Source: Chitinophagales bacterium
GTDB lineage: Bacteria > Bacteroidota > Bacteroidia > Chitinophagales > Saprospiraceae
Reading direction: 5' to 3'
Assembly (NCBI GenBank): GCA_013298845.1
Contig: JAAFJN010000003.1
Coordinates: 54,989 to 118,988, forward strand
Length of the DNA stretch: 64,000 nt
Shown here: positions 1-64,000 of the stretch, one piece after another
How the letters are laid out: each line of letters opens with the position of its first letter
How positions within the stretch are numbered: the first letter of the stretch is position 1
The notes under the pieces: model-generated
Database searches by the model: none
Seen by the model: only the letters and a program-made list of their open reading frames with translations
What the model was told of the DNA's origin: nothing
Position numbers and translations under genes: made by a program

Positions 1-241
1 CCCGCAAGAGTTCCAAAATACCGTGTCGGATTTGATTTTGGGCAATATTCGCCGCCTGAAAATCCACCAAACCCAAGCGGATTTGCTGCATGACGTGGTT
101 ATAACGGGCCGATTGCTGCACGGCTTCGTCTAACTGCGGGCTACCTTTGAGCAGCGCGGACAGTTCCTGAATGGCCGTTTTGACCTCATCTTTGGCAATA
201 AGGTCGCGGATACGGGCGATAAAAGGGTTGGTATTGGGCAT
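1..241 (-). CDS. EAD11-like STAND NTPase paralogue, N-terminal part only (runs off the left edge)
   Basis: The first 80 residues of a protein nearly identical to the N-terminus of the next gene upstream (295-2940). They cover the helical EAD11-like domain, with the conserved SARYNHVMQQIRLGL stretch and a following NQIRHGILELL helix. The start ATG at 241 matches the paralogue's start at 2940 at the DNA level, as does the 54-base spacer before it. A few substitutions are visible (for example Asp-Glu-Val instead of Asp-Lys-Val near residue 20). The reading frame is open up to the window edge, so this may be a working gene, but its ATPase and sensor parts are not visible. It is the downstream member of a tandem family transcribed leftwards. 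Confidence 0.75.
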   Translation of the reverse strand, partial: MPNTNPFIARIRDLIAKDEVKTAIQELSALLKGSPQLDEAVQQSARYNHVMQQIRLGLVDFQAANIAQNQIRHGILELLR

Positions 242-294
242 ACTGTACTTGTTACACGGCAAAAGTAAGTATATTTTTGGATGGGATTGTTTTT

Positions 295-2940
295 TTAATC
301 CAATGCGTTTAAAATCTCTTGAACCATACCCAAGAACTGCTGAAACACCACATATTGCGGTGCATCACGTACTAACTCCTGCCACAAAATTTCCGCCTGC
401 TTGAAATATGCCCGTGCTTTGGCTTTATCTTTTAAATTATCATTACTGAATACACCTAATTGAGCGTAAGAAATCGCCAAACCGTTTTTAAATTCTACAT
501 TATTCGGGTAGGCGGCATACAGTTTTTTTATTAATATATTACTTTTTTCATGCAATTCCAAAGCCTTGTCTAAATTGCCCAAGGACGAGTGGGTTGAGCC
601 AAGTTTTGAGTAAGAAATCGCTAAACCGTTTTTAAATTCCACATTATTCGGGTAGGCAGCATACAGTGCTGCTGCTAACCTGTTGCGTTCTTCGTAAAAC
701 TCCAAAGCCTTGTCCAAATTGCCCAAGGATGAGTGGGTTGAGCCAAGTTTTTCGTAAGAAATCGCCAAACCGTTTTTAAATTCCACATTATTCGGGTAGG
801 CGGCATACAGTGCTTTTGTCAATTTTAGATCTTCTTCGTAAAACCCTAAAGCCTTGTCCAAATTACCTAAGGACGTGTGCGTATTACCAAGTTTTGAATA
901 AGAAATCGCCAAACCGTTTTTAAAGCCCACATTATTCGGGTAGGCGGCATATAGTTCTTTTTCTAAACGATTGTATTCTTCGTAAAACCCCAAAGCCTTG
1001 TCCAAATTGCCCAATGCCGTGTGTGTTTCTCCAAGTTTTGAGTAAGAAATCGCCAAACTGTTCTTAAATTTCACATTATTCGGGTAGGCGGCATATAGTT
1101 CTTTTTCTAAACGATTGTATTCTTCGTAGAACCCCGAAGCCTTGTCCAAATTGCCCAAGGACGTGTGCGTGTTGCCCAGATGTTGGTAAGCAATCGCCAA
1201 TTCATTTTTACTGTATGCATTATCAGGTTGGAGGGCGCAAAGTTCTTTTGAAAGGACACGGCATTTTTCATAAAAATACATGGCTCTTTCTAAATTGCCG
1301 ACGGTGGTGTAATACGTGCCCATGCGTTCGCACAATAAAGCCGCATTATACTGTGGGGTTTCAAAAGCCGCCACCACCGTTTCGGCGTAGCGCGTAAAAA
1401 TGGTGGACATTTTGTAGTTGTCGTCGTGGATTTTATCCGGGTGCAGTCCATCTATTAAAGTATTTATCAGCGTTTTACAATCATCCAGCAGGGCGGTGGC
1501 ATTTTTGCTTTTGGCAATCTGCTGAATGACGGGGCTGATTTTAAACTCTTGGGTATCATCGTAAAAATCAATCCAGCCTTTTTGTTGCAGGCTGGTCAGG
1601 GCGTCGTCGTAAGCATCGGCGGGGTCGGGTGGGAGCAGGTGCATAAAAACGGAATACGGAATATTTTCTGCGGGCAATACCGCAAAATTATGGAGCAAAA
1701 AACGCTCCGTGTCGGTCAAAGCCGAGACATCGTACATGGCCGCAATAATCAGGTCGGGTGTGGCGGTGCGCAGGCTGTCGGCCTGGTACAAGGTTTTAAC
1801 GGGTTTTATTTGTATGGCCAACAAACCACGTTCCTGCAAGTCGCTCACCAAGGTAGCGAGGCTGTACTGGGTTTGAAATTTGTTAAAAACGGCTAAGTTT
1901 TTGGCCAATAACTCAATCACCAAGGTATTGTACCCGACCGCGTGCAGCAAAGCCGCCAACAGGGATTCCTCCGCATCGCTGTGTTTGGGGTAATGTTTTT
2001 TAAACACTTGTGTAGCAGAATCCTTATCCAAAGGCTGAACGCGGTGCACCGAAACATCGTGCAAAGCCGTCACCCGCGAGGTCAGCAGGATATGGCAATT
2101 GGACAACCGCCGCAATACACCCAAATACGCCTCCAGATCGGTGGCATTATTGGCATTGTCCAAGACCAACAAACAGGGCGTTTCCAAATTATTGATCGCC
2201 GCTGTCATCCGCGCTATTTGCGTGTGGGCATCGTCCTGCGGCTGAAACTGCACGCCCAGCGCGTTGGCCAAACTCAATATCGCATTGCCAATGCCGCTAT
2301 CCGCAAATACCCACGCCAAATGTTTGTATCGGCTTTCGTGCCGGAACCAATACTGCGCCGCCAGGGTGGTTTTGCCCATGCCGCCCTCCCCGTTCACCAA
2401 GACCAACAAGTGATGGTGCTGCAAATAATCCGCTTCAATGGCGGTCAAATCCTCGTCCCTGCCGATAAAAAAATCGGTGTAGAAGGGTTTTTGGGTGAGG
2501 TAGCGGGGGAGTTTATGGTTGCCGTAGGTTACATATTGCGTTGTTATATTGGTTTGTTGTTGGACATTGCTAAACGTCGCATTGTTGATATTTTCATTGT
2601 TGTAAATCTTTTCGGCATTTTGAATAATGGTCATGCCCTTTTCATACTGTTCCATCTCCGACCGGATAGCCGCCGATGCCACACCCTGCTCTTCAATCTC
2701 CCGCAAGAGTTCCAAAATACCGTGTCGGATTTGATTTTGGGCAATATTCGCCGACTGAAAATCCACCAAACCCAAGCGGATTTGCTGCATGACGTGGTTA
2801 TAACGGGCCGATTGCTGCACGGCTTCGTCTAAGTGCGGGCTGTCTTTGAGCAGCGCGGACAGTTCCTGAATGGCCGTTTTGACCTTATCTTTGGCGATAA
2901 GGTCGCGGATACGGGCGATAAAAGGGTTGGTATTGGGCAT
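295..2940 (-). CDS. EAD11-like / NB-ARC-like ATPase / TPR protein (STAND NTPase, probable conflict or signalling switch)
   Basis: An 881-residue multidomain protein. Residues 1-85 are an all-helical domain resembling effector-associated domain 11 (EAD11), known as an adaptor that recruits effectors carrying the same domain. After a polar linker comes an NB-ARC-like ATPase: Walker A GEGGMGKTT (about 184-192), Walker B CLLVLD (about 256-261), then HILLTSR (about 283-289) and a winged-helix-like region. Residues about 600-860 are TPR-type repeats of exactly 48 residues carrying the LGNLDKALxFYEE signature. I chose the ATG at 2940, not the open frame reaching 3126, because the family N-terminus begins there and the extra 62 codons overlap a decayed neighbour. 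STAND proteins oligomerise when their repeat domain senses a ligand; a defence role is inferred. No effector gene is adjacent, though the left neighbour is cut off. Confidence 0.85.
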   Translation of the reverse strand: MPNTNPFIARIRDLIAKDKVKTAIQELSALLKDSPHLDEAVQQSARYNHVMQQIRLGLVDFQSANIAQNQIRHGILELLREIEEQGVASAAIRSEMEQYEKGMTIIQNAEKIYNNENINNATFSNVQQQTNITTQYVTYGNHKLPRYLTQKPFYTDFFIGRDEDLTAIEADYLQHHHLLVLVNGEGGMGKTTLAAQYWFRHESRYKHLAWVFADSGIGNAILSLANALGVQFQPQDDAHTQIARMTAAINNLETPCLLVLDNANNATDLEAYLGVLRRLSNCHILLTSRVTALHDVSVHRVQPLDKDSATQVFKKHYPKHSDAEESLLAALLHAVGYNTLVIELLAKNLAVFNKFQTQYSLATLVSDLQERGLLAIQIKPVKTLYQADSLRTATPDLIIAAMYDVSALTDTERFLLHNFAVLPAENIPYSVFMHLLPPDPADAYDDALTSLQQKGWIDFYDDTQEFKISPVIQQIAKSKNATALLDDCKTLINTLIDGLHPDKIHDDNYKMSTIFTRYAETVVAAFETPQYNAALLCERMGTYYTTVGNLERAMYFYEKCRVLSKELCALQPDNAYSKNELAIAYQHLGNTHTSLGNLDKASGFYEEYNRLEKELYAAYPNNVKFKNSLAISYSKLGETHTALGNLDKALGFYEEYNRLEKELYAAYPNNVGFKNGLAISYSKLGNTHTSLGNLDKALGFYEEDLKLTKALYAAYPNNVEFKNGLAISYEKLGSTHSSLGNLDKALEFYEERNRLAAALYAAYPNNVEFKNGLAISYSKLGSTHSSLGNLDKALELHEKSNILIKKLYAAYPNNVEFKNGLAISYAQLGVFSNDNLKDKAKARAYFKQAEILWQELVRDAPQYVVFQQFLGMVQEILNALD
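467..1330 (-). repeat. 144-bp tandem repeats coding for the TPR sensor
   Basis: The same motif (TAAGAAATCGCCAAACC on the plus strand) recurs at 467, 611, 755, 899, 1043 and, more diverged, 1187. That is an exact 144-bp period, or 48 codons. The units are nearly identical at the DNA level, which suggests recent expansion or gene conversion of the TPR array. Differences cluster at the helix positions encoding motifs such as EYNRLEKEL versus RNRLAAAL, the surface that would touch a ligand. Confidence 0.9.
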
Positions 2941-2994
2941 ACTGTACTTGTTACAAGGCAAAAGTAAGTATATTTTTGGATGGGATTGTTTTTT

Positions 2995-3080
2995 TAATCC
3001 AATGCGTTTAAAATCTCTTGAACCGTACTCAAGAACCGTTGAAACGCCACGTGCTTGGGGGGAGTTGTTTAAATTATCTG
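2995..3080 (-). pseudogene. 3' remnant of a third EAD11-STAND-TPR paralogue
   Basis: The DNA from 2941 to about 3050 repeats the 3' end and spacer of the intact gene (241-350). Read leftwards it ends QRFLSTVQEILNALD-stop, against QQFLGMVQEILNALD in the intact copy. In frame it is stopped by a TAA at 3070-3072. A shifted frame still shows the FKQ that precedes this region in the intact protein, so roughly a dozen codons and the frame were lost. Everything upstream of this tail is gone. It shows that the tandem family once extended further right. Confidence 0.75.
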
Positions 3081-3454
3081 AATGCGTGACAAAATCGAGG
3101 ACTTCTGTTGTTTTGACCAATGTCACCTCATGCGCCGCTATAAAATAGTGGTTGGTGAAAAATTTGTTCTTTTAAGCCAACTTCCTACTTTTTGAGGCCA
3201 AAAAGTAGGCAAAAAGCCCGCGGCTGACGAAAAATCCTACGATTTTGCTTTCCGTTTCCGGCCGCGCCAAAAAAACTCGCCGGTCGTGCTCACGGGGGCT
3301 TTCGCCCCGCCAGTTTGGTTTGGCTCAAACAGTTTTTGGCTTCATCGGCCTCCAACGGAGCAAAATCGGGATTTTTCTAAGGCCGCACCGGTATAGGACG
3401 GATGGGGATTGGTGATACGGCCTCGATTTTGTTTAACAGCCTTGGCCACCTTAT
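3081..3454. other. Intergenic DNA with a hairpin, no gene seen
   Basis: No convincing ORF. A perfect 10-bp stem (CCTACTTTTT / AAAAAGTAGG) sits at 3184-3209 with a 6-base loop, followed by about 200 bases of GC-rich sequence that looks like old coding or repeat DNA. It may be a dispersed repeat, but only one copy is present here. Confidence 0.4.
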
Positions 3455-4351
3455 CTACTCATTAATCACCCTATTCAACCTTTCCGCCAAAAAATAACCC
3501 GCAACGGCCGTCAGTGCGCCCAAAATAACGTCAATGACGTAGTGGTGGCGCAGGTAAATGGCCGAAAACCATATACCCAGCGTGAGGAACACGAACAAGG
3601 CCGTTGGCCAGCGTTGGGGCATTTGGCGGGCGTAAAACAGCGTCACCAAGGGGTACGCCGAGTGCAGCGACGGAATGGCCGCAAACACGTTGGAATTGCG
3701 TTGGTAAATGGTTTTGAACAACGGGGCGTTGATCAATTTGTCAAAATTATCCAACCCGGCGGCACTGCGGGCGGTATCTGGGTTAAATACAAATCCATTG
3801 AGTTCCACGTACCACGGCGGCGCAGCCGGGTAAAGGTAATACAGCGCAAAACCCACCAGATTGGTGCACAAATAACCGTACGTAAACCGGATAAACAAGG
3901 GGCGGTTTTTGGTAAATAACCATACCCCGAACAACATGGGCAAAGGCACCCACGAAATATAAAACGCGGCGGTGATAATGTCCATCAGCGTAGAAGTACG
4001 CGCCGCAAAGTATTCGTTTAACGTAATGCGGCCCGCCTCGGTGTTGAGGCCAAACCATTGCTTGTCGAACAGGTAAGGTTCCGCAATGTGCACCGGATTC
4101 ACTTTGTAGTTGGGGCAAATACGCAAAGAATCGTACACCATCCAGAAGACGGCCAGACCCGCAAACGCAAACAACCATTCGCGGGTGGTATCCGACAATA
4201 GATAAGCGCCGGAACAGGCAAAAAACAGGGCGAAATGCTCGGGACGAAGCCCTACCAGGCCGCCAAACCACGCAAAATAGACTACCGCCGCCAAACCCAC
4301 GTGCACCAGTCGGCGCAGGGTGGCGGGTCGGTTATCAGGCTTTTGGTTCAT
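3455..4351 (-). CDS. PAP2/Aur1-like membrane phosphotransferase (candidate inositol-phosphoceramide synthase)
   Basis: A 298-residue polytopic membrane protein of the PAP2_3 (Aur1/Ipt1-like) group. The two catalytic histidine motifs are clear: IPSLHSAYP at about 225-233 and YLRHHYVIDVILG at about 266-278. Fungal Aur1 moves phosphoinositol from phosphatidylinositol to ceramide, and the equivalent Bacteroides gene lies in the inositol-lipid cluster. Here it is the last gene of a five-gene operon that starts with inositol-phosphate synthase. Its start overlaps the preceding phosphatidyltransferase by 17 bases, implying translational coupling. By sequence alone it could be a generic lipid phosphatase; the operon context favours head-group transfer onto sphingolipid. 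Confidence 0.8.
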   Translation of the reverse strand: MNQKPDNRPATLRRLVHVGLAAVVYFAWFGGLVGLRPEHFALFFACSGAYLLSDTTREWLFAFAGLAVFWMVYDSLRICPNYKVNPVHIAEPYLFDKQWFGLNTEAGRITLNEYFAARTSTLMDIITAAFYISWVPLPMLFGVWLFTKNRPLFIRFTYGYLCTNLVGFALYYLYPAAPPWYVELNGFVFNPDTARSAAGLDNFDKLINAPLFKTIYQRNSNVFAAIPSLHSAYPLVTLFYARQMPQRWPTALFVFLTLGIWFSAIYLRHHYVIDVILGALTAVAGYFLAERLNRVINE

Positions 4352-5042
4352 ATTTTTCCAGTGCTTTTTTTGAATCCTGAATCCGCTGATAGGCCGTCCA
4401 GTTGGTCAAAATAGCCGTTAAAAACAAAGGGATGGTAAATACGCTGATGTTTTCCAGCAAAGGTTTTGAAAAACCGGCGGGGGTGTACGAAAAGTGGTCG
4501 AACCACACGGCGCACAAGCCACAAAGCAGGGCCGAAAGCCCAATGGTCAGAATCCGTTCGGGGCGTTGCATCAGGCCCTCTTTACATTCGATGCCCAAAC
4601 CTTCGGCGCGGGCACGCACGTACGAGACCATAATGGAGCCAATCATGGCCACAAATGCCACGAGAAAACTCAAAGTATAACCACAAACAATCAGGTAGTA
4701 ACAAATGCCCAAAAACATGACCAGTTCGCTGTAACGATCCAAAACGGAATCGAACAAGGCCCCAAATTTACTTTCTTGCCCACTTACCCGGGCAAGACGG
4801 CCATCCATCATGTCAAAAAGGCCGGCGAGTAAAATCATGGCACCGCCCCAACCGATGTATTGCAAATCTTGTTGGGCAAAATTGGCGCCCCAAATAAATA
4901 TACCAGCCGCCACTATATTGAGCAAAAAGCCAATTAGCGTGATGGTATTGGGGGTAACACCAAGTTTTGCCAACCAGTTGATCAGCGGGTTTATCGTTTT
5001 ATAGACAAGTGGTTGCCCCACGTCTTTCAAAAAATTAGACAT
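4335..5042 (-). CDS. CDP-alcohol phosphatidyltransferase (candidate phosphatidylinositol-phosphate synthase)
   Basis: A 235-residue membrane enzyme with the full CDP-alcohol phosphotransferase signature: DMMDGRLAR, then G eight residues later, then D and D at the expected spacing (FDMMDGRLARVSGQESKFG followed by ALFDSVLD, about residues 75-105). The family exchanges CMP of CDP-diacylglycerol for an alcohol. Lying downstream of a myo-inositol-phosphate synthase and a PgpA-like phosphatase, its most likely acceptor is inositol 3-phosphate, giving phosphatidylinositol phosphate. Several transmembrane helices are visible. It follows the GtrA-like gene after 7 bases and overlaps the PAP2 gene. Phosphatidylglycerophosphate synthase is the main alternative. 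Confidence 0.85.
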   Translation of the reverse strand: MSNFLKDVGQPLVYKTINPLINWLAKLGVTPNTITLIGFLLNIVAAGIFIWGANFAQQDLQYIGWGGAMILLAGLFDMMDGRLARVSGQESKFGALFDSVLDRYSELVMFLGICYYLIVCGYTLSFLVAFVAMIGSIMVSYVRARAEGLGIECKEGLMQRPERILTIGLSALLCGLCAVWFDHFSYTPAGFSKPLLENISVFTIPLFLTAILTNWTAYQRIQDSKKALEKYEPKA

Positions 5043-5049
5043 ACACTTA

Positions 5050-5454
5050 CTACTTAAATACTATCTTCTTGTTGAACCAGTAACCCAACGACCAGGCCCC
5101 TATTGCAGCCCCTACGCGGGCGGGCCAGGGCGCCCATCCGAACAAATAATGCAGCAAACTTACTAAAACCATATTAGACAGCATACTAATCGCCACGCCT
5201 ACCGCAAATTTTGCGATTCTGACCCGCATTTTCTGCTCAGATTTGTGCTTAAACACCCAATGATGCTGAACCGAGTACGATACACCGGCCCCCGCCGTGT
5301 TGCCGAGCAGGGTGGCAAATACCGTTTCCAAATGGAGGCCGTTTACCCCCAAAAAAAACGTTAGAAAGTCGGCGGTAGTGGCCACCAACGAGTTGATGAC
5401 GTACTTTAACGTGGTGGTTTTTGATTTTACTTTTATGGTAAGGGCTTTGCGCAT
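5050..5454 (-). CDS. GtrA-like four-helix membrane protein
   Basis: A 134-residue protein with four hydrophobic segments and the GtrA-family pattern (LGNTAGAGVSYSVQHHWVF in the middle, LGYWFNKKIVF at the C-terminus). GtrA proteins are thought to help move lipid-linked sugars, such as undecaprenyl-phosphate glucose, across the inner membrane. Its ATG shares one base with the stop codon of the PgpA-like gene (TAATG), so the two are translationally coupled inside the inositol-lipid operon. That position suggests a role in flipping or presenting an inositol lipid intermediate, which is inference. Confidence 0.8.
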   Translation of the reverse strand: MRKALTIKVKSKTTTLKYVINSLVATTADFLTFFLGVNGLHLETVFATLLGNTAGAGVSYSVQHHWVFKHKSEQKMRVRIAKFAVGVAISMLSNMVLVSLLHYLFGWAPWPARVGAAIGAWSLGYWFNKKIVFK

Positions 5455-5921
5455 TATGAAACGGTTAAAAAGACAATTTGAAGAACGAGATTGCCATATA
5501 CACCCGCCAACACATCATCCAGCATTATTCCCCAGCCGCCTTCGAGTTTTTCGGCCTGCCGAATGCCAAGGGGTTTTACAATATCGAAAAAACGAAATAG
5601 CAAAAAACCGCCCAACAGCCAGGGCCAACCCAGCGGCAAACCCAACAGCGTCACCCACAAACCCACCATCTCGTCAATAACGGTTTGGCTGGGGTCCTCG
5701 CCCCATTCATCGGCGACGTGGGCCGAACCAATAATACCGATCCATGTAAAAACAAGAATAGCCACCGTTAATATCAGGGTGGCGTAGGGTGGTGGTAAAT
5801 ATGGTAAGGGAAGCAGCAGCAGGGTGGCCAACGCCGCACCCCAGGTACCCGGGGCCAACGGTAACCACCCTGTGCCAAAGCCGCTAAGCAGAAACTTCCA
5901 CGTTCGCGTTGAACTGCTCAT
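5454..5921 (-). CDS. PgpA-like lipid phosphatase (candidate phosphatidylinositol-phosphate phosphatase)
   Basis: A 155-residue PgpA-family membrane phosphatase. Family motifs are present: GWLPLAPGTWG near residue 18, DPSQTVIDEMVG near 76, and the acidic C-terminal block RFFDIVKPLGI with LDDVLAGVYGN. PgpA normally dephosphorylates phosphatidylglycerophosphate. In this operon the likely substrate is phosphatidylinositol phosphate, giving phosphatidylinositol, as reported for the matching gene in Bacteroides thetaiotaomicron. The start overlaps the 3' end of the inositol-phosphate synthase gene by 38 bases. No second copy is visible in the window, so a housekeeping PgpA role cannot be excluded. 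Confidence 0.85.
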   Translation of the reverse strand: MSSSTRTWKFLLSGFGTGWLPLAPGTWGAALATLLLLPLPYLPPPYATLILTVAILVFTWIGIIGSAHVADEWGEDPSQTVIDEMVGLWVTLLGLPLGWPWLLGGFLLFRFFDIVKPLGIRQAEKLEGGWGIMLDDVLAGVYGNLVLQIVFLTVS

Positions 5922-7239
5922 TGAACTCTTCGTAGTAGTCCTGCCCGAGGTGTGTGATGAGATCTTCGCCCATTAAGTAACGAAGTGTATTCTCCAATTT
6001 GCTCAATTGTTTAAAAATGTCGTGCTCGGCGGGCAAACCAGGCATGGTTTGGGGCGCTTTGAAATAAAACGACAACCATTCCTGAATACCGTACAAACCG
6101 GAGCGCTGCGCCAAATCGAGGAACAACGCCAAATCAAGCACAATCGGGGCCGCAAGGATACTGTCGCGGCACAAGAAATTGATTTTGATCTGCATGTGGT
6201 AACCCAACCAGCCAAAAATATCAATATTATCCCAACTTTCTTTGTTGTCGCCGTGCGGCGGATAGTAGTTGATACGAATTTTGTGGTACAGTTCGCCGTA
6301 CAGTTCGGGTTGCAACTCGGAGTTGAAAATACCGTCCAAAACGTTTCCTTTTGATACTTCTTTGGTCCGGAAGTTCTCCGGAGCGTCCAATACTTCACCG
6401 TCGCGGTTACCGAGGATATTGGTACTGAACCAGCCGCGAACACCCAATGCGCGCGCGTTGAGGCCCGGTGCTACCACGGTTTTCATCAGGGTTTGGCCCG
6501 TTTTGAAATCCTTACCGCCAATGGCTACTTTGGTCAATTGTGACAATTCAACCATCGCCGGAATGTCGCAAGTGAGGTTGGGCGCACCGTTGGCAAACGG
6601 AACTCCGCATTTCAAAGCGGCGTAAGCGTAAATTTGAGAAGGCGCAATATCGGGGTGGTTATCGCGCAAACCTTGCTCAAAAGTGGCCAGGGTAGCGTGT
6701 ACGTCACCCGATTCAATGTACGCTTCCGTCGAGGCACACCACACCATAACGAGGCGTTCGCAGTTGTTTTGTGCCTTAAAGTTGCGAATATCGGCCATCA
6801 GTTGCTCCGCCAAATCCATTTTGGAACTGCCGGTTTTTACGTTCGGGCCGGTAATATTACGGATGTAGCGGCTGTCAAATACCGCCGACATAGGTTTGAT
6901 TTGAGATAATTCGGGTTGAAGTTTGTCCAACAAAGGTTGGTCGAGTACTTTGGCGTGCGATGCCGCCTCGTACACGTTGTCATCGAAAATGTCCCAGCCC
7001 CCAAAGACCACCTGATCGAGTGTCGAAAGCGGAACAAATTCTTTAATTAAAGGCTGACGATGTTCAGTACGTTTACCTACCCGGATTCGTCCCATCTGAG
7101 TGAGCGAGCCAATAGGTTGTCCGATGCCTTTACGCGCGGCAATAACACCAGCGATGAACGTTGTAGCCACTGCCCCCATGCCGGGAGTCAGGATGCCAAG
7201 TTTGCCGGTGGCCGGAGCGATTTGTTTGTGTTTTTCCAT
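5884..7239 (-). CDS. myo-inositol-1(3)-phosphate synthase
   Basis: A 451-residue NAD-dependent enzyme that isomerises glucose 6-phosphate to inositol 3-phosphate. The N-terminal nucleotide loop reads GILTPGMGAVATT (about 15-27). Family motifs follow: NILGNRDG (about 275), a KGNVLDGIF block, and CRDSILAAPIVLDL near 355, matching the eukaryotic-type CEDSLLAAPIILDL motif. Length fits the family. It is the first gene of the inositol-lipid operon and commits sugar phosphate to head-group synthesis. A promoter-like pair lies about 90 bases upstream (7330-7357), leaving an untranslated leader of roughly 85 bases, longer than for most genes here. Confidence 0.93.
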   Translation of the reverse strand: MEKHKQIAPATGKLGILTPGMGAVATTFIAGVIAARKGIGQPIGSLTQMGRIRVGKRTEHRQPLIKEFVPLSTLDQVVFGGWDIFDDNVYEAASHAKVLDQPLLDKLQPELSQIKPMSAVFDSRYIRNITGPNVKTGSSKMDLAEQLMADIRNFKAQNNCERLVMVWCASTEAYIESGDVHATLATFEQGLRDNHPDIAPSQIYAYAALKCGVPFANGAPNLTCDIPAMVELSQLTKVAIGGKDFKTGQTLMKTVVAPGLNARALGVRGWFSTNILGNRDGEVLDAPENFRTKEVSKGNVLDGIFNSELQPELYGELYHKIRINYYPPHGDNKESWDNIDIFGWLGYHMQIKINFLCRDSILAAPIVLDLALFLDLAQRSGLYGIQEWLSFYFKAPQTMPGLPAEHDIFKQLSKLENTLRYLMGEDLITHLGQDYYEEFNEQFNANVEVSA

Positions 7240-7329
7240 GAAATTTACTTAAACTACAAAAAAATTCTTGATTCAACGGAAAGTCTGGAGAAGCCCGCCT
7301 TTTTTCCGCTACTAACCATTTGGTTAACA

Positions 7330-7357
7330 CAAAGGTATGTTAAAATACTGATTCAAA
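7330..7357 (-). promoter_or_regulatory. Bacteroidota-type promoter of the inositol-lipid operon
   Basis: On the minus strand TTTG (7357-7354), 16 bases, then TACCTTTG (7337-7330) fits the -33/-7 consensus TTTG and TAnnTTTG. Confidence 0.6.
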
Positions 7358-7368
7358 TCCTTTGTTTT

Positions 7369-8286
7369 TTAACCGGGGCTTTGTGAGATATGAGAAATAA
7401 TGTCTAAAACGAATTTTTGTTTGCTTTTTTCGGCCAAAATCATTTTGTTTTCCGGCAAAAGCAACCAATTAAGGTACAAAGTCAACGCTGTTAATTTGAA
7501 TTTTCCCAAGGTGTTTTCCAGGTCTTCCGGTAGTTTTCGGTATTTTAGATAACCATGCAATAGGGCTTTTTCACAAGTGTCAATTCCTGCAACAGGGCGA
7601 TGTAATCTTATTTCGTTGCACACCACCGCCAAGTCGGTAAGGTAATGTCCGTACGCCAGTTCGTCAAAATCAATCGGGGTGAGTGCATTGCCGTGGCGTA
7701 CCCAGTTGGAAAAGTGCAAATCACTGTGAATTAGGCCGTATTGTTCCGGGTTTTTGCCCCAATCACCGATAAAGCCCATCAGGTCGTTCATTTTTTGGGT
7801 AAATGCCCGTTGCGTTTCGGGGGCAATTTGATCAAACAACGCCGACTGTTTTGTCAAAACCAAAATATCCGCCAAAAGTTGGGCATCAATGTGGGTTAGT
7901 TCCAGATTTAACGTTGCCTGCGCGGCGGCCAGGTGCAACTGCGCGATTTTTTGGCCCGCGTGAAAACAGACCTGCGGGGTGATGCGCCGCACTTGTTTTC
8001 CTTCTCGCCACGGATAGGCTACCAGCCAGCGCGGGTCACTTGCTGCACCGCGTATTTGCCCATAATCCACCGTTTTGGTGGGTATTGTGAGGGGCGTTTG
8101 CAGGCGCAGTTTAGGATACCGGGCATTGGCAAACCTCAAAAATTGACCAATGCCCGGTATCCGTTCCACCAGTTGCCGCCGGTGGGGGCGGTACAATTTT
8201 ATCACCCGGTCATCGTGGGTGCGCAGAACAACGGTATCCAACGTTTTGAGTATGGTTGCCGTGGCCAAGTGCGCCCATTGTTCCAT
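7369..8286 (-). CDS. APH-fold small-molecule kinase (phosphotransferase family)
   Basis: A 305-residue protein of the aminoglycoside phosphotransferase/choline kinase fold. The catalytic loop LIHSDLHFSNWV (about 184-195) and the metal-binding PIDFDELAYGHYLTDLAV (about 203-220) are intact. The N-terminal lobe is short and basic. Its ATG overlaps the stop of the DUF5686 gene (TAATG), so both are probably expressed together. The family phosphorylates homoserine, choline, sugars and other small metabolites; nothing here points to drug resistance, and the substrate is unknown. Confidence 0.8.
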   Translation of the reverse strand: MEQWAHLATATILKTLDTVVLRTHDDRVIKLYRPHRRQLVERIPGIGQFLRFANARYPKLRLQTPLTIPTKTVDYGQIRGAASDPRWLVAYPWREGKQVRRITPQVCFHAGQKIAQLHLAAAQATLNLELTHIDAQLLADILVLTKQSALFDQIAPETQRAFTQKMNDLMGFIGDWGKNPEQYGLIHSDLHFSNWVRHGNALTPIDFDELAYGHYLTDLAVVCNEIRLHRPVAGIDTCEKALLHGYLKYRKLPEDLENTLGKFKLTALTLYLNWLLLPENKMILAEKSKQKFVLDIISHISQSPG

Positions 8287-10865
8287 TAGAATTGCAAAAC
8301 ACCGGTCAAACGCACGCCGTATTTATTGGTCTGCGGGTGATCAAGGTACGTAAAGCGGCGGATCAACTCCACCCGCAACACTTTGAAAATGTTGGCGATA
8401 CCAATACCGGCTTCCACGTAGGGTTTGCTTTCCAGCGTGTACGTCAGGGGCGTGCCGTCGGCGTACGTTGGGAATTTGTACAGGCCCGAACCGTCGGTGG
8501 GTTGGTTTCGGTCGCTCACTTGCCCGTAAATGACCTTAATGGTGGCCAATTCGCGGAGTTTTAGTTTTTTGATTAATGGAATTTTATTGGTAAAAAATCC
8601 GTAAAACGACTGCTCCATGTTCAACGAAACGTAGCGGTCGCTCACAAATTCCATAAAGTTCATCATGTTGTACGTCATAAAACGATAGGCCAACGTTTGG
8701 TTCCCCCGGTGCACCGCCAACAACGGATAAGGGACTTTGCCAAAAATACCGCTGGCTTCGAGGTAACAATAGTTGTAGCCCAGCGGATAGGTATTGGTAA
8801 ACTTGTAGGCGCTGAGGAATACCTCGTGGAAATCGTATTGGCTGCCCGCCAAACCACTCACGCCCCGCGAATACCGGGCTACACCCACAAAATTAAACCG
8901 AATGCGCTGGCGCCAACCGTTTTTGGTTTGGTAAAACTCTTCACCGGGCGCGTAACGCACCTGGAAAAACGGTTTTGCCGTGGTAATGGGCGCGTCGAGG
9001 GGCTGAATATCGTCGGTAGGCACAAAACGAAGGCTGCCCTGCGGCGATATTTCCCGGTGTTCAAAACCCAACATAAACGAAAGGTTATTCTGGAATTCCT
9101 TTTCGTATTGCAGGTAAAGTCTTTTTTGGAAAAAGAAACGGTCGTTGGTGCCACGGGTAAACGACGTACCGAGGTTATTGGCCGCAAAAGCCCCAATGGG
9201 CACCACGCCGGGCACCATCATATCGTGCTGGTAATTCACCCGCAGCAAATTGTACGGGAAAGCGTTGTACGCGCGTTTCGACAACGAAATATTGGCACCC
9301 ACGCCAAATTTGAAACGGTCATCTTTAAAACCGTAGGCCCCAAAACCTTCCAATTGCACTCGTTTGCTAAAATCGGGGTTGGTACGGCCGCCAAAACGAA
9401 CGCGGTCGCCTTCCACCGAGTTAAACGAATAAAAGGAGTTTATCCGCCCAATTTCGATACCGCCGCCGGGTTTGTAGTGGCCCATGGCGAGGGTGAACAG
9501 GATTTTACTGGAATTGACAAACAGTTTGGTGCGTTGCAAACTGTCAATATTTTTATACGTGGCGGCTTCCACGGCGTTGAGGGCCGTGTGCCGCGATTCG
9601 AGCCAGTACGTGTCGTCTTTTTTGGCGGCACCGTCGAGTACAATTTTTTCGCCAAAGCCGTCGAATACTTTTTCGGGCAAAACTTCCCCAATTTTGGTGT
9701 TCCGGTGCGAAATATACCGTTGTCCAAATGTCCCGACGCTGCGTTTGGTTAAACCCAGGTCAAGGCTGAGGTTTTCTTCGGCTAATACCCATTTGCCGGT
9801 TCCCGGAATTTTTTCAAACTCCTGCGTCACCTCGACGTACCGCGCCCAGTTCAGGTTCACGGTGGGGCTGATGATAAAATTAATTTTGGTGACCGGGTAC
9901 GTGCTGTCGAGCGCCACAAACAATTCACCCTGCAACAACATATCGGTTTTGTTGCGCGGGAAAAACTGCAAACGCACCACTTTACTGCCGTTCACCACGC
10001 TCGTATCGGCGGGGTAATAGCGGTAGAACAACTCGGCGTTGTTGGCAATCGGGCTGATAAAGTGGTCGGTGAGCAGCACCACGAAATTGTCGTAAATATT
10101 AACGTCCTGGTAGAGGTAGCGCACGTAGCGGTCAATACCGTCTTGGTCCATGATCGGGAACAGCACCTGTTTGGTACCGCGCACCACGGTTCGGCGGCGT
10201 TTGGGGTCGGTTTGGCTGTAAAAATCCTGGATATTTTCCTGCATATAGGCGGGGATAATGCCTTCGCCCTTGAGTTTGGTGGTATCTACGTTATCGAGGG
10301 CAAATTTCCACTGCTTGAGCATTTTTCGGTTTTTGGTTTTTTCCGAAAGATTACTCACGCCCAACATGATTTTTTCGTACTGTTCTTCCTGGAACGTATT
10401 CATGTTTTCCACGCGGTTGCGGTCGCGGTTTTCCACCACCAGTTTAATTAATTCCACCGCCGGGTTATTTTTATTCCGGTACTTTTTGGGTTTAATAACG
10501 ACCTCTTTGAGTTGTTGGGTTTGGGCTTCGAGCATCACGTTAATTTTAATGCTCACCGAGTCAAATTTCACCGGAATCACCGCCGCGATATAACCCACGT
10601 AAGTGACTTTAATTTCGGGGACTTTGGTGGTCGTCCGCAAGGTGTAGAAGCCATCATCGTCGGTGCGGGTGCCAAAATTAGTGCCCGGTGCGCCCACGGT
10701 AGCGTAGGCGAGAGGTTCTTTGGTGGAAGCGTCCAGCACGCGCCCACTAATAAAGTAAGTGCGTTGGGCCATTGCCTGCGCGGCAATAACGGTGAACAAA
10801 AAAATAAAAATCCCCCGAAAAGTTTGGGAAGGTACAATCATATTATTTCTTTTAAAAAGCGACAT
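8286..10865 (-). CDS. DUF5686 outer-membrane protein with N-terminal carboxypeptidase-regulatory-like domain
   Basis: An 859-residue exported protein. A signal peptide (GIFIFLFTVIAAQAMAQ) is followed by a CarboxypepD_reg-like beta-sandwich (FISGRVLDASTKEPLAYATV, about 36-120), as in TonB-dependent receptors, and then the long DUF5686 region, with a C-terminal half rich in alternating aromatic strands ending in phenylalanine, typical of an outer-membrane barrel. No TonB plug is recognisable. The start could also be the ATG at 10841, which gives a shorter leader peptide. Function is unknown; similar proteins are common in Bacteroidota envelopes. The APH-fold kinase is coupled downstream. Confidence 0.8.
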   Translation of the reverse strand: MSLFKRNNMIVPSQTFRGIFIFLFTVIAAQAMAQRTYFISGRVLDASTKEPLAYATVGAPGTNFGTRTDDDGFYTLRTTTKVPEIKVTYVGYIAAVIPVKFDSVSIKINVMLEAQTQQLKEVVIKPKKYRNKNNPAVELIKLVVENRDRNRVENMNTFQEEQYEKIMLGVSNLSEKTKNRKMLKQWKFALDNVDTTKLKGEGIIPAYMQENIQDFYSQTDPKRRRTVVRGTKQVLFPIMDQDGIDRYVRYLYQDVNIYDNFVVLLTDHFISPIANNAELFYRYYPADTSVVNGSKVVRLQFFPRNKTDMLLQGELFVALDSTYPVTKINFIISPTVNLNWARYVEVTQEFEKIPGTGKWVLAEENLSLDLGLTKRSVGTFGQRYISHRNTKIGEVLPEKVFDGFGEKIVLDGAAKKDDTYWLESRHTALNAVEAATYKNIDSLQRTKLFVNSSKILFTLAMGHYKPGGGIEIGRINSFYSFNSVEGDRVRFGGRTNPDFSKRVQLEGFGAYGFKDDRFKFGVGANISLSKRAYNAFPYNLLRVNYQHDMMVPGVVPIGAFAANNLGTSFTRGTNDRFFFQKRLYLQYEKEFQNNLSFMLGFEHREISPQGSLRFVPTDDIQPLDAPITTAKPFFQVRYAPGEEFYQTKNGWRQRIRFNFVGVARYSRGVSGLAGSQYDFHEVFLSAYKFTNTYPLGYNYCYLEASGIFGKVPYPLLAVHRGNQTLAYRFMTYNMMNFMEFVSDRYVSLNMEQSFYGFFTNKIPLIKKLKLRELATIKVIYGQVSDRNQPTDGSGLYKFPTYADGTPLTYTLESKPYVEAGIGIANIFKVLRVELIRRFTYLDHPQTNKYGVRLTGVLQF

Positions 10866-11047
10866 ATTTTATTTTTATCGCTACTAAGGTGAATTTCAGC
10901 GGCTTTTTTAAGACGCAAAAATCGGTAAAAAGTTGTATAGAAGACGCAGAAACAAGACGAATGGTTGGAAGTTTTCAACGAATGGGAGAAATTCTATTTT
11001 GAATTGTAGAAAAAAAGCCGTGGGCAGCAGAATTATTGTTGGGAGAG

Positions 11048-11442
11048 AGTGAATAGTGAAAAGTGAAAAACGAATAGTGAAAAGTGAAAAACGAATAGTG
11101 AAAAGTGAAAAACGAATAGTGAAAAGTGAAAAACGAATAGTGAAAAGTGAAAAACGAATAGTGAAAAGTGAAAAACGAATAGTGAATAGTGAAAAGTGAA
11201 TAGTGAATAGTGAAAAACGAATAGTGAATAGTGAAAAACGAATAGTGAAAAGTGAAAAACGAAAATATTGAAAGCAAATACAATGCGCGTAGTAGTTCCT
11301 ACGGTATGTTATTTTACCAATAAAAGCACACTCTACGACGAGCAAAACTCTTCACTCTTCACTATTCGTTTTTCACTCTTCACTCTTCACTCTTCACTAT
11401 TCATTTTTCACTCTTCACTCTTCACTCTTCACTTATCTCTTA
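11048..11442. repeat. Inverted pair of heptamer arrays (AGTGAAA / TTCACTC), locus I
   Basis: The left arm (about 11048-11265) is built from 7-mers such as AGTGAAA and AACGAAT, partly as a 21-bp super-repeat. After a core of about 80 bases the right arm (about 11348-11442) carries the complementary TTCACTC 7-mers and runs into the 3' end of the TPR membrane gene, whose last codons (RDKR-stop) lie in it. Apparent ORFs here (SLFTIRF repeats) are artefacts of the period. Confidence 0.85.
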
Positions 11443-13112
11443 TCTCTCAACGCCGTGGCCCGTTGGTTATCTTCGGCGGCGCGGGCGGTATCGCCCATTA
11501 GTTCGAATACTTTGGCGCGTTTTTGGTACAAATCGGGTACGCCGGGTTTGAGATTGATGGTTTTGGTAAAGGCCTCCAGCGCTTGCGGGAGTTTATTTTG
11601 GCGGAAATAAATTTCGGCCAGGTTATTCCACGACACCGCGTCTTCGGGGTCGTAAGTGATGTATTTTTCAATGTCTTTTAACGCCAAATCAATTTGTCCG
11701 GCCTGAGCGTACAAACTACCGCGAAACTTGTAGGCATCGCGCATTTCCGGGTCGAGTTCCAAGGCTTTGGTAAAATCCTGAATCGCCAACTGTGGTTTGT
11801 TCAAGTCGCCGTATTCCACGCCGCGCCCAAAATACATCATGCCTTTGTGGTAATAACCGTTGTTGATGGCGTTGGACACCACCGTAATGGTATCTTTCCA
11901 CGTGCCTACCTGCCGGAAACCAAGGATGGCGATGCCAATGGTCCACGCGACCACCACGTTGCGGATGAGTCCGGCGCGGGCCGGTTGGCGGTCGCTCCAA
12001 TACGCCAATACCGAACCAATGGCCAAAAATGCCCCGACGCAGGCGAGGTAATTATAGTGGTCGGCGCACAACTCGAAAGTACCGAGGGTAACAAATGGCA
12101 GGGTGAAAAAGATATTGGCCATAAAAAACGCTAAACCAATGTACAAACCGGGAATGGTTTTGCGGTAGTGCCAGGCCGCGTAGGCCAACGCCGCCAGAAT
12201 GACGGGCGAAATCCAGTATTGCCAGGGCAGGGCACCGTTCACGCGGTCGAAAGAGTAATAAATATTGAGTTTGAGCGGCACCAAAATTTTGCTGAGGTAA
12301 AACACTGGGGCGTAACACACCAGTAATAAACGTTCTAACCCCGAAAAACCGTTGGCATCGGTGCCGACGGTGGTACCAGCCGCGTTACGGCTGTAAATGG
12401 TGAGCAAACCAAAACCCAACGCAATGAGGAAAAAAGGCGCGTAACCGGCGATGCGTTTTTTTAAATCGAGGCGCGACGGCAACCACCAATCGGCAATGAC
12501 CATTAACAAAGGCAACACCACCGCCGCACTTTTGGCCAGGTTACCCAATAACATCATCAAAATGGCCAGTCCGTAGTATTTCCATTGGGTGGGCGCGTCG
12601 TCTTCCGATTGGTAGCGGAGGTAATAATCGAGGCCCAACAAACAAAACAACACGTAAAAAGGGGTACTAAAACCCGCTACCCAAGCCACGGCTTCGGCCT
12701 GAATGGGGTGAATGGCAAACAACAGCGCAATAGGGAAACGCAGCGATTCGCGCACGTTGAGGCGCACCAGCAAACGCACGAGCAACCAGGTATTGAGCAA
12801 ATGCACCACAAAACCCAGCAGGTGATACCCCCATTCGGCGTTTTTGGGCAATAAATTATACGGAATGGCGTACGCGGCCCACGTGAGCGGCGCGTACATA
12901 CCGAGGTTAAAATTGTTAAAAGGCGAAAATTCTGTCACCGCTTTGTTCTCAACGGTAGCCTGGTGGTCGTCGAGGCCCAACAAGGGGTAATTGAGGGAGA
13001 TGAGGTACATCAGACCAGCGGCCAGCACGGGCACCCAGGTTTTCCAGGCACCGGAGGCGGCGTCCGTTTCGACGGTGGGGGCGGGTGTTTTGGGCGTAGA
13101 TTTTTTTGCCAT
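11433..13112 (-). CDS. TMTC-like polytopic membrane protein with C-terminal TPRs
   Basis: A 559-residue protein with about ten transmembrane helices followed by three to four TPRs (about 415-550, for example AIQDFTKALELDPEMRDAYK). The N-terminal luminal loop GLDDHQATVEN and the segment HPIQAEAVAWVAGFSTPFYV match the TMTC/GT-C glycosyltransferase group, whose acidic DD motif binds the lipid-phosphate sugar donor. A role in protein or lipid glycosylation is likely, with polyprenyl-phosphate sugar as donor; this is family inference. The last codons overlap the heptamer array to the left. A TTCCTTTG box (one mismatch to TAnnTTTG) lies about 20 bases upstream. Confidence 0.75.
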   Translation of the reverse strand: MAKKSTPKTPAPTVETDAASGAWKTWVPVLAAGLMYLISLNYPLLGLDDHQATVENKAVTEFSPFNNFNLGMYAPLTWAAYAIPYNLLPKNAEWGYHLLGFVVHLLNTWLLVRLLVRLNVRESLRFPIALLFAIHPIQAEAVAWVAGFSTPFYVLFCLLGLDYYLRYQSEDDAPTQWKYYGLAILMMLLGNLAKSAAVVLPLLMVIADWWLPSRLDLKKRIAGYAPFFLIALGFGLLTIYSRNAAGTTVGTDANGFSGLERLLLVCYAPVFYLSKILVPLKLNIYYSFDRVNGALPWQYWISPVILAALAYAAWHYRKTIPGLYIGLAFFMANIFFTLPFVTLGTFELCADHYNYLACVGAFLAIGSVLAYWSDRQPARAGLIRNVVVAWTIGIAILGFRQVGTWKDTITVVSNAINNGYYHKGMMYFGRGVEYGDLNKPQLAIQDFTKALELDPEMRDAYKFRGSLYAQAGQIDLALKDIEKYITYDPEDAVSWNNLAEIYFRQNKLPQALEAFTKTINLKPGVPDLYQKRAKVFELMGDTARAAEDNQRATALRDKR

Positions 13113-13338
13113 GCGCTAAATTGCTTTTTTCAAAGCACAAAGGAATGGTTTTTAAACAAATAAATACCGTATCGTCGCTTCATTTTGTATTCACCGGACA
13201 ATTTTTCCCGGTAAAGTGGTCGCGTTTACCCGTTCCGAAACTCCGACGGCGAAGATTTGATGACACAAAGGTGGGGGTAGCACGAGGGTGGCGGTTAACC
13301 AAATTTGCCCGGTTGTTTATCAATTTTGCCCGAAGGAA

Positions 13339-13527
13339 TCATTTAGTTAACTGGGATAAGAGTTGTTCAATAGGCTCTTGTATGTTCATTTCATGAATAA
13401 GGCGCATTATTTTGGCCTTATCATGTCCCACTTGGCCTTTACGTTGACGAATAGCATCTGCGTCAAATTTTGAATGAGAATAAGTGATGAATAAACGTAA
13501 AAAATTAACCGCTCCTATTTTTGCCAA
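13339..13527 (-). CDS. Small hypothetical protein
   Basis: An open frame of 62 codons starting 22 bases after the stop of the GT39 gene, on the same strand. The product is basic, has no signal peptide or membrane segment, and ends PIEQLLSQLTK. I do not recognise it. It may be a real short operon member or chance. Confidence 0.3.
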   Translation of the reverse strand: MAKIGAVNFLRLFITYSHSKFDADAIRQRKGQVGHDKAKIMRLIHEMNIQEPIEQLLSQLTK

Positions 13528-13549
13528 AAAAGGTCAGATTTGGCCCGGA

Positions 13550-15196
13550 TTACCGTAATTCCACCACTTCCGCATCAATGAGGGTGCTGTCCCGCGTGGC
13601 CGGGTTCAAAAAATCCAATTTTAGCAGGGCCGGTTGATAGTGTTTCAGGCGCAAAACGGGGTTGTAGGCCACACCCGCCGCGTCCAATTGCTCTTTACCG
13701 CCTTCGCGGACGTAAATCCAGAGTTTTCCTTGTTGTTTACGGTAGTCGAGGGCCTTTTCGGCGCTGTCGAAATAGGGAACAATCTGCCCGGCGTAAAAAT
13801 CCAAAGCGTGCCCGCTTCGCCCCATGCAGGCCACTTGACCGGGTGGAATGCCGTGTTCGCGCAACCATTGGCCCGCCGTGCTGCTGCTTTGATAAGGCAT
13901 TAACGCCGGGTAAAAATGAAAATTCAGGGTAAAACCCACGAGAATACCCGTGCTTAAATTGCCCCAAAAACGCCGCCCCTGCACGCGATTGGGCCACGTG
14001 AAATACAACCCAAACCCCGCTAATACCACAAACGGCCCCCAAATGGCCAATGACACGGTAGCAAATACGTACGCGGGCAACAAGGCCGCTACCGCAATGG
14101 TCAGCGCCGTGAATCCAAAATTAATCACCGCCAGGGCTTTTACCGACTGCAACCGCTCCCAATACGCCGCCGCCAGCACCGAGGCCCAGGGCAATAACAC
14201 AAAAATATAGTGGGGCAACTTGTACCGCGACTGCGATAAAGCAATAAAAATCAGGATAAAGGCCCCCAATGAATAGTATTCCTGCCCCGGCGACCATAAA
14301 TTGCGAAAACGACGCACCAAACTACCCGCCAGCCACAGTACCCAGGGTAAAAATGCCCAGGCCATGACGTGCAAAAAATAAAATCCGGACGTGTCGTTTT
14401 GCCACACGTTTTCGCCGGTAATGCGCCCAAAACTTTGTTCCCAAAAGAAAAAATACAATCCTGAAACGCCGGTCCGACCGTTGATTATTTTTTCGGGGTG
14501 CAGGTCGAATTGGTGGTACAGCCCGTACGACATCGGGAGGAGCAGGATGGCGATGACGGGCAGGGCCAGCAGCCATTCCCAGCGGAATATGCCGCGCCAA
14601 TTGCCCCGCATCAACAAATGAGCACCTACCGCGACGGCGGGCAAAATAAGCCCCAGCGGACCTTTGGCCAACATGGCTAAACCGATGAAAAAACCAGCCG
14701 CTAGTACGTGTATTTTCCGGTTGTTTTGCCCAAAAGCCGAGAGTTGCCACACCGCCGCCGCCGTAGTACCCATGAGCAGGGTATCGGTACGGACATCGTT
14801 GCAGAGGAGTAAAAAACCAACGGAAGAGGCCAACATAAACGCGGCCCGACGGGCAATTTCGCGGCTATACCACCGAAAACAAAACCCAAATACGGCCCAT
14901 ATACCCAACAATGCACCCAGCACCGACGGCAATTTGTAAGCCCAGGTTTCCTGGCCAAACAACCAAAACGAAATGGCCGATAACCAAAACAGCAAGGGCG
15001 GTTTATCGAGATAATCGTGGTGGCGGTGTTGTACTTCTAACCAATTGCCGTTTTGCAACATTTCCATCGAAATGGAGGCGTACTGCGAGGCATCTACGTC
15101 CATAACGGGAATAAACAGCCCCCGCAGCAACACAATGCCCAGTGCTACAGCCCAAAAATACCAGTACCGCTGCGGATCAGAATGGAATATCCTCAT
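13550..15196 (-). CDS. ArnT/PMT-type GT39 glycosyltransferase
   Basis: A 548-residue inner-membrane protein with about 11 transmembrane helices. The N-terminal loop (IPVMDVDASQYASISMEM, with an acidic pair near residue 33-35) and LDKPPLLFWLSAISFWLFG (about 63-81) are diagnostic of the GT39/ArnT family, which transfers a sugar from polyprenyl phosphate to lipid A, protein or another acceptor outside the membrane. The C-terminal 100 residues form a soluble domain. The start overlaps the end of dnaB by 20 bases, so it is probably cotranscribed with it. The acceptor cannot be told from sequence. Confidence 0.85.
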   Translation of the reverse strand: MRIFHSDPQRYWYFWAVALGIVLLRGLFIPVMDVDASQYASISMEMLQNGNWLEVQHRHHDYLDKPPLLFWLSAISFWLFGQETWAYKLPSVLGALLGIWAVFGFCFRWYSREIARRAAFMLASSVGFLLLCNDVRTDTLLMGTTAAAVWQLSAFGQNNRKIHVLAAGFFIGLAMLAKGPLGLILPAVAVGAHLLMRGNWRGIFRWEWLLALPVIAILLLPMSYGLYHQFDLHPEKIINGRTGVSGLYFFFWEQSFGRITGENVWQNDTSGFYFLHVMAWAFLPWVLWLAGSLVRRFRNLWSPGQEYYSLGAFILIFIALSQSRYKLPHYIFVLLPWASVLAAAYWERLQSVKALAVINFGFTALTIAVAALLPAYVFATVSLAIWGPFVVLAGFGLYFTWPNRVQGRRFWGNLSTGILVGFTLNFHFYPALMPYQSSSTAGQWLREHGIPPGQVACMGRSGHALDFYAGQIVPYFDSAEKALDYRKQQGKLWIYVREGGKEQLDAAGVAYNPVLRLKHYQPALLKLDFLNPATRDSTLIDAEVVELR

Positions 15197-16709
15197 CGTT
15201 CATCCGGGATGGAATAACCGTGGATTGGGTGTAGGGGCCAGCCATAGACACATCTAAGCCGGAGAAAGACGGATCGTCGAGGTTGGTAAATTTCGCAAAC
15301 GTATCGAGGAATTTAATTTTAATGGTATCCAATGCGCCGTGACGGTGTTTGGCAACGATAAATTCGGCGATATTTTTGAGGCTTTGGCCTTCTTCATCTT
15401 CCAAAATACCGTAGTACTCGGGGCGGTAAATAAAGGATACAATGTCGGCATCCTGCTCAATCGCTCCCGATTCGCGCAAGTCACTGAGTTGCGGGCGTTT
15501 GTTGCCGCCACGGGTCTCCACGGCGCGGCTCAACTGCGACAGGGCAATCACCGGCACGCTGAGTTCTTTGGCCATGTTTTTCAGGGCGCGCGAAATACCC
15601 GAAATTTCTTGTTCGCGGTTAGTGTTTTTGCCTTCCGACGAACCGGTCATCAATTGTAAGTAGTCAATAATGACCAATTGAATATCGTGTTGCATTTTTA
15701 AACGGCGGCACTTGGCGCGCAATTCAAAAATATTAATACCGGGCGTATCGTCAATAAAAACGGGGACTTTAGAGAGGGTGTCCACGGTTTTTTGCAGTTG
15801 TTGCCACTCGTAATCTTCGAGTTTGCCATTTCTCATTTTTTGACCCTGAATTTCGGCCTCCATCGAGATCAAACGGGACACCAACTGGGTGCTTGCCATC
15901 TCCAACGAGAACAGGGCCACGGGTTTGCCAAAGTCTTTGGCGGCGTTGAGCGTCATGGCCAATACCATACTCGTTTTACCCATACCGGGGCGCGCGGCGA
16001 GGATAATCAAATCCGAGGGTTGCCACCCGGAGGTGAGGCGGTCCAGATCGGTGAATCCGGTGGGTACGCCGGTGAGGCCATCGGCTTTGCCCGACATTTC
16101 CTCAATTTGTTTGAGCACCTTACTGGCCAGCGTGTCCATGGATTCGTAACTGCGGCTCAGGTTGCTTTGGGTAATCCCGAACAGCCCTTTTTCGGCGTCG
16201 TCGAGCAGGTCAAATACGTCGGTAGTGTCCTCGTAGGCATCTTTGATAATGCCGGTGCTGACCCGAATCAATTCGCGTTGGATGTGTTTTTGGGCAATAA
16301 TCCGCGCGTGGTATTCAATGTTCGCCGCCGAGGCCACGCGGTTGGTTAATTCCACCAAATAATAAGGCCCGCCGATGCTTTCCAACACGCCCGATTTGCG
16401 CAACTCTTCGGTCACGGTGAGCAAATCAACGGGATTGGAGCGTTCGAACAGTTTGATAACGGCGCGGTAAATGTGTTGGTGCGCTTCCAGATAAAAACTA
16501 TCGGGGCGCAAAATATCCATTACCACGGGCAGTGCTTCGCGGTCGAGCATGAGTGCACCCAAAACGGCTTCTTCTAAGGGAAGCGCCTGCGGCTGCACTT
16601 TTCCGAAAACATAATTGGACAACCCTTCGGCGTTTTGCCGGGTCGAGTTTTGGCGCGATTTTCGGGTCGCGTTGTTTTGTTGGTCGCCTCTTGGAACTTC
16701 TTCAGTCAT
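15177..16709 (-). CDS. dnaB: Replicative DNA helicase DnaB
   Basis: A 510-residue hexameric helicase that unwinds DNA ahead of the replisome. The DnaB N-terminal domain begins at about residue 38 (LPLEEAVLGALMLDREAL). The RecA-like motor follows, with Walker A ARPGMGKTS (about 240), Walker B QLVIIDYLQLM (about 345), and GNKRPQLSDLRESGAIEQDAD. No intein is present. The N-terminal tail of about 35 polar residues is unremarkable. The ATG lies 4 bases after a TATGTTTG box, so the message may be almost leaderless. The candidate origin region lies directly upstream. Confidence 0.96.
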   Translation of the reverse strand: MTEEVPRGDQQNNATRKSRQNSTRQNAEGLSNYVFGKVQPQALPLEEAVLGALMLDREALPVVMDILRPDSFYLEAHQHIYRAVIKLFERSNPVDLLTVTEELRKSGVLESIGGPYYLVELTNRVASAANIEYHARIIAQKHIQRELIRVSTGIIKDAYEDTTDVFDLLDDAEKGLFGITQSNLSRSYESMDTLASKVLKQIEEMSGKADGLTGVPTGFTDLDRLTSGWQPSDLIILAARPGMGKTSMVLAMTLNAAKDFGKPVALFSLEMASTQLVSRLISMEAEIQGQKMRNGKLEDYEWQQLQKTVDTLSKVPVFIDDTPGINIFELRAKCRRLKMQHDIQLVIIDYLQLMTGSSEGKNTNREQEISGISRALKNMAKELSVPVIALSQLSRAVETRGGNKRPQLSDLRESGAIEQDADIVSFIYRPEYYGILEDEEGQSLKNIAEFIVAKHRHGALDTIKIKFLDTFAKFTNLDDPSFSGLDVSMAGPYTQSTVIPSRMNDEDIPF

Positions 16710-16713
16710 TTCG

Positions 16714-16721
16714 CAAACATA
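16714..16721 (-). promoter_or_regulatory. -7 box of dnaB (TATGTTTG), 4 bases from the ATG
   Basis: Exact match to TAnnTTTG on the minus strand. A TTTT at the usual -33 spacing is a weak partner. The expected transcription start is at or next to the start codon. Confidence 0.4.
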
Positions 16722-16773
16722 CTATAATTACGGGAGAAAAAATGATTCAAAACAATCCGTATTAGCCCACCCC

Positions 16774-17020
16774 TGTGGATAACGCTGTTGGCAATGTTGA
16801 TAACTATCGAAATAAACGCTGTTATTCACATCGTTTTTGCGTTTTCCACAGGGGTTGTCCACATTGCCCTTTTAATGTTAAGCCTGTATTAAGTCGTGAA
16901 AGTTAATCAGTTACCGTGGAACATGAGAGAATTCGCCGCTGGTAACCATCCTTTCTGATCAATGTGGAGAAGTTTTTTTAAAAAAAATTTGGCCAACAAA
17001 GATACGATTTTTTGTTTTAA
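16774..17020. other. Candidate replication origin: DnaA-box cluster plus AT-rich stretch
   Basis: Within 90 bases there are TGTGGATAA (16774-16782, an inverted TTATCCACA), TTATTCACA (16822-16830), TTTTCCACA (16842-16850) and TTGTCCACA (16855-16863). Three match the TTWTNCACA DnaA-box consensus and the fourth has one mismatch. An AT-rich tract follows at about 16968-17020 that could act as an unwinding element. The region is noncoding and lies upstream of dnaB. Proof would need GC-skew or marker-frequency data, so this stays a candidate. Confidence 0.45.
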
Positions 17021-17081
17021 AAATGTCGGAGCGCCCCTCGTGGGGGCAGTTCGGATGATGTTGTCTTGTGAGCAGATGCTT

Positions 17082-17379
17082 GAACAGCGAAGTGAACATC
17101 GAACAGCGAATTTTGAACAGCGAACACCGAACCGTCGAATTTTGAACACCGAACATCGAACACCGAACACCGAACACCGAATTTTGAACAGCGAACAGCG
17201 AACACCGAAGTATCTGCTTATGAAACAGGCTCACTATATTCAATGAGCATTACCAAAAGCCCTGTATAATTTAGGCAATCGCCACTTAAACGCGGGATAA
17301 TGCTCTACGGCGTATTTCAACCTTATTCAGTTCAACATTACTTCGGTGTTCGGCGTTCGATGTTCGGTGTTCGATGTTC
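17082..17379. repeat. Inverted pair of heptamer arrays (CGAACAC / GTGTTCG), locus II
   Basis: The left arm, about 17082-17210, is built of 7-mers CGAACA(C/T/G) with some GAATTTT units. The right arm at 17341-17379 carries the complementary GTGTTCG units and stops 7 bases before the TolB-like gene's stop codon. Both arms have the same inner edge, ACACCGAAGTA and its complement. The stretch 17263-17379 is a second copy of 22941-23060. Confidence 0.85.
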
Positions 17380-17385
17380 CCAACG

Positions 17386-18477
17386 TTAATCCACCCAATC
17401 CGCCACAAAAACGTTGGTGTCGCGGGTGCCGCCGTTATCGCGGTTGCTGCAAAACACCAATTTTTTGCCATCGGGCGAAAACATGGCGAAAGCGTTAAAA
17501 ATACTTTCGGAGGTGATTTGGGTGAGGTTTTTACCGTCCACGTCAATCATGTACAACTGGAAATCGTAGCCGCGCACGGATTTGTGGTTGCTCGAAAAAA
17601 TAATTTTTTTGCCCGAAGGGTGGAAATACGGTGCCCAGTTGGCTTTACCGAGGCTGGTAATTTGTTTGAGATTGGTACCATCTACGTTAACGGTGTAAAT
17701 TTCCATGTTCGTAGGGGCGACCAAACCTTTGGCCAAATAGTCTTTGTATTCCTTAATTTCGGCTTCGGTTTTGGGGCGACTGGCGCGAAACACCAATTGT
17801 TTGCCATCGGCGGAGAAAAATGCGCCGCCGTCGTAGCCCAGTTCGGTGGTAATTTGTTTTTGGTTGCTGCCGTCAATGTCCATGATCCACAATTCGAGGT
17901 CGCCGGAGCGGTCGCTGGTAAACACAATTTTGTCACCTTTGGGACTCACCACGGCCTCGGCATCGTAGCCTTTGGTGTCGGTGAGTTTTTTGATCACTTT
18001 ACCTTTTTTATTGGCCACGTAAATATCGTAGGTATCAAAAATCGGCCATAGGTATTTGCCGCCTTCGCGCAGGTTGGGCGTGTGCGGGCAAGCCTCGCCG
18101 CCCTCGTGGGTGCTGGCGTAGAGGATATCTTTACCGTTGGGCATAAAAAACGAACAAGTCGTTCGTCCTTTCATGGTGCTGACGGGTTTGGGGCGGTACT
18201 CGGGGTTATTGGCCCCTTTTTTTACGTCGTAGCGAAAAATCTGGTCACATTCCAGGCCCCATTTTTTATAGTTGCTTTGGAAGGTCAATGATTTGCTGTC
18301 GGGACTCCAGTAGGCTTCGGCGTTATCGCCCCCAAAAGTAAGTTGGCGAATATTTTTCAGATGTTTGCTTTCATCCATTTTAGGCTCCGCAGTAGTAGTC
18401 GTTGCGGGTTGTTGCGCCGATATAAGTTGAACGCTGAAGACAGCGAGGAAAAGGAATGCTTTACGCTTTAATTGCAT
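17386..18477 (-). CDS. Exported TolB-like (PD40) beta-propeller protein
   Basis: A 363-residue protein with signal peptide (MQLKRKAFLFLAVFSVQLISAQ) and repeated WD40-like/PD40 blades such as SPDSKSLTFQSN, SPKGDKIVFTSDRSGDLELW, SADGKQLVFRASR and SPDGKKLVFCSNRDN, giving about six blades. The ATG at 18477 is chosen over the open frame to 18537 because the signal peptide starts there. The fold resembles TolB and the propeller of S9 peptidases, but no peptidase domain follows. It is probably periplasmic or outer-membrane associated; its binding partner is unknown. Confidence 0.8.
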   Translation of the reverse strand: MQLKRKAFLFLAVFSVQLISAQQPATTTTAEPKMDESKHLKNIRQLTFGGDNAEAYWSPDSKSLTFQSNYKKWGLECDQIFRYDVKKGANNPEYRPKPVSTMKGRTTCSFFMPNGKDILYASTHEGGEACPHTPNLREGGKYLWPIFDTYDIYVANKKGKVIKKLTDTKGYDAEAVVSPKGDKIVFTSDRSGDLELWIMDIDGSNQKQITTELGYDGGAFFSADGKQLVFRASRPKTEAEIKEYKDYLAKGLVAPTNMEIYTVNVDGTNLKQITSLGKANWAPYFHPSGKKIIFSSNHKSVRGYDFQLYMIDVDGKNLTQITSESIFNAFAMFSPDGKKLVFCSNRDNGGTRDTNVFVADWVD

Positions 18478-18966
18478 GGTTGTACTTATTTTAAATTTGA
18501 CCGCAATGTTAAGGAAATCCCGCCGGGAGATGGTCAATTTTTAGTCAATCTTTCGGTTTGGGGGGTAATTCGGTTGCGCATTGTAGTGCCGAACGCGATG
18601 CTCACCGCCAGGAAAACCTGATGGTACGCCAAGAAAACCTCTACCTGAGGAAAATGGCGTTTGGCGAGGTGGAGGATATGGTGGGTGCGGGAGAATAGGT
18701 ATCTGAACGGGCTTCGGCCGGATATTTGGAGCCTAAAAAATCTTTTTTTAAAAAAATTTGGAAAAAAAATAAAAATTTCAGGCTATTTTACAAAGTTTTT
18801 TCTCAACAAAATTATTTTTTTGACCACAAAAAGGCGCGTTTTTTTGCCAAAATAAAACACGAAAAACCGCTTTTATAATATTTAAACCGCTTAACCGCCA
18901 AAAATACACAAAATTGCTTTTCAACAAATCCTTTATTTTGCTCTTTGCAACTGGGCCAACCTGCCG
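18478..18966. other. Intergenic DNA, mostly AT-rich
   Basis: At about 18580-18700 a plus-strand frame reads RQENLMVRQENLYLRKM up to a stop, which looks like the coiled-coil tail of a lost gene. From 18725 the sequence is AT-rich with homopolymer runs. No intact gene is seen. Confidence 0.4.
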
Positions 18967-18975
18967 CACCTTTGT

Positions 18976-19105
18976 ATCATCAATAACAAACAAGGCAGGG
19001 ACAACGAAACGAGATGACAGTTATTGATCAACAAATTTGCCACTTTTCATGAGATTATATACGGGAAACCGAGCGCGCCGCAAAAGAGTGGCGCGCTTTT
19101 TTTTT
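18976..19105 (+). ncRNA. Candidate small RNA of about 130 nt
   Basis: A promoter-like CACCTTTG (18967-18974, one mismatch to TAnnTTTG) with TTTG at 18944-18947 precedes a short noncoding interval with two secondary structures. The first is a perfect 9-bp stem, ATCAATAAC (18979-18987) with GTTATTGAT (19020-19028). The second is a strong intrinsic terminator at 19072-19105. There is no plausible start-to-stop coding frame inside. It does not match a family I can name (6S, RNase P and tmRNA were considered). The RNA is inferred purely from promoter plus terminator logic. Confidence 0.4.
19072..19105 (+). terminator. Intrinsic terminator
   Basis: Stem AGCGCGCC (19072-19079) with GGCGCGCT (19090-19097), 10-base loop, followed by nine T. 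No protein gene lies just upstream on this strand. Confidence 0.8.
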
Positions 19106-19110
19106 GTACC

Positions 19111-19674
19111 CAAATAAAAAAAACTGCACGTTTCGACTTCGCTCAACGTGCGGGGTTTCGACTACGCTCAACGTGCAGTTTTTTATTTGAGACGCTGCGC
19201 GTTTCGACACATCGCACGTTTCGACTTCGCTCAACGTGCGATGTGTCGAAACGCACAGCGTGCGGTATGTCAAAACGCGCAGCGTGCGGCACACCAAACG
19301 CACAGCGTGCGTCACATCGAACGCGCAGCGTGCGTCACATCAAACGCGCAGCGTGCGTCACATCAAACGCACAGCGTGCGGCACATCAAACGCACAGCGT
19401 GCGGCACACCAAACGCACAGCGTGCGTCACATCGAACGCGCAGCGTGCGGCACACCAAACGCACAGCGTGCGGCACATCAAACGCGCAGCGTGTGGCACA
19501 CCAAACGCACAGCGTGCGTCACATCAAACGCACAGCGTGCGGCACATCAAACGCGCAGCGTGCGGCACATCAAACGCGCAGCGTTACAAGCACAATCCCA
19601 GCGGGCGAAGAAGGGGCAAAATTGCGCGTTGAGCGAAGTCGAAACGCGCAATTTTACCCCTTCTTCGCCCGCTG
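19111..19674. repeat. Palindromic repeat field: 23-bp array between three long hairpins
   Basis: About 14 direct copies of a 23-bp unit (core CGCACAGCGTGCG, itself a 5-bp-stem hairpin) fill about 19245-19585 with no spacers. They are bracketed by three long inverted repeats whose loops hold a TTTCGACTTCGCTCAACG-type sequence or its complement: 19111-19132 with 19170-19189; 19192-19220 with 19233-19261 (29 bp, one mismatch); and 19599-19630 with 19643-19674 (32 bp, one mismatch). The right arm of the last one is the end of the M1 peptidase gene. Long ORFs here are artefacts. Confidence 0.9.
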
Positions 19675-22050
19675 CATCGGGTTACCTGCCTGACTACCAC
19701 CACCGCGACGACCGCCGCCGCCACCGCGCGATTTGTAGAGTTCAAAACGATTCACCTTAATTTCGCCTTTGGGCCACAACTGGTTATTTTCGTCAATATC
19801 GGCCGTTTCCTTAAACGGATCCAACACGATAGATTTCACCTCTTTGGTTTTCAAAAACGATTTTACCACCTTCGACTCATTTTTACGCCAGATATAGGCG
19901 TTTATGTATTCGGTGTCGCTGGTGCCGTCGGTGTAATTCCATTGCACAATAATAGGCATGGGCAAACCACCTTTGTTTGTGAACGTCAATTCGTAATAGA
20001 AGCGGCCATCGTATTTTTTGGCGTCGGCATCCGAAATTTTTTCGGGTTTGGGGGCTTCCGGGGTGCTGCCACCCGCCGGACGTTCACCGGCTGCCGCTGG
20101 TTGGCGTTTTTCGGGTTTGTAATAGTAGTAAAAATCGCGGAGCGAAGTGTCGCGGTCCACCAGGAACGACAAACCACTTTCTTTGTTCCGGCGCGTACTG
20201 ATGCTCACAAAATCTTCATTGTCGTTACCGCCGCCGTTGCCACCGCCAAAACCACCGCCCGAAGGAGCCGCTATGGGTTCGCCACCGGGGCCGTAAGCGA
20301 ATACCCGCACCGAATCGAGGGCGATGTCCACGGGTTGAATATCGTAGAACCAGCCGCGCCAGAACCAGTCGAGATCCACGCCCGAAGCATCTTCCATGCT
20401 GCGGAAAAAATCGGCGGGAGCCGGGTGTTTAAACGCCCAACGGCGCGAATATTCTTTAAAAGCGTGGTCGAACAGTTCGCGGCCCATCACCGTTTCGCGC
20501 AAAATATTGAGCGCAGTAGCGGGTTTGGCGTAAGCGTTGCTGCCAAACTGATTGATGTTTTCGCTGTTGGTCATAATCGGCTCCAACTGATTGGGCGGCA
20601 AACGCATATAATCCACAATTTTGTAAGCCGGGCCGCGCGACGACGGGTAATTGTTGTCAAACTCCTGTTCGGCCAAAAACTGCACAAAAGTGTTCAATCC
20701 TTCGTCCATCCACGACCATTGGCGCTCATCGCTGTTGATAATCATGGGGAAAAAGTTGTGGCCTACCTCGTGAATCACCACCGAAATCATGCCGTATTTG
20801 GTGCGCGACGAATACGTGCCATCGGCTTCGGTGCGGCCAAAATTAAAACAGATCATGGGGTACTCCATCCCGTTGCTGGCCTCCACGCTGATGGCGGTGG
20901 GGTAGGGGTAATCAATGGTGTGTTTGGAATATACCCGAATGGTGTGCGCCACTACTTTGGTCGAATAACGGCGGTACAAGGCGTAGGCTTCTTTGGGGTA
21001 AAAACTCATACACATCACGTTTTTGCCCGCTAATGGCTCGGTCATGGCATCCCAGATGAATTTACGCGAACTGCCCCAGGCAAAATCGCGCACGTTTTCG
21101 GCCTTGAATTTCCAGGTTTTGGTTTGGGTCGTTTCCGGATTTTTTTCGCGTTGTTGGGCTTCTTCCAGGGTAACCACTTCCACGGGTTCACCGGAGGCCT
21201 GGGCTTGTTTCCAACGGGCCAATTGCTGCACATTGAGTACATCGGCGGCGTTTTGGACGGTGCCCGTGGCGCATACCACGTGGTCGGCGGGCACTTTCAT
21301 GTTCACTTCAAAATTGCCAAACACCAACGCAAATTCGCCGCGACCGGTGAATTGTTTGTGGTTCCAGCCCTGGTAATCGCTATAGACGCACATGCGTGGG
21401 TACCATTGGGCAATGGTAAATACCGCGTTGCCGTCGCCCTCGAACATTTCGTAACCGCCGCGGCCACCTACTTTGAGGCGGGGAACAATTTTATAGTTCC
21501 ATTTTACCTTAAACACGTATTTTTTACCACTTTTGAGCGGCTGCGGCAGGTCAACGCGCATCATGGTGTTGTTGATGGTGTATTTTAACGGCGCACCCGC
21601 TTTGTCGGTGACTTTCAGGATATTGACCCCAAACTCTTTGAGGTTATTGCGAAAGTCGAGTTGCTCCAACTGGAAATCGGTGAGGGGCGTTTCCAGCGGG
21701 CTTGGGTTAAAGTTCACCGCATCGCCGGTAGCGCGGTGTTGGTTTTCGTCGAGTTGCAACCAGAGGTAGCGCAACTCGTCGGGGGAGTTGTTGAAATAAG
21801 TAATTTCCTCTTCACCGTGCAGGCGCAGGTCTTTTTCGTCGAGATAGGCGTCAATTTTATAATCGGCGCGTTGTTGCCAGTATTCGTGGCCGGGTGCTCC
21901 CGAGGCAGTACGGAACGAATTGGCATCGGGTAAAATGGTACCGAGTTGCTCAAATTTGTTCCCGTGGTTAGAAGTGGGGTTATTCTGTATGTTTTGCGCC
22001 AACACCACATTGGTCAACATACAAATAAACAGGGAGTAAACTATACGCAT
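19654..22050 (-). CDS. Secreted M1-family metallopeptidase
   Basis: A 798-residue exported protein with signal peptide (MRIVYSLFICMLTNVVLAQ). The zinc site is HEVGHNFF (about residue 428) with a downstream glutamate in WMDEGLNTF, the HExxH-(18)-E arrangement of gluzincin M1 aminopeptidases. The GAMEN-type loop is replaced by EASNGMEYPM. The C-terminal part has glycine-rich low-complexity stretches (GGGFGGGNGGGN near 590, and a GRRGGG-rich tail). No T9SS sorting domain is present. The last seven codons and stop form one arm of a 32-bp inverted repeat. It is divergent from a DUF6702 gene, a pairing known in other Bacteroidota. Confidence 0.9.
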   Translation of the reverse strand: MRIVYSLFICMLTNVVLAQNIQNNPTSNHGNKFEQLGTILPDANSFRTASGAPGHEYWQQRADYKIDAYLDEKDLRLHGEEEITYFNNSPDELRYLWLQLDENQHRATGDAVNFNPSPLETPLTDFQLEQLDFRNNLKEFGVNILKVTDKAGAPLKYTINNTMMRVDLPQPLKSGKKYVFKVKWNYKIVPRLKVGGRGGYEMFEGDGNAVFTIAQWYPRMCVYSDYQGWNHKQFTGRGEFALVFGNFEVNMKVPADHVVCATGTVQNAADVLNVQQLARWKQAQASGEPVEVVTLEEAQQREKNPETTQTKTWKFKAENVRDFAWGSSRKFIWDAMTEPLAGKNVMCMSFYPKEAYALYRRYSTKVVAHTIRVYSKHTIDYPYPTAISVEASNGMEYPMICFNFGRTEADGTYSSRTKYGMISVVIHEVGHNFFPMIINSDERQWSWMDEGLNTFVQFLAEQEFDNNYPSSRGPAYKIVDYMRLPPNQLEPIMTNSENINQFGSNAYAKPATALNILRETVMGRELFDHAFKEYSRRWAFKHPAPADFFRSMEDASGVDLDWFWRGWFYDIQPVDIALDSVRVFAYGPGGEPIAAPSGGGFGGGNGGGNDNEDFVSISTRRNKESGLSFLVDRDTSLRDFYYYYKPEKRQPAAAGERPAGGSTPEAPKPEKISDADAKKYDGRFYYELTFTNKGGLPMPIIVQWNYTDGTSDTEYINAYIWRKNESKVVKSFLKTKEVKSIVLDPFKETADIDENNQLWPKGEIKVNRFELYKSRGGGGGRRGGGSQAGNPMQRAKKG

Positions 22051-22112
22051 AAGTGTAATTGTATAAAAATTTAGAATGAGTTTTTCAACTTTGTTTGTCT
22101 CAAAAGGGAGGG

Positions 22113-22140
22113 TTTGTGTGAAGATATGATCGTACTTTTG
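22113..22140 (+). promoter_or_regulatory. Promoter of the DUF6702 gene
   Basis: TTTG (22113-22116), 16 bases, TACTTTTG (22133-22140): a full -33/-7 match. The ATG follows 8 bases later, so the leader would be about 3-5 nt. Confidence 0.6.
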
Positions 22141-22148
22141 CCTTTATC

Positions 22149-22673
22149 ATGCAAAGACACAACTTTTTTGGCAATTTTTGCTATTTTTTAACCCTATGTA
22201 TGTTGACGCTGTGGCCCGTTTCGTCGAGGAACTGCCCAAACGAAGCGCATCCATTCTACGTGAGTGTCACCGAAATTCGTTCCGACAGCCAAAAACAAAC
22301 GTTCAGCGTTAGTGTTCGGATGTTTACCGACGATATTCAGCAGGCGTTATTTAAATTATACGGCTATAAAGGTGAACTCAACGCCGAAGATGGCAGCGCG
22401 AGCGCGTATTTGGGTAAATACATTGCCGAACGGTTGGGCATTACGGTGGCGGGCAAAGCCGTGGCCTTGCAGTGGGTAGGGTACGAAACGGAAGAGGAGG
22501 CCACGTGGTGCCACTTGGAAGTGAGCACGTTTCCGGGAACGGGCGCGATTGCCGTTACCAACCGGATTTTGTACGATTTTATCGAAGAACAAACCAATTT
22601 GGTGCATTGCTACCGCGACGGAACGCGCAGTAGTTATAAACTGGTGAACCCGGAAGTGTTGGCGCAGTTTTAA
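22149..22673 (+). CDS. DUF6702 family exported protein
   Basis: A 174-residue protein with an N-terminal hydrophobic signal region (CYFLTLCMLTLWPVSS) followed by the family opening HPFYVSVTEI and a predicted beta-rich domain. DUF6702 genes are regularly found beside M1 metallopeptidases in Bacteroidota; here the two are divergent with about 100 bases between them. Biochemical function is unknown. The promoter box sits so close that translation would begin from a nearly leaderless mRNA unless a downstream ATG (within the signal region) is used. A heptamer array starts within a few bases of the stop. Confidence 0.75.
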   Translation: MQRHNFFGNFCYFLTLCMLTLWPVSSRNCPNEAHPFYVSVTEIRSDSQKQTFSVSVRMFTDDIQQALFKLYGYKGELNAEDGSASAYLGKYIAERLGITVAGKAVALQWVGYETEEEATWCHLEVSTFPGTGAIAVTNRILYDFIEEQTNLVHCYRDGTRSSYKLVNPEVLAQF

Positions 22674-22676
22674 AAA

Positions 22677-23064
22677 ACATCGAATGTTGAATTTTGAACA
22701 CCGAATTTTGAACACCGAACATCGAACACCGAACATCGAATTTTGAACACGTATTAACCCGCGACTTCAGTCGTGGGTGGGCGCATCTTCCATTCGTTTG
22801 TCAAACGGTTTTAACCGTTTCCAAGTGCGATTTGGCAATAAAAACCGATAAATCGGTTTAGCCAAATGCGATGGCGGCCCTTTGGCCCACGACTAAAGTC
22901 ATGGGTTAATATGGACGCTGCCCCGATCTTGTCATGCATGCCTGTGTAATACAGGCCTTCATCACTTAAACGCGGGATAATGCGCTACGGCGTATTTTGA
23001 CTTTATCTAATTGAATATTACTTCGGTGTTCGGCGTTCGGTGTTCGATGTTCGGTGTTCAAAAA
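22677..23064. repeat. Heptamer inverted pair (locus III) enclosing a MITE-like element
   Basis: GAACACCG-type 7-mers at 22677-22750 and the complementary GTGTTCG units at about 23019-23064 flank the core. Each arm abuts the stop of a convergent gene (22673 and 23072). Inside, 22753-22910 is a 158-bp element with 25-bp terminal inverted repeats (ATTAACCCGCGACTTCAGTC against its near-complement; 3 mismatches over 25) and internal palindromes around AAACGGTTTTAACCGTTT and ACCGATAAATCGGT. It has no ORF. The part 22941-23060 repeats 17263-17379. Confidence 0.8.
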
Positions 23065-23071
23065 ATTCCGC

Positions 23072-23791
23072 CTACGGCTCAAATTCCAACATCCGGCTGC
23101 CGTACCACGAATACAATTCGCCGTCTACCAACCGAATTGTGGCGTTCGGGCAAATTTCGGCAAATTCGGCGATGTGTTTTTCCTGAAACGGGTATGGTTC
23201 CGAACTCAACAAAATACATTCGGGATTGGCTTCGGCCAGTTCGGCTGCCGACAACGACGGGTAACGGGTCATGTCGGCGAAAATATTGACATACCCTGCA
23301 TGTTTCAACATGTCGTTGACAAAAGTATCACCGCCGGCCACCATAATCGGGCTACGCCAAATGAGATAAGCCGCTCTTTTGGGCGGACCATCCACTTTTA
23401 CGGCGGCCAAATGTTGCTCAATTTGAGTGCGTAATTCGGCGGCTGCGGCTTGCGTTCCGGTGAGTTCACCCAGTTCGATGATCATCGCCAGCGCGTCTTG
23501 TACATTTTTGACATCGGTGGTGTGCACGGGACAAAACTGCGCAATTTCTTCAATTTGCTCTCGTTCGTTTTCTTCCTTATTGGCAATGACCAAATCAGGT
23601 TTTAGTTTGCGCAAATTGTTGATGAGAATGGTTTTTGTACCGCCCACTTTTTCTTTGGAACGAAACCACTCGAAGGGGTGTACACAAAATTTGGAAATGC
23701 CGACTACACGGTCGCCCAGCCCCAAATCATATAATAGTTCAGTTTGTGAAGGCACCAGAGATACGATGCGCTTTGGGTAATTTTTTGCCAT
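23072..23791 (-). CDS. BtuF/TroA-like helical-backbone binding protein without signal peptide
   Basis: A 239-residue protein with the two-lobe cobalamin/metal-chelate binding fold: RIVSLVPSQTELLYDLGLGD at the start, LKPDLVIANKEEN near residue 60, the linking helix around 90-125, and a C-terminal lobe with CILLSSEPYPFQEKH. BtuF-type proteins deliver cobalamin or siderophores to ABC importers, yet this one starts directly at the mature fold (MAKNYPKR) with no signal or lipobox. It follows the HtrA gene by 5 bases on the same strand. No BtuC/BtuD genes are nearby. A cytoplasmic binding role is possible but unproven. Confidence 0.75.
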   Translation of the reverse strand: MAKNYPKRIVSLVPSQTELLYDLGLGDRVVGISKFCVHPFEWFRSKEKVGGTKTILINNLRKLKPDLVIANKEENEREQIEEIAQFCPVHTTDVKNVQDALAMIIELGELTGTQAAAAELRTQIEQHLAAVKVDGPPKRAAYLIWRSPIMVAGGDTFVNDMLKHAGYVNIFADMTRYPSLSAAELAEANPECILLSSEPYPFQEKHIAEFAEICPNATIRLVDGELYSWYGSRMLEFEP

Positions 23792-23796
23792 ATTTT

Positions 23797-25227
23797 TTAT
23801 CGTTTTTTAAATCTGTAGGAGTACAAATCTTCTTCACCTTCGTAATAACCATCCAGAATTATATTATTATGTGCGTTTTTAACGGCGTCTATTGCCTCGC
23901 TTAAATCGTTGACCCGTGCCCCATTGACGCGGGTAAGGATAAAGCCAGGTTGCATATTGGTGGCATAGACCAAACTTCCGCGCAATACACTGCTCACAAT
24001 GGCCCCTTTCAGGCCAAGGCGGCTTTGTTCGGGTTTGGTGAGGTTGCGCAATTCCATACCAATGTCATTCAACAATTCGTCGCCTTTAAAACGCGAAATT
24101 TTGGTGGAATTAGCGCTGTCTTTGAGCGTTATTTTGGTGCTTAGTTTTTGGCCATTGCGCCAATATTCGACCGTCACCGTTTCTCCGGGGCGGTAACGGC
24201 CCACAATTTCTTGTAATTCGGGGGTGCTTTTGGTGGGCGTATTGTTAATGCTGATAATTACGTCGCCGTTGCGCAGTCCGCCTTCGTCGGCGGCACCGTC
24301 GGTACTGACGCGGGTAACCGATACGCCCTGGGCGTTGGGTAAACCCAGTTGGAGCGCCATGTCGCTGTTGACATCTTCGATATTGATGCCGAGATAGGCC
24401 CGTTGCACTGTACCAAATTCGCGCAAATCGCGCACTACTTTTTGCACCAAATTGGAAGGTACCGCAAACGAATACCCTTCGTAATTCCCCGATTCGGTGA
24501 TAATAGCGGTGTTAATACCAATTAATTCGCCCGCCGAATTTACCAACGCACCGCCGGAATTGCCCGAATTAACGGCCGCGTCGGTTTGCAAAAAAGACTC
24601 GATGCTGGCGCCGCCGCCTAAAATGTTGATATTGCGGCCTTTGGCGCTGATAATGCCCGCCGTTACGGTACTGGTCAGGTTAAATGGGTTGCCCACGGCC
24701 AATACCCACTCGCCAACCCGCACTGAATCGCTGTTGCCAAAAACGACAAACGGTAATTCGGTGGCCATAATTTTTAACAAAGCAATGTCCGTGGAGGGGT
24801 CCGACCCGATGAGTTTGGCTTTATACTCGCGTTTATCGGCCAAAGTGACTTTAATGTCGGTACTGCGTTCTACGACGTGGTGATTGGTAACGATATAACC
24901 ATCGGGAGAAGCAATGACCCCCGAACCCGATGAACCCGCCATGGAGCCACCGCGAAACATGCCGCCATCTACCTCAATGAGTGCTTTAATGTTGACCACG
25001 GCAGGGGTGGCCATTTCGGCCGAAGTGGTAAAATCGGTGGGTGCCGACGACTGAAAGTTGCCATTGGAGCGGGCGTTGAACAACTTCTCCACCAAATGGG
25101 TATAACGCGCTTCGCCTTCGTGGTCCTCCCACACAACGCGCGTTGGTGGGCCGGTCCAACGGTATATAAATACGGTTGCCAATGAACTTAGCAAGGCAAC
25201 TGCCACAATTTTCAGATTTTGAACCAT
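23797..25227 (-). CDS. HtrA/DegP-type periplasmic serine protease
   Basis: A 476-residue envelope protease and chaperone. An N-terminal membrane anchor or signal (VAVALLSSLATVFIYRW) is followed by a trypsin-like domain with the triad visible: His in VTNHHVVERS, Asp in DPSTDIALLKI and Ser in NSGNSGGALV. Two PDZ domains follow; the first carries GVSVTRVSTDGAADEGGLRNGDVI, and the second is diverged. The ATG at 25227 is preferred to 25272 since the hydrophobic anchor starts there. The BtuF-like gene is 5 bases downstream. No stress-type promoter was recognised. Confidence 0.9.
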   Translation of the reverse strand: MVQNLKIVAVALLSSLATVFIYRWTGPPTRVVWEDHEGEARYTHLVEKLFNARSNGNFQSSAPTDFTTSAEMATPAVVNIKALIEVDGGMFRGGSMAGSSGSGVIASPDGYIVTNHHVVERSTDIKVTLADKREYKAKLIGSDPSTDIALLKIMATELPFVVFGNSDSVRVGEWVLAVGNPFNLTSTVTAGIISAKGRNINILGGGASIESFLQTDAAVNSGNSGGALVNSAGELIGINTAIITESGNYEGYSFAVPSNLVQKVVRDLREFGTVQRAYLGINIEDVNSDMALQLGLPNAQGVSVTRVSTDGAADEGGLRNGDVIISINNTPTKSTPELQEIVGRYRPGETVTVEYWRNGQKLSTKITLKDSANSTKISRFKGDELLNDIGMELRNLTKPEQSRLGLKGAIVSSVLRGSLVYATNMQPGFILTRVNGARVNDLSEAIDAVKNAHNNIILDGYYEGEEDLYSYRFKKR

Positions 25228-25444
25228 AGCGTATTGTTTATTTGCAGTGGGTTGTAGGATTTTATACATCAACTCCGCCGGTTTTGTGCAGGAAAACCCT
25301 GAAAGGTCCTCATCTGGTGATGGAGAAAACCAAGCGACGCTCCCTGTAAATTGGTACTATTCAGATACAATAAACACAAAACGTTGATAAGGAATAGTTT
25401 AGTATTAAAACCGCTACCTTTACCCAACATTTTTACATACAACC

Positions 25445-26608
25445 ATGCGTATATTTTTTTCAACCATTTTGTATTTGTTCCTGTATAACACCGCAATGTG
25501 GGCACAGGTTCAACCGGCCGCCGCGCGCACCGATCTTTACCTTCCTTTGTTAAAAGGTAAAACCGTTGCGTTGGTGGTGAACCATACTTCCATGGTGGGG
25601 TCCAAACATTTAGTGGATACATTGTTGCGCTCGGGCGTATTTGTTAAATTGATTTTTGCGCCCGAACATGGTTTTCGGGGAAAAGCCAACGCGGGCGAAC
25701 TCGTGAACGACAGTGTGGACACGCGAACGGGCATTCCGATTAAGTCGCTGTACGGCAAAAGTAAAAAGCCTTCGCCCGAAGCCCTGGAATGCGTTGACGT
25801 GGTTATTTTTGATATTCAGGACGTGGGTACCCGCTTTTTTACCTACATTAATACGCTCTTGTACGTGGCCGAAGCCTGCGCGCAAAACAACGTGGAACTA
25901 ATGGTGCTCGACCGGCCCAATCCCAACGGTCACTACATTGACGGCCCGATGCTGGAGCCGCCGTATAAATCATTTGTGGGGCTTGTTCCCATTCCGTTGG
26001 TACATGGGTGTACGGTGGGCGAACTGGCCAATATGTACCAGGGAGAATGTTGGATCCGCTCGGCCGACAGCCTGCGCCTGACAGTGATACCGATGGAAGG
26101 TTATACGCACCAAACGTTTTATGCCCCGCCGGTGAAGCCATCGCCGAATTTACCCGATATGCGGTCTATTTTGTTGTACCCGTCCATTTGCCTCTTCGAA
26201 GGGACCAAATTCAGCGTAGGTCGCGGCACCGATTACCCCTTTCAGCAGTTTGGCAGCCCCGATTTTCCGGCGGGTGATACCAGTTTTATTCCGGTGCCCA
26301 ACGCCGGTGCTTCGGAGCCGTTGTACAAAGGCCAAATTTGTTACGGTTTTAACCTTCAGTCAATACCCGTGGATACGTTGTTTGCCCGCGCTCAACTTGA
26401 CCTTTCCTGGCTCATCGAATGTTTTCAAAAAAGCCCCCGAAAAGACGATTTTTTTCTTAAAAATGGCTTTTTTAGTAATTTAGCGGGCAATTTTACGCTG
26501 CGGGTGCAAATTGAACAGGGCACCAGCGAAGCCGAAATACGGGCGTCGTGGCAACCGGGATTAACGACCTACCGGGAACTGCGAAAACGGTATTTATTGT
26601 ATCCCTAA
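25445..26608 (+). CDS. namZ: NamZ-type exo-beta-N-acetylmuramidase (DUF1343)
   Basis: A 387-residue exported protein (signal MRIFFSTILYLFLYNTAMWAQ). The DUF1343 signatures are clear: VVNHTSMVG near residue 44, APEHGFRG near 76, IFDIQDVGTRFFTY near 121, LDRPNPNG near 156 and a following GxLxExxxxSFVG-like region (MLEPPYKSFVG). Family members such as Bacillus NamZ release terminal N-acetylmuramic acid from peptidoglycan fragments, so this is likely periplasmic muropeptide recycling. It stands alone; a TACCTTTA sequence about 25 bases upstream may be its promoter. Length and motifs look complete. Confidence 0.85.
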   Translation: MRIFFSTILYLFLYNTAMWAQVQPAAARTDLYLPLLKGKTVALVVNHTSMVGSKHLVDTLLRSGVFVKLIFAPEHGFRGKANAGELVNDSVDTRTGIPIKSLYGKSKKPSPEALECVDVVIFDIQDVGTRFFTYINTLLYVAEACAQNNVELMVLDRPNPNGHYIDGPMLEPPYKSFVGLVPIPLVHGCTVGELANMYQGECWIRSADSLRLTVIPMEGYTHQTFYAPPVKPSPNLPDMRSILLYPSICLFEGTKFSVGRGTDYPFQQFGSPDFPAGDTSFIPVPNAGASEPLYKGQICYGFNLQSIPVDTLFARAQLDLSWLIECFQKSPRKDDFFLKNGFFSNLAGNFTLRVQIEQGTSEAEIRASWQPGLTTYRELRKRYLLYP

Positions 26609-26818
26609 ATTACAGCAACCGGGAAGGTCTTGGTTTTTACGTAGCCGCTGGTCCCTGGGCCGAATTTGCCCTCCGTGGTAAAAATAAAAGCGTTACTACC
26701 ACGGGAAATGTTACCTTGCTGAAAATTAACCTCGATTACACTACAAAGGCACGGTATTGTGCCGTTGCCGGGATACAGTTTCTAACCAGATTTTCACGTT
26801 TTAAATTTTAAAAACATT

Positions 26819-27073
26819 ATGGATACCAATTCACTGATTATCATTCTCGTCGTTGGCGGCTTCTCCGGATGGCTCGCTGGTCAAATCAAAAACGGTTACG
26901 GCTTTGGCCTGGTCGGCAATATCCTGGTGGGTATTGTGGGCAGTTTTGTGGGCAGTTGGATGTTCACCAAAATGGGTATCAGCGCCGGTGGCGGCTTACT
27001 TGGCTCAATCGTTATGTCCGTGGTAGGTGCCTTGGTCCTGCTCGTTCTGATCGGTTTGGTGCGCTCAAAATAG
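26819..27073 (+). CDS. GlsB/YeaQ/YmgE-family small membrane protein
   Basis: An 84-residue, very hydrophobic and glycine-rich protein with three membrane segments and the family pattern GGFSGWLAGQI, GNILVGIVGSFVGSW and GSIVMSVVGALVLLVLIGLV. Members are stress-induced inner-membrane proteins whose exact role is unknown. An intrinsic terminator follows directly, so it is the end of its unit. About 210 bases separate it from namZ. Confidence 0.88.
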   Translation: MDTNSLIIILVVGGFSGWLAGQIKNGYGFGLVGNILVGIVGSFVGSWMFTKMGISAGGGLLGSIVMSVVGALVLLVLIGLVRSK

Positions 27074-27095
27074 GCGTTTTTTGCCCAAAAAAAGT

Positions 27096-27135
27096 AACGC
27101 TACGACGGGCAAAAATCCGGCGTAGCGTTTTTTTA
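27096..27135 (+). terminator. Intrinsic terminator after the GlsB-like gene
   Basis: AACGCTACGACGG pairs with CCGGCGTAGCGTT (one mismatch, 7-base loop), followed by seven T. Confidence 0.85.
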
Positions 27136-27162
27136 TGTCAAAAAATCTTTGCGTTTCTCCTT

Positions 27163-30100
27163 TTAATTCACCCCAAATTCAATGCCCAGTTTTTCCACGG
27201 CCTGCAAAAAGTCGTTGTCCACGTTTACTTTTCGGGCGGAGGAAATGAGGGAAACCTTGTCTTTATTGGTAAAATCGAGCAATTCTACTTTTAGTTCGTG
27301 GCGGCCTTTGTAGGTTTTGCACAGGTTTTCGATGCTGTCAATAAAGGCTGCGTCAATTTTCGTCAGCGGGATACGCAGGGTCACCGATTTGGTTTTTTCG
27401 GCCCCGATGGATTCGAGCAAACGCACGTCGTTCACCCGGAATTCCATTTCGTCGCTGTTGAACCGCTGTTTGTATTCGCCTTCGATGTAGAGGCTGGCGC
27501 CTTCGTCAAAAAAGGCCCGGAATTTTTGGTAAGTATCCGAAAACATGGTCATTTCCAAAGATCCCACGTAGTCCTGAATCGTAAAACGGCCCCAACCCGT
27601 GCCTTTTTGGCTAATGCGGTGTTCGGCTTTGCTCACAAAACCGGCGACGTTAACCTTGCGGCCCTGTGCACTATCCATTAATTTGTCGAGCGGAATGGCG
27701 AAATTTTCCCATTCGTAGCGGTAATCGTCGAGCGGGTGACCGCTGAGGTAAATACCCACCACGTCTTTTTCTTTTTGCAGTTTGAGCAGCAGGTTCCAGG
27801 GTTCGGCCTTGGGCACCACCGGTTCCTGAATACTCACGGTATTGGACATGTCGCCAAACAGGGAATTGACCGACATGGTTTTGTCTTCCTGGTAAGCGGC
27901 GCCGTATTTGAGCAAATGTTCGATGTACGTTTCGTATTTGTCCGAAGGTTGGAAAAACGCGGCGCGATTCGGGATATATTCGTCAAAAGTACCGGCCATC
28001 ACCATACTTTCCATTACCCTTTTATTCACGGTGCGCAGGTTCATGCGGCGCATAAAATCAAAAATGGTACTAAACGGCCCGTTGGCGTTGCGTTCGATAA
28101 TGAGGTTTTCAACGGCGGCTTCCCCAACGCCTTTTACGGCGCCCAATCCATAACGGATATCGCCTTTTTTATTCACCGAAAAGTTCACTTCCGATTCGTT
28201 GATATCCGGGCCTTTTACCATCAGGCCCATGCGTTTACATTCTTCGAGGAAGAAGGTAATTTTTTCAATGTTGTTTTGCGAGTGGGTGAGTACCCCGGCC
28301 ATGTACTCCGAAGGGTAATGGGCTTTGAGGTAGGCCGTTTGATACGCCACAAACGCGTAGCAGGTAGAGTGCGATTTGTTAAAGGCGTACGAAGCGAAGG
28401 CTTCCCAGTCGGTCCAAATTTTTTCCAATTTTTCCGCCGGGTGTCCTTTTGCCACGGCTCCCTGCACAAATTGGCCCTTCATTTTGTCCAAAACGGCCTT
28501 TTGCTTTTTACCCATTGCCTTCCGCAATACGTCAGCGTCGCCTTTGGAGAATCCGGCTAACTTCTGAGATAAAAGCATAATTTGTTCTTGGTAAACACAT
28601 ATTCCGAACGTGTCTTTGAGGTATTCCTCCATGTCCGGCAGGTCATACACCACCGTTTGACGGCCGTGTTTACGGGCGATAAAGTCGGGGATATATTCGA
28701 GTGGGCCGGGGCGATAAAGGGCGTTCATCGCAATCAGGTCATCAAATTTATCGGGTTTGAGGTCGCGGAGGTATTTCTGCATCCCGGCGCTTTCAAACTG
28801 GAACGTACCGTTGGTTTCGCCCCGCTGATACAGTTCGTAGGTTTTGCGGTCGTCGAGCGGAATATCGTCAATGGAAATGTCCACGCCGTGGTTTTGTTTG
28901 ATCAAACGCAGGGCATCGCGGATAATGGTGAGGGTTTTGAGGCCCAAAAAGTCCATTTTGATAACGCCCGCGTCTTCAATCACCGAGCCTTCGAACTGGG
29001 TGAGCAACAAATCGGAATCTTTTACCGTGGCGACGGGAATAATTTCCGTCAGGTCGGTGGGGGCAATGATAATCCCCGCCGCGTGTACGCCCGTTCCGCG
29101 AACGGAACCTTCCAGAATCATGGCTTCTTTGAGTACAGTACTTTCGGCGGTGCCGTCGGATTCCAGAAATTCGCGGAGACGTTTTACGTTTTCGAGGTCT
29201 TCGGTCACGAGGCCCTCTTTTTCGGAGAGTGAACCGTCGCCGTTGATGGGCGCGGTGAGTACCCGTTTGAGCGAAATACCGGGCTTATCGGGCACTAATT
29301 TGGCCAATGCGTTGGACTGTTCGAGGGGCAAATCGAGCACGCGCGCCACGTCTTTGATGGACATTTTGGCGGCCATGGTGCCGTAAGTGACAATTTGGGC
29401 CACTTGTTGTTTGCCGTATTTATCCACCACGTAATCAATGACCTTTTGGCGGCCTTCGTCGTCGAAGTCCGTGTCAATATCGGGCATGGATTTACGGTCG
29501 GGGTTCAGGAAACGTTCGAACAGCAACTGGTATTTAATGGGGTCAATATTGGTAATGCCAATGCAATAGGCCACGGCGCTACCCGCCGCCGAACCACGGC
29601 CCGGCCCCACAAAAACCCCCAGGTCGCGCCCGGCTTTGATAAAGTCGGCCACGATGAGGAAGTAACCCGCAAACCCCATTGTTTTGATGGTGTGCAGTTC
29701 AAAATTGAGGCGGTCTTCTACTTCCGGCGTAATGGTTTTGTAACGCTCCTTGGCCCCGGTATAGGTAAGGTGGCGAAGGTATTCGTCCTGGGTAGTAAAC
29801 TCCGAGGGGACGATGAAATTGGGCAGCATAATATCCTGTTTGAGTTTCAGGGTTTCTACTTTATCCACAATTTCGAGGGTATTTTCGAGGGCTTCGGGCA
29901 AATCGTGGAAGAGTTTGCCCATTTCGGTTTGGGTTTTGAAATAAAACTGGTCGTTCCAGAACGCAAAACGGCCGTTTTTCATGACGGTACCTTCTTCCAC
30001 AAATTCCCGGATGGCCGGGGTGGCTTGTTTCTCGCCGGTGTTGATGCACAACAAAATATCGTGGGCATTGGAGTCTTTTTGATCCACGTAATGCGAATCG

Positions 30101-30720
30101 TTGGAGCAAATGACCTTTACGTTGTATTCTTTGGCAAATTTGAGCAGAATTTCGTTTACTTTATCCTGCTCGGCCATGCTGTGGCGCTGGAGTTCGATGT
30201 AATAATCTTCGCCAAACAAATCGAGCCACCATTCAAATTCCTTGCGGGCGGCCTCTTCGCCGTGGCGGAGAATGGCCTGCGGCACCATCGCCCCGATACA
30301 ACAGGTCGTAGCAATAAGCCCTTTATGATGTTTGAGAATGAGTTCTTTATCAATGCGCGGGTATTTGCCGTACAAACCCTCGATATACCCCATTGAACAG
30401 AGTTTGACGAGGTTTTTGTAACCTTCCGGGTTTTTGGCCAGCAATAACTGGTGAAAACGTTTGTCTTTATCTTCTTTGGTAAAAGATTTCCGGTGGCGGT
30501 CGGTCACCACGTAAAATTCGCAACCGACAATGGGTTTTACGCCTTCGTGTTTGGCGGCTTCGGCCACAAACTGAAACACCCCGAACATATTACCGTGGTC
30601 GGTGATGGCAACGCCTTTCATGCCGTCGGCGGCGGCTTTTTTGAACAAAGCGGGTATGCTGGCGGCACCGTCGAGCAACGAAAACTGGGTATGGCAGTGT
30701 AAGTGAGCGAAATTGGGCAT
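27163..30720 (-). CDS. dnaE: DNA polymerase III subunit alpha
   Basis: The 1185-residue replicative polymerase. The N-terminal PHP domain keeps its metal ligands (HLHCHTQFSLLDG at residues 6-18, ITDHGNMFG near 41), so it may be an active or structurally metal-bound PHP site. The polymerase core has MPDIDTDFDDEGR (about 412-424) with the catalytic aspartates, then FNKSHSTCYAFVAYQTAYLK near 750. A helix-hairpin-helix and an OB-fold (GRFTIQDYVGSLEMTMFSDTY near 1045-1065) follow. Length is normal for the DnaE1 class. A TAACTTTG box lies about 30 bases upstream of the ATG, and a DnaA-box 9-mer lies beyond it. Confidence 0.96.
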   Translation of the reverse strand: MPNFAHLHCHTQFSLLDGAASIPALFKKAAADGMKGVAITDHGNMFGVFQFVAEAAKHEGVKPIVGCEFYVVTDRHRKSFTKEDKDKRFHQLLLAKNPEGYKNLVKLCSMGYIEGLYGKYPRIDKELILKHHKGLIATTCCIGAMVPQAILRHGEEAARKEFEWWLDLFGEDYYIELQRHSMAEQDKVNEILLKFAKEYNVKVICSNDSHYVDQKDSNAHDILLCINTGEKQATPAIREFVEEGTVMKNGRFAFWNDQFYFKTQTEMGKLFHDLPEALENTLEIVDKVETLKLKQDIMLPNFIVPSEFTTQDEYLRHLTYTGAKERYKTITPEVEDRLNFELHTIKTMGFAGYFLIVADFIKAGRDLGVFVGPGRGSAAGSAVAYCIGITNIDPIKYQLLFERFLNPDRKSMPDIDTDFDDEGRQKVIDYVVDKYGKQQVAQIVTYGTMAAKMSIKDVARVLDLPLEQSNALAKLVPDKPGISLKRVLTAPINGDGSLSEKEGLVTEDLENVKRLREFLESDGTAESTVLKEAMILEGSVRGTGVHAAGIIIAPTDLTEIIPVATVKDSDLLLTQFEGSVIEDAGVIKMDFLGLKTLTIIRDALRLIKQNHGVDISIDDIPLDDRKTYELYQRGETNGTFQFESAGMQKYLRDLKPDKFDDLIAMNALYRPGPLEYIPDFIARKHGRQTVVYDLPDMEEYLKDTFGICVYQEQIMLLSQKLAGFSKGDADVLRKAMGKKQKAVLDKMKGQFVQGAVAKGHPAEKLEKIWTDWEAFASYAFNKSHSTCYAFVAYQTAYLKAHYPSEYMAGVLTHSQNNIEKITFFLEECKRMGLMVKGPDINESEVNFSVNKKGDIRYGLGAVKGVGEAAVENLIIERNANGPFSTIFDFMRRMNLRTVNKRVMESMVMAGTFDEYIPNRAAFFQPSDKYETYIEHLLKYGAAYQEDKTMSVNSLFGDMSNTVSIQEPVVPKAEPWNLLLKLQKEKDVVGIYLSGHPLDDYRYEWENFAIPLDKLMDSAQGRKVNVAGFVSKAEHRISQKGTGWGRFTIQDYVGSLEMTMFSDTYQKFRAFFDEGASLYIEGEYKQRFNSDEMEFRVNDVRLLESIGAEKTKSVTLRIPLTKIDAAFIDSIENLCKTYKGRHELKVELLDFTNKDKVSLISSARKVNVDNDFLQAVEKLGIEFGVN

Positions 30721-30748
30721 CTTTTTTTACTGGTAAGCGGTGAATGGG

Positions 30749-30795
30749 CAAAGTTACGAAAATGGGTGGAAAAATGGAGGTGGAAGTTATCCACA
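30749..30795 (-). promoter_or_regulatory. Upstream region of dnaE: -7 box plus single DnaA-box 9-mer
   Basis: TAACTTTG on the minus strand (30756-30749) fits TAnnTTTG, leaving a leader of about 25 nt. A perfect TTATCCACA (30787-30795) lies about 30 bases further upstream, where bound DnaA could affect dnaE transcription. One site alone may be chance. Confidence 0.4.
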
Positions 30796-30834
30796 GGAGT
30801 ATAGTTTTGGGGGCGTTGTGTATAACACACAAAA

Positions 30835-30866
30835 AAAGCCCCGGCTGCACTGCCGAGGCTTTTTCA
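30835..30866 (-). terminator. Intrinsic terminator after the 30922-31578 gene
   Basis: Stem AAAAAGCCCCGGC / GCCGAGGCTTTTT with 6-base loop; on the minus strand it is followed by a T run. Confidence 0.75.
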
Positions 30867-30921
30867 AAAAAAGGTTACGCTTATATTTTATCGAATCGTA
30901 TCATCCGCCGCGATGATGGTC

Positions 30922-31578
30922 TTATTTTGCCTGAAGTGATACCGCAGTACCAGGTTCACGTTTCATAGGAGCGTTGATCCAGTCTTCGCCTTCCTTTTTG
31001 GCCGCAGTGGCCTTTACCGTGCGGGTCGAAACTTCCGTTAACGCTACGATGGTATTTCCTTCGATACCGTTGGTTAAGTAATCTTTTGACCAACTTACGC
31101 TGTATTCTTTGATAGTAACGTTCAATTCAGCGTCGATAGTGGCCGAGGCCAAAGCCGTTGGGTTTACACCGGCAATGCAACGGGTAGTGAGAAATTTACC
31201 GTTTTTGTCAAATACCGCGATGTTGTACGTTTTGTACTGGCGGGCAAAATTGCGACCGGTGTTGTAAATAACCGCGTGGTAGTCGGCCGTTTCGAGGGCG
31301 GCTACTGGCTCGGGATAAACGGGCATGCGGTTTTCGCGGGCGTCGTCTTCGAGCGTAGGAATAAAGTCGTAATATTCCCAGGCGAGGCATTTAGCCTTTT
31401 CAACCGGTGCGTTGGTAGCGCGACTTTCCAATTGGGTGCGCAGTGTTTCGGTGGACAAAGCAAAAGGCAATGATGCTTTAGGAAACTGCTGCAAAAAAGA
31501 CTCGAACGTTACTTCTGATTGCGCAAAAGCAGTGAGTGTAAAAAATAAGGCGGCGATAATGACGATTCCCTTTTTCAT
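30922..31578 (-). CDS. Exported protein of unknown function
   Basis: A 218-residue protein with a clean signal peptide (MKKGIVIIAALFFTLTAFAQ). The mature part starts with a short helical stretch (FESFLQQFPKASLPFAL) followed by alternating strands, and contains two cysteines (in KAKCLAWEYYDF and TTRCIAGVN). The pattern suggests a beta-propeller-like or lipocalin-like fold, but I do not recognise a family. It is monocistronic, with its own terminator about 55 bases downstream. It is probably periplasmic. Confidence 0.7.
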   Translation of the reverse strand: MKKGIVIIAALFFTLTAFAQSEVTFESFLQQFPKASLPFALSTETLRTQLESRATNAPVEKAKCLAWEYYDFIPTLEDDARENRMPVYPEPVAALETADYHAVIYNTGRNFARQYKTYNIAVFDKNGKFLTTRCIAGVNPTALASATIDAELNVTIKEYSVSWSKDYLTNGIEGNTIVALTEVSTRTVKATAAKKEGEDWINAPMKREPGTAVSLQAK

Positions 31579-31705
31579 AATTTTATCGATTTAATGGCGT
31601 AATCGGTGATTAAACGTAGTATTTATATACTTTAACGGTTGCGAAAACAATGCCAGAATTTTTAGCCTTATCTACCATGTCCGGGGTAGATGAACTAAAA
31701 AGATA

Positions 31706-31737
31706 ATGCCCGACAGTGGTAAATCGCTGTCGGGCAT
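31706..31737 (-). terminator. Intrinsic terminator after the ATP-grasp gene
   Basis: Perfect 11-bp stem ATGCCCGACAG / CTGTCGGGCAT, 10-base loop, followed on the minus strand by TATCTTTTT. Confidence 0.7.
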
Positions 31738-31782
31738 TGATAATCAATGTGTTATGAAAAAGAAACTTTTTTTGGAAAAAAA

Positions 31783-32808
31783 TTATTTTTTCGCCTTTGA
31801 GGCTTTACCGGTGGCCTTTTTTGGGTCAGCGGCGTCACCTGTCGAGGGAACGGAAGGTATGAGGCCATTCGACGAATCGCGTACGTAGGTACCCCAAGTG
31901 AGGTTATTACCCCCCTCTTTGTGCGCCAGCGCTTTTTCGATCACCATATTGGCCGCATTTTCTACTACCCATTCGAAGTTGGCTTCACCCACCGAATGCA
32001 GGTCGGCATCGGGGGCCGGATTGCAGAAGTCAATGGCATAAGGAACACCGTCGCGGATGGCAAATTCTACGGTGTTAAAGTCGTATCCCAAAGCGTGGTT
32101 GAGGCGCAACACAAAATCGTGCATTTCGTCGCGTTTGGCTTTGTCCACTTGTTTAAAGTCGGCAACGTAACGGAGGTGGTGCGGGTTGCGGGGTTCGTAA
32201 TCCATGATGCGCACGTATTTTCCACCGAGGCAATAACAGCGAAAATAAGAGTCAAAATCAATGGCTTCCTGCAGGAGCATCACAAGGGTACCGGTTTCGT
32301 TGTAAGCCGCGAAGAACTCGTCAAAATTGTGGATTTTGTACACGTTTTTCCAACCACCGCCGGAGTGTGGCTTCATAAACAACGGGAAACCACCGAGGTA
32401 TTCGATCATCCGCTCCCAGTCGAGCGGATATTTCAGGTTGCGGAAACTTTGGCCGGAGGTATCTGGTGGCATTTCTTTAGAAGGCAACAAAATGGTTTTT
32501 GGTACCGGAACGCCCACTTTGGTGGCGAGACAGTTGTTAAAAAACTTTTCGTCGGCACTCCACCAGAAAGGGTTATTGAGTACAGCCGTGCCATTGAGGG
32601 CGGCATTTTTCAGGTAAGCGCGGTAAAAAGGCACGTCCTGACTGATGCGGTCAATCATCACCGCGTACGGCGTGGGTTCTCCCTGCATCAATTCATCCAC
32701 GAGCGTGCGTTCGGCGTACACATTTTTAACGTTTTTAGAATTAACCCGCTGCACAAATGCTTCCGGGAATGTGTTCTCCTTGCCGTGCAAGATTCCGATT
32801 TTCTTCAT
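31783..32808 (-). CDS. ATP-grasp ligase-like protein
   Basis: A 341-residue cytoplasmic protein with the glutathione-synthetase-like ATP-grasp fold: an N-terminal substrate lobe (1-95), an ATP lobe with FPLFMKPHSGGGWKNVYKI (about 140-160, the flexible nucleotide loop), and C-terminal metal-binding residues in FNTVEFAIRDG and AIDFCNPAPDAD (about 243-270). The family ligates a carboxylate to an amine or similar through an acyl phosphate. The last 25 residues (from SVPSTGDAAD) are lysine-rich and disordered, which is unusual. No partner gene lies next to it, so the substrate is unknown; a short peptide or polyamine conjugate is plausible. Confidence 0.8.
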   Translation of the reverse strand: MKKIGILHGKENTFPEAFVQRVNSKNVKNVYAERTLVDELMQGEPTPYAVMIDRISQDVPFYRAYLKNAALNGTAVLNNPFWWSADEKFFNNCLATKVGVPVPKTILLPSKEMPPDTSGQSFRNLKYPLDWERMIEYLGGFPLFMKPHSGGGWKNVYKIHNFDEFFAAYNETGTLVMLLQEAIDFDSYFRCYCLGGKYVRIMDYEPRNPHHLRYVADFKQVDKAKRDEMHDFVLRLNHALGYDFNTVEFAIRDGVPYAIDFCNPAPDADLHSVGEANFEWVVENAANMVIEKALAHKEGGNNLTWGTYVRDSSNGLIPSVPSTGDAADPKKATGKASKAKK

Positions 32809-32974
32809 AAATAGTGACTGATTAATGTTTTGTCTGAAATTTCGCCGGCGCGCGTGGAGCGGCTGCCAACATGTTTTGTTGTGCCTGTAAATGACAGGCT
32901 CTAAGCGACAAAACTACTTTGAGTTATATAGTTCGTCAAACTTTTTGAAGAAATTTTTTTAAAATATGCTGGAG

Positions 32975-33622
32975 AAGGGGGGGGAAGGGTTGAATTGACG
33001 GAGAAGGGTTGAATTAGTGTAGAAGGGTTGAAATGGTTGAATTTGTTTTGCTCGCTGCGACGTACTCGGTTTTTGTTGCTCGTTGTAGGGTGTTCGTTTT
33101 TTTGTTGCCCGCTGTAGCGTACACGTTTTTAAGTGTGCTCATCTGCCAAATCTTTCAGATTTGGTAGATTTCTGCCACAAATTTGCCCGTCGCGACGTTC
33201 TCGTTTTTTTTGCTTGATGTAGTATTTGTGGGGGGGTACACTTTTTAGTGGTGAAAAGCGCAATCAGGGCAACGGTGCCTGCGGCGCATATTCGCGGCAG
33301 ATTGGGCGGCTTGAGTTGTGTTTTTCTAAAGTGAAATAGCGCAATCAGGGCGAGGGTGCCTGCGGCGCATATTCGCGGACGAAATCTACCAAATCTGAAA
33401 GATTTGGCAGATTATGACACTTGAATTGTGTTTTTAGGCCCAAAATGCTCGATTGCAGGTCAATCTGATGCGTAAAATGAAGTAAATCAGACAAATAAAA
33501 AACGTGTACGCTACAACGAGCAACAAAAAACGGGTGCGTCGCAACGGGCAACAAAAAACGAATACGCTACAACGAGCAAAACCAATTCAACCAATTCAAC
33601 CCTTCCAACCAATTCAACCCTT
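32975..33622. repeat. Large inverted-arm repeat element (locus VI) with palindromic core
   Basis: The left arm (about 32975-33130) holds GAAGGGTTGAATTG units then GCTCGTTGTAGCGTACACG-type units. The right arm (about 33497-33622) carries the complements in reverse order as 28-bp and 9-bp repeats and includes the stop codon of the SSS transporter gene. The core has CCAAATCTTTCAGATTTGG palindromes at about 33145 and 33390 and a 40-bp direct repeat (around GCGCAATCAGGGC) at about 33258 and 33340. No gene is present, although the gap is about 800 bases. Confidence 0.8.
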
Positions 33623-35290
33623 AAACACTTTCCTTTCCAACAATTGCACCAGTGCCGCAATGCCCATGACCAAGCCACAACCCAACGGATTATACCACAG
33701 GTAGGCATCTTTATTGACAAAGAAAAACAGGTACGCAACGATGGTTTGGGCGAACAGGGCAGCGATAAAGACCGCACGGCCTTTTACTTGTTTGAGGAAA
33801 AAAGCCGTGAAGAATATACCCAAAATGGTGCCGTAGAAGATAGATCCCACCATATTTACCGCCTGAATCAGGTTATCGAACAAATCGGCGTAAGTGGCAA
33901 AAATGGTGATAAATATGCCCCAAATGACGGTGGCAATCTTCGACGCACGCAGGTAATGGGCTTCGTCGCGGCCAGGCACCAACGACCGTTTGTAGATATC
34001 CGAAACGCTGGTGGCAGTTAAGGCGTTGAGTTCGGAGGCCGTGGTGCTCCACGACGCGCAAAAAATCATGGCCAAAATAAGCCCAATCAACCCCGAAGGA
34101 ATCTGGCTGAGGACAAACCGGATAAATACGTAATCTTTATCTTTGGTATCGGCGTCGGGTTTGGCCTGCTTAATGAGTGCCTCGGCGGAAGTGCGCAATT
34201 TGGCACGTCCCTGCTCCAGCGACACCAATGCCGCCCGGTTTTCGGGCGTGTCGTTGTATCCGTGCCCAATAATGGCTTGTTTAACCTTAAAAAGACTATC
34301 GGCCTGCGCTTCTAAGGCGCGGTAAGGGGCTTCGTAAGGAGTGCCCACCACGGCTTTGGCGTTGCTTTCGTTAAAATGCAGCGGCGGCGCGTTAAATTGG
34401 TAAAAAGCAAACATCATTACCCCCACGGCCAATACCAAAAACTGCATGGGGATTTTGATAAAACCATTAAACAACAAACCAAAACGGCTTTCCTGCAATG
34501 ATTTTCCCGACAAATAACGCCCCACCTGACTTTGGTCGGTCCCGAAATAAGACAAAAACAAAAAGGTAGAACCCAAAATCCCCGACCAAATATTGTAGCG
34601 GTCTTCCCATTTGAAAGACCAGTCGATAACCTGGGTTTTGCCCGTTGCTCCGGCAATTTGCCAGGCTTCGCTCAGGCCAACACCCTGGGGTAAGTTCATC
34701 ACAATAATAACGAAGGCCATGACCAACCCCGAAAGCATAATGGTCATTTGGAGTTCTTGCGTTTTGCTCACCGCTTTACTGCCGCCCGAAGTGGTATAAA
34801 TGACCACAAACATGGCCATCATCAGGTTGGTAAACGCCAGATTCCACCCGAATACCGCGCACAAAATAATGCTGGGCGCGTAAATACTAATGGACGCCGC
34901 CACGCCGCGTTGAATCAAAAAAAGAATAGCCGTGAGGCTGCGCATCCGCAGATCAAAGCGCTGCTCTAAAAACTCGTAGGCCGTGGTGACCTTGAGTTTA
35001 TAATACACGGGCAGCACAAAAATGCACAAAAAAATCATGGCAATCGGCATCCCGAAGTAGAACTGCACAAACTGCATCCCGTCGTTGAAACCCTGTCCGG
35101 GCGTGCTCAAAAACGTGATGGCACTGGCTTGCGTTGCCATAATACTCAGCCCGATGGTCCACCATTTCAGGTCGCGGTTACCGGCCAAAAAGTCGTGGCT
35201 TTCCCCCGCTTTTTTGCGGCCAGCCCAAAGTCCGTAAAGGACGATAAATCCAAGTGTACCTACGAGTACACACCAATCCAATAATTCCAT
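33614..35290 (-). CDS. Sodium:solute symporter (SSS family)
   Basis: A 558-residue inner-membrane transporter with about 14 hydrophobic segments. SSS hallmarks include the early block AGNRDLKWWTIGLSIMATQASAITFLS split around residue 35-65, the family GRYLSGKS motif near 255, and the long extramembrane loop at about 315-385. It imports a solute, probably a sugar, amino or organic acid, with sodium. I use the ATG at 35290, since the two extra codons upstream begin at TTG. The stop codon lies inside a repeat arm. It diverges from the Ig-repeat gene. The substrate cannot be assigned. Confidence 0.88.
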   Translation of the reverse strand: MELLDWCVLVGTLGFIVLYGLWAGRKKAGESHDFLAGNRDLKWWTIGLSIMATQASAITFLSTPGQGFNDGMQFVQFYFGMPIAMIFLCIFVLPVYYKLKVTTAYEFLEQRFDLRMRSLTAILFLIQRGVAASISIYAPSIILCAVFGWNLAFTNLMMAMFVVIYTTSGGSKAVSKTQELQMTIMLSGLVMAFVIIVMNLPQGVGLSEAWQIAGATGKTQVIDWSFKWEDRYNIWSGILGSTFLFLSYFGTDQSQVGRYLSGKSLQESRFGLLFNGFIKIPMQFLVLAVGVMMFAFYQFNAPPLHFNESNAKAVVGTPYEAPYRALEAQADSLFKVKQAIIGHGYNDTPENRAALVSLEQGRAKLRTSAEALIKQAKPDADTKDKDYVFIRFVLSQIPSGLIGLILAMIFCASWSTTASELNALTATSVSDIYKRSLVPGRDEAHYLRASKIATVIWGIFITIFATYADLFDNLIQAVNMVGSIFYGTILGIFFTAFFLKQVKGRAVFIAALFAQTIVAYLFFFVNKDAYLWYNPLGCGLVMGIAALVQLLERKVFKG

Positions 35291-35438
35291 TTGCAAAATG
35301 TTGACTTAAAAGTCGCCCCAAAGGTTGCAAACTCTTAACAGATTCCTTAGTTTAGGGTTAATCTTTTGTGATTTTAACATCAAAAGCGCAATCTTTGCCG
35401 GTGAAACTGGTTTTTTTGCCCGTTTAAATTATGAAGAT

Positions 35439-38400
35439 ATGCGCTTAACCTTTTCTCTCGTATTTACATTTATTGCAATGAGCCTTTTTGGCCAACAATT
35501 CAACTCGCGTTTTACCCCCCGCGAGCGCGGTTGGGTCACCTTTGGCATTGACGGCGGTTGGGCTTACCAATCCTCCGATGTCCGCACCACTTTTAACGGA
35601 TGGGGTGCCGGGTTAACCCTCGGTAAAAACGTGGCGTATCGCCCCGGCGGTCTGCTGTCTTTTGATATTCGCAGCCGTTTGCTGTTTACCCGCTCGTATG
35701 GGTCCGACTGGCGTACCAGCGTTAACCTTCAGGACAATAAAGCCTTAAACGGTTCCTCCAACGTTGGGATCAATTACCTGTTGGACAAAACCGCCCCCCT
35801 CGATTCTTCGTTTGTTTTTGCCAACCACCGCACCGGCATGGGCGAATTGGACGTAGAAGGTGTGATTACTTTTAACCGGCTGCGCGAACGCACCGGAATT
35901 GTGCTCAACCTCTTTGGCGGCATTGGTTTTAACGTTTACCGCGCCCGTATTGACCAAGGCACCACCCTCGGTAACGCTTATAATTATTTGTCCATTAACC
36001 AAAGCAACGGCAAAGCCAGTGTTTTGGCCCAATTGGACAACCTCCGCGACGGCAAATATGAATCGCGCGCCGACGGCTCCACCGGAACCGGATTACGCGC
36101 CGGATTTATGCCCGATGCCGGGGTGGAACTGGGTTATCAACTCGGTAAACATTTCGTAATGGGCGTGGGTCACAAAGTCACGTTTAGCCGCACCGATGTC
36201 CTCGACGGGCAACGTTTCAATGACCAGGGCATTGCGCCCAACGATTGGGCGCATTATACCAATATTTTTATGCGCTGGGATTTGACCCGCCGCGACCGAA
36301 GCCGTACCCGCAAACCGGAAGTGGATATTATCAGCCCCAACGATAACCCGTATATCTCCAATAGTGCCAGTGTTTTTGTAAAAGCCGACATAAAACACGT
36401 GAACTCCCCCGCCGATGTGCACTATTATGTCAACGGTGAACAACGCGGTTTTGAGTTCCGCAACGGCCGTTTTGGCGGCACCGCCCGCCTGCGCCCCGGT
36501 CGCAACGAAATTACGGTAGAAGCCTCCAATCCGGCGGGCCGCGACGAAGAAACCCTGATTGTTATTTGGGAAGACCGCAGCAATCCTTCGTTCCCGCCAC
36601 CGCCGCCGCCATCGGCACCCGCTCCACAGGTGCGCATTACCAACCCATCGGTGTCGCCATTTCAAAGCGACAGAAACGATGTTTACTTCCGCGCCGATGT
36701 GCAATACGTGCGCGATAAACGCGACGTTCGCCTCACGGTGAATGGCGCCGAGGAAGATCGGTTTACCCTCGCCGAGGGCCTCGAAGCGAGTTTGCGCCTC
36801 CGCGACGGCCGTAATGTTATCCGCGTAGAAGCCACAACCCCGGCCGGTCGCGCCGCCGACGAAGTGGTGATTGAAGTCAAATCAACGCCCCGAACACCAC
36901 CAACTACTCCGCCCACCACGCCGCCTTCTTCGGGGCGGAAACCCAACGTCAATTTCACGCAGCCCACCAACACGGCTTCTACCGCCGATAAAGCGTACGA
37001 TATTAAGGCCACGGTGGTGAATGTTACCCGCAAAGAAGACATTACCCTGTTGGTGAATAACCGCGAGGTCAGCGCATTTAACTACAACAACCGCTCCGGT
37101 GAAGTGACGGCAAACATTGACCTGCAACCCAACGACAACGAAGTGGTGCTCAAAGCCCGCAACAGTGCCGGAGAAGTCCAGGATCAGGTGACTATCACCC
37201 GTCGTGGGGGTATTACACCGCCCACTACGCCCCGCAAACCCACGGTATCTATCACGGAACCGGGGAATAATGCCACTTTCGACCGCCGCGACGTGGCCTT
37301 TAAAGCCAACACGGCCAACGTAACCAACCGTTCCGAAATCGTGGTGGTGTTCAATGGTGCAACGTTTAGCGGTTTTGATTTTGATGGTCGTTCGCTCGTG
37401 AGTGGTAATTTGAACCTCAAAGACGGCGACAATACCCTTACCGTTAAAGTAACCAACAGCGCCGGTAGCAACGAAGCCACGGTGCGGTTTAAATACGCGG
37501 TGGCCACGCCAAAACCGGTGGTGGATATTATCACGCCCGCCAACGGCAGCGAAGTACGCACTGCCGAAGCCCCGCTGCGCGCTACGGTGAAAAACGTGGA
37601 CAATAAAAACGATGTTCAGGTGTATGTGAACGGCAAAGCGGTGAACGATTTTGAATTTAACAACCGCACCGGCCAGGTTTCGGTGACGGTTGGTTTGGAC
37701 AAAGGCGAAAATACCCTGCGCGTGACCGCCACCAACGACGGCGGCAGCCACGAAGCCGTGGTGCGCCTCAAATACACCGTGGCCGTGCCCAAACCCGTCG
37801 TGAGCATTGAGGCTCCCGCCGATGGTTCAACGGTACGCACCGCCGATACCGAGGTAAAAGCCACCGTGTTAAATGTGTCCGACAAAAATGCTATTTTGAT
37901 GTACTTCAACGGTCGCACTATTACCACATTTACCTTTGATGCCGCCAACGGCAAGTTGACCGCAAAAATTAAATTGGGCGAAGGCGATAATACCATTCGG
38001 GTATCGGCCAGCAACGCCGGTGGTTCTGCCGAGGCCAGCCATAAGGTAAAATACAGTCCGCAAAAAACGCCCACGGTGGTGATTAATACCCCCGCCGATC
38101 GCTCCCGGACAGATAACCCGAGTGCTACGTTAAAAGCCACCACCACCAATGTATTCAGTGCGCGGAACGTGGTCGTGAAACAAAACGGTACTGCGCTTAA
38201 CAATGTCACTATGGACCGCAGTGGCGTGATCAGTATGCCGCTAACCCTCCGCGAAGGCAACAATACCATTGCCGTGGAAGTGTCCACCCCCGATGGCAAA
38301 GACAATGCCGAAGTCACCGTGGTGTACGCACCCAAACCCGCCGATAAACCAACGGTAACGTTCACCCAACCCGGTACGTCGAAGGCTCCAGTCACCAAAA

Positions 38401-38912
38401 ATGTATTTGAATATAAGGCTAAGGTAACTGGCGTAGCGGGTACAGCGAATATTAAAATATTTTTCAATAATTCGCCCGTTCGTGGGGTGAACTACAATGC
38501 CAAAACCCAAGAGTTAACCTATAAAGCGACGTTAAAAGAAGGGAAAAACACCTTAAAAGTAGTGGCCGAAAACAACAGCGGCAGCACTCAAGCCGAAGCC
38601 GATGTTACTTATACACCTAAGTCCACGGGGGCAGTACCGGAAGTAAAAATCGTGTCTACTTCGCAACCATCCACCAATCCGTTTAACCCCAATACGGGTA
38701 AAACTTCGGTGACGGCCACGTTGAAAAACGTAACGGAGCGCAGCCAGATTACCGTTACAGTCAACGGTACTACTCTCAACGATTTTGAATTTACGGCTGC
38801 TACCGGGGCTTTAAAATGCGTTGCCAATTTGGTAAAAGGTAATAATACCATTGTTATCAAAGCCATTACCCCCGCCGGGGAGGCATCGGATTCTAAAACG
38901 ATGGTGTTTTAG
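35439..38912 (+). CDS. Exported protein with N-terminal barrel-like domain and nine Ig-like repeats
   Basis: A 1157-residue protein with signal peptide MRLTFSLVFTFIAMSLFGQ, so the start is placed at 35439 rather than at 35325. Residues about 20-290 are rich in alternating hydrophobic strands and resemble an outer-membrane barrel. Nine Ig-like beta-sandwich repeats of about 88-92 residues follow. Most open with KPxVxIxxP and end with GxNTxxVxxxNxxG, separated in places by proline/threonine linkers (TPRTPPTTPPTTPPSSG). Repeats 4-6 are the most alike. There is no T9SS sorting domain. A plausible role is a surface-displayed stalk anchored by the barrel; this is inference. It ends just before the GGATTTGCTTG repeat cassette. 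Confidence 0.75.
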   Translation: MRLTFSLVFTFIAMSLFGQQFNSRFTPRERGWVTFGIDGGWAYQSSDVRTTFNGWGAGLTLGKNVAYRPGGLLSFDIRSRLLFTRSYGSDWRTSVNLQDNKALNGSSNVGINYLLDKTAPLDSSFVFANHRTGMGELDVEGVITFNRLRERTGIVLNLFGGIGFNVYRARIDQGTTLGNAYNYLSINQSNGKASVLAQLDNLRDGKYESRADGSTGTGLRAGFMPDAGVELGYQLGKHFVMGVGHKVTFSRTDVLDGQRFNDQGIAPNDWAHYTNIFMRWDLTRRDRSRTRKPEVDIISPNDNPYISNSASVFVKADIKHVNSPADVHYYVNGEQRGFEFRNGRFGGTARLRPGRNEITVEASNPAGRDEETLIVIWEDRSNPSFPPPPPPSAPAPQVRITNPSVSPFQSDRNDVYFRADVQYVRDKRDVRLTVNGAEEDRFTLAEGLEASLRLRDGRNVIRVEATTPAGRAADEVVIEVKSTPRTPPTTPPTTPPSSGRKPNVNFTQPTNTASTADKAYDIKATVVNVTRKEDITLLVNNREVSAFNYNNRSGEVTANIDLQPNDNEVVLKARNSAGEVQDQVTITRRGGITPPTTPRKPTVSITEPGNNATFDRRDVAFKANTANVTNRSEIVVVFNGATFSGFDFDGRSLVSGNLNLKDGDNTLTVKVTNSAGSNEATVRFKYAVATPKPVVDIITPANGSEVRTAEAPLRATVKNVDNKNDVQVYVNGKAVNDFEFNNRTGQVSVTVGLDKGENTLRVTATNDGGSHEAVVRLKYTVAVPKPVVSIEAPADGSTVRTADTEVKATVLNVSDKNAILMYFNGRTITTFTFDAANGKLTAKIKLGEGDNTIRVSASNAGGSAEASHKVKYSPQKTPTVVINTPADRSRTDNPSATLKATTTNVFSARNVVVKQNGTALNNVTMDRSGVISMPLTLREGNNTIAVEVSTPDGKDNAEVTVVYAPKPADKPTVTFTQPGTSKAPVTKNVFEYKAKVTGVAGTANIKIFFNNSPVRGVNYNAKTQELTYKATLKEGKNTLKVVAENNSGSTQAEADVTYTPKSTGAVPEVKIVSTSQPSTNPFNPNTGKTSVTATLKNVTERSQITVTVNGTTLNDFEFTAATGALKCVANLVKGNNTIVIKAITPAGEASDSKTMVF

Positions 38913-38929
38913 AGGGGGGGAGTAGTGTA

Positions 38930-39165
38930 GTATTAGGATTTGCTTGATTTTAAAGGATTAAAAGGATTTGGGGGGGCAGTAGTATTAGGATTTGCTTGAT
39001 TTTAAAGGATTAAAAGGATTTTTTGGGCTGTAGTGTTAGGATTTACCTGATTTTAAAGGATTGGAAAGATTTTTTGGTTGGTGTGAAGGGAGAGTGGATT
39101 AGCACTTGGGGAATAGTTCATTATAGTGTATCTTGGTTAAGAGATAAACTTTAATGAACTATTCC
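38930..39165. repeat. Left repeat arm of the GxxExxY cassette
   Basis: Three direct copies of a roughly 55-60-bp unit built around GGATTTGCTTGATTTTAAAG (about 38935, 38985 and 39035), followed by a perfect 13-bp stem GGAATAGTTCATT (39110-39122) / AATGAACTATTCC (39153-39165). Confidence 0.85.
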
Positions 39166-39222
39166 TTTTTGGTGAATTATTTCGGTTTGTAGCGATTTTT
39201 TATTTTTTACAAATTTATATTC

Positions 39223-39738
39223 ATGGAAAAAGGAGACCTTACCTATCGTATTATTGGTTGTGCCATAACTGTGCACAACAAACTCAAGCGTGGCTTTCGG
39301 GAATATGTTTATTGCCGTGCGCTGGCTATCGAACTCGGGCGGGAGCAAATTGCTTTTGAACGCGAAGTCTGGTTGCCCATTCATTATGATAATTACAAAA
39401 TCGCGGCTCGTCGCTGTGACTTTTTATGTAACCAGGCGGTTATTTTGGAAATTAAAGCCAAATCAGAACTGTCTAATGAAGACATCGTGCAAGCAATAAA
39501 CACGGTGGAGCGCTTAAATATCCGAAACGGTTTGCTCATTAATTTTGGCGGCGAAAGCCTGCAATACCGCCATATTTTTAACAATAAGTTCATTCCCAAT
39601 CTTCAGGTTGAAGATATTACCCCGGAAATGGTTGGCGAGGCGAATAATGATTTATTTGAGTCCCGCCAGTATTTACCACCGTGGTTAGTGGAAAAAATGC
39701 AACACGATAAACTAAAGCAGAAAAGTAAAATGGGATAA
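39223..39738 (+). CDS. GxxExxY protein (PD-(D/E)XK nuclease-fold)
   Basis: A 171-residue protein whose eponymous motif is GFREYVY (about residues 24-30), followed by AFEREVWLPIHYDNYKI, CDFLCNQAVILEIKAKSEL (residues about 66-84, the D...ExK active-site core) and RNGLLINFG. GxxExxY proteins are small PD-(D/E)XK-type enzymes, common in Bacteroidota and cyanobacteria, with no settled function. The C-terminal 25 residues (PPWLVEKMQHDKLKQKSKMG) are basic. It lies between three direct repeats on its left and an inverted pair on its right, inside the gap between two convergent genes, so it looks like a guest. A role in moving or copying those repeats is a hypothesis. Confidence 0.85.
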   Translation: MEKGDLTYRIIGCAITVHNKLKRGFREYVYCRALAIELGREQIAFEREVWLPIHYDNYKIAARRCDFLCNQAVILEIKAKSELSNEDIVQAINTVERLNIRNGLLINFGGESLQYRHIFNNKFIPNLQVEDITPEMVGEANNDLFESRQYLPPWLVEKMQHDKLKQKSKMG

Positions 39739-39742
39739 TGAT

Positions 39743-39835
39743 GTTAGGATTTGCTTGATTTTAGAGAATAAAAGGGTGCAATCACACCCAAAAAAATCCT
39801 TCTAATCCTTAAAAAATCAAGCAAATCCTAATTAA
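39743..39835. repeat. Right repeat arm of the GxxExxY cassette
   Basis: GGATTTGCTTGATTTT (about 39749-39764) and its complement AAAATCAAGCAAATCC (about 39813-39828) form a long hairpin. It ends within a few bases of the stop of the FG-GAP gene. Confidence 0.85.
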
Positions 39836-39838
39836 CTA

Positions 39839-42800
39839 TTACTCCGCCCGCCGTTCCTGCCCTTTTCCATTTACAATAACGCCACCGGTCACCGCTCCGC
39901 CGAGCGCAACGGCGCGTTGTTGCTGCGACAAAAAGCCCTGACCGTAATAAAATTCCTGCACGCGGGTTTTACCGTTGGCTAATTGCAAGCGCACTTTGGT
40001 ATCGCCCGGTGCTAAATGCACCACTTTTGCCGCCGTACCCGTCGCAAATACCCGCATATCGTTGCGGTTTTGGGTGGCCGCGATCATCGCAGAGCCGTCG
40101 GGCAAAAACAGGTGCACGAGCGCACGCGCATCATTGGGAACAAAAAAGTGCGATTCCTGCATCGAAACGGGGATGAATTGACCGTTTCCGGCGTTTTTTA
40201 ACAACAAACCATTAAACGCATCGGCGCGGCCTTGGAGGAGTTCCATGCCGTAATCGTTGCCCACGAGTAATACATCGAGCAGACCATCGCCGTCGGCATC
40301 GTGGGGTAAAATCCCGAAGACGGGGGCCACCTGCGCCTGCCACGGGAGGGCCGTCGTTTTGAACTGGCCATTACCCAGGTTTTCGACGTAACAAGTGGCC
40401 AATTGTGTAGTTTGGTGAATAATGGCCCCTTCCAATTCTTGTTGGCTAAAAACATCCTGCACGGTAGCCGCACCCAAATCGCCGTACCCAAAAAACTTTT
40501 TGCGAATGGAAATCAACTGCCGAATCATATCGTCGCGGGTGTGGTAAAAATATTCGTGTTTTTGGCCCACCGAATCCCGCCAATAGCAGGAAATAAAGGG
40601 ATCCCAAAAACCATTGTTGTCAAAATCTTTGGCGTAGAGCCGGATCGGTTCGTTGTCGCGGCATTGAAAATACAGGTTTTTACCGTAGTTACCCGCCATA
40701 TAATCGGTGTCACCGTCGTTGTCGAAATCGGCGGCGGCCAGGCCACTCCACCAACCCGTTTCGCCCCCGATTCCGGTGCTGGCCGTCACGTTTTTAAATT
40801 GGCCACCTTCATTTTTCAAAAAAGTAAGCGGCATCCATTCGCCCGCCAACAGCAGATCCACCTGGCCATCGTTGTTAAAATCGGTGAACAGGGCATCGTT
40901 GAGCAGACCGATATTGGCCAATTCGGGGCAGACCTGCGCCGTAACGTCGGTGAACAAGGGTTTATCTTTGCCTTTGCTGTCGTTGCGGAGGATAAAACTG
41001 CGGTCGGGTCGTGGATACGAACGCGGAATCATGCTGCCACCCACGAACACATCGAGGTCGCCATCGCCGTCCATATCGGCGGCTTTGAGCACCGTACCGT
41101 TGGTGGTTTCGACGGGTAAAGCGGTAGAATCGCGGGTAAAACGCCCCGTTCCGTCGTTGACGTACAGGCAATCCTGGTACATTTCGTGGTTTGCCGGGTT
41201 TTGCGCACCGCCGTGAACGGCCAGCAAATCATTGTCGCCATCGCCGTCGGCATCGAACAGGAGTACACCCAGTTCTTCTTCCAGTTTGCGTTTGTTCGTT
41301 TTAAAATTGGCGGCTTTTTGGACAAACGACCCGTTTTTTTGCGCAACAAAAAACATACCATCCACCCCGCCGGTACCGCCCTGGTACAGATCGTCGAGGC
41401 CATCGCCGTTAATGTCACCAACGGCCAAACCCGGGCCGTATTGGGAAAATTTGTGCGGAAGGGTGCGTTGGTGATCGAAATCCACAAAATCATCTTCGTT
41501 TTGGACAAAATTCAAACCCACCGATTTGGTATCTACCGACCGGAACAGGCCGCTGCCCGCCAGCCAGGGTTGTTCGACGCGGGCCTCGGTGGGCGCAACG
41601 GTGATGGTTTGGTTAGCCGCTACGCCGCGCAAGGTCACCATTTTATTACCCGGCCAACGCACCTGCACCGAATCGGCGGTGGTAGCCGTGCCCAGACCAA
41701 AGTGCAGCGTCGTTTCGGAAGCCGCGCTAAAACCCCGCGCCGACAGCACCTGCGCGGTTTGTTGTTGGCCCGCAAAAAACACGGTGGCCGTTGCGCCAAA
41801 TCCCGTTGAACGCGGTTGCGCACCTTCCACTTTTACGCGCAGATAATTGGGCTTTTGGCCTTCTTTGGCGTCGTTGAGGGTATTTTTAAAGAAAAAAGCA
41901 TTTTCGTCAATGTTGTTGACCACCAAATCCAAATCGCCGTCGTTGTCGAGATCGGCGGTAGCGGCCCCGTTGGAAAACGCCGGAATGTCCACGCCCCAGG
42001 GTTTTGACTGGTCCGAAAACTGCATGTTGCCGTCGTTGCGGAACATAAATTTGGGCACTTTAATTTGGGGAATCATTTCCTGCAAATCCAGCGGCGCAAT
42101 CAAATTACCCGAATTGGCTTGGTACATCCCAAAATCGTGGTCGGTTACGTCGCGTGGGAAGCCATTGGTCACAAACAAGTCGCGGTCGCCGTCGTTGTCG
42201 TAATCGGCCAGCAGCGGGGTCCAACTCCATTCCGTTTCCTGGGTGCCGGTAATAAAAGCCATATCGCCGTAAACGGGCAATTTGGTATCGGGGTCCATGC
42301 CCTGAAACACCTGCATGACGTTGCGGCCGTACTGGTATTCGTAGCCGTATTGGTCGTTGTTTTTGTAAACGGCGTAGTTATTGGGGCCTTGGAACAGTTT
42401 TTTGCGTTTGTTGTAATAGGGCAACATTTCGGTCACAAACAGGTCGAGGTGCCCGTCGTTGTTGACATCGGCGATGTCGCTGCCCATCGCGGAACCGGCC
42501 TGGTGTTTCATACATTGCGCCACGCGGTTGGTGAACGTGCCGTCGTGGTTGTTGATGTAGAGGAGGTCGTTGGTGACGTAATCGTTGGCCACGTAAATAT
42601 CGAGCCAGCCGTCGCGGTTAACATCGGAGATGAGGGCGCTGTGGCTGTAACCGTCGTGTTTAAGACCGGCCGCCAGCGACACATCGGTAAACACGGGGTG
42701 GCCGAGGGTAGGGTTGGGGTCGTTGCGGAGCAATTTATCGCAATTGGGGTCGGAGCCATCGGTGGTTTTTTCGCGAAACGCGTTGGGATTCCGGCGGTCC

Positions 42801-43387
42801 ATGACATTAACGGACAAAAACAGGTCGTCGTCGCCGTCGTTGTCGTAGTCAAAAAACTGCGCGTTGGGCGTATGTCCGTTGTTGTCGAGGCCGTAAGCAG
42901 CGGCATCTTCTTTAAACGCGGGTACCCCGTTGGCGTCGTTGCCCTGGTTAATGTAGAGCAGGTTGCGGCGCAGCAGCGGGTTTTTCTGGAAAGTATTACA
43001 AACGTAAATATCGAGGCGGCCGTCGAGGTTAATATCGAGCAGGTTAATGCCCGCCGACCAAATGTTTTTATCGGGTTTGGCCAATCCGGCGCGATCGGTA
43101 ATATCTTCAAATTTTAAATTACCTTTGTTGAGATAACAGCGGTTATCCACCTGATTGCCGGTAAAAAACAGGTCTTGCAGGCCGTCTCCGTTAAGGTCGC
43201 CCGTGGCCACGCCGCCGCCGTTGTAAATAAATTCGGACCGAAGAATATTGAGGGTATCGTTTTCGGTGATTTCGTTGTTGAACCGAATGCCGGTATGGTC
43301 GCTGTTCAGCCGTTCAAATAAGGTATGTTCCTTTTTGCAGGCCACCAGCAGGCTACAAAATACAGTTAATACAATAAGGTGCTTCAT
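39839..43387 (-). CDS. FG-GAP/VCBS-repeat lipoprotein with ASPIC/UnbV domain
   Basis: An 1182-residue lipoprotein (signal MKHLIVLTVFCSLLVACKK with the lipobox cysteine). It has many calcium-binding DxDxDG-type repeats such as DLNGDGLQDLFF, DYDNDGDDDLFLS and DADGDGDNDLLAV, forming FG-GAP propeller blades. An ASPIC/UnbV segment lies near residues 535-620 (RSTGFGATATVFF, LHFGLGTATTADSVQVRWPG). Such proteins sit on the surface and are often linked to polysaccharide uptake or adhesion. I place the start at 43387, not 43396, because the lipobox distance and a TACATTTG box (43394-43401) fit. The message would then have a leader of only a few bases. Confidence 0.88.
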   Translation of the reverse strand: MKHLIVLTVFCSLLVACKKEHTLFERLNSDHTGIRFNNEITENDTLNILRSEFIYNGGGVATGDLNGDGLQDLFFTGNQVDNRCYLNKGNLKFEDITDRAGLAKPDKNIWSAGINLLDINLDGRLDIYVCNTFQKNPLLRRNLLYINQGNDANGVPAFKEDAAAYGLDNNGHTPNAQFFDYDNDGDDDLFLSVNVMDRRNPNAFREKTTDGSDPNCDKLLRNDPNPTLGHPVFTDVSLAAGLKHDGYSHSALISDVNRDGWLDIYVANDYVTNDLLYINNHDGTFTNRVAQCMKHQAGSAMGSDIADVNNDGHLDLFVTEMLPYYNKRKKLFQGPNNYAVYKNNDQYGYEYQYGRNVMQVFQGMDPDTKLPVYGDMAFITGTQETEWSWTPLLADYDNDGDRDLFVTNGFPRDVTDHDFGMYQANSGNLIAPLDLQEMIPQIKVPKFMFRNDGNMQFSDQSKPWGVDIPAFSNGAATADLDNDGDLDLVVNNIDENAFFFKNTLNDAKEGQKPNYLRVKVEGAQPRSTGFGATATVFFAGQQQTAQVLSARGFSAASETTLHFGLGTATTADSVQVRWPGNKMVTLRGVAANQTITVAPTEARVEQPWLAGSGLFRSVDTKSVGLNFVQNEDDFVDFDHQRTLPHKFSQYGPGLAVGDINGDGLDDLYQGGTGGVDGMFFVAQKNGSFVQKAANFKTNKRKLEEELGVLLFDADGDGDNDLLAVHGGAQNPANHEMYQDCLYVNDGTGRFTRDSTALPVETTNGTVLKAADMDGDGDLDVFVGGSMIPRSYPRPDRSFILRNDSKGKDKPLFTDVTAQVCPELANIGLLNDALFTDFNNDGQVDLLLAGEWMPLTFLKNEGGQFKNVTASTGIGGETGWWSGLAAADFDNDGDTDYMAGNYGKNLYFQCRDNEPIRLYAKDFDNNGFWDPFISCYWRDSVGQKHEYFYHTRDDMIRQLISIRKKFFGYGDLGAATVQDVFSQQELEGAIIHQTTQLATCYVENLGNGQFKTTALPWQAQVAPVFGILPHDADGDGLLDVLLVGNDYGMELLQGRADAFNGLLLKNAGNGQFIPVSMQESHFFVPNDARALVHLFLPDGSAMIAATQNRNDMRVFATGTAAKVVHLAPGDTKVRLQLANGKTRVQEFYYGQGFLSQQQRAVALGGAVTGGVIVNGKGQERRAE

Positions 43388-43393
43388 AAGGGG

Positions 43394-43401
43394 CAAATGT
43401 A
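43394..43401 (-). promoter_or_regulatory. -7 box of the FG-GAP lipoprotein gene (TACATTTG)
   Basis: Exact TAnnTTTG ending 6 bases before the ATG at 43387. It overlaps the alternative upstream start at 43396 and so argues against it. No clear -33 element. Confidence 0.4.
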
Positions 43402-43547
43402 TAGCATCTCATCGTCTTTTCCGTGCAATTGGTCGTGTAATATCGTTGTGGCGGCCCGGATGGATGCTAATATTGCTCATGTAATCTCAAAAAACTTCAA
43501 AAAAAACTTCTGCCATCATAAATAACACATAAAAAAATTCAACAACT

Positions 43548-44450
43548 ATGTTCTTAATATTCATTGGAGCCATTCTTTGGGGCGTATTTTCGGCCCTCTC
43601 CAAAACGAACCCCAATCTTGTTTCCCTCAAAAAGATTGGTACTTACGCCGGTGGCGCTATGATCACGCTGGGATTAATGTTTTCCTGCACCGAACAAATA
43701 CAGCCGGGGCAGGTGGGGGTAAAAACCTTGTTTGGTAAAGTGCAGTCCGATATCCTCACGGAAGGGCTTAACTTTATCAACCCCATGATTGACGTCGTTA
43801 ATTTCGATACCCGCACCCAAAACTACACCATGTCGGGCGTACACGACGAGGGTGATAAAGAAGGCGACGATGCCATTCGGGTGTTGTCCGCTGACGGGCT
43901 GGAAGTGACTTTTGACCTGACGGTGCTGTATCGTTTGGACGCGACCAAAACGCCGGAAATTTTGCAAACCATTGGGCGCGAAATTGCGGAAAAAATTGTG
44001 CGCCCCATTACCCGCACCAAAATCCGGGATTACGCTTCGGGTTACGACGCGGTGTCGTTGTATTCGTCCAAACGCGAAGAGTTTCAGGCCAAAGTATTTG
44101 AAGGCATTACCAAAGAGTTTCAGCAACGCGGCCTGATTTTGGAAAACATTTTGGTGCGCAACGTCACTTTGCCGGCATCGGTAAAACAAGCGATTGAGGC
44201 CAAAATTAACGCCGAGCAGGAATCGCAAAAAATGCGTTACGTGCTGGAAAAGGAAAAGCAGGAAGCCGACCGCAAACGGGTGGAAGCCCAAGGTATCGCG
44301 GACTACCAAAAAATCCTGACGTCCAGTTTGTCGGACAAACTCTTGCAATTTGAGCAAATTAAGGCTCAAAAAGAACTGGCCAATTCGCCCAACGCCAAAG
44401 TGGTGATTATGGGCAGTGGGAAATCTGCACCGATTTTGATTGGGCAGTAG
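43548..44450 (+). CDS. Prohibitin/SPFH-family membrane protein
   Basis: A 300-residue protein with two N-terminal hydrophobic segments (about 1-20 and 30-48), then an SPFH/PHB domain beginning IQPGQVGVKTLFGKV (about 52) and continuing through VTFDLTVLYRLD and ILENILVRNVTLPASVKQAI (about 198-217). A charged coiled coil with AEQESQKMRYVLEKEKQEA and ADRKRVEAQGIA follows. Prohibitins assemble into ring-like membrane scaffolds that modulate proteases such as FtsH and organise lipid microdomains. It is monocistronic, with an intrinsic terminator after the stop. Confidence 0.92.
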   Translation: MFLIFIGAILWGVFSALSKTNPNLVSLKKIGTYAGGAMITLGLMFSCTEQIQPGQVGVKTLFGKVQSDILTEGLNFINPMIDVVNFDTRTQNYTMSGVHDEGDKEGDDAIRVLSADGLEVTFDLTVLYRLDATKTPEILQTIGREIAEKIVRPITRTKIRDYASGYDAVSLYSSKREEFQAKVFEGITKEFQQRGLILENILVRNVTLPASVKQAIEAKINAEQESQKMRYVLEKEKQEADRKRVEAQGIADYQKILTSSLSDKLLQFEQIKAQKELANSPNAKVVIMGSGKSAPILIGQ

Positions 44451-44462
44451 TTTTGGAGCGTG

Positions 44463-44513
44463 AAGCCCGCCTGGATTTGTTGTTGGATGACAAATTTGGG
44501 CGGGCTTTTTTTA
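44463..44513 (+). terminator. Intrinsic terminator after the prohibitin gene
   Basis: AAGCCCGCC / GGCGGGCTT outer stem with an inner ATTTGT/ACAAAT pair, followed by seven T. Confidence 0.85.
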
Positions 44514-44874
44514 TGGGTAAATAGGTGCATTATGACGGGAAAGTCTGCAAACACGCCATAAATACGGTGCTTGATGGGATGTTTGTCAGGATGGTAGATG
44601 GGATGGTGGCGAGCATCCCATCCCCTCGATGAATCAAGGGGTTACAGGATGTTTAGATGTATTTGGGGTAAAAAGAGTCCGTTTTTGTGTGGTATTTCAC
44701 TTGGGGAATGGCGGTTTTTGCCTTCCATCCGAGCCGCTTTGAGATGTCATCCACTCCGTTCCTTGCCAATTCGCCAGACAGCGTCTAGCGAATTGGCCGC
44801 ATTCACGTTGAACTGGTCGCACTATCTCGTCCAGATGCGCATTGAAAACCCTGATGAGCATCGTGTGCACGCAA
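44514..44874. other. Intergenic repeat-rich DNA
   Basis: Holds a partial copy of the GAGATGTCATCCACTCCG hairpin family at about 44741, fused to another hairpin (CCAATTCGC / GCGAATTGG, about 44767-44797). No gene seen. Confidence 0.6.
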
Positions 44875-45255
44875 CTATGAGCCGTGAATAGCGATTTGAA
44901 TGTCTGCCTTCAGCCGCTTTCGTTTATTGGTAGTAAATAGCCAAGTAACTCCCGAAGTAATGGCCAAACTTAGTAAAACGCCTAACTTTACATTGATAAA
45001 GTTTAGGAGGATGATCAGCAAAATACAAGGGATAAAGATTTCCGGGATAAAATATCGAGGCTCGATAATGGGCTGCCATTTGCCCGTCTTATCCTGAGCG
45101 ATCGTGCACGCTAAGGTTTTGGCGGCATTGACAACGATTGCTCCACTGTTGTTTTCGTAAACGTCAATGTAGCCTTTTTGACGCAAGACTTCCATGATTT
45201 CAGCGGCCGTACGTTCAGTGCCATAGATGTCGGCATCAAGGATGTTATTTTCCAT
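44875..45255 (-). CDS. Small two-helix membrane protein, unknown
   Basis: A 126-residue protein. The N-terminal 60 residues are soluble (starting MENNILDADIYGTERTAAEI, with a small alpha/beta domain that carries AAEIMEVLRQKGYIDVYEN). Two adjacent membrane segments follow (IFIPCILLIILLNFI and LGVLLSLAITSGVTWLF), then a basic tail (TNKRKRLKADIQIAI). The ATG at 45255 is supported by a TATCTTTG promoter box at 45271-45278; the longer frame to 45318 would run through it. No family recognised. It is flanked by repeat-rich DNA on both sides. Confidence 0.6.
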   Translation of the reverse strand: MENNILDADIYGTERTAAEIMEVLRQKGYIDVYENNSGAIVVNAAKTLACTIAQDKTGKWQPIIEPRYFIPEIFIPCILLIILLNFINVKLGVLLSLAITSGVTWLFTTNKRKRLKADIQIAIHGS

Positions 45256-45789
45256 ATTGTGAATTTTGGGCAAAGATACGATCGTTGATTGTTTTAAAAG
45301 TCTTTTTTTGCCTTTCACGCTCGGCAGGTAAAAACTTCAAAAATCATATATCTGCTATCAGAACTCATATATAAAAAAATATATTAGCACGCGCCACAAA
45401 ATGCGCGTTTTGGGGGTTATTGGTTGGTGCGGTGCACTTTTGGACAAATGTCTTTTGTTGGGAATTCGTATTGCTCTGAGATGTCATCCACTCCGTTCCT
45501 CCGGGATGCACATCTCGCCGCCGGGCAGTTTACGGCGGGTAAAAACTTCAAAAATCAAAAATCGTATATCGGAATTCTTATATCAAAAAGTCTAAGGTCT
45601 TGTGTCTTAGGTCTAATATCTTTTGTCCAAAGTCTGGTGTCTAATGATTTCGTTAAGAAACTTTGAGAAAAATTTAACAGCCGATTGTGCAGCCTTTAGC
45701 ATTTTTTGAAGTTTTTTTGTCTGCTTTTTTTAACAAATAGTCTTTCAGGGAATGAGTTTGATCCTGAACTACTTGAAAATCAGATCATT
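45256..45789. repeat. Promoter box, GAGATGTC hairpin copy and GTCTAAG heptamers
   Basis: 45271-45278 is the minus-strand TATCTTTG box of the gene to the left. 45478-45516 is a copy of the hairpin GAGATGTCATCC...GGATGCACATCTC found twice at 59473-59735. About 45590-45650 is an array of 7-mers (GTCTAAG, GTCTTGT, GTCTTAG, GTCTAAT). No gene seen. Confidence 0.7.
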
Positions 45790-46338
45790 ATGCATTATTT
45801 ATCAGCAATCGCCATAACGGCGGCCACCGGCTTAATTGGCCTGGTAGCCCATTTTTCCGGCCTTACGACCTCGGCACCCAAAGAAACCGCCGGGAAATGG
45901 TACACCTGGGAAGAAGCCGTGGAATTGAATAAAACCAAACCCAAAAAAATTGTTGTGGATGTTTACACCGACTGGTGTGGCTGGTGCAAAAAAATGGATA
46001 AGGCGGCTTTTAGTAACGGTGAAATTACCCAATACATGGCCGATAACTTTTATCCGGTAAAACTCAACGCCGAACAACGCGACCGTATTATTTTTGGCCG
46101 CGATACTTTTGCTTTTGTCGAAACCGAAAATGGCCGTGGTGTGCATACCCTCGCTTACGCCCTGCTCGATGGCAAAATGGGCTACCCAACCCTCGTTTAT
46201 CTCGATCAGGATTTCCGCCGGATTATGATTTCGCCCGGTTACAAGGAAAAAGACGACCTGATGAAAGAACTCAAATTTGCCAAAGAGGAAATTTACAACA
46301 AAAAATCCTGGGATGAGTACCGCGACCAAGGTGAATAA
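45790..46338 (+). CDS. Exported thioredoxin-like protein
   Basis: A 182-residue thioredoxin-fold protein with an N-terminal hydrophobic segment (YLSAIAITAATGLIGLVAHF). The active site is DWCGWCKK (about residue 61-68), and the cis-proline is in GYPTLVYLD. This DUF255-like or thioredoxin_7-like type often works in disulphide chemistry of exported proteins. The ATG at 45790 is preferred; upstream codons are within AT-rich noncoding DNA. The next gene starts 7 bases after the stop, so the two form an operon. Confidence 0.85.
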   Translation: MHYLSAIAITAATGLIGLVAHFSGLTTSAPKETAGKWYTWEEAVELNKTKPKKIVVDVYTDWCGWCKKMDKAAFSNGEITQYMADNFYPVKLNAEQRDRIIFGRDTFAFVETENGRGVHTLAYALLDGKMGYPTLVYLDQDFRRIMISPGYKEKDDLMKELKFAKEEIYNKKSWDEYRDQGE

Positions 46339-46345
46339 GTCCACG

Positions 46346-47218
46346 ATGCGTATTCTTTTCCATTTTTTCATTTTTATTTGTTGCACTATCCAATCGCAGG
46401 CCCAATCGGGGTTAATGCTGCGGTTGGATAGTGCCGTTGTAGAGACCGGCGAAGCCTTTTATATCCACCTCGAAGCCCCGGCCGAACCCGATACCCTCGA
46501 CCTTTCTACCTGGTCGGCCCTGCTTTCGCCCGATAATATTTTAGCCCAAAGTCCCTGGGTAAAATCCGGTAATACCTGGAAAAAAGACCTCCGGGTGATT
46601 GTTTTTGAAGCCAGCGATTCGTTGGTATTACCGCCGCTTACCGTACATTTGCGCGAAGGTGTGTTGTTACAATCCGATCCTTTGCCGCTTACGGTGGTGC
46701 CAACACCCGTTCCCTCCAACGATTTGGTGGATATGGCCGACCTCAAAGAAATTCACCGCGAAAGTAAAAACTGGACCGACTATATCTGGCTGATTTGGTT
46801 GGTGGCCGGTTTGGCCATTACGCTGCTGGTGTTGTATTGGATTTCGAAACGAAAAAAACAGGCCAGTGCCCGTTACCGCAGTAGTGAACTGTCGGCGTAC
46901 GAATTGGCCATCCGGAAACTGGACCAACTCGAAGCCCAACAATTGTGGCAAAAAGGCGACGTAAAAACCTATTACGCCACCCTCTCGGCCATTGTCCGCG
47001 CTTATATTGACGACCGGTACCAGTTACACACCCAAAAATCGGGGGCCGAAGACGCCAGTGTACAAATCCGCCGGACCAATATGGATCCGCACACCCAGGC
47101 GCTTTTGTTACAATTGCTCCGCAACGCCGACCTGGCCAAATACGCCAAAGGCCAACCCGACCCTTCGTACCACCCCAAAGCCATCGAAGACGCTAGAAGA
47201 GTGATAAGTGAAGAGTGA
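46346..47218 (+). CDS. Membrane-anchored Bat-like/DUF4381-like protein
   Basis: A 290-residue protein: signal peptide (MRILFHFFIFICCTIQSQAQ), an exported beta-rich domain of about 115 residues beginning LMLRLDSAVVETGEAFYIHLE, one membrane helix (YIWLIWLVAGLAITLLVLYWI, about 145-165), and a helical cytoplasmic domain with YELAIRKLDQLEAQQLWQ and VKTYYATLSAIVRAYIDDRY. The layout matches proteins encoded beside MoxR and von Willebrand domain genes in Bacteroidota Bat operons, yet none of those are here. The final codons (ISEE-stop) are made of the AGTGAAG heptamer array that begins at the stop. Confidence 0.65.
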   Translation: MRILFHFFIFICCTIQSQAQSGLMLRLDSAVVETGEAFYIHLEAPAEPDTLDLSTWSALLSPDNILAQSPWVKSGNTWKKDLRVIVFEASDSLVLPPLTVHLREGVLLQSDPLPLTVVPTPVPSNDLVDMADLKEIHRESKNWTDYIWLIWLVAGLAITLLVLYWISKRKKQASARYRSSELSAYELAIRKLDQLEAQQLWQKGDVKTYYATLSAIVRAYIDDRYQLHTQKSGAEDASVQIRRTNMDPHTQALLLQLLRNADLAKYAKGQPDPSYHPKAIEDARRVISEE

Positions 47219-47396
47219 ATAGTGATAAGTGAATAGTGATAAGTGAAGAGTGAATAATGAAGAGTGAATAATGAAGAGTAATTTTGTGGAGTAAGTGTTT
47301 TTCTTTGTGAAAAGAATACAAAATTGCATAAAAACGAGCACTATTCAAGTGTAAAATTTTTCACTCTTCACTCTTCACTCTTCACTCTTCACTAAA
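47200..47396. repeat. Inverted pair of heptamer arrays (AGTGAAT / TTCACTC), locus IV
   Basis: The left arm (47200-47282) starts inside the upstream gene's last codons. The right arm (47366-47396) ends 5 bases before the capA-like ATG. The core is about 80 bases. Confidence 0.85.
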
Positions 47397-47401
47397 AAAA
47401 G

Positions 47402-48499
47402 ATGACCATTAAACGACTATATATTGTATTGGGTTTTTGGGCGGTGTTGTGCCGTGTTGAGGCCCAGAGTGACACCTTGCGCCTTATTTTTACGGGCGAT
47501 ATTATGGGGCATACCCCACAAATTAAAAGTGCCGAAGTGAGTCCGGGCAAGTACGATTATACGCCCTGTTTTCAGTTTGTCAAAAAGCCGCTGAGCGACG
47601 CGGATTTGGCCATTGGCAACCTCGAACTGACGCTGCCGGGCAAGTCGCCGTACACGGGTTATCCGATGTTCCGCAGCCCCGACGCCCTGGCCACCGCCCT
47701 GAAAGATGCCGGGATTGACGTGATGGTAACCGCCAATAACCACTCCAACGATAGCCGCGCCCTGGGCGTTACCAACACGATAGAAACGTTGCGCACCGAG
47801 GGATTTTGGCAAACGGGTACTTTTAAAAACAAAAAGGAACGCGATGTTTTTTACCCGCTGATGGTGTACAAAGACAATTTTAAACTGGCGTTTCTGAATT
47901 ACACCTACGGCACCAACGGTGTCCCAACCGAGGCCCCGACCATCGTCAATTTGTTGGATACGGTGCAAATGGCCACCGATTTTGCCGAGGCCCGCGCCCG
48001 CAAACCTCATTTTATTATCGCGGTGGTGCATTGGGGCCTGGAATACCAACTCACCGAAAACGCCGAACAGCGCGCACTGGCCCGCTTTATGATGCGCGAA
48101 GGCGCGGATATGATTATTGGTATGCACCCGCACGTGGTGCAGCCCCTCAAAATGGAATCGTACAAAGGGAAAAAAGTGCTGGTGGCGTATTCGTTGGGGA
48201 ATTTTATCAGCAACCAACAACAACCCAATACCGACGGTGGTATTATGGTGCAAACCGAATTGATCCTGAAAAAAGGGGCGGCTAAAGCCACTTTGGGCGA
48301 TTATGGATACGTGCCCGTTTGGCGGTACATTCACAAAGGCAGCAAAAAAACGGCTTATTACGCCATTCCAACCTATTTAGCCGACGAAATGAATACTTTA
48401 TTCCCGGAAATGCCGGAGGTAGCCGTGGCTAAAATGAAGGCATTTGCAACCGCCTTGCGGAAGCGATTAGGGGCCGATGCGGAGTGGACAAAAAAATAG
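47402..48499 (+). CDS. CapA-family metallophosphatase-like protein (PGA_cap)
   Basis: A 365-residue exported protein (signal MTIKRLYIVLGFWAVLCRVEA). PGA_cap motifs appear in order: LIFTGDIMGHTPQI (about 27-40), DLAIGNLELTL (about 67), VMVTANNHSNDSRALGVTNT (about 110) and the histidines VVHWGLEYQLTEN and GMHPHVVQPLK near 205-245. The fold is that of calcineurin-like phosphoesterases; CapA takes part in polyglutamate capsule export in Bacillus, but many homologues act elsewhere in envelope metabolism. No capB/capC is present. Its ATG follows a heptamer array by 5 bases, so its promoter probably lies in the core or arms of that element. Confidence 0.88.
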   Translation: MTIKRLYIVLGFWAVLCRVEAQSDTLRLIFTGDIMGHTPQIKSAEVSPGKYDYTPCFQFVKKPLSDADLAIGNLELTLPGKSPYTGYPMFRSPDALATALKDAGIDVMVTANNHSNDSRALGVTNTIETLRTEGFWQTGTFKNKKERDVFYPLMVYKDNFKLAFLNYTYGTNGVPTEAPTIVNLLDTVQMATDFAEARARKPHFIIAVVHWGLEYQLTENAEQRALARFMMREGADMIIGMHPHVVQPLKMESYKGKKVLVAYSLGNFISNQQQPNTDGGIMVQTELILKKGAAKATLGDYGYVPVWRYIHKGSKKTAYYAIPTYLADEMNTLFPEMPEVAVAKMKAFATALRKRLGADAEWTKK

Positions 48500-48837
48500 A
48501 GGTAGCGCCACCACAGCACTACCTCAGCCCTAACCAAATAAAACCAAATTATTCTCGCGTATTTACTACGTTTTTAAATATGATGCAAAGGTAAGGGCTT
48601 TGTGTGAATTTGACAAGAAGCATCCCAAAATTTTTACAAAAAAAGTCATAATTTTATTTTTTGATAAAATAAAGGCGGTTTTTTTGTAAAAATGTTAAGG
48701 TTTGCCCGTGTTTTTACCTCGGTACTGAAAAATAATCACAAATCAGCCAAAACAACCTCGAAATACCCGTTTTTCTCAGGCATATTTTGTTCTAAAACAT
48801 GGTTTACTGCACAAATAATTACAAAAGAACCCACCAA
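48500..48837. other. Intergenic AT-rich DNA
   Basis: A 7-bp stem hairpin GAGGTAG / CTACCTC at about 48501-48527 may end the capA-like transcript. The rest is AT-rich and lacks ORFs or repeats. Confidence 0.5.
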
Positions 48838-50238
48838 ATGGTAAAATCAACCATTTTTGTTAGTGTTGTTTTCACACTTACATTTTTTTCGTTTTCGGCA
48901 TCAGCGCAGCAAAAAGACAAACAACACGAAGATGCGGTGCGCGCTATTTACAGTCAGGCATTGAGCGACGGGCAGTGTTATCCGTGGCTCGAATCTCTGT
49001 GCAAACAAGTGGGCCATCGCCTCAGTGGCAGTGCCGGAGCGGCCAAAGCCGTGCAATGGGCCAAAAATACGCTGGATACCCTCGGGCTGGATTCGGTGTG
49101 GTTGCAACCCGTTATGGTGCCGCATTGGGAACGTGGCGCGGCCGAACACGTCGAAATTGTGGGCGGGAATGATAAAAAACGCCTAAAAATTCCTGCCCTG
49201 GCTCTGGGCGGTTCCGTGGGTACCGATGGCAAAAAAATACAAGCGCAAGTAGTGGAGGCCAAAAGTTGGAGCGACCTCGAGAAATTGGGCGAGGCCGGTA
49301 TTAAAGGCAAAATTGTGTTTTTTAACCGCCCCATGGACCCCACGCGCATCCGCTCCTTTGAAGCCTACGGCGGGGCCGTTGACCAACGCGTGAGCGGGGC
49401 TTCGCGGGCGGCCAAGTACGGCGCTATTGCGGTGGTGGTGCGCTCCATGACCCAAAATGTGGATCAATGGCCGCACACCGGTTCGTTGCGTTACGATACA
49501 CTGGTGCCGCGTATTCCGGCCATCGCTATTAGCACGAGGGACGCCGAAGATTTGGCCAAACGCCTCAAAAAAGACCCGGCGACTGCCGTTTCGATGATAC
49601 TACATTGCCGCTCTTTGCCCGATGTATTGTCGTACAACGTGATTGGCGAAATTCGCGGCAGCGAAAACCCCAACGAATACATTCTGGCGGGCGGGCACCT
49701 GGATAGTTGGGACGTGGGCGAGGGTGCGCACGACGACGGCACGGGTTGCGTACAAAGCATGGATATGCTTCGGATTTTGAAAAAAACGGGTTATAAACCC
49801 AAAAATACCATCCGTTGCGTGTTGTTTATGAACGAAGAAAATGGCCTGCGCGGCGGCACTGTTTACGCCGCCGAAGCACAACGCAAAGGCGAAAAACACT
49901 TGTGCGCCATTGAAACCGACGCCGGTGGTTTTACGCCGCGCGGTTTTACCTTCGACGGACACGGCGACGTTTTTGAAACGCTTTTTGAACGGATAAAACC
50001 GTTGCGCCCCTATTTTGAGCCGTACAATATGACCCTGAATCCGGGCGGCGGTGGGGCCGATATTGGGCCGTTAAAACCCCAAAATGTGCTGCTGTGCGGC
50101 TATTACCCCGACTCACAGCGCTATTTCGATTTTCACCACACGGCCGCCGATGTATTTGAGGTGGTGAACAAACGCGAGTTGGAGTTAGGGGCGGGTAGTC
50201 TGGCGGCTTTGATTTATTTGCTGGATGGTATTTTTTAA
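48838..50238 (+). CDS. Exported M28-family metallopeptidase (carboxypeptidase Q-like)
   Basis: A 466-residue protein with signal peptide (VSVVFTLTFFSFSASAQQ); the ATG at 48838 is chosen since it leads directly into it. After a PA-like insert (about 120-250) comes the zinc-peptidase core: GGHLDSWDVGEGAHDDGTG (His and bridging Asp, about 282-300), MNEENGLRGG (catalytic and ligand Glu), IETDAGG, and FHHTAAD with the final histidine. This resembles plasma glutamate carboxypeptidase/CPQ, which cleaves dipeptides. It is likely periplasmic or secreted. An intrinsic terminator follows. Confidence 0.9.
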   Translation: MVKSTIFVSVVFTLTFFSFSASAQQKDKQHEDAVRAIYSQALSDGQCYPWLESLCKQVGHRLSGSAGAAKAVQWAKNTLDTLGLDSVWLQPVMVPHWERGAAEHVEIVGGNDKKRLKIPALALGGSVGTDGKKIQAQVVEAKSWSDLEKLGEAGIKGKIVFFNRPMDPTRIRSFEAYGGAVDQRVSGASRAAKYGAIAVVVRSMTQNVDQWPHTGSLRYDTLVPRIPAIAISTRDAEDLAKRLKKDPATAVSMILHCRSLPDVLSYNVIGEIRGSENPNEYILAGGHLDSWDVGEGAHDDGTGCVQSMDMLRILKKTGYKPKNTIRCVLFMNEENGLRGGTVYAAEAQRKGEKHLCAIETDAGGFTPRGFTFDGHGDVFETLFERIKPLRPYFEPYNMTLNPGGGGADIGPLKPQNVLLCGYYPDSQRYFDFHHTAADVFEVVNKRELELGAGSLAALIYLLDGIF

Positions 50239-50269
50239 AGGGGAAACGCCTTTTCATGGAGGATAAAAA

Positions 50270-50307
50270 ATGCCCGGTGCACGTTTGGTGTACCGGGTAT
50301 TTTTTTG
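50270..50307 (+). terminator. Intrinsic terminator after the M28 peptidase gene
   Basis: ATGCCCGGTGCAC pairs with GTGTACCGGGTAT (G-U pairs), followed by eight T. Confidence 0.8.
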
Positions 50308-50672
50308 TTCGCTAAGTAGGGAAAAGATTTGGTGAATATTGTGTTAACAAATTTATTTTATTAAATATGTGAATATTTTTTTTAAAATTTAATGTGGTTC
50401 AATGGGCGGGTGAAACGGTATTTGGAAAATTTAATTTTAAATTAATCGAAGTGGCTTGTGTTTGTGTAGATTGCACGTGGAGAATACATTTATGGGGTTG
50501 TGTGATAATTTGGGAAGAAAATTTGTGCAAATGACTTGCTGGCGTATTTTTGCTCTCCGATTAAACTGAAATAACCTGTTTGGTTTAAAAAATAGTGGAC
50601 TAACCGACACTATAAACAATCTCATTTAAGCACAATTTTTATCAAATCACTTTACAAATTTTTCTTTAGCGT
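50308..50672. other. AT-rich upstream region of the T9SS cargo gene
   Basis: No ORF or repeat array. Contains runs such as TTTAATTTTAAATTAA near 50430. The promoter was not identified. Confidence 0.5.
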
Positions 50673-53600
50673 ATGAAAAATTTTACAAAATTACTTCTAT
50701 TGTTGGGGGTTATTATCCACTCAACAATTGTGTGGGGACAAAACGTCTCTACTTATTCCTTTTCGTCCAGCAGCGGTAGTTACTCGCCGATAGTTGGAGG
50801 GACTAATTTACCCTCTACCACGGGCAGTGCTATTGACGACAACAGTTACGGGAATATCTCCATTGGGTTTACATTTACTTATGGTGGTCTAAACTTTACC
50901 GCTTTTGGTATCAATGCAAACGGCTGGATTCAATTAGGGACAGCCACGCCCACCAGCAACACCAGTCCTTTGACGGTTGCCAATAACGTAATTTCTGCTT
51001 TTGGGGTAGATGTCATTGGGCGTCAGCATTTTGTGGTGAACCGCACAAGTGGCAGCCCTACACTCACTGTTACGGCCGGTAATACCGCCAATCTTGCGGT
51101 AGGTGATGTCGTAACTGGTACGGGGGTAGTTACTGGCTCGACCGTCGTTTCGGTTACCGGTACCACCATCACGCTTTCGGCGAATGCCTCCTCAACGGGT
51201 ACGGGATCGCACTTGCGGGTGCATCCGCCCAGTGCAGGTATTCGTTACCAAACCATTGGGTCTGCACCTAACCGTCAACTGGTGGTGCAGTGGACAAGTT
51301 TTTCCCGTTATTCTACTACCGCCTCCAGCGGGGATAAAATGGATTTTCAGATCATTCTGGAAGAAACAACCAACAAAATATACACGTCTTATAACATCGC
51401 AACCCCCAGCAGTGCTGCCTCAATTACGCCGCAGGCAGGTTTGCGGGGTGCTGCCGGAACGGATTTTAACACCCGGTCAACTACTACAGATTGGAGTGCC
51501 ACTACTGCGGGTGGAAGTAACGGTGCTACGTGTACATTTAGCAATACGGTTGCTCCACCCCCCGGGCTTTTGTTTACCTGGACACCTCCGGCTCCTCCTT
51601 CGTGCGGGACTCCCACGACGTTAGCCGCAGTGCCATCCGGTGCAACATCGGCCAGTTTATCCTGGGCGGCACCCATTGCCGGAACTCCGATTGGCTATGA
51701 CTGGGAGGTACGTACTTCCGGTGCCGGTGGCAGTGGTGCAACCGGTCTTGTGACCAGCGGTTCGGTAGCCGCGCCGACCACAACCGCTACTGCAACGGGA
51801 TTGGCAGGTAACGTGGCCTATAATTTTTACGTAAGAACCGATTGTGGCGGCAGTGGTACTTCTACTTGGGCTGGCCCGGTCGCTTTTACCATTATTGCCG
51901 GGGATAACTGCGGTACTGCGGTGGATTTGGCCACTTTGATTAGCCCGTATTCGGGAACAACCGTTGGTGCCGCCGCCGATTTTTCTTTTGCCTGCAATAC
52001 CAACACGTCACCGGATTTGATCTTTTTTATAGATGTTCCGAACGGGCAACAATTGGTCATTGGCCAAACGATCAATGGTTACGACTCCGAAGTGTACGTT
52101 TATTCGGGGGGCGCTTGCCCGGGTACAACCCAGATCGCCTGCTTTGATGACCCGGATATTCAAAATATAACGTACACCAACTGTACGGGTTCAACGCAAC
52201 GTTTGTATTGGATACAAGATGGTTATTTTGATGCGACGATCTCAGGTACATTCACCTTGGCTTGGACGTTAAGCCCTATTCCGGTACCATCCTGCGCCGG
52301 AACACCATCGCCTACCAATGCAGCAACCAATGCTCCAACCAACCAACAGTTGGGTTGGGCAACAGTGAGTGGGGCCACTTCGTACGATGTGTATTTTGGT
52401 ACGGCTACCAACCCGCCTCTGGTGGGTAATGTAACTACCCTTACCTATAACCCGGGTACTTTGTTGGGCAATACGACTTATTATTGGAAAGTAGTGGCTA
52501 AAAACTGCGCCGGAGATGCCGTAGGTTGCACCGAGTGGACGTTTACCACGGCACCACCGCCACCCGCTAATGATGATTGCGCCGGAGCAACTGCTTTTGC
52601 GACCTCTCCAACTGGTGCTTGCAGTTACACCTCGGTTAGTTCCACCGGTGCGCTGCAATCAACCCCGGCACCGTCGTGTACCAGCACCGCCAATAATGAC
52701 GATGTTTGGTTTACTGTGACGCCGCCGTCTTCTTCTACGTACACTTTGCGTTTCCAGAATATGCTGGCTACTTCGGGTACGGCGACACAATTGGGTTATA
52801 TATTGTACACTGGAACCTGTGCCAGCCTCACGGCAGTTACCGGGTCTTGTGTAACGGCGGTTGGTTCTGCCGGAAGTGGCAGTACGGTTACGCCCTCTTT
52901 AACGGGCGGGACAACGTATTACCTGCGGGTTTGGACCACGGGAACATCGAACAGCGCAACCTGGGATATGTGCCTTGAGTTAAATCCTCCGCCGTTGTCC
53001 GACAATATTTGCGATGCTCCCGAAGTAATCGTGGGCGGTACGGGTGTGTCATTTGCTACCGCTGGAGCCACAACGCAATCGGGTGAAAGCACTTTTTGTA
53101 CTCCCCCCAGTTCAACGAATGGATCTAACCGTGGTAACGCCAACTGGAATAGTTTTAGTCCAAGTTTATCCTCTACGGTTTGGGCCAAATTTGTAGCACC
53201 GGCCTCCGGTAACGTTGAAATTTTGGCCGCTACCAGCGGTGATTCGCAAATGGGATTATTCAAAGGAGCGCCTTCCGGCTGCCCTACGCCCAGTTTTTCC
53301 GGCATGAGCCACGTACAATCGAACGACGATGATATTGCCAGTACCTCGGCTTTTCAGTCGCGTCTTCGCGCCCGCTTAAACCCCGGAGAAACCTATTATG
53401 TACTTGTTGATGGTTACAACGCGGGAACACCATCGGGGACACTTACCGTTACTGAACTCACCACCGTTACCCAAAATGACGGCATTGGGGCAATTTATAC
53501 CGCTTCGCCCGTACAAGCCGGTAACTACGAGGTAACCAGCGAGCACCCCAGCGATCAAGGTTGGTCATACTACTACTATAACAACGGAACAACCACTAAT

Positions 53601-54719
53601 ATCGCCGACGATCAGGTTGTATTGTCTTTGCAAAAAAACAACAATAACCTGGGTATTTACTCGGTAAGCGCAACGGCTTCTCCCACTTTTTCTACTACTA
53701 CTTTCCAGGTTTGGGGTGGTTTGAGTGCCAGTGGAGCCTCTACATTATCCACCGCGCCTTATGTGGCTCCGGGAGTGAGTTGGGCGATGATGAACCGTTA
53801 TTGGAACGTTGTTCCTCAAATTCAGCCTGGATCATCGGTAGCCGTGCGAACGTATTACCAGGATGCTGACTGGACGGCCCTGCAAACGATTACCACCGGA
53901 TTTGTGCCTCCGGTTCCGCTGACGAACAAAACCGATATGGTTTGGGTGAAATTTAACCGAAATACCGGTCATTGGAACAATACAGACTTGAACCCAACGG
54001 GTGGCCATTCTACCCTTACCACAAGTGCAGGAACTGTAGGTGTAATTCCTTCCGGTTCTTGGACTAATACGGTATTGGCCAGTGGTGTCAATCAGGCGGA
54101 GTTCTCAGTAACTTCTTTCTCCGGCGGCGGTGCCGGCGGCGGAACGGGTATTCAGTTTGGTCCTCTCCCCATCGAACTCAAATCGTTCACCGGTAAAACA
54201 CTCCAATCAACTAACATGCTCGAATGGGTGACTTCTACCGAGCAAAACGTGCGCGAACACGTAATTGAGCGTTCATTGGATGGTTTCAGTAACTGGTCGG
54301 TAGTAGGAGTAACGCCCAGCAAAGGCGACTCCCGCCAAGAGCAGTTCTACAACCTCGAAGACAAAGCACCACTCGCTAAAGCATTTTATCGCTTGCGCTC
54401 GGTGGATAACGACGGCAAAGAACAGTTGTCCGGCATGATCAGCCTCACGCGCCTGAACAATACTTTTGGCGTTGTTGCGGCGTACCCCAATCCGGCAACG
54501 GAATCTATCAATATTGACTTTAACAGCCTTGAAGAAGGCATGGTAATGGCTAATATTACGGATCTGACGGGCCGCCTCATTCAGCAACAGCAAATGAGCG
54601 TTGAAAAAGGGGTGAATACCATGACGCTTCCATTGTTCAACCTCGGTGCCGGTACTTATTATATTTCGCTGCAAAACGAAAAAGAAGTAACTACCCCCGT
54701 GCGTTTCGTAAAACAGTAA
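50673..54719 (+). CDS. Large T9SS-secreted multidomain protein
   Basis: A 1348-residue exported protein with signal peptide (LLLLLGVIIHSTIVWGQ). The mature protein has a beta-rich N-terminal domain (about 25-300), fibronectin-III-like segments (near 305-400 and 540-625), Thr/Ser-rich PPC-like domains (near 410-530, 635-770 and 785-925), and a linker into the type IX sorting domain: AAYPNPATESINIDF (about 1270) through GTYYISLQNEKEVTTPVRFVKQ at the end. T9SS exports such proteins across the outer membrane to the surface or medium. No catalytic domain is evident; it is probably an adhesin or matrix protein. A strong terminator follows. Confidence 0.85.
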   Translation: MKNFTKLLLLLGVIIHSTIVWGQNVSTYSFSSSSGSYSPIVGGTNLPSTTGSAIDDNSYGNISIGFTFTYGGLNFTAFGINANGWIQLGTATPTSNTSPLTVANNVISAFGVDVIGRQHFVVNRTSGSPTLTVTAGNTANLAVGDVVTGTGVVTGSTVVSVTGTTITLSANASSTGTGSHLRVHPPSAGIRYQTIGSAPNRQLVVQWTSFSRYSTTASSGDKMDFQIILEETTNKIYTSYNIATPSSAASITPQAGLRGAAGTDFNTRSTTTDWSATTAGGSNGATCTFSNTVAPPPGLLFTWTPPAPPSCGTPTTLAAVPSGATSASLSWAAPIAGTPIGYDWEVRTSGAGGSGATGLVTSGSVAAPTTTATATGLAGNVAYNFYVRTDCGGSGTSTWAGPVAFTIIAGDNCGTAVDLATLISPYSGTTVGAAADFSFACNTNTSPDLIFFIDVPNGQQLVIGQTINGYDSEVYVYSGGACPGTTQIACFDDPDIQNITYTNCTGSTQRLYWIQDGYFDATISGTFTLAWTLSPIPVPSCAGTPSPTNAATNAPTNQQLGWATVSGATSYDVYFGTATNPPLVGNVTTLTYNPGTLLGNTTYYWKVVAKNCAGDAVGCTEWTFTTAPPPPANDDCAGATAFATSPTGACSYTSVSSTGALQSTPAPSCTSTANNDDVWFTVTPPSSSTYTLRFQNMLATSGTATQLGYILYTGTCASLTAVTGSCVTAVGSAGSGSTVTPSLTGGTTYYLRVWTTGTSNSATWDMCLELNPPPLSDNICDAPEVIVGGTGVSFATAGATTQSGESTFCTPPSSTNGSNRGNANWNSFSPSLSSTVWAKFVAPASGNVEILAATSGDSQMGLFKGAPSGCPTPSFSGMSHVQSNDDDIASTSAFQSRLRARLNPGETYYVLVDGYNAGTPSGTLTVTELTTVTQNDGIGAIYTASPVQAGNYEVTSEHPSDQGWSYYYYNNGTTTNIADDQVVLSLQKNNNNLGIYSVSATASPTFSTTTFQVWGGLSASGASTLSTAPYVAPGVSWAMMNRYWNVVPQIQPGSSVAVRTYYQDADWTALQTITTGFVPPVPLTNKTDMVWVKFNRNTGHWNNTDLNPTGGHSTLTTSAGTVGVIPSGSWTNTVLASGVNQAEFSVTSFSGGGAGGGTGIQFGPLPIELKSFTGKTLQSTNMLEWVTSTEQNVREHVIERSLDGFSNWSVVGVTPSKGDSRQEQFYNLEDKAPLAKAFYRLRSVDNDGKEQLSGMISLTRLNNTFGVVAAYPNPATESINIDFNSLEEGMVMANITDLTGRLIQQQQMSVEKGVNTMTLPLFNLGAGTYYISLQNEKEVTTPVRFVKQ

Positions 54720-54742
54720 CCAAGAAATACGCTATTGATTTT

Positions 54743-54777
54743 AGGGCCGTTCCGCTGATGTGGGGCGGCCCTTTTTT
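54743..54777 (+). terminator. Intrinsic terminator after the T9SS cargo gene
   Basis: AGGGCCGTTCC / GGGGCGGCCCT imperfect stem followed by six T. Confidence 0.8.
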
Positions 54778-54831
54778 AATTGAAAAAAGGGTGCCGATGC
54801 TCAACACGCCGGGACCGTTGCAACTTTTTTC

Positions 54832-54839
54832 TACTTTTG
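54832..54839 (+). promoter_or_regulatory. Possible promoter box (TACTTTTG) of the NRAMP-like gene
   Basis: An exact TAnnTTTG about 105 bases upstream of the ATG; no convincing -33 partner. Confidence 0.3.
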
Positions 54840-54944
54840 CCACCCGGCCTTCGGCGATACTACCGACGGCAATCACCATCAACCCCGTTGGAGCGCGCTG
54901 TTTTTCTTGGTAAAAATTGATTTTCAAATACTTAAATAAAATTG

Positions 54945-56108
54945 ATGTCGAAAAAAAGATATTACGGCGCGGCCTTTTTAATGGCTACTTCGGCCATTGG
55001 TCCGGGTTTCCTGACCTCAACCGCCAGTTTTACGGCCCAATTAGGCGCCAGTTTTGGTTTCGCTATTTTGGTATCTATTCTCGTGGACTGGATTGCGCAG
55101 GTGAATATATGGCGGGCCGTTACGGCAAGTGGGCAAACGGCCTCCGGGTTGTTGAATGCGGTATACCCGGGTTTAGGGCACGTATTGTCGGGGCTGATTA
55201 TCAGCGGCGGGCTGGTTTTTAACATCGGTAATATAGCGGGTTGCGGATTGGGTTTGCAGGTGCTCACTGGCCTCGATGTCACCACGGGGGCAGTTATGAG
55301 TGCTGCCTTGTGTATGTTGTTGTTTTGGATAAAAGAAGCCGGTGCGGCGATGGATTGGTTTGCCAAAATACTGGGTTTTGTAATGATTGGCCTTACGCTG
55401 TACATCGCCGTGGTGTCGCAGCCGCCCCTGGCGGAAGCGTTGTGGCGCACCGGGTGGCCGGAGCACGTGGATTCGTACGTGATATTAACCATTGTGGGCG
55501 GAACGGTGGGGGGCTATATTACATTTGCCGGAGCGCATCGGTTATTGGAAGCGGGCGTTGTTGGGCGGGAACAGGTAGAAACGGCAAGCAGAAGCGCAAC
55601 CACGGCGATTGTGGCGGCTTCTGCTATGCGTATATTGTTGTTTTTAGCGGCCCTGGGCGTGGTATCCCGTGGCATTAGCCTGGATGCGGCGAACCCGGCG
55701 GCATCGGTGTTTGAATCGGCAGCGGGCAGGGTAGGGTACTTTATTTTTGGGGTGGTGATTTGGGCGGCGGCCGTCACTTCGGTGGTGGGGGCGTCGTTTA
55801 CGTCGGTATCGTTTGCCGGGTCCCTGCATCCGGGATTGGAACAGCGGAAACGCGGCCTGACCATTGGTTTTATCGGGGTCGCGGCGGCGTTTTTTGTTTG
55901 GTACGGCAAACCCGTAAAAGTGCTGCTGTTTGCCGGAGCCTTCAACGGCGTGATTTTATCGTTGGCGTTGGCGCTGGTGTTGTGGGCCTCTACCCGTCCG
56001 GCCCTGATGAACGGGTATCAACCGCCGCGCTGGCTGTTTTGGGCCGGGGTATTGGTGTCCGTGCTGTTGTTGGTGCCCGGTTGTATGGCGGTGTGGGCGC
56101 TGATTTAG
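54945..56108 (+). CDS. Divergent NRAMP-fold transporter lacking the canonical metal-site motifs
   Basis: A 387-residue protein with about 11 membrane segments and an NRAMP-like start (GAAFLMATSAIGPGFLTSTA). In true Mn/Fe NRAMPs the first helix carries DPGN and the sixth MPHN; here the corresponding stretches read GPGFLTS and GGYITFAGAHRL, so the metal ligands are missing. NRAMP-like genes of this divergent type are often seen near pxp 5-oxoprolinase genes, and the next genes, convergent and 20 bases away, are pxpA and pxpB/C. An organic substrate such as 5-oxoproline is therefore suspected (inference). The ATG at 54945 is used in place of the TTG at 54942. Confidence 0.75.
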   Translation: MSKKRYYGAAFLMATSAIGPGFLTSTASFTAQLGASFGFAILVSILVDWIAQVNIWRAVTASGQTASGLLNAVYPGLGHVLSGLIISGGLVFNIGNIAGCGLGLQVLTGLDVTTGAVMSAALCMLLFWIKEAGAAMDWFAKILGFVMIGLTLYIAVVSQPPLAEALWRTGWPEHVDSYVILTIVGGTVGGYITFAGAHRLLEAGVVGREQVETASRSATTAIVAASAMRILLFLAALGVVSRGISLDAANPAASVFESAAGRVGYFIFGVVIWAAAVTSVVGASFTSVSFAGSLHPGLEQRKRGLTIGFIGVAAAFFVWYGKPVKVLLFAGAFNGVILSLALALVLWASTRPALMNGYQPPRWLFWAGVLVSVLLLVPGCMAVWALI

Positions 56109-56128
56109 GCAACACAACCACCTTTAAA

Positions 56129-56866
56129 TCAAACGTTTTTTTGGCCAAATAAAGGCCATAGCCGCTCATAAATCGCCTCGGCAAAGGCCGCCGCATTTGC
56201 CCCGTCGCCGTGGATACAAACCGTATCGGCGGCGACGGGCACTAGGATATCGCCCGAGTAAACCGTTTGTTCAGTGACCATTTGCCACACCTGCGCGCAC
56301 ACGGCTTCGCGGTCGTGCAGGAGCGCGTTGGGTTGGCTGCGCGGGGTGAGTGTGCCATTGGGTTGGTAGGTGCGGTCCGAAAAGACCTCGTTTTTGACCC
56401 GGAGTCCCATCGCTTCGGCGACGCTGATAAATGGACTACCGCTCAAACCAAACACCAGCAGTGCCGGGTCAAACGCCCGAACCGCCCGGCAAATGGCGGC
56501 CGCCAGTTCGGTATCCTGAGCGGCCATATTGTACAACGCGCCGTGGGGTTTTACGTGCCGCAACGTTGCGCCGTGTTGGAGCGCTATATTGGCCAATGTT
56601 TCGATTTGGTACAACACCATATCTTCCACTTCTTCGGGGCTAAAGTGCATATTGGTGCGGCCAAAGTTCTCCCGGTCGGGGTACGACGGGTGCGCCCCAA
56701 TATGCACCCCGTATTCCAGCGCCAGTTCAATGGTTTCGCGCATGGTGCGGTGGTCGCCCGCGTGGTAGCCGCAGGCGATGTTGGCGGAGGTGATAAAGGG
56801 CATAATTTGGGCGTCGGTGCCCATGCCTTCGCCCATGTCGCAATTAATGTCAATCGAAAAGTTCAT
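56129..56866 (-). CDS. pxpA: 5-oxoprolinase subunit A (LamB/YcsF family)
   Basis: A 245-residue protein starting FSIDINCDMGEGMGTD (residues 3-18), the LamB/YcsF signature, followed by ANIACGYHAGDHRTM and HIGAHPSYPDRENFGR, with conserved Asp and His residues, and HVKPHGALYN near 105. With PxpB and PxpC it forms the prokaryotic ATP-dependent 5-oxoprolinase, opening 5-oxo-L-proline to glutamate. The ATG at 56866 overlaps the end of the pxpB/C gene by 17 bases, arguing for translational coupling. The longer frame up to 56923 lies inside the upstream gene and is rejected. Length is typical. Confidence 0.92.
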   Translation of the reverse strand: MNFSIDINCDMGEGMGTDAQIMPFITSANIACGYHAGDHRTMRETIELALEYGVHIGAHPSYPDRENFGRTNMHFSPEEVEDMVLYQIETLANIALQHGATLRHVKPHGALYNMAAQDTELAAAICRAVRAFDPALLVFGLSGSPFISVAEAMGLRVKNEVFSDRTYQPNGTLTPRSQPNALLHDREAVCAQVWQMVTEQTVYSGDILVPVAADTVCIHGDGANAAAFAEAIYERLWPLFGQKNV

Positions 56867-58496
56867 ACCTTTTTTGTTGTTGTAGCCATAAAAAACGCGC
56901 GCGTTGGCTGGTAATGGGCGCAAATTGCACCGTTGCGCCCGGGGGTAATTGCGCCAGTCGGGGCAGGTCCACGGCGGCCATTTGTCCCACGCGTGGGTAA
57001 CCGCCGGTGGTTTGGCAGTCGTTGAGCAACAGGATCAATTGCCCGTCGGGAGTGCGCTGAAGGGTGCCGGGCGTGACCGCCGTTGACAGCAATTCGCTTT
57101 GGTCGCTGAGGTCCAGTGGCGCGCTGTCCAGCCGACTGCCCATGCGGTCGCTGCGGTGGCCAATGGTGTAGGTTTGTTGGTAAAATTCCCGCTGACCTTC
57201 GGAGGTTAACCGTTCAAATTCGGGACCGGGAATGACCCGAAAAACGTTCTTTTTTTCATCGGCAAACGGGAAAAAAGACCGCAACAAGGGGCGAATTGGC
57301 CCGTTTTCCGCCCGCCCGATGTGGAGCGTACTGCCTTTTTGCAAAATATCGCCGAGTTGGGCGTTGCGGCAGGGGCTTTTACTGCCCATCTGGTCGGGTG
57401 CATCCCAGCCGCCGCGAACGGCAATGTACGTGCGCATTCCGCGGGGGTGAAACTCAATCGTTAAGACGTCGTTTTTTTGCAGTTGAATGACCCGTTCGTG
57501 TTCCACCGGGCGTTGGTTCACCAATGCTGCACCGCCGCCGGTCACGGCCAAAACGGCATTGGTGAAAAAAGTAATCACCAAGCCGCCCATGGTGCATTCG
57601 ATGGTAGCCGCCTGTGGAGCATTGCCCACCAGCGCATTGGCTAATCGGTGCGCGGGTTCGTCCAAAGCGCCACTCACCGGGACACCGTATGCCCGGTAGC
57701 CGGGGCGGCCCAAATCTTGCAAAGTAGCCAGTGGGCCGCTGCGAATAACCTCGGCGGCGGGCGATAGTTGCCTTTGGTTGGGTGGGGTAGTGGCCGCCGG
57801 GTCGGGTTTTATTTGGTCAAATGCCGTTTTGGAAATGGGATAAAACCGCACGGTATCGCCGGTTTTTAACAAAAAAGGCGTTTGTGCGGCGCCGGGTCGG
57901 TAAACGGGCAGGGGCGTTCGGCCAATGATTTGCCAGCCGCCCGGCGCATCGAGCGGGTAAATGCCCGTTTGTTCCCCGGCAATACCCACCGAACCCGCCG
58001 CTACTTGCAATCGGGGCGACGACCGACGTGGCGTGGCAATCCGGCGATCAAGGCCGCCGAGGTACGCAAAACCGGGCAAAAATCCCACCATAAAAACGGT
58101 GTAATCGCGGGCGGTGTGGCGTTCTACCACCTCCGATTTAGAGCATTGGTGCAGGGCAGCCACCGCTTCAAGGTCCGGCCCGAAGGCATCGTCGTAACAA
58201 ACCGGAATGGTCACGGTATTACCGGCGGGCAGGGCGTTGTCGCCCATTTTGTCCAATAATTGGGTGATATAAGCGCCAATATCGGCGGCGGGATTGTCCC
58301 AGTGGGCGGGCAAATGCGCCGGATCGAAAAAAATGGTGAGGGTGGCGTAGGCCGGTACCATTTCGCACATTCCCGGAAAAGGGTACCGCAATAAAGCCGC
58401 TTTTAGCCCCGAAATAGCGCGTAAATGCGCCACCTCAATGACCGAAGGCCAGGCCACAACAACCGCCGTTTCGCCGAGTTCGTAGATTTTTTCCAT
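56850..58496 (-). CDS. Fused 5-oxoprolinase subunits B and C
   Basis: A 548-residue fusion. Residues 1-235 are PxpB (KipI-like): MEKIYELGETAVVV at the start, GFLPGFAYLGGLDRRI near 139 and SVGIAGEQTGIYPLDAPGGW near 170. Residues about 250-548 are PxpC (KipA-like): SGPLATLQDLGRPGYRAYG, SGALDEPAHRLANALVGN and DCQTTGGYPRVGQ near 505. In E. coli these are separate genes (ybgJ/ybgK). The ATG at 58496 is right behind a TAATTTTG promoter box, so the message should be nearly leaderless; the longer frame to 58595 would run through the divergent hpt promoter. pxpA is coupled downstream. Confidence 0.92.
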   Translation of the reverse strand: MEKIYELGETAVVVAWPSVIEVAHLRAISGLKAALLRYPFPGMCEMVPAYATLTIFFDPAHLPAHWDNPAADIGAYITQLLDKMGDNALPAGNTVTIPVCYDDAFGPDLEAVAALHQCSKSEVVERHTARDYTVFMVGFLPGFAYLGGLDRRIATPRRSSPRLQVAAGSVGIAGEQTGIYPLDAPGGWQIIGRTPLPVYRPGAAQTPFLLKTGDTVRFYPISKTAFDQIKPDPAATTPPNQRQLSPAAEVIRSGPLATLQDLGRPGYRAYGVPVSGALDEPAHRLANALVGNAPQAATIECTMGGLVITFFTNAVLAVTGGGAALVNQRPVEHERVIQLQKNDVLTIEFHPRGMRTYIAVRGGWDAPDQMGSKSPCRNAQLGDILQKGSTLHIGRAENGPIRPLLRSFFPFADEKKNVFRVIPGPEFERLTSEGQREFYQQTYTIGHRSDRMGSRLDSAPLDLSDQSELLSTAVTPGTLQRTPDGQLILLLNDCQTTGGYPRVGQMAAVDLPRLAQLPPGATVQFAPITSQRARFLWLQQQKRYELFD

Positions 58497-58502
58497 CCTT
58501 GG

Positions 58503-58510
58503 CAAAATTA
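58503..58510 (-). promoter_or_regulatory. -7 box of the pxpB/C-pxpA operon (TAATTTTG)
   Basis: Exact TAnnTTTG ending 6 bases before the ATG at 58496. The -33 element is not clear. Confidence 0.45.
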
Positions 58511-58533
58511 CACGCTTACCCGCGATTGAAATG

Positions 58534-58541
58534 TATCTTTG
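58534..58541 (+). promoter_or_regulatory. -7 box of hpt (TATCTTTG)
   Basis: Exact TAnnTTTG on the plus strand in the 100-base divergent gap; predicts a leader of about 50 nt. Confidence 0.45.
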
Positions 58542-58597
58542 CGCCAATAACCGGTTGGTTTGGCAAAGAATTTCGCCGCCCCCAAACATACGCACCC

Positions 58598-59128
58598 ATG
58601 CAAATCCACGATTTAGAGTTTAAAATATTTCTTTCGGCTGCCCAGATTCAAGACCGCGTGCAGTCCATTGGTGCGGCACTCACAACGCAGTACGAAGATA
58701 AAAATCCGTTGTTTATCAGTATTTTAAGCGGTGCATTTGTGTTTGCATCCGACCTGATTCGCTCGTTTAATGCCCCCTGCGAAGTTGGTTTTGTAAAATT
58801 ATCGTCGTACAAAGGCACCCGTTCCAGCGGCGATGTCCAGACGGTCATGGGTTTGGAAAAAGATTTGGAAGGCCGCCATTTAATTGTGGTCGAAGATATT
58901 GTGGATACGGGCCGGACCCTTCACTTTTTTCTGGAGCACCTGCGCAGTCAAAACCCGGCTTCGGTGTGTACAGTGGCCCTGCTCTGCAAACCCGATGCGC
59001 TCCAGTTTGAAGTCCCGATTGACTATATCGGCTTCGAAATTCCCGATGAATTTGTAGTGGGTTACGGCCTCGATTACGATGGTTTAGGCCGTAATTTACC
59101 GGATTTGTTAGTGAAAAGCGAGGAGTGA
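58598..59128 (+). CDS. hpt: Hypoxanthine phosphoribosyltransferase
   Basis: A 176-residue cytoplasmic purine-salvage enzyme that joins hypoxanthine (and usually guanine) with PRPP to give IMP or GMP. The PRPP loop HLIVVEDIVDTGRTL (about 90-104) is intact, as are the N-terminal ISILSGAFVFASDL and the flexible loop SSYKGTRSSGDVQT, and the C-terminal FVVGYGLDYDG. The start at 58598 is chosen over 58499, which would place 33 codons over the promoter. The last four codons (KSEE-stop) are made of heptamer-array sequence. Divergent from pxpB/C. Confidence 0.93.
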   Translation: MQIHDLEFKIFLSAAQIQDRVQSIGAALTTQYEDKNPLFISILSGAFVFASDLIRSFNAPCEVGFVKLSSYKGTRSSGDVQTVMGLEKDLEGRHLIVVEDIVDTGRTLHFFLEHLRSQNPASVCTVALLCKPDALQFEVPIDYIGFEIPDEFVVGYGLDYDGLGRNLPDLLVKSEE

Positions 59129-59945
59129 ATAGTGATGAGCTATGAGAGATAAGAGATGAGTATGGACGTTTAGTTGGTTTGATCCGGCATTTTTGAGGTG
59201 GGCCAATATTTTTCACCGTTGAATTTGAACCGAACCGGTCGGTCCAGAACTGATTTCTGACAAAAGAAATTTCCCCAAAAGTGCGCCACACCACCTAAGA
59301 CCTTCAGAAACGCTTTGTGGCTTTGTCATCCAGAAGGGATCTATGGGATCAAAATATTGGGTAAAAAGCGTGGAGCATTGAGCGGGCAGTCGAAACACGG
59401 CGACTTTTGGGGAAATATTTTTCGTCTAAGGTCTATCGTCTGAAGTCTTTTGTCCAAAATCCGAGTCGCTTTGAGATGTCATCCACTCCGTTCCTCCGGG
59501 ATGCACATCTCGTCGCGGGACGCTTTACCGCCAGATTACTTTTGATATCTGCTATCATACATCATCAATCATATATCAAAAAACATACTGGCACAACCCA
59601 CAAAATACGGCGACTTTTAGGGAAATGTCTGTTGTCTAAGGTCTATCGTCTAAAGTCTTTTGTCCAAAATCCGAGTCGCTTTGAGATGTCATCCACTCCG
59701 TTCCTCCGGGATGCACATCTCGTCGCGGGCCACGCTGGCGGCAGCCATTCATGAACGCACCTGTACATTGTGTGCGCATTGGTAGATGCCTTCTGCATGA
59801 CAAAGCCACTGGTTTTTATGTGCATTTTGTGGGCGGGGTAGTATGTTTTTTGATATATGATTGATGATGTATGATAGCAGATATCAGAAGTTACTTTTCT
59901 CTCTTCACTCTTCACTCTTCACTCTTCACTCTTCACTCTTCATCC
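59108..59945. repeat. Compound repeat element between convergent hpt and cysS, locus V
   Basis: The outer arms are GTGAAAAG/GAGTGAAT-type 7-mers (59108-59160) and TTCACTC 7-mers (about 59893-59945); each includes a neighbour's stop codon. An inner perfect 47-bp inverted repeat lies at 59543-59589 and 59840-59886 and is itself made of 7-mers (GATATCT, GCTATCA, TACATCA, TCAATCA, TATATCA). A direct repeat of about 110 bases recurs 210 bases apart (59411-59522, 59621-59735), containing GTCTAAG heptamers and the hairpin GAGATGTCATCC / GGATGCACATCTC. No gene is present. Confidence 0.9.
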
Positions 59946-61442
59946 TTTACTCCAGGTAGTACCCTCCTTACCGTCTTTTACCACAATACCGGCCGTATTA
60001 AGGGCATCGCGGATTTGGTCACTGGTGCCCCAGTCTTTGTTGGCGCGGGCGTTGGCGCGCAATTGCAGGATAAGATCCATCAAACCGCTGAGGGTGCCGT
60101 CGTCACCGGCCGAAGAGGTATCGTCCAGCAAACCGAGCACATTGATGAGCAGGTCGTTGATGGATGTTTTGGCGCGTTCGAGTACCCAGGCGGATACCTC
60201 GGAAGCGTCTATTTGTTGGTTGGCCAATTTGTTGATGTGCCCACTGAGGTCATAAATCGCCGCAATGGCCATTGCCGTGTTAAAATCGTCGTCCATGCCG
60301 GCGAAAGCATCGTCAATGGCTTGCAAAATAGCGCGATCAGTATCCGTTTCGGACGTTGAAGTCGTCGCGGTTGCGGGCATATTTTGCAACAATTTATTAA
60401 ACTCCATGACCTTGCGGTAACCTTTTTCGGCGGCCTGCAAGGCTTCGTCGGTGATATCGAGGGTAGAGCGGTAATGGGCCTGCAACATGAAAAACCGCAA
60501 CACCATGGGCGAATACGATTTGGTCACAAACGGGCTGTCGCCGGTAAACAGTTCTACGGGCGTAATGGTATTGCCGTCCGATTTGGACATTTTTTTGCCG
60601 TTGAGCAGGAGCATATTGGTGTGCATCCAGTAATTGGCCGGATGGCAACCGCAGGCACCGTGGTTTTGGGCCACTTCGTTTTCGTGGTGCGGAAACTTGA
60701 GGTCGTTACCGCCGCCGTGAATATCAAAAGATTTACCGAGGTATTTGGTGCTCATGGCCGAGCATTCGAGGTGCCAACCGGGGAAACCAAGGCTCCAGGG
60801 ACTTTCCCACACCATAATGTCTTCGGGGCGGGCTTTCATCCAAATGGCAAAGTCGGCGGGGTGATTTTTTTCCTCCTGACTTTTTAATTCGCGGGTTTCG
60901 TTGTACAAATCATCGAGAATACGACCGCTGACCGAGCCATACACGTCTTTGTATTGTTCGGCAAATTTGGGTACGTTAAAATACACCGAACCATTGCTTT
61001 CGTACGCAAGACCATTGGCCAAAATATCTTTTACCATCGCAATTTGCTCCGGAATATGGCCCGTAGCGCGTGGTTCGATACTGGGCGGCAGGGTGTTAAA
61101 AATCCGCATCATATCGTGGAAACCAACGGTATAGCGCTGCGCTACTTCCATGGGTTCGAGTTGCGCCACTTTTGCACCTTTCGACATGCGGTCTTCGCCG
61201 TCGTCGGTGAGGTGGCCCACATCGGTGATATTGCGCACGTAACGCACTTTGTACCCCCGGTGGCGCAAATAGCGATAAATAACGTCGAAACTGGTAAATG
61301 TGCGGCAATTGCCCAAATGTACATCGCTGTACACCGTAGGGCCGCACACGTACATACCTACGTGTCCGGGTGTAATGGGGTTAAAAACTTCTTTTTTGCC
61401 GCTGAGGCTATTGTAAATTTTTAGGTCGCGTGGTGGATTCAT
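59940..61442 (-). CDS. cysS: Cysteinyl-tRNA synthetase
   Basis: A 500-residue class I synthetase charging tRNA-Cys. The HIGH-type motif appears as VHLGNCRTF (about 43-51), zinc-binding residues as CGPT and HHENEVAQ further on, and KMSKS as GKKMSKSDGN near 278. The anticodon-binding helical bundle fills the C-terminus. The ATG at 61442 lies 3 bases from a TACCTTTG box, so the mRNA is predicted to be leaderless; the longer frame to 61469 would overlap that box and the divergent promoter. The stop codon opens a heptamer array. Confidence 0.96.
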   Translation of the reverse strand: MNPPRDLKIYNSLSGKKEVFNPITPGHVGMYVCGPTVYSDVHLGNCRTFTSFDVIYRYLRHRGYKVRYVRNITDVGHLTDDGEDRMSKGAKVAQLEPMEVAQRYTVGFHDMMRIFNTLPPSIEPRATGHIPEQIAMVKDILANGLAYESNGSVYFNVPKFAEQYKDVYGSVSGRILDDLYNETRELKSQEEKNHPADFAIWMKARPEDIMVWESPWSLGFPGWHLECSAMSTKYLGKSFDIHGGGNDLKFPHHENEVAQNHGACGCHPANYWMHTNMLLLNGKKMSKSDGNTITPVELFTGDSPFVTKSYSPMVLRFFMLQAHYRSTLDITDEALQAAEKGYRKVMEFNKLLQNMPATATTSTSETDTDRAILQAIDDAFAGMDDDFNTAMAIAAIYDLSGHINKLANQQIDASEVSAWVLERAKTSINDLLINVLGLLDDTSSAGDDGTLSGLMDLILQLRANARANKDWGTSDQIRDALNTAGIVVKDGKEGTTWSKG

Positions 61443-61445
61443 CCC

Positions 61446-61486
61446 GCAAAGGTAGGGCAGATTTTGCAAATACCGTAATACCTTTG
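61446..61486. promoter_or_regulatory. Divergent promoter pair of cysS and the nitrilase-family gene
   Basis: TACCTTTG on the minus strand (61453-61446) faces cysS, and TACCTTTG on the plus strand (61479-61486) faces the amidase gene, with both boxes 3-6 bases from their ATG. A TTTG precedes each box by 12 bases. The whole gap is only 50 bases. Confidence 0.6.
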
Positions 61487-61492
61487 TGCATC

Positions 61493-62251
61493 ATGCGCAT
61501 CACTTATATACAAACTTCGCTTCATTGGGAGCAACCGGAGGCCAACCGCCGCCAATTGGCCGAAAAAATGGCCACGGTGTACGGTCGCACCGATCTTATT
61601 GTATTACCCGAAATGTTCACCACGGGATTCTCCATGCGGGCCGAAGCATTGGCCGAACCCGCCAATGGCCCTACGTTTCAGTGGATGAAAGAACAGGCCG
61701 CCAACGCCGGGGCTGCCATTACGGGTAGTTTTATTTGCCTCGAAAATGGCCAATATTTTAACCGTTTGTTGTGGATGCAACCCGACGGGCATTTTTACCA
61801 ATACAATAAAAAACACTTGTTTACGCTGGCGGGCGAAGACAAAACGTACACGGCCGGACAGGAATTGGTGCTGATCGAATGGTTGGGCTGGCGCATCAGA
61901 CCGTTGATTTGTTACGATTTGCGCTTCCCCGAATGGGCCAGGCAACCCCAAAACCCGGAAATGCGGTACGACTTGTTGTTGTACGTGGCCAATTGGCCGC
62001 AACCCCGCGTGCACCACTGGAAAAGCCTGCTCACGGCGCGGGCCATTGAAAACCAGGCTTATACCGTTGGGGTGAATATCGCGGGTACCGACGGCAACGG
62101 TTTGGTGTATTCGGGCGATTCGTCGGTGGTAGATTACGCGGGACAATTATTGTCGGGTGCGGCTTTTTCGGAACAGGTGGTGACGCTGGAACTGGAACTG
62201 GAGCCGCTGCGCGCATACCGGGAGCGATTTCCTTTTTTGGAAGATGCGTAA
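61493..62251 (+). CDS. Nitrilase-superfamily amidase (omega-amidase/YafV-like)
   Basis: A 252-residue carbon-nitrogen hydrolase with the Glu-Lys-Cys triad visible: Glu in LIVLPEMFTTGF (about 37-48), Lys in YNKKHLFTLAGED and Cys in PLICYDLRFPEWAR (about 136-149). The length and the GxxIxG-type GAAITGSF segment fit the YafV/Nit2-like omega-amidases that hydrolyse 2-oxoglutaramate in glutamine transamination repair. The ATG at 61493 is preferred over 61430 because of the promoter box. Divergent from cysS and ended by an intrinsic terminator. Confidence 0.87.
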   Translation: MRITYIQTSLHWEQPEANRRQLAEKMATVYGRTDLIVLPEMFTTGFSMRAEALAEPANGPTFQWMKEQAANAGAAITGSFICLENGQYFNRLLWMQPDGHFYQYNKKHLFTLAGEDKTYTAGQELVLIEWLGWRIRPLICYDLRFPEWARQPQNPEMRYDLLLYVANWPQPRVHHWKSLLTARAIENQAYTVGVNIAGTDGNGLVYSGDSSVVDYAGQLLSGAAFSEQVVTLELELEPLRAYRERFPFLEDA

Positions 62252-62414
62252 AAAAAACACGTTCCCGAAAAGGACTAAGTTTTTACGTTTAATTAAAAAA
62301 TACACCGTAACTTTACGGTCTAAAATCACACTGAGTAATTTTATTTACTAACCTTTTGAACTTTGTTTTTCGCCGGAAGGTGAACAAAAAACAAGCAATA
62401 TTTACAAATTTATT

Positions 62415-62456
62415 TGCGCCTTTGAGGTTTTTCCCAAAGGCGCAATTGCTTTTTTA
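62415..62456 (+). terminator. Intrinsic terminator between the amidase and crtZ
   Basis: TTGCGCCTTTG / CAAAGGCGCAA stem with 9-base loop, followed by TTGCTTTTTT. Confidence 0.7.
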
Positions 62457-62465
62457 GCGCATTTT

Positions 62466-62960
62466 TTATTCACTTATTTCTACTTCCTCCGTTTTCCGGT
62501 CTTTTCTTTTGCCAAAAAACTTAGGATGCACCACCAATAAACCAAAAGACTCACATTCGTCTTTGGAGTTTTTGGAGTGGTGCGCACCGTGTGCACGCAA
62601 CACCGCGCGGGAGTACTCGCTATCCAATTGTCGGAACCAGTTGAACCGACGGTGAATGTACACGTCGTGGATCAAAAAATAGGTTAAGCCGTACAGCGAA
62701 ATGCCAACCCCAATAAAAAATACCCAGAAATACTGATCGGCGTTCATGCTGCCAAACATGTAGCAAAAAGCCGACGGGACGGCAAAAACCAGAAAAAACC
62801 GGTCGTTTTTCTCCCAAAATCCGTGTTTCTGATGCTTCGGGAAATGGTGGTCTTCGTGCCAGTTCCAAAGTAAACCATGCATGACGTACTTGTGGGTAAA
62901 CCACGCCATAAATTCCATGCCGACGTAAGCGGCGAGTGTTACCAGTATGTAAGTAATCAT
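62466..62960 (-). CDS. crtZ: Beta-carotene hydroxylase, CrtZ type
   Basis: A 164-residue membrane di-iron hydroxylase. All histidine boxes are present: HKYVMHG (about 23-29), HEDHHFPKH (about 35-43), HDVYIHRR (about 97-104) and HGAHHSKNSKDE (about 124-135), among four membrane segments. The enzyme adds 3-hydroxyl groups to beta-carotene to give zeaxanthin, fitting a pigmented bacterium. It follows hemH by 23 bases on the same strand, so the two probably form one operon. No other carotenoid gene is in the window. Confidence 0.92.
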   Translation of the reverse strand: MITYILVTLAAYVGMEFMAWFTHKYVMHGLLWNWHEDHHFPKHQKHGFWEKNDRFFLVFAVPSAFCYMFGSMNADQYFWVFFIGVGISLYGLTYFLIHDVYIHRRFNWFRQLDSEYSRAVLRAHGAHHSKNSKDECESFGLLVVHPKFFGKRKDRKTEEVEISE

Positions 62961-62983
62961 TATGTTGAATTTGTTATTGTGCG

Positions 62984-63988
62984 TTATCGTACCAAATCCG
63001 CCACGACTTTTATCCAGGCGGGGTTATCGTTGAGGCTGGGAACGAGGTCAATGTGCTCGCCGCCCCATTCCTCAAATTCTTCTTTGTATTCGTCCCCAAT
63101 TTCGATGGTCGTTTCGAGGCAATCGGCGGTAAAGGCCGGACAAAACACCAAAAGGCGTTTGGCATTTTTATTTTTGGCCAAATCCTCGATGATCCGAATC
63201 GTGTAAGGCTGGGTCCACGGGTCATTCCCGAGGCGGCTTTGAAACGAAATAGTGTATTGGTCGCGGCGCAGCCCCAGCCGTTCGGCAATGGCGTACGTGG
63301 TAGCGTAACACTGGGCCGAATAGCAAAACTGATTCACCGAAGTGAGGGTTTCGCAGCATTTTTCGACCTTCAGGCAGTGGTTGCAATCGTCGGCTTTGCG
63401 CAAATGACGCTGCGGCACACCGTGGTAACTGAACAGGATATGGTCGTAACCGTTGATGTCGAATTGACGGGCGTTGTTGGCGTAAATGTCCACCATAGGA
63501 CCGTGGGTAGCGTATTCGCTGATAAAGTTTACCGACGGAATGACCTGCTGTTTGCTCAAAATACGCATCACCTCTTCGTGCACGGAGCCGGTAGTGGCGC
63601 TGGCGTATTGCGGAAACAGGCTAAACACCACAATTTTTTTAACGCGGGCTTTCATCAGGCGGGCAATGGCCGATTCCAGCGATGGGTTCTGATAACGCAT
63701 GCCCAGTTCAACCACGTATTGGTCGCCCAACTCGGCCTGAACACCTTTTACGAGGTTTTCACCGTAAATTTTGAGGGGGGAACCGTTTTCGGTCCACAAT
63801 TCCCGGTAGGCTTCGGCGCTTTTGCCGGAGCGGAAGGGCGCTATAATACCCCGTACCAAAATATTGCGCGCCACGGCATTAATGTCCACCACGCGGGGAT
63901 CTAACAAAAACTGCTTCAAATAGCGATAAACTGCGCCGCGTGTGGGTGCATCGGGGGTGCCGAGATTTACGATGAGTATGCCTGTCAT
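62984..63988 (-). CDS. hemH: Ferrochelatase
   Basis: A 334-residue enzyme that inserts ferrous iron into protoporphyrin IX in the last step of heme synthesis. Family landmarks: GILIVNLGTPDAP (residues 3-15), FSLFPQYASATTGS (about 122-135), HILFSYHGVPQRHL with the catalytic histidine (about 183-196), and SFQSRLGNDPWTQPYT followed by VFCPAFTADCLETTIE near 275. Several cysteines (DDCNHCLKVEKCCETL, about 200-215) lie between lobes, unlike many bacterial enzymes and possibly a metal site. The start at 63988 is close to the window edge and its promoter is not visible. Confidence 0.95.
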   Translation of the reverse strand: MTGILIVNLGTPDAPTRGAVYRYLKQFLLDPRVVDINAVARNILVRGIIAPFRSGKSAEAYRELWTENGSPLKIYGENLVKGVQAELGDQYVVELGMRYQNPSLESAIARLMKARVKKIVVFSLFPQYASATTGSVHEEVMRILSKQQVIPSVNFISEYATHGPMVDIYANNARQFDINGYDHILFSYHGVPQRHLRKADDCNHCLKVEKCCETLTSVNQFCYSAQCYATTYAIAERLGLRRDQYTISFQSRLGNDPWTQPYTIRIIEDLAKNKNAKRLLVFCPAFTADCLETTIEIGDEYKEEFEEWGGEHIDLVPSLNDNPAWIKVVADLVR

Positions 63989-64000
63989 TAAAATGTGTGG

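Follow-up and report, generated by a model that had tools for sequence, protein, structure and literature searches.

Genes of the PF05635 family (23S_rRNA_IVP, an Avd-like four-helix bundle; IVP in the following) lie between inverted arrays of short tandem units whose sequence varies from one locus to another, an association that looks new. Inverted heptamer pairs, IVP proteins and rRNA intervening sequences (IVS) are each already known, and it is the link between them that is apparently novel: among the open-licence matches listed in our literature search, which had subscription papers outside its scope, none tied heptamer arrays to PF05635/S23 proteins. The arrays, described here from a window of 64,000 nucleotides of a Chitinophagales bacterium and from further parts of its genome, have a period of seven, a constant polarity, a position at gene 3′ ends and an association with IVP genes. 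We favour the reading that the paired arrays stem from small mobile IVP elements akin to rRNA intervening sequences, either as their ends or as derivatives without the gene, because no simpler account embraces period, polarity, position and IVP link together, and on balance we hold it to be probable. The interpretation in the initial annotation, which took the arrays for one architecture of unrelated sequences reflecting either a generating process or a common function such as 3′-end definition, is partly supported.

Our sample of this genome comprised 1,255 kb, about 20% of the 6.37-Mb draft: the window, 400 kb from each of the contigs C1 and C12, the remainder of C23 minus its last 5 kb, and 120 kb of C45. 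Every array that had been named in the window was found in its place, with edges uncertain by about 10 nt:

11040–11273, plus strand: left A array (AGTGAA), with a core of 68 nt to its partner
11342–11458, minus strand: right A array, overlapping the stop of gene 11433–13112 (minus)
17082–17213, plus strand: left B array (CGAACAC), with a core of 122 nt to its partner
17214–17335, no strand: B core, homologous to 8 other places in the 1,255-kb sample
17336–17385, minus strand: right B array, abutting the stop of gene 17386–18537 (minus)
22677–22753, plus strand: left B array, a few bases past the stop of gene 22149–22673 (plus), with a core of 256 nt
23010–23066, minus strand: right B array, near the stop of gene 23072–23791 (minus)
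32975–33045, plus strand: left array of longer units (GAAGGGTTGAATT...), with a core of 529 nt to its partner
33575–33635, minus strand: right array with units of about 9 (AATTCAACC), partner of 32975–33045
47188–47287, plus strand: left A array, overlapping the stop of gene 46277–47218 (plus), with a core of 54 nt
47342–47407, minus strand: right A array, ending TTCACT-A7-G directly before the ATG of gene 47402–48499 (plus)

The longer units noted at 32975 are borne out by Tandem Repeats Finder, which gives 19 for the left array and 9/18 for the right, and inner arms are nested inside this pair. In a gapless comparison of arms (+1/−2), the named window loci have complementarity scores of 17–49, while random pairs of 100-nt window stretches reached a score of 13 in 9 of 1,500 cases. 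The window elements contain no PF05635 ORF, all five matches of the genome lying elsewhere, and a search of the window against Rfam gave 0 matches. One window element also carries a nested palindrome (22757–22912), which we take to be REP-like.

A scan of the genome for period 7 had been proposed; in the 20% sample, a sliding self-match yielded 104 tandem arrays of unit 7, compared with 2, 5, 12, 6, 10, 0, 8 and 14 arrays at units 4, 5, 6, 8, 9, 10, 11 and 12, respectively, and base-shuffled controls (one copy per sample) contained 0 unit-7 arrays. With few exceptions, the unit-7 arrays of the sample are intergenic. Family labels were given to 94 of the 104 (A, AGTGAAN, 51; B, GAACANC, 27; C, TTAGACN, 11; D, 4; E, 1), leaving 10 unlabelled. 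The array sequences described as unrelated fall into a few families that are scattered through this genome. Across the genome, a four-unit AGTGAAN pattern has 532 overlapping matches versus 25 when read backwards, and (CGAACAC)3 has 49 versus 0. Family A is poor in C (C 5%, G 30%), and family C has C 15% and G 20%, as against C 25% and G 18% in family B.

Polarity is nearly constant. Among neighbouring arrays, defined as at most 900 nt apart with no long gene between them, 25 of the 26 pairs of the same family in opposite orientation point inward, at distances of 34–398 nt, with AGTGAA, GAACAC or TTAGAC on the left and the complement on the right. The sole outward pair, a B− array at C12:389337 before a B+ array at C12:389756, falls where two B elements meet, a called gene separating the two arrays. 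The remaining neighbours are A+/C− (4), A+/E− (1), C−/A− (1), C+/D+ (1) and B+/B+ (1). In addition, three long arrays each consist of a merged A+A− pair. One of the four A+/C− combinations is the nested locus at 59108–59945 described below, and an A left arm cannot form a stem together with a C right arm. Unpaired arrays occur as well: a single array was detected in 32 of 60 array-bearing gaps, at least 3 of them holding merged pairs, and two or more in the other 28.

The arrays are also placed non-randomly with respect to genes, which were called with an in-house dicodon finder. The 60 gaps with labelled arrays are tandem in 41 cases, convergent in 17 and divergent in 2, compared with 254, 51 and 117 of all 422 gaps of at least 100 bp, a clear deficit of array-bearing divergent gaps (2/60 versus 117/422; Fisher P = 4 × 10−6). 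Counting an array as flush when its edge lies within 10 nt of, or inside, a gene end, and sliding the same clusters within the same gaps as a control, we found 49 of 75 gene 3′ ends flush, where 36.5 were expected and the maximum in 2,000 slides was 44; the description of the arms as lying against stop codons accordingly stands. For gene 5′ ends the same control gave 13 of 45 flush against 16.6 expected. At the 61 contacts within 40 nt between an array and a gene 3′ end, the stops are TGA in 25, TAA in 19 and TAG in 17 cases, compared with 138, 532 and 198 among all 868 called genes, and by eye the stop codon often falls inside the first array unit (TAG|TGAAGAG). At 11 of 16 contacts with gene 5′ ends, again by eye, the start codon is set off from the array by a run of A.

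Several of these features are combined in the nested locus of the window, between the 3′ ends of two convergent genes:

59108–59161, plus strand: left array of AGTGAA/GAGATGA type, spanning the last codons and the TGA stop (59126–59128) of an hpt-like phosphoribosyltransferase gene (PF00156 match)
59317–59343, plus strand: nested inverted-repeat arm (GTGGCTTTGTCATCC...), 93% complementary to 59783–59809
59424–59457, minus strand: GTCTAAG-type array of right-arm type, copy 1, within the direct repeat 59393–59534
59538–59589, plus strand: inner left arm of TATCATA/CATCATC heptamers, 52 nt, 98% complementary to 59840–59891
59634–59667, minus strand: GTCTAAG-type array of right-arm type, copy 2, within the direct repeat 59603–59744
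59783–59809, minus strand: nested inverted-repeat arm, partner of 59317–59343
59840–59891, minus strand: inner right arm, complement of 59538–59589
59893–59945, minus strand: right array (ACTCTTC)n, overlapping the stop (59940–59942) of a minus-strand cysteinyl-tRNA synthetase gene (PF01406 match)

The outer arms (59108–59161 and 59885–59960) are weak, with a complementarity score of 17. The inner pair had been described as a perfect inverted repeat of 47 bp and measures 52 nt at 98% complementarity; the two GTCTAAG arrays run in one direction as parts of a 142-nt direct repeat of 90% identity, and so do not form a pair with each other. The hpt protein ends in LLVKSEE, last codons of array type, versus LLVLADV in the orthologue of genome G003 of the same genus. 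Behind hpt, inverted pairs are present in G006 (GAATGAG/GGATGAG) and in G010 (TATCCAA type), and inspection by eye found no array within 400 nt on the hpt 3′ side in G003, G004, G005, G008 and G011; the hpt proteins of the genus are 61–76% identical. Behind this one gene, the arrays of G006, G010 and the window have their form in common and not their sequence. The cysS gene was not found at any of the 14 loci searched, so the hpt/cysS junction is not conserved and gives no clean empty site, and none was found among the 7 same-genus loci.

The connection to PF05635 is visible in this genome, where the profile has five matches above cut-off. An ORF at C12:104,403, within the sample, is enclosed by one pair of A arms, and its locus is 96% identical over 499 nt to that at C12:174 in an alignment that starts and ends in the arrays. 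Beyond this alignment BLAST gives array-to-array matches only, one copy having 126 nt of left flank; a near-identical IVP element is thus present at two places. The locus at C1:546,080 has GATTTAA-type arrays on both sides, that at C1:412,411 a B array upstream, and that at C9:95,109 a C-type and then a GATTTAA-type array downstream. At two of the five loci the arms are on one side only, which counts against reading them as elements. In a profile search of solved structures, an alignment of 13 IVP sequences matched 2rld (3 × 10−39) and 2gsc (1 × 10−33), named XCC0516, a PF05635 protein presumably of X. campestris; the Avd entry gave no match in that search.

The association extends through the genus, in which 38 of 41 genomes have PF05635. 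We examined 74 loci: a first set of 34, to which 29 other genomes (37 having a match) contributed their best locus and this genome all five, and a second set of 40, further matches from nine genomes picked blind to their flanks. With the threshold placed at a complementarity score of at least 13 within 300 nt on each side, a value set after the first loci had been seen, flanks are complementary at 61 of the 74 loci (25 of 34 and 36 of 40), which thereby have the plan of an rRNA IVS, a PF05635 ORF between complementary termini, and period-7 arrays stand on both sides at 29 (13 and 16). The 74 include two loci with doubtful ORF limits (L300 and L279), one with a broken frame (L338) and three with short downstream flanks (L293, 0 nt; L275, 51 nt; L279, 70 nt). 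Among called genes of the same genus, flanks were complementary in 10 of 652 and period-7 arrays stood on both sides in 0 of 652; for ParE genes (30 loci fetched of 36 matches) the figures were 1 and 0 of 30. Pairing the upstream flank of one IVP gene with the downstream flank of another gave 16 of 444. Loci of different species are related rather than independent, and this mismatched-flank control, like the non-matching-site test described below, reduces the effect of this kinship without removing it.

Arm units vary from locus to locus (ACGGTGG, GGTTGCT, AGTCCTG, GGTAGAG, CAGTGAA, GTTGTTC and others). By an estimate made without a control, the best unit among the 61 genus loci is 7 in 32 (27 strong, 5 weak), 8 in 14 and otherwise 5, 6, 9, 10 or 11. 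In 60 of the 61, G exceeds C in the 5′ arm, a bias found also in families A and C and not in B.

Beyond the genus, PF05635 is present in 90 of 118 Bacteroidota genomes, our own included, and flanks are complementary at 12 of 30 loci fetched from these 90; two loci below threshold (L346 and L366) have short-unit flanks by eye. An IVP query matched 42 of 72,556 plasmid records, 38 of them cyanobacterial by name (Nostoc 17, Calothrix 4), a placement that we assume for those other than the 20 fetched. These 20, of which 19 are cyanobacterial and one is from Bernardetia, reach a score of 13 in 12 cases and of 10 in 15, with period-7 arrays on both sides in 9; mismatched flank pairs gave 19 of 380 at score 13 and 64 of 380 at score 10, and 0 of 63 control genes of one Nostoc plasmid passed. 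The best unit, again estimated without a control, is 7 in 12 of the 15 plasmid loci with a score of at least 10. The 20 plasmid loci lie among protein genes, and neither there nor in the window is the site inside an rRNA gene, as that of an IVS is. Loci below threshold, 13 of 74 in the genus, 18 of 30 in the phylum and 8 of 20 on plasmids, count against the reading as elements. The idea that a generating process underlies the arrays is strengthened by the recurrence of one form with varied units in genus, phylum and cyanobacterial plasmids, concentrated around PF05635.

Arms are more commonly alike among related IVP genes at unrelated sites. We compared 71 of the 74 loci, three being dropped for ORF lengths outside 90–220 aa, in 2,324 pairs that remained after removal of those with short flanks or matching outer flanks; sites were judged non-matching from DNA 260–500 nt away rather than from neighbouring proteins, and arms were called alike at a score of at least 18 for both. 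At such sites both arms were alike in 1 of 1,173 pairs with no detected IVP similarity, in 9 of 916 below 40% IVP identity, 3 of 132 at 40–50%, 7 of 56 at 50–60%, 6 of 40 at 60–70% and 2 of 7 above 70%, that is, in 15 of 103 pairs at 50% identity or more. Arms thus tend to accompany related IVP genes at unrelated sites, although close relatives still often differ.

Copies that lack the gene differ by family. In family B, 9 of 12 cores form one homologous group, in both orientations, and of the 9 places in the sample that match one inner B core, every one lies within 300 nt of a B array and 8 have such arrays on both sides. B elements, and this family only, behave as a MITE family would, with a repeated core and the same ends at unrelated sites. 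A cores have at most short segments in common, which weakens the case for gene-less copies in A, and the core at C12:308636 contains a terminator-like palindrome, so that the arms may flank native DNA there. Arm 14-mers of the GATTTAA-type IVP at C1:546080 recur in 8 clusters of our sample, which excludes that locus; for the two A-type IVP copies the corresponding numbers are 27 and 21 clusters. Neither type was found (0 matches) in 784 kb of G007 and G008. A GRATGAG pattern has 156 overlapping matches in G006 and 342 in G045, compared with 0–2 in the other 39 of the 41 genomes, and in G006 this family is common to the hairpin at the hpt 3′ end and the IVP locus L330. Of four arm-bearing IVP genes in G007, one has arms that recur in a 400-kb sample (4 clusters) and three do not, and multiplication of arms is therefore not general. 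Numbers also count against the element reading, with just 5 IVP matches in the whole genome and 94 labelled arrays in the 20% of it that was sampled.

Each of the known repeat systems resembles the present arrays in part. Heptamers of Xanthomonas (GGGAATC) and Nostoc (GGGGA(C/T)T) are described in the excerpts of PMC4692102 used here, with convergent inverted site pairs in 70 cases in Xcc (186 repeats) and 75 in Xac (183). Like our arrays they have a unit of 7 with fixed and variable positions, are intergenic, lie nearer the upstream ORF and are rare between divergent genes; they differ in forming one G-rich, quadruplex-forming family per genome and, as far as those excerpts go, in having no IVP link, whereas several families coexist here, with IVP genes inside some pairs. 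The same excerpts mention heptanucleotide repeats in the cyanobacterium Calothrix and call those of cyanobacteria and Xanthomonas repeats without a known role (PMC4692102). The arrays of this genome conform to heptameric intergenic repeats in having a unit of 7, an intergenic and dispersed occurrence and inverted pairs in proximity. TAACTGA heptamers of Beggiatoaceae, Cyanobacteria and Bacteroidetes are likewise intergenic and strain-specific and occur in the same wide groups, but they are direct, apart from one indirect repeat reported, and in the main genome they mostly lie immediately before starts; the portion of the source used here does not mention IVP (PMC4679880). The BrickBuilt MITE of Porphyromonas gingivalis is also intergenic and combines tandem repeats with inverted ends, but has its 23-nt unit in the middle and small inverted ends (PMC4596501, in part). 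A parallel in plan is the 23S rRNA IVS with an S23p/IVP ORF, in which, as here, a PF05635-type ORF lies between complementary, stem-forming termini; these are cut by RNase III, and origin and function are called unclear in the part of PMC4990558 consulted. IVS reside inside rRNA genes, with a stem of 28 bp in Coxiella, while the present loci occupy gene junctions and have tandem short-unit arrays as ends (PMC4990558). In excerpts of three further sources, PF05635 is said to resemble Avd of diversity-generating retroelements (PMC10053308), its proteins are called functionally uncharacterized (PMC11270868), and IVP genes are reported in cas loci, with Xcc0516 cited (PMC3936711).

The explanations that compete with small mobile IVP elements are not mutually exclusive with them or with one another, and their probabilities overlap. 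It is rather unlikely that the arrays are plain simple-sequence repeats, expanded by polymerase slippage and tolerated between genes, with inverted pairs made by template switching and IVP genes as passengers. Local higher-order repeats (14, 21, 28 and 35) do suggest slippage, family A arms are no more similar within than between loci, and heptamers are reported to be over-represented in bacteria and may owe their length to the DNA contacted by a polymerase, an idea from earlier work reported in the excerpts of PMC4692102; yet a polarity constant in 25 of 26 pairs, an IVP association exceeding the ParE and gene controls, and arms common to related IVP genes at unrelated sites are not what slippage predicts. 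We see a similarly limited chance that the arrays define or protect the 3′ ends of mRNAs, acting as RNA stem-loops or as binding sites, and were selected behind stops in the manner of REP/BIME, a role compatible with an origin as elements. The few divergent gaps (2/60 versus 117/422), the flush 3′ ends (49/75 versus 36.5) and the TGA stops at contacts (25/61 versus 138/868 overall) all fit it, but beyond this positional evidence the suggested function in 3′-end definition found no support. The four mixed A/C combinations are unable to pair as stems, and arm complementarity is not locus-specific in A (0.539 within versus 0.537 between loci, P = 0.45, 12 pairs) and slightly so in B (0.619 versus 0.565, P = 0.018, 12 pairs). 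At the 59108–59945 locus, terminator-like sites (2, neither formed by the arrays) are not above shuffles (mean 1.3), sigma-70 promoters show no excess over shuffles, and in a test confined to this locus the arrays do not form the GC-rich stem and T tract of an intrinsic terminator; five of seven same-genus hpt genes, by eye, lack an array within 400 nt. We considered arm-to-arm pairing as a selected trait and rejected it, family A having no locus specificity and family B a weak one. On folding, the left-arm stretches 17082–17225 and 47196–47320 proved no more structured than shuffles (z = +1.0 and +1.9).

The IVP association could instead mean that arrays attract IVP genes. It seems to us quite improbable that the arrays are recombination hot spots and IVP genes a cargo, comparable to integron cassettes, that enters by homologous recombination. 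Identical arms do surround different cores, and dispersed copies (532 overlapping pattern matches) would supply the homology; on the other hand, ParE, another accessory family, lies between arrays in just 1 of 30 cases, related IVP genes at unrelated sites are more often alike in their arms, and three of four G007 IVP genes have no array family to enter in the 400-kb sample. REP/BIME sequences with RAYT offer a precedent for dispersed palindromes at gene 3′ ends in which one protein family accompanies many gene-less copies, but REPs are short single palindromes tied to a Y1 transposase, unlike the arrays here. That REP-associated Y1 transposases spread the repeats, with IVP irrelevant, we regard as very improbable: the genome has 6 Y1_Tnp matches and one window element contains the nested REP-like palindrome at 22757–22912, but the one Y1_Tnp match within the sample, a weak one on C12, has an inverted repeat that is not heptameric and no period-7 arrays within 300 nt.

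If the arrays are the ends or derivatives of small mobile IVP elements, a full element would consist of a 5′ array of short units (7 being the commonest length, and C-poor), a short leader, the PF05635 gene and a complementary array, and each lineage of elements would have its own unit sequence, tending to travel with its IVP gene. Elements would settle in gene junctions, chiefly just behind stop codons, and selection would remove insertions that hit promoters and genes, which can explain the position at gene 3′ ends. With a TGA, TAG or TAA in a 7-nt unit, every frame would run into a stop within 21 nt, which presumably lets a gene end be overwritten harmlessly. Gene-less copies, putative derivatives of elements, would have multiplied in some genomes, here as A, B and GATTTAA and in G006 as GRATGAG, with array length drifting by slippage. 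The IVP protein may act on the arms. Candidate routes of movement would be RNA and reverse transcription, replication or recombination; profile matches in the genome include 2 reverse transcriptases besides the 6 Y1_Tnp. Formation of an RNA stem and its cleavage by RNase III are likely, because published rRNA intervening sequences have the same plan (PMC4990558, in part).

More tentatively, a PF05635 gene with its own inverted short-tandem arms may represent a widespread class of small mobile element, from which the inverted heptamer repeats in Bacteroidota, Cyanobacteria and Xanthomonas would derive. Within this class the 23S rRNA IVS would be the rRNA-dwelling branch, the protein would recognise or maintain lineage-specific arms, and gene-less copies would parasitise it. 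Through the link between repeats and PF05635, the arms of an IVP gene become a candidate target for its protein, and the protein a candidate agent for the repeats. The link also brings rRNA intervening sequences, the inverted arrays at gene 3′ ends and those IVP genes that sit between cas or nrd genes under a single heading, and the flanks of IVP genes may point to the origin of 7-base repeats in several bacterial groups.

Matches to a backwards control pattern, the heptamer pattern of family A (AGTGAAN units) read in reverse, were present in the pattern counts of the compared genomes G008, G015, G018 and G023, which therefore hold other, related heptamer families.

Within the window, a 142-nt direct repeat with copies at 59393-59534 and 59603-59744 contains a GTCTAAG array, and parts of the interval 58900-60000 have 98 matches across the window's own genome (G000), their own place included. 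Several tandem copies of units related to this repeat lie on another contig of that genome (C12:136160-136950). The window also carries a 23-bp unit (AAACGCACAGCGTGCGGCACATC) in 14.6 copies at 19249-19584, which is not of the heptamer type and adjoins the gene at 19654-22050, and a 51-bp unit in three copies at 38926-39077, directly after the gene at 35325-38912.

One B element, an inverted pair of GAACANC arrays with its core, encloses palindromes (CCCGCGACTTCAGTCGTGGG ... CCCACGACTAAAGTCATGGG) at window 22757-22912, which we take to be REP-like; sequence resembling them follows the IVP gene (PF05635, 23S_rRNA_IVP) at C1:412411 (locus L231). Elsewhere, two family A arrays flank a terminator-like palindrome at a convergent gene pair (C12:308636-308764).

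At a further IVP locus, L233 on contig C9, a tRNA-Val gene (1411-1485) is followed 3 nt on by the IVP gene start (1411-1489 in all). On cyanobacterial plasmids, the IVP gene is flanked by cas6 and cas4, or by cas10 and a cmr3-family gene (L404, L406 and L413), and at plasmid-set locus L403 by two ribonucleotide reductase genes; these neighbours suggest that IVP genes insert at junctions between genes, not that they serve in CRISPR.
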